Shown here one piece after another: positions 1 through 20,056 of a stretch of DNA of 20,056 nucleotides. Position 1 is the stretch's first letter; each line of letters opens with the position of its first letter. The translations under genes and the position numbers were made by a program. The notes beneath the pieces are model-generated. The model saw only the letters and a list, made by a program, of their open reading frames with translations, was not told the origin of the DNA and did not search any database. Location of the stretch: NCBI GenBank assembly GCA_003152955.1, contig PMBQ01000020.1, forward strand, positions 1-20,056, written 5' to 3'. The stretch comes from Candidatus Bathyarchaeota archaeon. Lineage in GTDB: Archaea; Thermoproteota; Bathyarchaeia; 40CM-2-53-6; FEN-987.

Positions 1-123
1 CGAATACTGCGCAAGATTTACCATTTCAAACCTCTGCGCATAAGCCACAGGGTCCATCTCCCCGAACTGTGCCGATACGTGATTAAAAGCTTGTATGGCG
101 TTCCAGCGGTTGGAAAGTGCCAT
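1..123 (-). CDS. Partial virion-module protein, N-terminus only
   Basis: The first 41 codons of a gene that runs off the left edge. It begins MALSNRWNAIQ and continues in frame to the window end without a stop. Its ATG overlaps the stop of the upstream gene as TAATG, the coupling seen throughout this operon, which supports the start. The visible part is soluble and rich in Asn, Gln and Ala, with no recognised motif. Position after two connector-like genes suggests another connector, tail or internal virion protein, but this is inference from gene order only. Confidence 0.75.
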   Translation of the reverse strand, partial: MALSNRWNAIQAFNHVSAQFGEMDPVAYAQRFEMVNLAQYS

Positions 124-767
124 TATTGTTGCCTCCCCCCGCCGACCAAGGAATCGGCAAGTGCATTAATATCAGTGAGGCCCTGTTCCAGTGATATTCT
201 CTGGGCAAGTTCAAGAAGAACGGGTTCCCATATCTGGTTGAAGGTCTCGGGGACCGTACCACCCGTTATGTCAGTCAAAGTAAAATACGACACCCCGAAA
301 TAATCAATGATGTAAGTGCTGGCATTCGGGATGTACGTATTTCCGTTTTCCGAAGCGAGCGTCGTTCCCTTTTCGTAAACGAGTGGATTGTTTATCCCGT
401 CCCTGTGACGGGTAGCATATGCAAGTGCAAATGGAAGAACAGTAATGATCTGACCTGCAGCCGACCTCAGAAGAAACGTACTCACATACCCGGCTGGTTT
501 GGTAGCAACACCACCGGAGAACGTAAGGCTAGATACCGTTAAGATATTGTTAGCAACAGCCTCACGACGGTAAACGGGGTCCAGTTTCTGCTGTATGACG
601 TTGGAAAGTATAATTCTTGCCTGATTGTAAATGTCAAGCAATCGACTCTTACTGAACCTCGCCCCATCCACGGACCCTACGTTAGCGGATGTGATGTCCA
701 CCCCGGCCACCGTCTTAGGGTCAATAAGTTGAGCAAGTCTGCCCATTTGTACCTGCACGGTACTCAT
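123..767 (-). CDS. Structural protein, probable head-tail connector or neck component
   Basis: A 214-residue protein starting MSTVQVQMGRL. The ATG overlaps the previous stop as ATGA, with GAGG about 11 nt upstream. The N-terminal third has an amphipathic helical stretch (around residues 38-65, SKSRLLDIYNQARIILSNVI). The middle is beta-rich and the C-terminus ends in a helix and a Gly-rich tail (VGGGRQQ). I do not recognise a family from sequence alone. Its size, its location behind a connector-like gene and its translational coupling fit a small head-completion or tail-interface protein. A tail tube or internal protein is not excluded. Confidence 0.7.
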   Translation of the reverse strand: MSTVQVQMGRLAQLIDPKTVAGVDITSANVGSVDGARFSKSRLLDIYNQARIILSNVIQQKLDPVYRREAVANNILTVSSLTFSGGVATKPAGYVSTFLLRSAAGQIITVLPFALAYATRHRDGINNPLVYEKGTTLASENGNTYIPNASTYIIDYFGVSYFTLTDITGGTVPETFNQIWEPVLLELAQRISLEQGLTDINALADSLVGGGRQQ

Positions 768-1900
768 TCGTAGGTTATCCTCATTTTGGGGTGTATCTGA
801 CGGTTGCGCCTTTCATCGGCTATAAGCGACCTGAATTCTCGATCGGCCAAGATAGCTTCCTTCGGGTGCTTGAGCGTTCCAGCGATCTCGCACTCCACAA
901 ACTTCCTTATTGCCTGATGCCATTTCACGGTTAGATGGATGCTGGCCCCGAGATTGTCAAACGCGTACGTCCGGGAATTAAGTTGGATGGTACCATAACC
1001 CAACAAAAACGTGTCCACCACCGGGGATGGGTAAACCAGGAATTGGCGTTGCATGTCCCGGCTGGTGATGTTGCCTCGGACCGGGGAAATGTAAGTAGCC
1101 GACTGACCAAGCAGGAAAATGTTGTCCCGTACCTGTGCATCAACAAGATTAGCAGGGTCCACATAACTGAACTCCTGCAGAAAATTGTTAACAAGCATCC
1201 TTCCCACTTTAAAATCTTTAAAGTGGTCCGGTATTTCGGTGGAGCGGTAATAATTACCACTCGGCCCAAGATACACACTACCCGTACCGTCCGTAACGCG
1301 GGTTGCAGTCCCTCCACCTGTATAGGTACCGTTCCCGGCAACCGGGATTGTATAATGGTCTTGATCAGTCACCGTGATCAAGAAAGTCCCATTAGCCGCA
1401 AGATTACCAAGCACATTGGCAATCGTTACCGTATCCCCGGTTTTGAAAGGATGGCCAACGTCACTGATGGAGACCGGATTGGCGTTAGTAGCCCCGGTCA
1501 GGATTTCAAAATTGTAAATCGAAAATTTATCAGGAGCAGCTACATTCTGCACCTGAAATTGACCATTGGCCTGAGGAACCCCGGCCACACGAAGGGTACG
1601 TATCGTGTCTCCCTGAATAAGGCCATGCGGGGTCTTGGTCTGAAGTACGATGGGTGAGGCCGCACTTGCACCGATGATATATGGATTTTCAACAACGCTG
1701 AACATGGAAAATCCAGTTTTCATCCAGAGTACCCACTGGTCTTCCACTTTGGCTAATTGACAAATTCGTTCTTCCGCCCGGAGGATGGCCATTTTGAGTT
1801 TATCGTCGCTCCACCCCGTTATGTCGGCCTCATAAGGGGAACTTCCACGAATATCGTCAATGAGGTCTGAATAAGTAATCTTCCCGCTGAGATCAGGCAT
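764..1900 (-). CDS. Head-tail connector-like protein with two inserted beta-domain repeats
   Basis: A 378-residue protein with AAAGGACG upstream of the ATG. Residues 8-60 (YSDLIDDI...WSDDKLKMAILRAEERICQLA) and the C-terminal part (about 205-378) resemble the alpha-helical adaptor proteins that complete phage heads, by pattern only. Between them lie two related repeats, about residues 82-135 and 140-201. Each has an HG or HPF turn, a GDT segment, a short valine-rich strand, an NG-F turn and a final F/Y-x-I strand. The second ends with a Y-T-GGG-T turn. This repeat type recurs in phage structural proteins as a small beta-barrel or Ig-like module. The function is probably at the portal-tail interface; the family assignment is inference. 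Confidence 0.65.
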   Translation of the reverse strand: MPDLSGKITYSDLIDDIRGSSPYEADITGWSDDKLKMAILRAEERICQLAKVEDQWVLWMKTGFSMFSVVENPYIIGASAASPIVLQTKTPHGLIQGDTIRTLRVAGVPQANGQFQVQNVAAPDKFSIYNFEILTGATNANPVSISDVGHPFKTGDTVTIANVLGNLAANGTFLITVTDQDHYTIPVAGNGTYTGGGTATRVTDGTGSVYLGPSGNYYRSTEIPDHFKDFKVGRMLVNNFLQEFSYVDPANLVDAQVRDNIFLLGQSATYISPVRGNITSRDMQRQFLVYPSPVVDTFLLGYGTIQLNSRTYAFDNLGASIHLTVKWHQAIRKFVECEIAGTLKHPKEAILADREFRSLIADERRNRQIHPKMRITYE

Positions 1901-1917
1901 AGCGTCCTTTCTTCACC

Positions 1918-2799
1918 TTATGGCGTACCGTATTTTGTCTTCAAATTTGGTACAACCTTATTTATAATGTCGGCGTCAGAAAGTCCCACATCGTAGATAA
2001 TAAGGTCTCCCTCGATTCCTTCGAGAGTTTGGGCAAACCCGGCGGTGACGTGTCGGATAGTCGAAACCTGTACATTCTCTGCCATACTCCCCACTGTCCC
2101 GTCAATCACACCATCTAAAAACCGTGTCATAACCCCGAGAGTGTGTGGCCCGGTTTTCCGGAGTACCGTCACATGAAAGTTCGTGTCCAGCGCGGCATGT
2201 GTGACCGAATAAAACACATTATTGTTATTGTAAATCGACGTTGCGGTTGTCGATGTCTCCTGAATCTGCGAGTACCCGTCGATTGCGTCGGCTGCCTCGT
2301 AGGTACCATATCCACCCGATGTTGCAACGACACTGGAAACAATGATGTACGTCCATGCCTTTGGTGCCAATTCTCCCCAAATGAGTTTCGTCGGACCCCA
2401 CACCTCATACATCTTTCCAGGAGATTCCGAGAAACGCCGGGCTCCGCGACCGCCCTTCATGTGCCGCGTCCAGTAAGGATACTGGTTGGGGTTGGAATTG
2501 ACATAGACACCAGCACGCGACCCCTTGCTTGTAATCTTTGAGAGATACGCCGAGGTGTCACTTGCCAGAACAAGTGCCTCCGCCCCATGGTCCTTTGTGT
2601 AGATTGTTGCAGTATCGTCCGGGTCAAGCCAAACAATGGGAAGAGCGCCTCCGGTCAAAGTATCGGCGGGTGTCCACGTCGGAGCGCTTGTACTCTTAAA
2701 AACTACAACTGTCGGCGGAGAGGCCCTGCCCACATTAGGTCTCTGCGCCGAAACGGTAAATGGGATTGCTAATATTAATAGAATAAACAACCTTCTCAT
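1918..2799 (-). CDS. Secreted lectin/LamG-like protein in the virion module
   Basis: A 293-residue protein with a clear signal peptide: MRRLF followed by a hydrophobic core and a likely cleavage near VSA|QRP (residues 16-20). The body is predicted beta-rich. Residues 53-62 (LPIVWLDPDD) are typical of the start of concanavalin A-like/LamG lectin domains, and the C-terminal LEGIEGDLIIYDVGLSDADI matches the usual final strand and helix of that fold. Upstream is GGAGGTAGC before the ATG. Such domains bind glycans in phage fibres and adhesins. Here the product carries a signal peptide although it lies among capsid and neck genes, so it may instead act in the host envelope or on the cell surface. 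The LamG fold is inferred from pattern, not from a search. Confidence 0.65.
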   Translation of the reverse strand: MRRLFILLILAIPFTVSAQRPNVGRASPPTVVVFKSTSAPTWTPADTLTGGALPIVWLDPDDTATIYTKDHGAEALVLASDTSAYLSKITSKGSRAGVYVNSNPNQYPYWTRHMKGGRGARRFSESPGKMYEVWGPTKLIWGELAPKAWTYIIVSSVVATSGGYGTYEAADAIDGYSQIQETSTTATSIYNNNNVFYSVTHAALDTNFHVTVLRKTGPHTLGVMTRFLDGVIDGTVGSMAENVQVSTIRHVTAGFAQTLEGIEGDLIIYDVGLSDADIINKVVPNLKTKYGTP

Positions 2800-2811
2800 G
2801 CTACCTCCGTG

Positions 2812-3174
2812 TCATTTCCACGTACGCCACACAATGGTCGCATCAGATATTGCCGCCGTACAAAACGTAAGATTCGTACTGCAGATCACGTCCAACGGAA
2901 CGAAATACGGACCTGACGAAGCACTTGCGCCCTGGGTCAAAACGGCCACCGTATCCGCCCCGTTGCGAATCGTGATGACCTGATTTGCCCTGAGGTTCCC
3001 TACAACGACCCCAACAACAAAAGCAGATGTCTTGTTCACCGTATCGGTATAAGCTGCGTTGCCCCGGTACCGCTTGTAATGGTTGTAATAGTCCTCCGTA
3101 AACACACTCTGCGCCTGTGAAAACGCTTGGGCAGAGAGTGTAAGGAGGACAACCAAAAAGATGGCACGTTTCAT
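2812..3174 (-). CDS. Small secreted protein, signal peptide plus beta-rich domain
   Basis: A 120-residue protein with a strong signal peptide (MKRAIFLVVLLTLSAQAFSQAQ, cleavage near residues 18-22). Ribosome site GGGGAGGGCAACC precedes the ATG. The mature part has repeating beta strands, with GVVVGNLRANQVITIRNGADTV followed by a final LTFCTAA...ATIVWRTWK strand pair. That resembles small beta-sandwich proteins common beside phage capsid and fibre genes, which usually have no signal peptide. Two Cys residues in the mature part (in ICSTNLTFC) could form a disulfide, fitting an exported product. It lies 12 nt upstream of the lectin-like gene and is presumably co-translated with it. The function is unknown. 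Confidence 0.7.
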   Translation of the reverse strand: MKRAIFLVVLLTLSAQAFSQAQSVFTEDYYNHYKRYRGNAAYTDTVNKTSAFVVGVVVGNLRANQVITIRNGADTVAVLTQGASASSGPYFVPLDVICSTNLTFCTAAISDATIVWRTWK

Positions 3175-3189
3175 GGTTGCCCTCCCCGG

Positions 3190-3582
3190 TTATCTGATGA
3201 TGAGATAATTGTACGCCGTATCACAGGCAAGCGTGTCAAACTTCTGAACGACTATCTTATCGGTCAAGCCATAGGCCCTGGGCGGCTGACTGAAATTCGC
3301 AAGTGTAATTGTCTGCGTACTCTTCAGCCCCGTCCAACTGACAAATACAAGGTCAGTGGAAAGCGTTCCCGGAACAGAGACCGTATCGAGAAGCGTCGTT
3401 GCATTTGTAAACTGGTCATGCCCTCTCCACGTCGAGGTTCCGACAATTCGCGTTGCGATCTTGATCGTGTAATAGTATGGGGTATTTGCCCTTGCAATCT
3501 GAATATCAAACACGCTGAACGCGATTGCCACAAATACGGCCACCACCACCAGTGCTGTCAGAACTTTAGTCCACCGTTTCAT
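3190..3582 (-). CDS. Membrane-anchored or secreted small beta-rich protein
   Basis: A 130-residue protein. I place the start at MKRWTKVL (3582) because AAAGGGAAAAC precedes it; a longer reading from 3639 would translate the AT-rich leader and lacks a good ribosome site. Residues 6-25 are a long hydrophobic segment followed by IQIARA|NTPYY, so a signal peptide with an AxA cleavage or a membrane anchor is likely. The rest is Thr/Ser/Val-rich and beta-like, ending DTAYNYLIIR. It is the first of three consecutive exported products behind the decoration-like gene. No family recognised. Confidence 0.65.
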   Translation of the reverse strand: MKRWTKVLTALVVVAVFVAIAFSVFDIQIARANTPYYYTIKIATRIVGTSTWRGHDQFTNATTLLDTVSVPGTLSTDLVFVSWTGLKSTQTITLANFSQPPRAYGLTDKIVVQKFDTLACDTAYNYLIIR

Positions 3583-3708
3583 TTGTTTTCCCTTTTTTTT
3601 AAAAATGAATAAAAGAAGGTGCCCTTGAAAGCGCCCCACATCCGCTCAGGAGTAAGCGTGTGGCCCTCTCAAGCCACAAAAGCGCCGCCGGGCACCCCCG
3701 GTCTCCTC
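3583..3708 (-). other. Structured non-coding gap inside the virion operon
   Basis: A 126-nt gap, the longest between genes of the leftward operon. Read on the minus strand it holds a hairpin CCGGG-GGTG-CCCGG just after the decoration gene stop, then GTGGC-TTGAGAGG-GCCAC, and a long-range pair GGTGCCC (3690-3696) with GGGCACC (3618-3624). It ends in an AT-rich tract with eight A residues before the ribosome site of the next gene. It may be a partial terminator, an RNA processing site or a leader controlling the secreted-protein genes. No small gene was found in it. Confidence 0.45.
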
Positions 3709-4191
3709 TTACGTCATTGCAATGAACCGACCGTAAATCCATCCCGACACAAACCCGGCACCCGTAACGATGCTCTTGGCTGCGGCAAATCCGGCTGTCG
3801 TTTCGGTTGTTGCACCGGAAGATGTCGCATTGTAGGATGTATTGGTTGTGACAAGCTGGTGGTCAACGGTCGAAACCGTGCCAGCCGTTGCGATCTCGGG
3901 GCAGTACCCCTGAATCTGCACGAGGCCCCATGCAAGGTTCGCGATCGAAGACGAACCGAGCTTGCTGTTGGCAACCACACCCATCATGTGGATTACAGCA
4001 GAGTTCGTCCCCGGCTGAACCGCTTGCGGATACATCCCGCTTGTGCTGTTCGCGAAACTGACCTTAACCACCTGTCCTTTGGTCAGCGCCGCTCCGGTCT
4101 CATTGAAGACTTTGATGAACAAATCAAAGCCCTCGCTGATGAGTTCCGGTACACCTGCGCCCACGTAATTCTGAGCATCTGAGCTAGGCAT
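3709..4191 (-). CDS. Probable capsid decoration or head-associated protein
   Basis: A 160-residue protein starting MPSSDAQNYV, with AAGGAC about 8 nt upstream of the ATG. Residues 23-50 (DLFIKVFNETGAALTKGQVVKVS) and the glycine/alanine-rich beta pattern resemble phage head decoration proteins of the DUF2190 or gpD-like type: a short N-terminal arm, then a beta-barrel that starts with 'tG..l.kGqvv'. It lies directly downstream of the major capsid gene with about 50 nt between, the usual place for such a protein. A capsid-bound spike is an alternative. The role is inferred from pattern and position. Confidence 0.6.
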   Translation of the reverse strand: MPSSDAQNYVGAGVPELISEGFDLFIKVFNETGAALTKGQVVKVSFANSTSGMYPQAVQPGTNSAVIHMMGVVANSKLGSSSIANLAWGLVQIQGYCPEIATAGTVSTVDHQLVTTNTSYNATSSGATTETTAGFAAAKSIVTGAGFVSGWIYGRFIAMT

Positions 4192-4240
4192 TATGCGATG
4201 TCCTTATTTCGTTTTACATGTTAATTGTGCGAACCTTTTT

Positions 4241-5242
4241 TCAGGTCCCGATCTGTGTGAACTTCATCTGATGCCATGGGCTGTTAAGCCTCATCTGACC
4301 TGACCAAATGATCTGAGTGATGAATGCATCCTGATTCGGCGGGCGCATCCAACCCTCTTCCGGCATGTCAAAATTGGCCCCGGCAAACACCCACACGTCC
4401 CAATCCCCGAGATTCAGCTCGTAAAGGAAATGGGCCGGGCAGAAGTCGTCAAACGCCATTGTGACGTTCTGGAACTTCACGCCGCCAAAGCCGAGGTCTG
4501 CAACTTCCTGGTCAAAGCGGAAGGTGTTGATCCCCGCGATGTCCTGGTAAATGTTGTAGATCGTCTTGGTCGTGAGGATGAGGTCCGGGCCGTGAGCGTG
4601 TGTGGCGTTGGTGTAACCCGTCCTCATGAGCGAGGGCAGGTAATCCGTGCTCGTCGGGTCCTTGAGATTTGCCGCAGGATGAGCTGTCGAGTCAACGTTG
4701 GCCCTCCACGACGCATTGGCCGCAACCGTGCGGTCGATGTTGGCGTACGTGGCTATGCCTGACGCAGTTCCATCGTCCACCGCGACTTCAAGACCGTAAA
4801 GCCCCTGCTTGCCGCCAACGGGTGAACCGTTGGAGTAAGCATCGGCGTACATCACGTCCTTGAGCGTGTCTGTCGCGTTTTCGTTCTGGACCTTCAGGAT
4901 ATCGAGGAGCTTCTCCATCGAGCCTGAATTCTTGCGTTTTTCCGTCCCGGAGATTGCAAGCGCCGCGTAATACGATGCTTCCGAAAGCGTCGCTTGAACC
5001 GTTGGGTTGATCGGCTGGTTGGAGAACACGTCGTAACCCGTGAACCGTCCGACCGCCGCGTGCTTCCTGATGATCACATCCCACTGAAGAGCTGTCCCAA
5101 CGAAGGTCTGAACGCGTCCCGAAACAAACAGTCGGTTCCACAGCGGAGACTGATTGTACAGGATGTTCTGAACCGTGGGGATGAAATGCGCCCTCGTCAC
5201 GTTGTTAAGGAATGCGGTGTCGAGACCACCTGAACCTGGCAT
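4241..5242 (-). CDS. Major capsid protein, probable HK97 fold
   Basis: A 333-residue protein. The N-terminal arm LDTAFLNNVTRAHFIPTVQNILYNQSPLWNRLF is followed by a spine helix region (about residues 95-135, EASYYAALAISGTEKRKNSGSMEKLLDILKVQNENATDTLKDVMYAD), a Gly/Ala-rich loop, and a late segment DLILTTKTIYNIYQDI typical of the A-domain region of phage coat proteins. The C-terminus ends in W..PPNQDAFITQIIWSGQMRLNSPWHQMKFTQIGT, a final strand pattern seen in capsid proteins that interact with an upstream scaffold. It has AAAGGAACAAAG before its ATG. It lies directly downstream of an acidic scaffold-like protein and upstream of a decoration-like protein. Confidence 0.85.
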   Translation of the reverse strand: MPGSGGLDTAFLNNVTRAHFIPTVQNILYNQSPLWNRLFVSGRVQTFVGTALQWDVIIRKHAAVGRFTGYDVFSNQPINPTVQATLSEASYYAALAISGTEKRKNSGSMEKLLDILKVQNENATDTLKDVMYADAYSNGSPVGGKQGLYGLEVAVDDGTASGIATYANIDRTVAANASWRANVDSTAHPAANLKDPTSTDYLPSLMRTGYTNATHAHGPDLILTTKTIYNIYQDIAGINTFRFDQEVADLGFGGVKFQNVTMAFDDFCPAHFLYELNLGDWDVWVFAGANFDMPEEGWMRPPNQDAFITQIIWSGQMRLNSPWHQMKFTQIGT

Positions 5243-5261
5243 GTCTTTGTTCCTTTCCTAA

Positions 5262-6347
5262 TTATGTTCGGAGAAACTCTGCTTTGGCTCTCCGTAAAGC
5301 TTCATCCATCGTTTTGGCAGCGGGTTGCTGTTTTCCGGCTTTCTTACCGCCCGGACCACCTGCAGGAACCCCCCTGTTCTTGATGTTCTTTGTCTTGTTC
5401 TCGCGTGCGGCTGCGATATCCTCCTCGGTCTTCGATTTCCCCTCTGCACGTGCCCGCTGAACAGCAAGGCTATTAATGACCTGTGCTGCAGCGGCAACAA
5501 TACGCCCGTTCTTGAGAATCTTGTTCGGGAACGAGCTTGTGGGGTCATTGAAAACTCCGGAAAGGATGGCATCGTAGTCAAACTCAGGGTCATCAGCCGC
5601 AATCCCCGCCTTGTCAAGAAGTCCCTGCACCTGCTCAGTCTCCGTCTGTAAGGCGAAGTTATTGAGGGCGACGGCATTCTCCTTGTCAAACGTGGACTTG
5701 GCATCACGCTTCACCTGGGTAACCCGATCTTCCATCCTTCTGGCCGCACGATCACCGTTCTCTTCCGCATACTTATCCCATTCGGCGTCACCAAAGGAAA
5801 GCATGTTCACGTCCGTGATGCCTACACGTTGTGCCTCGGCAATCAAGACCGCGCCAAACTGCGGAAACTCAATCTGTTCCGCCACTTCGCCTTCCCCCAG
5901 ATTTTGAGCATTGGACCGCGCATGAAGTCTTGGTCTGTTTGCTTCAAGTTTCTGGATGTACTTGTCCTTTACCTGGATGTTCGCCGCCGCGTTGCGGAAA
6001 AGCTCGTCGAGTGACTTTCCCTTGTAGACCATGGATTTCGGGTCCGTGGGGTCCACCTTCCACGTATACCCATCCTTGGTTTTGACGATACTTTCGATTT
6101 TGAGGTCCACAACCTCGGAATCGTCGCCTTCACCGCCTACGTTTTCGAGGTTATCTTTACCTTCGCCACCTTTTTCACCTTCTGCGTCATTGTTGGTGTT
6201 GTTTTCGTTTTCCTCTTCTTCCACGGCTGGTGCCGCAGATTCGACCGGGGCTGGTGCCTTCGGCCTGAAAACTCCACCGTCTTCATTGCCACTACCTGTG
6301 CCTGGTACTGCTTTACCTGTGTTCGGGTCGATCGTCGGAAGAGCCAT
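5262..6347 (-). CDS. Probable capsid scaffolding protein
   Basis: A 361-residue protein with AAAGGAGTCATACTA before the ATG. Residues 41-80 are strongly acidic and low in complexity (runs of E, D, N and G). The middle (about 85-300) is helical with many charged residues. The C-terminus (about 300-361) is basic and helical, ending AKTMDEALRRAKAEFLRT, which fits the coat-binding helix at the end of scaffolds. The Pro/Gly-rich linker at about 325-340 separates this tail. It lies 20 nt upstream of the major capsid gene, where scaffolds are normally encoded. No protease motif was seen. Assigned from composition, architecture and position. Confidence 0.75.
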   Translation of the reverse strand: MALPTIDPNTGKAVPGTGSGNEDGGVFRPKAPAPVESAAPAVEEEENENNTNNDAEGEKGGEGKDNLENVGGEGDDSEVVDLKIESIVKTKDGYTWKVDPTDPKSMVYKGKSLDELFRNAAANIQVKDKYIQKLEANRPRLHARSNAQNLGEGEVAEQIEFPQFGAVLIAEAQRVGITDVNMLSFGDAEWDKYAEENGDRAARRMEDRVTQVKRDAKSTFDKENAVALNNFALQTETEQVQGLLDKAGIAADDPEFDYDAILSGVFNDPTSSFPNKILKNGRIVAAAAQVINSLAVQRARAEGKSKTEEDIAAARENKTKNIKNRGVPAGGPGGKKAGKQQPAAKTMDEALRRAKAEFLRT

Positions 6348-6385
6348 TAGTATGACTCCTTTCCTTGTATAAATGAATGAATATG

Positions 6386-6399
6386 GGCGTTAGTACGCC
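6386..6399 (-). other. Short hairpin after the 6400-6690 gene
   Basis: On the minus strand GGCGT-ACTA-ACGCC forms a perfect 5-bp stem with a 4-nt loop immediately after the stop codon of the upstream gene. It is followed by an AT-rich tract without a clear U run. It may attenuate transcription or stabilise an mRNA end before the scaffold-capsid pair, which would change gene dosage at this point. It is too short to be called a terminator with confidence. Confidence 0.35.
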
Positions 6400-6690
6400 T
6401 CACCTTGTCACAACTTCGTTTTGCGGCTGAGCGGACTTCTTCATCGATTCCGGAATCCGCTTGGTCCCGTCCTGAAATATGGACGCGAAACGGCTGACCG
6501 TGGCCATGATTTCGGAGTAGTCCCCTCCTGAGAGGTCCATGCTTACCGGGGTACGTTGGAGCCATGGTCCATCAAGCACGTATGCTTCTTCTTCCTCATG
6601 AAATTTGACTTCTTTGTACACCGGGGCAGACTCCATGACCCCGGCTGTGTTAAACCTGTGCGCGTAACCGTGTACGATTACAATGTTCAT
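6400..6690 (-). CDS. Small hypothetical phage protein
   Basis: A 96-residue protein starting MNIVIVHGYAHRF. The ATG overlaps the stop of the upstream gene as ATGA and GGAGGAGGG lies 11 nt upstream, so I prefer this start over the Met at 6732. The first half is beta-like, with an acidic HEEEEAYVLDGPW turn. The second half is helical and charged (SGGDYSEIMATVSRFASIFQDGT), ending in a disordered tail. No family recognised. It sits among short genes between portal and scaffold, a position often used for capsid-associated or assembly accessory proteins. Confidence 0.65.
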   Translation of the reverse strand: MNIVIVHGYAHRFNTAGVMESAPVYKEVKFHEEEEAYVLDGPWLQRTPVSMDLSGGDYSEIMATVSRFASIFQDGTKRIPESMKKSAQPQNEVVTR

Positions 6691-7103
6691 GATGCAAAAG
6701 CCCTCCTCCTGAATGTGTATTGTTTCCCGCATTTCTTACAAAACGTCTGGTTTGGTGTGAATGCGAATGCGGTCAAGCTATCACATGTCGTACAAAAAAG
6801 TTCTCCATCCACGTTAAGACTGTCCCAGATGGCCAACCGTGCTTTCAGGTCCTCGGGTACGAGCGCCATCTGAGGCACGGCCATCGGAGCCATATGGAGA
6901 GGCGGGTAAAAGGCCGGGATTCCAGCCACATTATTAGGATTGGCCGCAACCGCCTTCATATAGTCCCGGCGTTCCGCACCATTTTCGAACCTCATGTGTG
7001 GCAGGTTTTCCCTCCCATACTTGACCGCATCCTTATAACCGGGGTGGGTCTCAGGACGCCTTGGGTCAACCCGCGTTACTCCCTTTTTGATGTAAACCTC
7101 CAT
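6687..7103 (-). CDS. Small protein with a C-terminal zinc-ribbon motif
   Basis: A 138-residue protein. The C-terminal part holds CTTC, 14 residues, then CKKC (about residues 104-125), a four-cysteine zinc-ribbon spacing, followed by a basic tail KQYTFRRRAFAS. The N-terminal half carries DPRRPETHPGYKDAVKYGRENLP and a Pro/Met-rich middle (PAFYPPLHMAPMAVPQMALVPEDL). The start is fixed by a TGATG overlap with the previous gene. Zinc ribbons of this kind bind nucleic acid or stabilise small assembly proteins. Which applies here is unknown. Confidence 0.7.
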   Translation of the reverse strand: MEVYIKKGVTRVDPRRPETHPGYKDAVKYGRENLPHMRFENGAERRDYMKAVAANPNNVAGIPAFYPPLHMAPMAVPQMALVPEDLKARLAIWDSLNVDGELFCTTCDSLTAFAFTPNQTFCKKCGKQYTFRRRAFAS

Positions 7104-7273
7104 CAGTCAATCTCCCCGCGTTTCTTCATGTTGGCCATGGTACCATAGATAAAAGCATTTTTGGCCTTCTTCTTGGCGCTGGCAGAACTATTTTTCCCGG
7201 CCCCTTTAAGCCTGCCCTTCTTCATGTACTTGGCTGCGACTTTGGCCAAGGCATCGTGTACTTTTTTGGGCAT
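7103..7273 (-). CDS. Very small basic phage protein
   Basis: A 56-residue gene: MPKKVHDALAKVAAKYMKKG, then a Lys/Gly/Ser linker, then KKKAKNAFIYGTMANMKKRGEID. The ribosome site AAGGAGGGCAAA is near perfect, and the stop overlaps the next start as TGATG, so this is a real coding unit. It is strongly basic with two helices joined by GRLKGAGKNSSASAKKK. Small lysine-rich proteins of this type sit between portal and capsid genes in many phages. A role in DNA binding or head assembly is possible but not shown. Confidence 0.7.
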   Translation of the reverse strand: MPKKVHDALAKVAAKYMKKGRLKGAGKNSSASAKKKAKNAFIYGTMANMKKRGEID

Positions 7274-7283
7274 TTTGCCCTCC

Positions 7284-7580
7284 TTAAGTTTGTACTATAT
7301 TCTTTTCTTCCCGGCCCTCGGTCCAATCCCTCCAATGGAAACCGGAGTCCCCGGTCACGTCCCTGAAGGAAAGGATGTGGGCAACGTTCACACTGAGGAT
7401 CGCCCGTTTGTGTGGGTGGACCTCAAGCCAGTCCTTACCCACGGTAAGAATCTTGGCCACAAACGCGTCGTGGTTAGCAAGTTCAAACCGAAAGAGCGAC
7501 TGCGGATTCTTGGTAACCAAATCCGATATACGGTCAATCATGCTGACCTTGATTTGATCAGCCTTCTTTTCCTCAGGCAT
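7284..7580 (-). CDS. Small hypothetical protein, possible SH3/Sm-like beta barrel
   Basis: A 98-residue protein starting MPEEKKADQIKV. Start chosen because AAAGGAGACC precedes this ATG and it overlaps the previous stop by 8 nt; readings starting upstream lie inside the previous gene. Residues 12-25 form a helix (VSMIDRISDLVTKN). Then come short strands FRFELANHDAFVAKILTVGKDWLEVHP and AILSVNVAHILSFRDV, the strand spacing of an SH3-like or Sm-like five-stranded barrel with an N-terminal helix. The tail is charged. This fold is a guess from strand pattern. No function is assigned. Confidence 0.65.
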   Translation of the reverse strand: MPEEKKADQIKVSMIDRISDLVTKNPQSLFRFELANHDAFVAKILTVGKDWLEVHPHKRAILSVNVAHILSFRDVTGDSGFHWRDWTEGREEKNIVQT

Positions 7581-7902
7581 GGTCTCCTTTCGACGCATGA
7601 ATGGCACGCGTCTTTGCATCGTGCATGGAAAGAGCGGGTTTCTCTTTTTTACCCGCCTCGATGTGACCATGAGTGAGCTTGAAGTCCACGGAGAGACCCT
7701 TGCCGTACTCGGTGTCATGGGCACGCGTTCCCTTGACTTCCCCGGTGAACATGAGAGCCACCTTATGGCCACGCTGGAGACTTTCCATACCGGCCATGTG
7801 ATCGTCAGTCAAATTGATTTCAGGAAATTCCTCGCGCCGAATTTCCATTGATGGCTTATTAGGCTTTAATTTACGCCCCAGATGTTGCATTCGAACCTTC
7901 AT
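7573..7902 (-). CDS. Small hypothetical protein, possibly capsid-associated
   Basis: A 109-residue protein with an ideal ribosome site, AAGGAGGTGTC, before the ATG. A basic N-terminus (MKVRMQHLGRKLKPNKPSMEIRREEFPEINL) precedes a beta pattern, GHKVALMFTGEVKGTRAHDTEYGKGLSVDFKLTHGHI, and a Lys/His-rich helical tail. Short basic arms followed by a small beta domain occur in proteins often annotated as capsid staple or stabilising proteins near portal and capsid genes. I see only a pattern resemblance, so the name is not applied. Confidence 0.6.
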   Translation of the reverse strand: MKVRMQHLGRKLKPNKPSMEIRREEFPEINLTDDHMAGMESLQRGHKVALMFTGEVKGTRAHDTEYGKGLSVDFKLTHGHIEAGKKEKPALSMHDAKTRAIHASKGDHA

Positions 7903-7911
7903 GACACCTCC

Positions 7912-8226
7912 TTAAAGGATGGCGCGAATCTTTTCCCATTCCTTCTGGGCTTCTGCATGCGTGTCCAGATTGAGCAACGCCTGGAGCTTGGAGATTGCAG
8001 CCTGCCCCATATGCGCCTGACCAATCTGATTTTGGACCATGGCTTGGAGCAGCTTATAAAACGGTGCACGCATGACAACGATCGTGTCAGGTCCGGCTTT
8101 GAGGGCTGGTTTTCCCGCATTAGCCTTTTTCGGCTTGGTCCCGGCACGGACGACATCCATCAACTTCGCCGCTTCCTGTTCCGGGGTCAATTCTTCCGGG
8201 GCTTTGTCCTTGTCCTTGTTCGCCAT
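7912..8226 (-). CDS. Small helical hypothetical protein
   Basis: A 104-residue protein starting MANKDKDKAPEEL. Ribosome site AAAGGAAGGAC lies upstream of the ATG. The first 45 residues are charged with a Lys/Ala/Gly linker (GTKPKKANAGKPALKAGP). The remainder is helical: APFYKLLQAMVQNQIGQAHMGQAAISKLQALLNLDTHAEAQKEWEKIRAIL, with heptad-like hydrophobics, suggesting a coiled coil or helical bundle. It lies 14 nt after the portal gene. Unknown function; a head accessory or internal scaffold role is plausible from position only. Confidence 0.65.
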   Translation of the reverse strand: MANKDKDKAPEELTPEQEAAKLMDVVRAGTKPKKANAGKPALKAGPDTIVVMRAPFYKLLQAMVQNQIGQAHMGQAAISKLQALLNLDTHAEAQKEWEKIRAIL

Positions 8227-8240
8227 GTAGTCCTTCCTTT

Positions 8241-10670
8241 CTATTGGTGAGATGAATTAATATGTGGATTTTCAGGTAAACTACTGTCCGGTTCTGTGCC
8301 ACCCTCGGGCTGTTGTGACGTGACGCCCTCACCCATGAGTTCCCGGATACCGCGCTTCCTGACCGCGCCCATGAGCGTCTTTTTAGTCTTGATATCAGCG
8401 GCCTGTTTCTTCTGCATGTCGGCCATCTTCTCCAACCCCATCTTAAGGGCTTCCGCCATCTGATAATACTCACCCTCACGCCCAAGTCTCGGGTCAAACT
8501 CAGCAAGTACGTCAAGCAAAGCTTCACGCGGCACATAGGGTGAACCGTCCGGTGACGGGGTACGGGCCAAATTCATTAAGAACTGGAGCTTATATTCAAA
8601 CCGCTGTGGGAAGTTGGAATTGGCTCGGACCGAAACCATGAACTCCGGTACATCCTTCATCTGGGGCTTACCGTCCGGTCCCTGAATCTGGAATTTGGAC
8701 ACCATCTCCGAAACGTTAATGGCTTTGGGAATCCCGTTCTGGAAGAATATACGGGGTTCCGTATAATGTTCTTTCCAGAACCGGATACGGGTCTTGATCA
8801 CGCCTTCAAGGGTGTCGGAAAGACGCTGATTAGGCTCCCCGGTGAGCATTACCTGATTCTGGGCCTGAAGAGTCTTAACCATCTCCGCGGATGTATTGGC
8901 CCCCGGCGACTGTCCGAACGAGGTTTCATTGACCCCGAGCTGTTTGGCCGCATTCGCCTTCAGATGGCCGTAAATTGCCATGTTGGTGTTTGGAACCAGA
9001 GCGCCACGGAACACCGGGGGTTGCTTGGTGAATATCGGCTTGAGCGGGTCATTGTCATAGGCCGCTTCGTCGAGATTCTCCTTGTCCTCCTCATTGAAAT
9101 ATGCCTTCTGCATTCCTGCCGAAATCGCCATGTCAGCGTCCCGGCTGAGCATGGTGTCCAGACCCTTATTGGTGTTGAAGAGCACCTCAGGTACGCCGCG
9201 CCCCCAGAAGGAGTAAGGTATCTTTTCATAGTACCAGATATGGACCAAATCGCGCCAATCTTCCACATCTTTGATCGGTTCGTCCTCGAGTACGATACCG
9301 CCAGCTATGACAATCTTACGACCGGCAGGATATCTCGGATTTTCATTCGGATTGATGCCTACCGCCGCATCCGACTTTATTTTTTCCGCGTGCTCCTTTA
9401 TGTGGTACACCATAAGCTCCGCCATGGCGGTCATGCGCTGTATGTCCTCAGGCTTGGTACCAGGGAATTCAATACCGCTCTGCCCCGGCTGAGGTTGCTC
9501 ACCTTGTGGTTGAGGCTGAGGACTCTGTTCCTCCTCGGGTTGGGGTTGCTCTTGGCCCTGCTCTTCCTGAGGCTGTGGCGGTTGGCCCTGCCCTGCATCC
9601 CCGGTTGGAGCGCCTTGTCCTTCCGGTTGCATCTGGGCAGGACCTTGCTGACGAATCTTCGTCGCCGCCTCTATCTCCTTGCCCATCTCAGTAATGAACT
9701 TAAGGTGCGCCTCGATGTGCGCCTTATGGTTCTGGTCCGGATACACTTTTATAGGCACACCCTCCGAAGTCGCATGGTGCTCAAGCGCAATCTCTTCCTG
9801 ATCTACCGAGGGTTTGTCTATTTTAGGGTCATCCATGAGCACCGTTATCATCGGTGTCATTTTGGTATGAGTAAAGCTCTTAGTGGCGGTCTGTTCAAGA
9901 TCAAGCGAGAGCCGTGCAGACTTTGCAATATCAGCAGACATAGTATCAAAACGTATTCGCTCCTCCGTCCGGTGGAGCTTTGGATACATCTGGAAAATCT
10001 GCTGTTCGGGCACCAAGGTGGTAATACCGAGATACCAGCATCCGCCGAGCTTTTCCAGCGAAGTGGCAAACGGCGTCGGGAACAGACTTTCGTTATCGAG
10101 CAGAAGTTCCTTCGCCACCCCGTCCGGATAACGGGTTCGGTCAAGGAAACTAAACCACGTAGCCATACCCTCAGTAAGGCCCCGTTGTACACCTTGAATA
10201 ACGGAATCCCCCCACTTGGTCCGCTGACGTTCCTGGTTGAGCACGTCCTGTATGCCCCGGATATTGGGCATCACGTCAATGTCATGCCAGTTAGACGTTA
10301 AATGAGACTTCTTCAGGCGTATCTGGTCCTCAATCTCCGGGTCCTGAAGCTCCTGCTTCCACTTATCCCCATCTCCCTCATTCCTTCGACCCCACACGTC
10401 CCAATGCATCCCTTCCTCAAGACGACGCGCCAGCCTGAACCAATCGTAGGGGTCCCAATACCGCATGCGCCCACCAAAAGACACCTTTCTCCAATCGTAG
10501 GACTCCCGCCAGATAGACATTACATAGTTTACCACCTTCTCTTCATCCTTCTGGTCCGGAATGTCGGCCACCCCGCCATAGTAGTTTGCATCGTACCATG
10601 CGGTTGCGCTACGGGTAGTCTCGGATATTGTTTCCTTGACTTGACGAAGTATGTTACGAATTGATTTCAT
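8241..10670 (-). CDS. Portal protein
   Basis: An 809-residue protein whose ATG overlaps the terL stop as ATGA. The order terS, terL, then a large protein ahead of scaffold and capsid marks it as the portal, the dodecameric ring through which DNA enters and leaves the head. Visible portal-like features are a Trp/Tyr/Arg-rich N-terminal region, a middle region that resembles the wing/stem (EDWRDLVHIWYYEKIPYSFWGRGVPEVLFNTNKGLDTMLSRDADMAI), and a helical C-terminal region (FPQRFEYKLQFLMNLARTPSPDG...). An insert at about residues 341-400 is almost entirely Q, P, E and G. The length is in the range of large podovirus portals. Confidence 0.85.
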   Translation of the reverse strand: MKSIRNILRQVKETISETTRSATAWYDANYYGGVADIPDQKDEEKVVNYVMSIWRESYDWRKVSFGGRMRYWDPYDWFRLARRLEEGMHWDVWGRRNEGDGDKWKQELQDPEIEDQIRLKKSHLTSNWHDIDVMPNIRGIQDVLNQERQRTKWGDSVIQGVQRGLTEGMATWFSFLDRTRYPDGVAKELLLDNESLFPTPFATSLEKLGGCWYLGITTLVPEQQIFQMYPKLHRTEERIRFDTMSADIAKSARLSLDLEQTATKSFTHTKMTPMITVLMDDPKIDKPSVDQEEIALEHHATSEGVPIKVYPDQNHKAHIEAHLKFITEMGKEIEAATKIRQQGPAQMQPEGQGAPTGDAGQGQPPQPQEEQGQEQPQPEEEQSPQPQPQGEQPQPGQSGIEFPGTKPEDIQRMTAMAELMVYHIKEHAEKIKSDAAVGINPNENPRYPAGRKIVIAGGIVLEDEPIKDVEDWRDLVHIWYYEKIPYSFWGRGVPEVLFNTNKGLDTMLSRDADMAISAGMQKAYFNEEDKENLDEAAYDNDPLKPIFTKQPPVFRGALVPNTNMAIYGHLKANAAKQLGVNETSFGQSPGANTSAEMVKTLQAQNQVMLTGEPNQRLSDTLEGVIKTRIRFWKEHYTEPRIFFQNGIPKAINVSEMVSKFQIQGPDGKPQMKDVPEFMVSVRANSNFPQRFEYKLQFLMNLARTPSPDGSPYVPREALLDVLAEFDPRLGREGEYYQMAEALKMGLEKMADMQKKQAADIKTKKTLMGAVRKRGIRELMGEGVTSQQPEGGTEPDSSLPENPHINSSHQ

Positions 10671-12376
10671 ACGTAGCTCGGGTCCCTATATGCACGGCGC
10701 GTGGACAAAGACCTTGCCTTCTTCCTGCATCTTTCGATGTGCCGTTCAACCATATCATCCTGTGTACGTATTTCCCGTTCCCCCGACTTTGGCTTGCCCG
10801 GCTTTCTGAAGTACACGGCCATATAACGCACGAGATCGGCACCGTCCTTGAATTTGACCTGCACAAGTTCAGTTGGGCCGTTTGCCTCAAGGCTGGTGGA
10901 AGACTGTTGTTTCCTCGAATAGTGCGTCATGGAGAACCACGTGTTATCGCAGGTCTCCCCGATCATCATTTGAGTGGTATTGTCAGGGCTGATATGGAGA
11001 AATTCCCTGACCACTTGATGGCCAGTGTCGATGTCGTCAAGAACGTCAGTTGTGAAGTGAAGCGGATACTTGAGCTTCGTTCCGCAGTCCCGGTAGTGGC
11101 CTGAAATAGTTCTTCCAACGGCTTGATCAGGCTTTTTGCCGAAATTAGGGTCCATGACTCTTGTGATGAGCTTCGGATTCCATCCATTTCGCTCCTCCAC
11201 CTTCTTTATCCACTCGGCGGTCTGCTCTATGGTGAGCTTCCATTGGCCCGGTTGGTAGTCGTAGAACTTCTTGAACTCCGAATTGTGCTTTGCATTGGGA
11301 AACTCATCAATCATCCAAATGGAACCCCATCGGTCCACGGCAAACCAACCAATCATGGGAGGCTTGGAATCGTGCGGGTCACAGATGCAGAATATCTTGT
11401 AGTTAGTCTTTCCGTCCGCGTACTCAGTCTCCGAGACCGTTTGATTGAAACTTTTGGCATCGCGCTGGTGTCGGTTAACAGCCGGATGAAGACCTTTGTA
11501 CACGAGGCCAGATAAGTGAGCGAAAGTTCCGTGGGCGCGTGCATCCCTTTCATCGGGGTCATATTGCTCGATTAATTCCGCAACCCTTTGATGTGATAAT
11601 CTGCCCCGGACCCCATGCTCAGCACAGTTTTCTTCGATGTCGCCGTACAGGACCTCCACCGGGGAAGTCTGACCCGCTCCGTCTATTAGGTCGTCCTTAA
11701 TCCAGGCGGAATAGGTCAAGGGGGTCATTGGCATCATGATGATCGGATGGCCGATCGTCATTCGGGCGAGGACCGCATTATAAATGGCTTTGGGAGGCGG
11801 CTCATCGAACACAGCGATACCGATTTTGTCTGATTCGAATTTGTCTGTGGCCTGATCGTAAGTCTTAAACGAACCAACCCATCCTGTATCTGAAGTGAAT
11901 CGGGAGTTGAACTCGCGACCTGACTTGGTGAAAGAATAACGCCCTTCCGGGAACCACTTCTTGATCTCGTTTTCCGAGTCCGAGTCAACGCCGCAGATGA
12001 AGTCCTCAAGGGTGCTCCTCTGTGATATGTACCAAAATTTCTTGGGCGCATCCCATGGGTCATCAAACCGGGGGCCGTTGTACCACTTCGAATTTTGCAC
12101 ACCCCAGATGATGTTGCCTAGGACATTGATGGTGGACGCAGATTTGGTAATGGAGTTTGCAGCGGGGAGGACGAAAATCCATTTGTCCATCTTATGCCCT
12201 ACGGCATGGATGAACTTCTCGGCCCAGCCATTGGGAACGAAATACTTGAGCGGATTTTCGCGTTTCCTCCGCTCAAGTTCAGCCTTGGCGAGTTGCGCGA
12301 TCATCTCCTTGGCCTTGGGGGACCGGGCCTTCAGGAGCTTCTTAACCTCGCCGTATGTCTGGGTCTGGACTTCCAT
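10667..12376 (-). CDS. terL: Terminase large subunit (ATPase and nuclease)
   Basis: A 569-residue packaging motor protein. It pumps DNA into the procapsid through the portal and cuts the concatemer. The ATPase half shows a P-loop region at residues 71-80 (PAANSITKSA, with Lys78) and Walker B at 185-192 (IGIAVFDE, Asp191 and Glu192). The P-loop lacks the usual Gly before Lys. The nuclease half (RNase H-like) has candidate metal ligands Asp333 (FCICDPHD), Asp409 (RVMDPNFG) and Asp514 (KDGADLVRYM). AAGGAAG precedes the ATG, which overlaps the upstream stop as TGATG; the downstream portal overlaps by ATGA. Identification is confident; the catalytic residues are inferred by position. Confidence 0.92.
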   Translation of the reverse strand: MEVQTQTYGEVKKLLKARSPKAKEMIAQLAKAELERRKRENPLKYFVPNGWAEKFIHAVGHKMDKWIFVLPAANSITKSASTINVLGNIIWGVQNSKWYNGPRFDDPWDAPKKFWYISQRSTLEDFICGVDSDSENEIKKWFPEGRYSFTKSGREFNSRFTSDTGWVGSFKTYDQATDKFESDKIGIAVFDEPPPKAIYNAVLARMTIGHPIIMMPMTPLTYSAWIKDDLIDGAGQTSPVEVLYGDIEENCAEHGVRGRLSHQRVAELIEQYDPDERDARAHGTFAHLSGLVYKGLHPAVNRHQRDAKSFNQTVSETEYADGKTNYKIFCICDPHDSKPPMIGWFAVDRWGSIWMIDEFPNAKHNSEFKKFYDYQPGQWKLTIEQTAEWIKKVEERNGWNPKLITRVMDPNFGKKPDQAVGRTISGHYRDCGTKLKYPLHFTTDVLDDIDTGHQVVREFLHISPDNTTQMMIGETCDNTWFSMTHYSRKQQSSTSLEANGPTELVQVKFKDGADLVRYMAVYFRKPGKPKSGEREIRTQDDMVERHIERCRKKARSLSTRRAYRDPSYV

Positions 12377-12759
12377 CAGCCGTGGACTTCCTTGTGTTCA
12401 GTCGGAGGAGTAATGCCTCCGCTGACTGTTCCCGTCGTCGGCACGATTGGTGCACCGAGGACCTGAGCGCCGCCGCGCTCAACCGCTGAACCTGAAACCG
12501 GATGGGGCGGGGTGGCCGTGGTCGTTTTCTTAATTTCAACTGCCTTTGCTTCCCAATCAGTGGCAAGCAAGTCTTCCACGGTGAGGATCGGGAGGGTCGA
12601 GGGTTCTGCATATCCGGTCTGAACGGGGAACCGGGTAATTATGTTTGCAACCCTTCCATCCCTCAGAGTCTGACTCGAGACGACAAGGAAGGCGGCTGAA
12701 TAGGCGGGTTGCTTCCGCCTGAATGGTAAACCGGATTTGATTGCGTCCTGCAGCGTCAT
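12376..12759 (-). CDS. DUF2829/Tad2-like small protein
   Basis: A 127-residue protein. Residues 1-15 (MTLQDAIKSGLPFRR) and about 60-72 (LTVEDLLATDWEA) match the start and end patterns of DUF2829 proteins, the family that includes the Thoeris anti-defence protein Tad2, which sequesters cyclic ADP-ribose-type signals. Between them is a short beta core of the expected size, with VSSQTLRDGRVANIITRFPVQTGY. A Pro/Thr/Gly-rich tail (from about residue 78) is unusual for that family. Ribosome site AAGGGAAATCAA. It sits between a membrane protein and terL, an unexpected place for an anti-defence gene. Family call from motif only; many DUF2829 members have no known activity. Confidence 0.5.
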   Translation of the reverse strand: MTLQDAIKSGLPFRRKQPAYSAAFLVVSSQTLRDGRVANIITRFPVQTGYAEPSTLPILTVEDLLATDWEAKAVEIKKTTTATPPHPVSGSAVERGGAQVLGAPIVPTTGTVSGGITPPTEHKEVHG

Positions 12760-12774
12760 TTGATTTCCCTTTCG

Positions 12775-12957
12775 TTAGTTGATGTGATGATGGAGCAGGT
12801 CAACCACCCCCATCAATTGAAGAATCCAGATGATGACGATCGCGATGAGAAGGACGTTGATTCCAAACTTTGCCGGTGGAGGAGACATGTAGGCATTGTT
12901 GGCCCAGAACGCAACACAGATCAGAACGAGAATGAAAATTGCGACGACGAGATCCAT
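12775..12957 (-). CDS. Small two-helix membrane protein, holin-like
   Basis: A 60-residue protein with GGAGGATTCA before the ATG. Two hydrophobic helices are evident: residues 2-19 (DLVVAIFILVLICVAFWA) and 33-52 (INVLLIAIVIIWILQLMGVV). The short loop NNAYMSPPPAKFG separates them and the tail is DLLHHHIN. The pattern resembles the small Thivi_2564-type membrane proteins, and small two-helix proteins in phages are often holins. No catalytic or lysis partner is in the window. Function unassigned; holin is a possibility from size and topology only. Confidence 0.7.
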   Translation of the reverse strand: MDLVVAIFILVLICVAFWANNAYMSPPPAKFGINVLLIAIVIIWILQLMGVVDLLHHHIN

Positions 12958-12968
12958 TGAATCCTCCG

Positions 12969-13691
12969 CTAGTTGGTTGCTTGTGCAAGCTTGGCTAACG
13001 CTTCATCATCCAGCCCCGCCAGTTCCCTGACGACGAGGATTTTCTTGGTACCTTCATCCTTGATATTGACGGTGGACTTCCAGCTCTGAGGGTCCCGGTT
13101 CGTAAGCCAGGCCATCTGTGCGTTGACATCGGGCGGGATATGTTTCTTAATGCGCTTTTCCTTGGCGGTCGTACAGCCTTCCTCATCTACCGAGGATTCA
13201 ATCGTCACCTCATCATAGCTGTATCCTAAAGCGCGTCGGAACAAGCTCTCAGCCACGAGCCTGTCAGCCTCGGCCTTTCCCCGGTTAAACACGGAACCAA
13301 GGATGCGATCGCGCTTACATTGAGCCATGAATCGCTTACTGGTAACCCCAAGGATTTCCGCAGTTTGTTCCTGAGTGAGACCCGCCCTGGCAAGCTTTTC
13401 AACGAAGGCGAGAAATGTAAGACGTTCGGGTGCAAGCTTTCCGTCCAGAAGCGGTGAGTCGCTAACCGGGCTTCGACTGTACTCCAAGTTTTCAAGCTGG
13501 GTTGATTTTCCACGGTTGGCCTCAAGGCGGGTGATGAGGTTGGTTACTTCCTGCTTGTAATCGATTGGGTCCTCAGGTGGAGGAACGGATTCCCTGAGCT
13601 TCGCCGCATCAGCGGCCTGTGCTTTAAGAATCTCAGGGGGGACGGAACTGAGATCAGGCTTGAACGTGTTCCGGGGCTTGTGGGCCGACAT
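12969..13691 (-). CDS. terS: Terminase small subunit
   Basis: A 240-residue protein that would recognise phage DNA and load it on TerL. I place the start at MSAHKPRNTF (13691), with AAGGGTGG upstream, rather than the in-frame Met at 13748, because a candidate promoter -10 lies at 13752-13757. Residues 105-127 (LTQEQTAEILGVTSKRFMAQCKR) form a helix-turn-helix. FRRALGYSY (151-159) and AQMAWLTNRDPQSWK (191-205) are typical terS oligomerisation-region signatures. A charged N-terminal extension precedes the DNA-binding domain. It is the first gene of the leftward operon. Confidence 0.85.
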   Translation of the reverse strand: MSAHKPRNTFKPDLSSVPPEILKAQAADAAKLRESVPPPEDPIDYKQEVTNLITRLEANRGKSTQLENLEYSRSPVSDSPLLDGKLAPERLTFLAFVEKLARAGLTQEQTAEILGVTSKRFMAQCKRDRILGSVFNRGKAEADRLVAESLFRRALGYSYDEVTIESSVDEEGCTTAKEKRIKKHIPPDVNAQMAWLTNRDPQSWKSTVNIKDEGTKKILVVRELAGLDDEALAKLAQATN

Positions 13692-13751
13692 TACGCCACC
13701 CTTAGAGAGAATGAAGGGGTAAAGATCAAGGTGGGTCCTCCAGAGCAAAAG

Positions 13752-13781
13752 ATTATATTGGAATTACTTAATGGTAATGAA
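13752..13781 (-). promoter_or_regulatory. Candidate sigma-70 promoter for the leftward packaging operon
   Basis: On the minus strand, TATAAT (13752-13757) is preceded by TTCATT (13776-13781) at an 18-bp spacing in AT-rich DNA. The predicted transcript would start around 13745 and reach the terS start at 13691. The -10 is exact but the -35 matches the TTGACA consensus at only three of six positions. It is the only good candidate seen between terS and the divergent control region. Confidence 0.45.
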
Positions 13782-13794
13782 ATATGAAGGCAAG

Positions 13795-13804
13795 AAGCAT
13801 GCTT
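13795..13804. promoter_or_regulatory. Perfect 10-bp palindrome AAGCATGCTT
   Basis: A self-complementary site just upstream (for leftward transcription) of the candidate terS promoter, with a half-site-like AAAGCATT 8 bp further right. Candidate binding site for a repressor or activator of the leftward operon; short enough to be chance. Confidence 0.3.
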
Positions 13805-13868
13805 ACAGAAAGCATTAAAATTATGTAATGGGGTATGGTAGCAAGAAGGCAGACAGCCTGTAGGAACA

Positions 13869-14165
13869 CTTGCTTCCCTCTTGGGTCCTCTCGGGTCCCT
13901 CGCGAGGTCCTGCGGGGGTGGGGTCTGGGTCCTCTGGTTGGCTCCCTGCTGGCTTGCCCCTTGCTCCTTGCTGGCTTGCCCCTTGGGGCTTGCTGGCTTG
14001 CTGGCTTGCCCCTTGCCCCTTGCTGTCAAGCTGTCAGCAGAAAGCTGACAAGGTGACAGGGTTGCTCTTCCCTGCCCTCTTGCCCCTCTCTGCTTGCCCC
14101 TTGCTGTCTGCACGCTTGCTCCCTGTCTGCTTGCTTCCTGCCCTCTAGCCCCTCTCGCTCCCGCG
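13869..14165. repeat. Adenine-depleted tract with imperfect GCTTGCCCCTTGCT repeats
   Basis: Over 297 nt the plus strand has adenine only at 13905, in the dyad (14028-14058), at 14112 and at 14147. The run 13906-14027 is 122 nt with no A at all. Short degenerate units such as CTTGCCCCTTGCT recur (around 13953, 13974, 14005 and 14093). The minus strand is correspondingly free of T. Such asymmetry is typical of origins, R-loop-prone tracts or recombination hot spots. It ends in a hairpin TCTCGC-TCCC-GCGAGA (14153-14168); CCTCGCGAGG (13898-13907) is a perfect palindrome near its left end. Confidence 0.75.
14023..14059. promoter_or_regulatory. 37-nt dyad built of TGTCA repeats
   Basis: Two 16-nt arms, CTGTCAAGCTGTCAGC and GCTGACAAGGTGACAG, are complementary at 13 of 16 positions with a 5-nt spacer AGAAA. 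The inner seven pairs are perfect. Each arm carries two TGTCA motifs, so there are four copies, two on each strand. It interrupts the adenine-free tract. Candidate operator, replication initiator site or cruciform. Confidence 0.6.
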
Positions 14166-14260
14166 AGACCGGGGGACGGACGACACCCACAAGAAAGCAG
14201 GCTCCAGACGCCGCGCAAGCCCCACTCAAGCACCCAAGGCACGCCACAGGGAGGGGGTGA

Positions 14261-14275
14261 CTGCCAGCTTGGCAG
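14261..14275. promoter_or_regulatory. Inverted repeat CTGCCA-GCT-TGGCAG
   Basis: Perfect 6-bp arms with a 3-nt spacer, operator-like, about 190 bp upstream of the TGGCACG box at 14451. No partner known. Confidence 0.35.
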
Positions 14276-14305
14276 ACACGCACGCCAGCTTGACCGTCCT
14301 CTCAA

Positions 14306-14366
14306 CAGGACAGTGAGCCACAAACGGAGAGGGCCGCTGGACGGGCCTTCTGCTTGCACTGTCCTG
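14306..14366. repeat. 10-bp inverted repeat flanking a 41-nt loop
   Basis: CAGGACAGTG (14306-14315) and CACTGTCCTG (14357-14366) are exact reverse complements. The right arm runs into the shared TGCGGA leader element of the 14540 gene. It could form a stem in DNA or RNA, or hold two inverted protein-binding sites. Confidence 0.45.
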
Positions 14367-14384
14367 CGGAGTGAACACCAATGT
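14361..14384 (+). promoter_or_regulatory. Leader element A, copy 1 (TGCGGA element)
   Basis: A 24-nt segment containing TGCGGAGTGAACA. It matches copy 3 (16709-16732) at 19 of 24 positions, including TGCGGA and TGAACA. Its TGCGGA starts 86 bp upstream of the TGGCACG box at 14451. Confidence 0.5.
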
Positions 14385-14405
14385 CTCAAGGACAGGACAC
14401 TTGAG
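14385..14405. promoter_or_regulatory. Dyad CTCAAG-N9-CTTGAG, possible activator site
   Basis: Perfect 6-bp arms with a 9-nt spacer. The centre lies about 80 bp upstream of the start site predicted from the sigma-54-like box at 14451, a range where enhancer-binding activators of sigma-54 promoters bind. No homologous dyad was seen at the other two copies. Confidence 0.35.
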
Positions 14406-14429
14406 GCAAGGCGGGGTGGCCAAGGCGGG

Positions 14430-14465
14430 GTCCGTGGGCCACTCGGACTCTGGCACGCCGTTTGT
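14430..14465 (+). promoter_or_regulatory. Sigma-54-like promoter, copy 1, with upstream GTCCG-CGGAC dyad
   Basis: TGGCACG-CCGT-TTGT (14451-14465) matches the sigma-54 consensus TGGCACG-N4-TTGC except for the final C, a position that is usually conserved. GTCCG-N9-CGGAC (14430-14448) ends 2 bp upstream. A start site near 14477 would give a leader of about 50 nt before the ribosome site of the GTG start at 14540. Direct neighbours are shared with copies 2 and 3. Confidence 0.5.
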
Positions 14466-14539
14466 GGTTTTTCCAGCGTGGCCTTGCCCGCAGAGAGCGG
14501 GCCGAGTTGGCCAACGACACAACACCCAAGGAGGCTCAA

Positions 14540-14956
14540 GTGAGCAAGCACAAGAACGGACGACCTTCACCCCTTCCCTCTGCGACACCAGCAGACCTCG
14601 CCGCAGAAGTCACACCCGAAGTCACCGCCACCTCCACACCCGAACCTGAGGTCAAGGTGAAGAAGTCCAAGCGCCTCACGGAGGAGAGCCTCCGGGCCCG
14701 CTTCCCCGGTGTCGTCCCCGGTTCGCTCCACTTCGAGACCGAAGGCACGCACAAGGGCAAGCAGACCATGGAGAGCCTCTTGGAGTGCGGCCACACCGTC
14801 CGGCTCGCCACCTCGGACCTCTTCCAAGTGACCGCGTGTGAGGACTGCAGGAAGGACGTGCTCCGTGAACGCCGGAAAGCCAAGCGGCACGAGAAGGCGG
14901 AGGCACGCAAGGCAGCCAAGGCAACACAGGCAGCGGACGCACTCGCAGCGGCCTGA
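14540..14956 (+). CDS. CGH/CxxC core protein with Lys/Ala-rich tail (paralog 1)
   Basis: A 138-residue protein beginning (GTG)SKHKNGRPS, with AAGGAGG 5 nt before the GTG. A longer in-frame reading from 14462 would begin inside the promoter box. Residues 1-45 are disordered (Pro, Thr, Ala, Glu). The core, about 48-105, includes LECGH (81-85), TSDLFQV (91-97) and ACEDCRK (99-105), so Cys83, His85, Cys100 and Cys103 could bind zinc. The tail is Lys/Arg/Ala-rich and helical. The same core recurs at 19070-19585: the 25-residue stretch LECGH to CRK shares 16 identities. It is followed by a strong terminator, so it is probably a single, highly expressed gene. Nucleic-acid binding is likely; function unknown. 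Confidence 0.75.
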   Translation: MSKHKNGRPSPLPSATPADLAAEVTPEVTATSTPEPEVKVKKSKRLTEESLRARFPGVVPGSLHFETEGTHKGKQTMESLLECGHTVRLATSDLFQVTACEDCRKDVLRERRKAKRHEKAEARKAAKATQAADALAAA

Positions 14957-14982
14957 GGCCCAAGCGCAGACAGGCCGCGACA

Positions 14983-15015
14983 GCCCTCCCCTTGACCAGG
15001 GAGGGCACCTTTGTG
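14983..15015 (+). terminator. Intrinsic terminator after paralog 1
   Basis: GCCCTCCC (14983-14990), loop CTTGACCA, GGGAGGGC (14999-15006): a perfect 8-bp GC-rich stem followed by ACCTTTGTG. The U tract is weak but the stem is strong, and it lies 26 nt after the stop codon. Confidence 0.7.
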
Positions 15016-15137
15016 TCTTGGATGAAGAACGGCCAAGACCAGACACCCAGGCAGACGAATGAAGATCAAACAACTCACGTCATCGATCAAACTCAAACAC
15101 ACTCAGATGTTGGGTGACCTACGGAATGAACAGTGCC

Positions 15138-15161
15138 GTATTGCGGAATAGACAATCAAAC
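15138..15161 (+). promoter_or_regulatory. Leader element A, copy 2
   Basis: GTATTGCGGA followed by ACAAT. The first ten positions are identical to copy 3 and 17 of 24 match overall. Its TGCGGA lies 63 bp upstream of the TGGCACG box of the 15274 gene, against 86 and 87 bp in copies 1 and 3. Confidence 0.5.
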
Positions 15162-15204
15162 CCAGACGAATGGGCCAGGACGCAACGAGCGGCCAAATCG
15201 TCAT

Positions 15205-15219
15205 TGGCACGGCGTTTGC
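15205..15219 (+). promoter_or_regulatory. Sigma-54-like promoter, copy 2, exact consensus
   Basis: TGGCACG-GCGT-TTGC matches the -24/-12 sigma-54 consensus at all eleven defined positions with the correct N4 spacing. A start site near 15231 would leave about 30 nt before the AAGGAGA ribosome site of the 15274 gene. The surrounding sequence up to GG after TTGC is shared with the other two copies. Sigma-54 recognition is inferred from sequence alone. Confidence 0.6.
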
Positions 15220-15273
15220 GGCATTCCCGGTGGTGGGGTGGTCCCGCCACACATCAAACCAAGGAGAAGTTCA

Positions 15274-16026
15274 ATGAGCCAAGCTGAAATTCTCGAGAAG
15301 ATCAAGAAGCTTCTCGCACTCGCCACGTCCCCGAACGAGCACGAAGCCAAGCTGGCCGCGCAACGGGCATCCGAACTAATGGAGAAGTACCAAATCGATG
15401 AGGCTGAAGTCCTCCTCAAGGCAGAGGAGACCAAGAGCGACCCGATAGTTGAGGAACTCTACACGGTCCCCAACCAGAAGATGAAGCTAAACTGGATTGG
15501 AACTCTCGGCCACGCATCCGCGATCCTGTTCGATGGAACCACGCTTATTGACCGTGGACTCTGGGGCACCCGCTTCAGATTCGTCGGCCACAAGTCCGAC
15601 ATCGAACCAATGAAGATGATGTTCGAACACCTCTACCGCTCGTGGTTCAGTATTGTGGAATCCGATCTGCAGAATGCCAAGGACGACAACAAACTTTCCT
15701 CCAACCCCCGCACGTGGACCCCATCCCTTACCATGAAATTCAAATCCGGACACGGACTCGCGTTCTCGATGGCTATATCCAGCCGATGCGCAGAACTCGC
15801 CCTCCAGAGGAAGCGGAAGGTCGAAGCATCGAGTAACACCGGGACCGCGCTGATTCTGGTCAAGGGACAAGCGCTCAATGAATGGAAACAGATGAAGGGA
15901 GTGCGGAACGCCAAAGTGAACCACAGTGCCGGGAATTACCTCGGCAGACAAGCTGGGCAGAAGGCAGGAGAGAACATCGCCCTTGGTGGAGCAATTGGGA
16001 GCGGTGCCAAACAACTTAACCAATAG
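15274..16026 (+). CDS. DUF2786 domain protein
   Basis: A 250-residue protein. Residues 1-45 (MSQAEILEKIKKLLALATSP, then NEHEAKLAAQRASELMEKYQIDEAEV) are a clear DUF2786 domain, a helical pair common in phages and actinobacteria. The rest has the pattern of the C-terminal domain often joined to it: a Trp-rich strand segment, FRFVGHKSDIEPMKMMFEHLY and FKSGHGLAFSMAISSRCAELALQRKR. AAGGAGAAGTTCA precedes the ATG. An open in-frame extension to a GTG at 15133 exists, but the N-terminus here is the usual DUF2786 start. The family's role is not established; nucleic-acid binding is a common guess. First gene of an operon continuing at 16039. Confidence 0.8.
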   Translation: MSQAEILEKIKKLLALATSPNEHEAKLAAQRASELMEKYQIDEAEVLLKAEETKSDPIVEELYTVPNQKMKLNWIGTLGHASAILFDGTTLIDRGLWGTRFRFVGHKSDIEPMKMMFEHLYRSWFSIVESDLQNAKDDNKLSSNPRTWTPSLTMKFKSGHGLAFSMAISSRCAELALQRKRKVEASSNTGTALILVKGQALNEWKQMKGVRNAKVNHSAGNYLGRQAGQKAGENIALGGAIGSGAKQLNQ

Positions 16027-16040
16027 TGAGGCCACACTAT
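16023..16040 (+). promoter_or_regulatory. Hairpin over the start of the 16039 gene
   Basis: ATAGTG-AGGCCA-CACTAT, a perfect 6-bp stem. Its 3' arm contains the first two bases of the ATG at 16039 and its loop plus adjacent stem bases carry the GAGG ribosome site. The upstream stop codon lies in the 5' arm, so a translating ribosome would open the stem, coupling the two genes. Confidence 0.5.
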
Positions 16041-16146
16041 GAATGAAATTCTTTCAGTAATCGCAGTAACGCTCCCCATTTGTCTGTTCCTGACCGGAGC
16101 GCTCGTTTACGGTCTCCACCGCATCATTCAAGCAGGGAGGAGATGA
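16039..16146 (+). CDS. Very small single-pass membrane protein
   Basis: A 35-residue gene: MNEILSVIAVTLPICLFLTG, then ALVYGLHRIIQAGRR and a TGA stop. One hydrophobic helix spans residues 4-25, followed by a basic tail, so the N-out/C-in orientation is likely. GAGG lies 8 nt upstream. The stop overlaps ATGATG of the next gene. Small one-helix proteins in early phage regions can modulate membrane functions, but nothing identifies this one. Confidence 0.55.
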   Translation: MNEILSVIAVTLPICLFLTGALVYGLHRIIQAGRR

Positions 16147-16346
16147 TGCTAACCACTGACAAATACTGGGACTGTGAGTGCGAATGGCACTACATCCACC
16201 CCAAGACATGCAAAAAATGTGTCCGGTGCGGAACCGAGCAGGAAACACAACCGGATAGCATGAAGGTGGAAGTCCGAATCATGAACAAAGTCTCAACCAC
16301 CAACCTCGGCCACATCTGCATGATACCGGGGGCCAGCCATGCCTAA
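16146..16346 (+). CDS. Small cysteine-rich (zinc-binding) protein
   Basis: A 66-residue protein. Cys10, Cys12, Cys22, Cys25 and Cys28 lie in WDCECEWHYIHPKTCKKCVRCG, a CxC...CxxCxxC arrangement typical of a zinc ribbon, followed by EQETQPDS and a beta-like tail. GGGAGG lies 5 nt before this ATG (2 nt before the alternative ATG at 16143), so I chose 16146. It overlaps the next gene by 8 nt. Probable small nucleic-acid- or protein-binding adaptor. Confidence 0.7.
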   Translation: MLTTDKYWDCECEWHYIHPKTCKKCVRCGTEQETQPDSMKVEVRIMNKVSTTNLGHICMIPGASHA

Positions 16347-16707
16347 ACCATCGCCCGATGCCCGAATCAACCACCCGCGCTCCAAGACACCAAAGCAAAC
16401 AAGGGTGACGAACGAACTCATTAAACGCATACGCAGAACCGAAATTTACAATGAAATGACTTCGGTCCTCATCGAGAACCGTGGATGGCAAGCCACAATC
16501 ATTTTTCAGGAAAGTGCGGAGGTTATGCCTCTCCTTTTCGATGTGGTTAAACACGTGAGCGTTGTCATGCGGGACCTTGGTAGTATAACCGTACTCGATG
16601 TTCACGGTCACACAAAACTATCCGAGAACGGGGCAAGATACCACCAAATCCGAGTTTTAATCAAGCTCCACAAGGAACACCCACATAAAGACGGGAGGAA
16701 GAATTAG
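16339..16707 (+). CDS. Hypothetical accessory protein
   Basis: A 122-residue basic protein. The N-terminus MPKPSPDARINHPRSKTPKQ is disordered. Residues 22-45 are helical and basic (RVTNELIKRIRRTEIYNEMTSVLIE). The rest alternates strands and a helix (ATIIFQESAEVMPLLFDVVKHVSVVMRDLGSITVLDVHGHTKL), an alpha/beta pattern. It overlaps the upstream gene by 8 nt and ends in TAGTG, where a GTG could start a leader peptide. The ribosome site is weak (GGGGG), so expression probably depends on coupling. No family recognised. Confidence 0.65.
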   Translation: MPKPSPDARINHPRSKTPKQTRVTNELIKRIRRTEIYNEMTSVLIENRGWQATIIFQESAEVMPLLFDVVKHVSVVMRDLGSITVLDVHGHTKLSENGARYHQIRVLIKLHKEHPHKDGRKN

Positions 16708-16708
16708 T

Positions 16709-16732
16709 GTATTGCGGACTGAACAATAATGT
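16709..16732 (+). promoter_or_regulatory. Leader element A, copy 3
   Basis: GTATTGCGGACTGAACAAT and following bases; the best-preserved copy. TGCGGA lies 87 bp upstream of the TGGCACG box, 1 bp different from copy 1. It begins inside the TAGTG overlap at the end of the upstream gene. Confidence 0.5.
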
Positions 16733-16770
16733 TCACGAGACTATACACTCAAGCCAAGCCCGATGGCCCT

Positions 16771-16814
16771 GTCCGATGCGGACGGGGAACTCCGGGCATT
16801 GGCACGCCGTATGC
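16771..16814 (+). promoter_or_regulatory. Sigma-54-like promoter, copy 3, with GTCCG-CGGAC dyad
   Basis: TGGCACG-CCGT-ATGC (16800-16814) matches the sigma-54 consensus except for A in place of T at the first base of the -12 element; the GG and GC dinucleotides are kept at 10-bp separation. GTCCG-ATG-CGGAC (16771-16783) lies 16 bp upstream, echoing copy 1. A start near 16826 precedes the GGAGG at 16831-16835. Confidence 0.55.
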
Positions 16815-16844
16815 GGTGGTACGGGGTATCGGAGGACACGAATC

Positions 16845-17054
16845 ATGCCCAAACTCAGATACAAGGTCAGTCATACAGGTGGTAAGTTCGGATTTTGGTG
16901 GGTGATGGACGGGCTTTACTGCCTCTGTAGGTGTGAAAATGGAGTAGATGCGGCCAAAATCTCCACCGCACTCAACTACCACCATGAGCACATCAAGGCT
17001 AATATTAAAGACGAGGCCGAAGCTCCAACACACCTCCGAAAGATATATGACTGA
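16845..17054 (+). CDS. Small hypothetical protein
   Basis: A 69-residue protein starting MPKLRYKVSHTGGKFGFWWVMDGLYCLCRCENGVDAAKISTAL. GGAGG lies 9 nt before the ATG. A strand-rich N-terminus with CLCRC is followed by a His-rich helix (NYHHEHIKANI). An in-frame extension to GTG at 16707 is open, but it would translate the shared leader. The 3' end overlaps the next gene by 8 nt. Function unknown. Confidence 0.65.
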   Translation: MPKLRYKVSHTGGKFGFWWVMDGLYCLCRCENGVDAAKISTALNYHHEHIKANIKDEAEAPTHLRKIYD

Positions 17055-17322
17055 GCGTACCAAAGTTGTGAGAGAGAATCTGCTCCGTGCTGTGGCGATG
17101 CACAAGGCCAACAAGTTCACGTTCACACCGGGGGAGAAGAAGTTCATCAACAGATTTCACATCCTCGACTCGGGAGACGTGATTTGCTCCATTCCTTATG
17201 TCGGCCACTTCAAGACCGCCGAGGAGATACCCACTAAGATCGTCAACAAACTACACCGTCTTGTGAATCCTGTTTGGGAAGGGTCTGATCGAGATACGGC
17301 TTCGCATAGGTACGGCAGATGA
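17047..17322 (+). CDS. Small hypothetical protein
   Basis: A 91-residue protein starting MTERTKVVRENLLRAVAMHKANKFTFTPGEKKFINRFHIL. The start overlaps the upstream gene by 8 nt. The ribosome site is poor (GAAAG), so coupling probably matters. A helical N-terminus is followed by short strands (GDVICSIPYVGHF) and a helix (TAEEIPTKIVNKLHRLV). No family recognised; the ATG was chosen because upstream in-frame Met codons lie deep in the preceding gene. Confidence 0.6.
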   Translation: MTERTKVVRENLLRAVAMHKANKFTFTPGEKKFINRFHILDSGDVICSIPYVGHFKTAEEIPTKIVNKLHRLVNPVWEGSDRDTASHRYGR

Positions 17323-17343
17323 TACTCAATCCGCCACAAGGGT

Positions 17344-17364
17344 CACGATGGAGGTGCCATCGTG
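17344..17364 (+). promoter_or_regulatory. Perfect hairpin burying a GTG start codon
   Basis: CACGATGG-AGGTG-CCATCGTG: an 8-bp stem with a 5-nt loop. The ribosome site GGAGG straddles the stem and loop, and the last three bases of the 3' arm are the GTG start of the next gene. It should block initiation unless melted or bound, or act as an operator. Confidence 0.6.
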
Positions 17365-17586
17365 ATTGAGAATCCGAATCGCGAAGACATGCTCCTGCTC
17401 CAGCTTAGACACAGACTGGAATTGGAGATACGCGGACTCAAGGGCCAGTTCTCAGCGTACGCGATGGCCAAGCGGCACTACAAGCTAAGCGGAAGCCGAG
17501 AGCGCGTACTCAGGGAACTCAACCTCCTTTGGGAAGAAGTGCTGGAACGCAGACGGAAGGAGGCCAAGAATGGCATACCTCGTTAA
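17362..17586 (+). CDS. Small helical protein with GTG start inside a hairpin
   Basis: A 74-residue protein starting (GTG)IENPNREDMLLLQLRHRLELEIRGLKGQ. GGAGG lies 7 nt upstream of the GTG. The protein is largely helical with a repeating Leu/Arg/Glu pattern and ends in a basic helix (LNLLWEEVLERRRKEAKNGIPR), so a coiled coil or helical dimer is likely. It overlaps the next gene by 17 nt. Unknown function. Confidence 0.65.
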   Translation: MIENPNREDMLLLQLRHRLELEIRGLKGQFSAYAMAKRHYKLSGSRERVLRELNLLWEEVLERRRKEAKNGIPR

Positions 17587-17863
17587 AGTGGACGTGGAAC
17601 ACAGGGACAAAGGTGCGGACCGTTTCGTTCACGACAACGAATACACACTCAATTTTCCCACACTCAAGAGCGCCCTGCTGGAGGTGGTGGAAGACACGCG
17701 AATTTACCACAGCGGATTCGTTGGCCGAGTGATGGAGAATGGTGTTACCAATGGCTGGGCTTTTGAGTACCGAGGAGACTACGGTCCAACGATGCGCAAG
17801 ACAATCACATTCTTCAAAATCAACGTAATAAGCATACCAATACACCCTTTGGAGGTGAAATGA
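17570..17863 (+). CDS. Hypothetical alpha/beta protein
   Basis: A 97-residue protein starting MAYLVKVDVEHRDKGADRFVHDNEYTLNFPTLKSALLEVVED. AAGGAGG lies 6 nt upstream. A strand, a loop, a helix (LKSALLEVVEDTRIYH) and further strands suggest a compact alpha/beta fold. The ribosome site and start can form GCCA-AGAA-TGGC, a weaker version of the hairpins at 16023 and 17344. The stop overlaps the next start by ATGA. No family recognised. Confidence 0.7.
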   Translation: MAYLVKVDVEHRDKGADRFVHDNEYTLNFPTLKSALLEVVEDTRIYHSGFVGRVMENGVTNGWAFEYRGDYGPTMRKTITFFKINVISIPIHPLEVK

Positions 17864-18234
17864 GACTGAGAAACCCGATCAAGGCCCTGCTTAACGCGGT
17901 GTCCAAACCCCGCGAAAAGCTGACCAAAACCCCGAGTGACGGGGGCTTGCACCCCATCGCGGCCCTGCTCCGTCAGGCTTCGGAAGCGGAGGCGGCATTC
18001 GCCAAACTGGCGAACGATCGGAAAAAGCGGAATGCCCTCCGCAGGAAACGCCGGGAGGATTCCGACAGGAAGAGGGTCCGGAAGCCGAAGATGAATGAAG
18101 CTAACCCGAAGCACGTGGTTGGTCCCGTCCCCTCTTATGACGCTCTTGGAGGTGGAACGCCGCCCTATCATAAAACTGACTCCACACGCCCCGGTTGGGC
18201 AAGGAAACGTGACCGGAGAAGGGAGGACCGATGA
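17860..18234 (+). CDS. Strongly basic small protein
   Basis: A 124-residue protein with very many Lys and Arg residues: MRLRNPIKALLNAVSKPREK, then a helix HPIAALLRQASEAEAAFAKLANDRKKRNALRRKRREDSDRKR, and a disordered tail ending RPGWARKRDRRREDR. TTTGGAGGTGAA precedes the ATG, which overlaps the previous stop as ATGA. The composition suggests nucleic-acid binding or an RNA-binding regulator, but there is no motif to confirm it. Coupled to the next gene by ATGA. Confidence 0.7.
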   Translation: MRLRNPIKALLNAVSKPREKLTKTPSDGGLHPIAALLRQASEAEAAFAKLANDRKKRNALRRKRREDSDRKRVRKPKMNEANPKHVVGPVPSYDALGGGTPPYHKTDSTRPGWARKRDRRREDR

Positions 18235-18575
18235 TAGGACCGGGTACACGTATCTGCCTCGATTCAACAAAAGTAGAAAGCATCATCCCGTCATTCATGC
18301 ACACTCTGGCAGAGAATTTACCTCTGATGTATCAAGAAGTGATGAAATCCATACCGCCTGAATTTGTGGACGAAAATGGAGAGTTTCGAGCCTTGGCTCT
18401 GGATGACGTGCTCTGGAAGACCGATCAACTTTTCTGGTGGTTTCACGAAGACCTCTGGGAAGCAATGGAAAAGATGGAACCAGTAGGTTGCCATTTTGGA
18501 ACCCGAGTATTGGCGGATGGCATATGGTTTGGCTATTGGTCAGATACTTTTGCACGAAAGGAGGTGGCGGGGTGA
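18231..18575 (+). CDS. Hypothetical acidic, Trp-rich protein
   Basis: A 114-residue protein starting MIGPGTRICLDSTKVESIIP. GGGAGG lies 4 nt upstream of the ATG. The middle is helical and rich in Trp, Phe and Glu (DDVLWKTDQLFWWFHEDLWEAMEKMEP), and the C-terminus has short strands (GIWFGYWSDTF). The 3' end overlaps the next start as GTGA. An acidic partner following a very basic protein hints at an interaction pair, which is inference only. Confidence 0.7.
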   Translation: MIGPGTRICLDSTKVESIIPSFMHTLAENLPLMYQEVMKSIPPEFVDENGEFRALALDDVLWKTDQLFWWFHEDLWEAMEKMEPVGCHFGTRVLADGIWFGYWSDTFARKEVAG

Positions 18576-18847
18576 TTAAAACCACACTCAAAGTGATTCA
18601 GTTAAACGAGCACACAGACCCGGATGTAAGTGTGAACCCTGTTATAACGGCTGTGTGGTACACCCTTGTATATGAACTTCGCGGAGTACAGTGTCAGACC
18701 GACAGCACAACGCATAGTTACAAAGCGTTAAGTCACACTCAGCGAAATCTCGCCATCCAATCGCTTAATGACGAAATAGCTGACACGATGAAACAGATGG
18801 GATTTACCAGAGGTGCGATACAAAGCGCAATAGCGAGACGAAGATGA
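18572..18847 (+). CDS. Hypothetical accessory protein with GTG start
   Basis: A 91-residue protein starting (GTG)IKTTLKVIQLNEHTDPDVSVNPVITAVW. AAGGAGG lies 7 nt upstream of the GTG, which overlaps the previous stop as GTGA. Strands in the first half (VITAVWYTLVYELRGVQCQTDS) are followed by helices (SHTQRNLAIQSLNDEIADTMKQMGF) and a basic tail. Overlaps the next gene by ATGA. No family recognised. Confidence 0.65.
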   Translation: MIKTTLKVIQLNEHTDPDVSVNPVITAVWYTLVYELRGVQCQTDSTTHSYKALSHTQRNLAIQSLNDEIADTMKQMGFTRGAIQSAIARRR

Positions 18848-19032
18848 TCATAGTTCACATTGATTGGGACGATATAATCATGGACGACTTCGGGGAGGTG
18901 ATTAAAGGGTACGTCTGTGAGTACAGGTCAAACGGTAGAGAAACTATTCTGACTGACATGCAGAAAGTGGTGTCAAGGCACGTTGTACATGTTGAATACA
19001 AGCTTCATTTTGCAACATGCTTCATCAACTAA
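18844..19032 (+). CDS. Small hypothetical protein
   Basis: A 62-residue protein starting MIIVHIDWDDIIMDDFGEVIKGYVCEYRSNG. The ATG overlaps the previous stop by ATGA; the ribosome site is weak. Acidic beta-strands with a short helical part; two Cys. Its 3' end includes the inverted repeat at 18988-19019. Unknown function and moderate coding confidence. Confidence 0.55.
   Translation: MIIVHIDWDDIIMDDFGEVIKGYVCEYRSNGRETILTDMQKVVSRHVVHVEYKLHFATCFIN
18988..19019. promoter_or_regulatory. Inverted repeat CATGTTG-N18-CAACATG upstream of paralog 2
   Basis: Perfect 7-bp arms (18988-18994 and 19013-19019) with an 18-nt spacer, about 50 bp before the start of the 19070 gene and inside the end of the preceding one. 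Candidate operator or RNA hairpin. No TGGCACG-N4-TTGC box was found here; AGGCACG at 18977 lacks the -12 half. Confidence 0.4.
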
Positions 19033-19069
19033 CTCACACATCATACAACTAACACAACAGGAGGTACCA

Positions 19070-19585
19070 GTGGCATCAAAGCGCGAACGTCCCGTTCTCC
19101 CGACCGTGAAAGAGGTCGAGGCAGCAAAAGCCAAAGCGGTAAAGCCCGAGAAGACTCTCGAGTCCCGCGAAGCCGCGCTCCGGGAGAAGTACAGCGACAA
19201 GAAAATCACCAAGGGGTCCATCCAGTTCGACTCCACCCACAACAAGTACTCGGTCGAGATGAGACTCGAGTGCGGACATGACGAGCGCGTCTTCACTTCG
19301 GACGTGTTCCAGGTCAAGGCCTGCCACGAGTGCAAGAAGGCGAAGTCCAAGGAGAAGCTCGCCGCGCTCAAGGCGAAAGCCCCGAAGAAGGACGCACCCC
19401 CGGTCAAGGGAAAAGTCGAGAAAGCCGCCCCTGCACCGAAAGCGGCCAAGACCCCGGCGAAGGCCGTGAAAGCCAGCCCCCCGCCCAAGGATGATGTTAC
19501 TGGCGGACCCGCTGACGACTTCGCTCCCGCGCCGACCAACGGCAAGAGCAAGAAGGGCAAGCAGATCGCGGACCTGATTGGTTGA
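19070..19585 (+). CDS. CGH/CxxC core protein with H1-like tail (paralog 2)
   Basis: A 171-residue protein starting (GTG)ASKRERPVLPTVKEVEAAKAK, with CAGGAGG 5 nt upstream. The core, about residues 35-90, holds LECGH (66-70), TSDVFQV (76-82) and ACHECKK (84-90); Cys68, His70, Cys85 and Cys88 are candidate zinc ligands. The tail (about 90-171) is Lys/Ala/Pro-rich like histone H1 and ends KGKQIADLIG. It is paralogous to 14540-14956, sharing GTG start, ribosome-site spacing and a following strong terminator, but is longer. Likely a DNA-binding or nucleoid-like protein; the function is not known. Confidence 0.75.
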   Translation: MASKRERPVLPTVKEVEAAKAKAVKPEKTLESREAALREKYSDKKITKGSIQFDSTHNKYSVEMRLECGHDERVFTSDVFQVKACHECKKAKSKEKLAALKAKAPKKDAPPVKGKVEKAAPAPKAAKTPAKAVKASPPPKDDVTGGPADDFAPAPTNGKSKKGKQIADLIG

Positions 19586-19597
19586 TCTCGCGGCCAC

Positions 19598-19638
19598 CCC
19601 AGGGGAGGGCTACCACAGACTCCCCTGGGTTCATTTTG
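19598..19638 (+). terminator. Intrinsic terminator after paralog 2
   Basis: CCCAGGGGAG (19598-19607), a 12-nt loop, CTCCCCTGGG (19620-19629): a perfect 10-bp stem followed by TTCATTTTG. It lies 12 nt after the stop codon and ends just before the ribosome site GAGGAGAAC of the next gene. Confidence 0.75.
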
Positions 19639-19646
19639 AGGAGAAC

Positions 19647-19907
19647 ATGGCACAACTTCACGATTTGACGATGTTTGTCGATGTTGTAATAAGCGATTTT
19701 CAGAAGAAAGGCGTGGAAATTCCCAAGGACAGCATGAAAAACAACTATACTCGAGCATGCTGGGTACTTGGACGTTCCCAAAAAGTATTACTAGCAAATG
19801 AACTCTTCCATACGCATCGCTCAGTGGAAGATAAAGAAATCGCTATTATCACCGAAGAGCTTCGTAAATCTCTCCCACTATTGAGGGAAAAGGTGAAACG
19901 TGGCTAA
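19647..19907 (+). CDS. Small helical hypothetical protein
   Basis: An 86-residue protein starting MAQLHDLTMFVDVVISDFQKKGVEIPKDSMKNNYTRACWVLGRSQKVLL. GAGGAGAAC precedes the ATG; the in-frame GTG/ATG further upstream would cross the terminator. Helical throughout, ending in a basic helix KSLPLLREKVKRG. The next gene overlaps it by 8 nt. Unknown function. Confidence 0.65.
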   Translation: MAQLHDLTMFVDVVISDFQKKGVEIPKDSMKNNYTRACWVLGRSQKVLLANELFHTHRSVEDKEIAIITEELRKSLPLLREKVKRG

Positions 19908-20056
19908 ACAAACCGTTAACGTACTAGAAGTCAGAGATTATAACCTGACCGAGAATTACTTCGGTATCGCCAAATACCCGACGTGCTCCAAAATCGGTTG
20001 TTCGGCCCAGGCCACGCGGGTAGTCACGATGGTCAAATTTGGATGTACCTTCCACG
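19900..20056 (+). CDS. Partial gene, N-terminus only
   Basis: The first 52 codons of a gene that leaves the right edge: (GTG)AKQTVNVLEVRDYNLTENYF, continuing with PTCSKIGCSAQ and FGCTFH. It starts by overlapping the previous gene, with AAAGGTGAAAC upstream. Three Cys and one His are present in the visible part, suggesting another small metal-binding protein. Too short to identify. Confidence 0.6.
   Translation, partial: MAKQTVNVLEVRDYNLTENYFGIAKYPTCSKIGCSAQATRVVTMVKFGCTFH

Follow-up and report, generated by a model that had tools for sequence, protein, structure and literature searches.

Phages mostly use the housekeeping sigma factor of their host or factors of their own. The closest described exception is the Pseudomonas phage YuA (Yuavirus), in which, as we propose for the locus of an uncultivated phage described here, phage promoters use the host sigma-54. 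The excerpted text of PMC5053324 states that YuA cannot develop without the sigma-54 of its host and describes such use by phages as rare. In the YuA record (NC_010116), three fragments are annotated 'high activity, -24/-12 consensus'. The YuA sigma-54 promoters are found in the particle and lysis region, whereas the present ones stand before small accessory genes; the annotated YuA fragments match at most 8, 6 and 6 of the 11 consensus bases, whereas the boxes described here match 10, 11 and 10 of 11. Paired dyads are a feature of the present locus, YuA being compared by box match and gene position, and YuA is missing from the 18 records with a match to the terminase of the window, by which we mean the whole 20,056-nucleotide stretch of DNA that was analysed.

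Two bacterial systems are also close. The E. coli glmY promoter, controlled by QseF/GlrR, has TGT-N12-ACA sites upstream of its sigma-54 box, as is the case here (PMC6075780, in its excerpted text; we located the sites in MG1655). In glmY there are three such sites, at -230, -197 and -134, with help from IHF, whereas each phage cassette carries a pair with a spacing of 22 bp, at -118 to -77, and a scan of the three cassettes with the IHF consensus gave no IHF-like site. The psp operon (PspF) and other bacterial sigma-54 operons have the same -24/-12 architecture, and Salmonella pspA, in the excerpted source, also has TTGT at -12; these are host operons, whereas the present promoters lie in a phage. 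In the titles and abstract openings of the open-licence papers searched, we found no description of a paired sigma-54 enhancer in a phage. Phage sigma-54 promoters are already known from YuA, and the dedicated enhancers are the new element.

Three cassettes with -24/-12 boxes and paired dyads

All the features lie on the + strand. The first cassette begins with two tandem TGT-N12-ACA dyads (14360..14399, that is 14360-14377 and 14382-14399), the second being an exact TGTC-N10-GACA, and ends with the box TGGCACG-CCGT-TTGT (14451..14465, predicted start at about 14477); both are kept in a sister phage, L001 (8653-8692 and 8744-8758). It precedes a GTG-started gene (14540..14956) for a 138-aa protein with 64% identity to its sister counterpart in the aligned part; the protein shows by eye a CGH...CxxC zinc-ribbon-like pattern, and no family matches it at better than E 0.05. 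An intrinsic-terminator-like hairpin stands behind this gene (14983..15006; sister equivalent L001 9254-9281). In the second cassette, each of the two tandem dyads (15115..15154) has one mismatch, the sister pair (L001 9644-9683) having one mismatch in one unit and an exact other unit, and the box TGGCACG-GCGT-TTGC (15205..15219, predicted start at about 15231; L001 9734-9748) is an exact consensus. The gene behind it (15274..16026) encodes a 250-aa DUF2786 / phrog_421 protein, 81% identical in the sister. The third cassette has two tandem exact TGT-N12-ACA dyads (16708..16747; L001 11782-11821), which start right after the stop of the preceding ORF (16339-16707), and the box TGGCACG-CCGT-ATGC (16800..16814, predicted start at about 16826; L001 11874-11888). 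The first gene of its unit (16845..17054) encodes a 69-aa protein with no family match at E 0.1 and no match among the + strand ORFs of the same block in the sister (blastp, E 1e-4).

The original prediction, which had claimed three sigma-54-like boxes with constant spacing and an exact consensus in the second, is borne out: all three are present where it had placed them, the second with 11/11 consensus bases and the other two with 10/11 each. The single -12 deviation that it had pointed out in copies 1 and 3 is real, and the same variants occur among the Salmonella sigma-54 sites in the excerpted PMC3844500 (TTGT in pspA, ATGC in zraP and fdhF). At the fixed spacing of GG at -24 and GC at -12 (TGGCAC-N5-TTGC), the boxes agree, copies 1 and 3 differing by that one -12 base. 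The sensible distance to ribosome site and start codon corresponds to predicted leaders of 63, 43 and 19 nt, each of which has a good ribosome site. Searched in its strict form, TGGCACGNNNNWTGY, the box is matched 3 times in the window vs a shuffle mean of 0.03, and 3 was reached in none of 100 shuffles. Looser forms are at chance level, with 56 box matches vs 56.2 expected in the window when 3 mismatches are allowed, and 5 vs 6.0 in the sister (L001) when 2 are allowed. A simple consensus scan, whose both-strand totals are near the shuffle mean, found no sigma-70-like promoter on the + strand of 12900-18850 in the window and 7200-16400 in L001.

The boxes were also scored with a PSSM of 15 bases derived from 29 intergenic sigma-54 sites of Salmonella (excerpted PMC3844500). 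With this matrix, the three boxes rank 1 to 3 in the window (16.9, 15.1 and 14.8), the training sites themselves scoring 13.4-19.1 with no leave-one-out; two places in the sister other than the boxes are within this known range, L019 11010 (14.2) and L021 1914 (13.7). An 18-base PSSM that extends to -9 gives 11.3, 9.7 and 11.6 for the boxes vs 15.4 for the lowest known Salmonella site, all the boxes listed being below every known site, and another site of the window, at 3162, scores higher than the boxes (13.1). These low scores arise because GG comes after the -12 element: GG occupies -11/-10 in 5 of the 6 boxes of the window and the sister, and TG in the sixth, so that the A/T-rich -11 to -9 of the Salmonella sites is not found here. 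In our judgement, this A/T richness is a tendency of the family and no absolute requirement.

The sigma-54 reading is supported, and the paired dyads, which every copy in both phages carries at a distance suited to an enhancer, add an independent feature to it. Two tandem 18-bp TGT-N12-ACA dyads, 22 bp apart, begin 90-92 bp upstream of every box (91, 90 and 92 for cassettes 1, 2 and 3), at about -118 to -77 relative to the predicted start in all three cassettes, and the internal repeat of the upstream element gives a single peak at 22 bp. Sigma-54 enhancer sites often lie ~70-150 bp upstream according to the excerpted PMC3844500, and at ~100-150 according to the excerpt of PMC7057263; the dyads are found at such a distance. 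TGTN12ACA is also the enhancer consensus of the sigma-54 activator QseF/GlrR in the excerpted PMC6075780. Across the window and the sister, TGT-N12-ACA is exact in 9 of the 12 dyad units and has one mismatch in the other 3, while the stricter TGTC-N10-GACA is exact in 2/12, which are unit B of the first promoter (P1) in both phages. NtrC-family proteins other than QseF/GlrR may bind such a site as well.

With at most one mismatch per unit, tandem dyads occur at the three promoters and nowhere else in the window and four sister pieces. Dyads and box together were obtained in 0/200 shuffles, the tandem dyads without box having a shuffle mean of 0.45 and a maximum of 4 when one mismatch per unit is allowed. 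When a PWM for the upstream element is trained on two promoters, it finds the left-out third in both phages, with scores of 26.9-46.5 and a best other site of 10.2. Conservation in aligned columns is 81% for the box, 65% for the upstream element, 52% for the dyad-to-box part and 45% downstream. A first figure of 31% among paralogs for the dyad-to-box part was too low, because shifts of 0-2 bases had been ignored, and is replaced by the 52%.

The sister phage and the source of the regulators

The boxes and dyads, with their constant spacing, are conserved as a set in the sister phage (G001/L001), whose terminase is 77% identical to that of the window. In its 65.6 kb, the sister contains a perfect TGGCACGNNNNTTG three times and no more, each at a gene boundary where the window also has a box, and the cassettes are kept even though the first genes behind cassettes 2 and 3 are not the same in the two phages. 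It was found in IMG/VR with the DUF2786 protein as query; the terminase as single query gave no match there, and no near-identical phage was found in the annotated phage collection. A terminase profile built from 30 of 96 homologs led to 54 loci with 13 boxes (at most one mismatch), at which the upstream element is absent, the exception being the three boxes in L017, a locus identical with the sister. Another of these loci, L018 (54% terminase identity), extends only 910 bases upstream of its terminase match and stops short of the cassette region. A cassette model made from the sequence only matches its own six training copies and nothing else in 24 sources (373 kb). The pattern of the upstream element alone gives 14 stretches in IMG/VR, of which 2 belong to the sister; the remaining 12 lack TGGCACG within 160 bases, two of them having the looser TGGYAY. 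A search for a host regulon by element and box over the genome collection gave two stretches, from Coriobacteriales and Ktedonobacteraceae MAGs, which were rejected, a rough estimate putting them at or below chance. Finally, the CATTGATATT-plus-box pattern from L070/L066 gives 8 stretches, with flanks that by eye are common only to the two known records.

The original prediction had left the activator to either the host or the phage, and had proposed a search for a GAFTGA motif or an rpoN-like gene. No GAFTGA-like motif was found in the six frames of the window (a 20-kb fragment) and the sister pieces. The sister has no Sigma54_DBD match and no Sigma54_activat match (its record is possibly incomplete), and the whole records of 23 of the 54 terminase loci likewise have no Sigma54_activat match. 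Because the sister shows no sigma-54, activator domain or GAFTGA motif, the cassettes are likely to be driven by RpoN and an activator of the host, and the phage-encoded alternative loses ground. The sister carries PurZ. Against the sigma-54 reading, Arthrobacter phages are numerous among the matches of PurZ (105/206) and of the terminase (8/18), and Actinobacteria are not known to have sigma-54.

Other readings of the conserved element

The ~105-bp element in front of the three units could act as a structured leader in the RNA, either of riboswitch type or bound by a protein, with transcription starting further upstream and the box forming the 3' arm of a hairpin, a reading that we consider very improbable. 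It would account for the inverted repeats between dyads and box, of which sigma-54 has no need. In both phages, the third promoter (P3) has a strong fold (full-element z -4.35 and -2.81), the TTGGC of the box pairing with GCCAA, and the dyad-to-box part has z values of -1.97, -0.82, -3.18, -0.96, -4.50 and -3.58 in the six copies. The RNAalifold energy of the + strand (z -3.5) is reached by 1/300 column shuffles, and a small stem, G-N3-TTTG-N3, pairs in 23/24 cells, with 1.5e-5 to 5e-3 for random spacers depending on the null. However, the reverse strand is equally good (z -3.7, 0/300 shuffles), the SCI of the RNA alignment is only 0.27, the ortholog-pair z is weak for P1 (-0.26) and P2 (-1.42), with -2.97 for P3, and the full-element z of P2 in the window is 0.08. 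The covariation of the short stem is matched by 49/500 shuffles, and the small stem is in 0/6 folds of 30 nt, being present in a longer fold of the sister's P3. Rfam gives no family in the window at gathering score, and a low-threshold scan of the three cassettes yielded weak matches, none better than E 2.3. Moreover, upstream conservation is highest in a tandem dyad typical of DNA-binding proteins, and the consensus scan finds no sigma-70-like promoter upstream on the + strand.

The original prediction had named a phage-specific promoter as its alternative, in which the host core polymerase with a phage sigma-70-like factor, or another phage factor, reads the box and the repeats. The unusual GG at -11/-10 would suit it, as would a 211-aa protein of the sister (L001 15655-16290, in the + block downstream of the cassettes) with a weak match to Sigma70_r2 (E 4.6e-4) and to RNA polymerase sigma factor (E 1.9e-4). 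We nevertheless find it highly doubtful: in the box, both conserved blocks follow sigma-54 in spacing and sequence, inspection revealed no conserved block pair at -35/-10 spacing, and 0/7 large sister proteins scanned match an RNA polymerase family, 4/7 being without any match. That the boxes are sites for a repressor or a replication/partition protein is extremely unlikely, since the sigma-54 match would then be a coincidence and each window copy lies 19-63 nt (predicted start to start codon) from a gene with a good ribosome site, even if an operator or origin could likewise have tandem repeats ahead of several operons.

A proposed host sensory circuit for phage genes

Judging from these features, the three ~105-bp elements are probably cassettes that each join an enhancer to a sigma-54 promoter and drive small accessory-gene units through host RpoN and a host activator. 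RNA polymerase with the sigma-54 of the bacterial host would occupy the -24/-12 box and stay there as a closed complex. An enhancer-binding protein of the NtrC family, whose QseF/GlrR-like site preference and host origin we infer, would bind the tandem dyads on one face of the DNA; from about 75-120 bp upstream, it would loop and open the complex at the predicted start, using ATP. The three units would then fire, during infection, only while the host activator is active. In E. coli, QseF/GlrR is an activator of the envelope-stress type. It is possible, though we say so tentatively, that three gene sets under a QseF/GlrR-class host protein await a state of the host or the envelope disturbance of the infection itself; if the DNA contains 2-aminoadenine in place of adenine, as that of the PurZ-bearing sister would, ATP-driven opening by sigma-54 would suit its harder melting and might explain the lost A/T at -11/-10.

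Complete and conserved enhancers on phage promoters would tie the infection to a sensory circuit of the host, and the shortness of the DNA cassette allows the identity of the sensor to be tested directly. Together with YuA, and possibly with a second lineage (L070/L066), these cassettes suggest that the use of sigma-54 by phages is commoner than recorded.

A tailed phage and its sister

The window covers part of the genome of an uncultivated tailed phage. Its terminase (10667-12376, - strand) shares 33% identity with an annotated large terminase and matches Terminase_6N weakly (E 6e-4, narrowly missing the Pfam cut-off), and its major head protein (4241-5242, - strand) matches phrog_9953; these and other ORFs lie on the - strand, and small genes occupy the + strand from 14540. 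Through the DUF2786 gene of the second + strand unit, we reached a sister phage, G001 (IMGVR_UViG_3300032893_000040, 65,636 bases), whose piece L001 covers the corresponding region. Matching stretches follow the same order in the two, the longer of them at 67-78% DNA identity, and the DUF2786 proteins and terminases are 81% and 77% identical.

Another piece of the sister, L019, encodes a PurZ-like 2-aminoadenylosuccinate synthetase (9508-10644, phrog_1211) in which Ser replaces the Asp of E. coli PurA (QWGSEAKGK, against QFGSTGKG in phiVC8 PurZ and QWGDEGKGK in PurA). Because this Ser is of the PurZ type, the sister is probably a Z-genome phage, with 2-aminoadenine in its DNA; the gene is known from the sister, and the window does not extend to its position. 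L019 also encodes a family A DNA polymerase (4386-6689).

Sigma-54-like boxes and paired dyads

The three -24/-12 boxes of the original prediction stand in the window exactly where it had placed them (14451-14465, 15205-15219 and 16800-16814). They are lost in the background of a loose search (56 matches, 56.2 expected), and the strict form TGGCACGNNNNWTGY separates them from shuffles, with 3 matches, all on the + strand, against 0.03. Across all of G001, TGGCACGNNNNTTG has 11 matches at ≤1 mismatch (1 for its reversed control), and the 3 perfect ones, at L001 8744, 9734 and 11874, lie at gene boundaries that match the window's three. The six boxes keep TGGCACG, a T as fourth spacer base and TG, and differ at the other three spacer bases.

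We scored the boxes with a matrix built from 29 intergenic Salmonella sites, all those in an excerpt of PMC3844500. As 15-mers, the window boxes reach 16.9, 15.1 and 14.8, within the 13.4-19.1 of the training sites; with the same matrix the L001 boxes reach 17.6, 14.6 and 14.6. Shuffled windows give 0.5 sites at ≥13, and two further places in the sister score 14.2 and 13.7. With three bases added, the window boxes drop to 11.3, 9.7 and 11.6, below every known site in that excerpt (minimum 15.4), because GG continues 5/6 of the phage boxes. They are then outscored by an unrelated window site at 3162 (13.1), and in L001 two boxes score 10.3 and 10.1, the third falling outside the best seven. This low score is the main sequence evidence against the putative sigma-54 reading.

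Alignment of the six regions revealed a second conserved block upstream of the boxes. A leave-one-promoter-out PWM recovers the omitted promoter in both phages (26.9-46.5; best other site 10.2), and self-similarity of the element has a sole peak at 22 bp (0.62; 0.13-0.39 at other shifts from 8 to 29). The element is a tandem pair of 18-bp TGT-N12-ACA dyads separated by 4 bp; 9/12 units are exact and 3/12 have one mismatch, G2 and the final ACA being invariant in 12/12. At ≤1 mismatch per unit, tandem dyads occur in the window only at 14360, 15115 and 16708, and in L001 at three places only; they are absent from the sister's three other pieces, whose ends overlap by 13-101 bases, so that an element spanning two of the joints could escape the search. 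The dyads start 91, 90 and 92 bp before the boxes, which puts them at about -118 to -77 relative to the predicted start. Across 200 shuffles of the window, there are on average 0.45 tandem dyads (maximum 4) and 0.02 boxes, and the two never occur together at 60-120 bp.

Excerpts of the literature place sigma-54 enhancers ~70-150 bp (PMC3844500) or ~100-150 bp (PMC7057263) upstream. According to an excerpt of PMC6075780, QseF has three upstream activating sequences at the sigma-54 promoter of E. coli glmY, with the consensus TGTN12ACA; an excerpt of PMC8745638 gives the site as TGTCN10GACA, with glrR = qseF. In MG1655 we located three sites of this type upstream of glmY, at -230, -197 and -134, with the sigma-54 box at -27.

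A conserved RNA structure is a less likely alternative. The segment separating the dyads from the box is able to fold. For cassettes (dyads plus box) 1, 2 and 3, window then sister, z is -0.80 and -1.70, 0.08 and -3.43, -4.35 and -2.81 for the full element, and -1.97 and -0.82, -3.18 and -0.96, -4.50 and -3.58 for the middle stretch; random 119-nt windows give -0.38 (sd 1.16). For the alignment energy, z is -3.5 for the + strand but no weaker for the opposite one (-3.7); the SCI is 0.27. The signal more probably reflects inverted repeats in the DNA, which are most pronounced in cassette 3, than a conserved RNA. A very stable inverted repeat lies between enhancer and box of cassette 3 (window 16753-16803, L001 11827-11877), the box's TTGGC forming one arm in both phages.

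Genes behind the cassettes and candidate regulators

Unit 1 is a single gene (14540-14956), 64% identical between the phages over the aligned part. It is followed in both by a terminator-like hairpin (window 14983-15006, L001 9254-9281), which rests on its conservation because scan totals sit near the shuffle mean. In the sister, a further ORF precedes cassette 2 (L001 9311-9646), and an additional one (L001 ~9822 to 10004) stands behind it, before DUF2786 (window 15274-16026). After cassette 3, the gene that comes first in the window (16845-17054) matches none of the sister's ORFs, and the ORF found next in the sister (11918-12151) aligns over 44 residues with the gene that follows in the window. 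Thus, the cassettes persist amid a changing set of neighbouring genes, which is how promoters would behave. A search of the same (+) strand for sigma-70-like promoters was negative over window 12900-18850 and L001 7200-16400.

Several features accompany these units. The gene at 14540-14956 and another at about 19070-19585 are related and zinc-ribbon-like (CGH...CxxC); the pair is kept in the sister, and only the former is preceded by a cassette. Between the unit 1 terminator and cassette 2, a 30-codon ORF seen by eye (15059-15151) crosses most of the dyads; the sister's longer ORF at that place ends where the dyads begin. Between the divergent structural and accessory genes, a noncoding-looking stretch (13930-14140) holds imperfect CTTGCCCCTTGC repeats, mostly 22 bp apart, and may be an origin or regulatory region.

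The activator had been predicted to be either a host or a phage-encoded protein. In the sister, we found no match to Sigma54_activat (a loose search, as its control was positive in 14/14 genomes) or Sigma54_DBD (control positive in 4/14), and neither the sister nor the window has a GAFTGA-like motif, which favours a host protein as the putative activator. Downstream in the + block, which begins at the cassettes, the sister encodes a sigma-70-like protein (L001 15655-16290; weak Sigma70_r2 and sigma-factor matches), without a match among 50,697 annotated phage records; cassette 3 may feed this gene.

As for the host, the sister's GH108-type endolysin matches largely phages of Gram-negative bacteria (Vibrio 140/383, Acinetobacter 87/383), and the DUF2786 protein mostly Pseudomonas phages (199/207, at about 28% identity among the matches listed). 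For the capsid, weak relatives occur in phages of Myxococcus and Bradyrhizobium (4/7 records). By contrast, Arthrobacter phages are numerous among the matches of both PurZ and terminase.

A second lineage and the YuA precedent

A second phage lineage, found through a terminase profile (L070 and L066; terminases 25% and 27% identical), has four canonical-type boxes on the - strand (L070 3825, 4074 and 4102; L066 1172), with 15-mer scores of 15.3-18.1 on the excerpt-derived matrix. They occupy the noncoding interval separating divergent gene blocks, ahead of the structural genes but directed away from them. All 4 exact occurrences of TGGCACNNNNNTTGC among 23 records are in these two, and its reversed control is found 3 times, once in each of three other records; with the control nearly as frequent, the argument rests not on the number but on conservation and on the clustering of three boxes within about 290 bases. 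The two loci share one box, together with a block that lies about 60-105 bp upstream of it and is unlike the dyad element of the window and sister. None of the three L070 boxes has TGT-N12-ACA closer than 250 bases, and two copies precede the L066 box, at -184 and -164.

Sigma-54 use is known from YuA, which is strictly dependent on host sigma-54 according to an excerpt of PMC5053324 and has three annotated -24/-12 promoters in its particle/lysis region. New relative to this precedent are the near-perfect boxes, the paired dyads that resemble enhancers for a known type of activator, the different phage lineage, and the position of the cassettes before accessory genes instead of particle genes.
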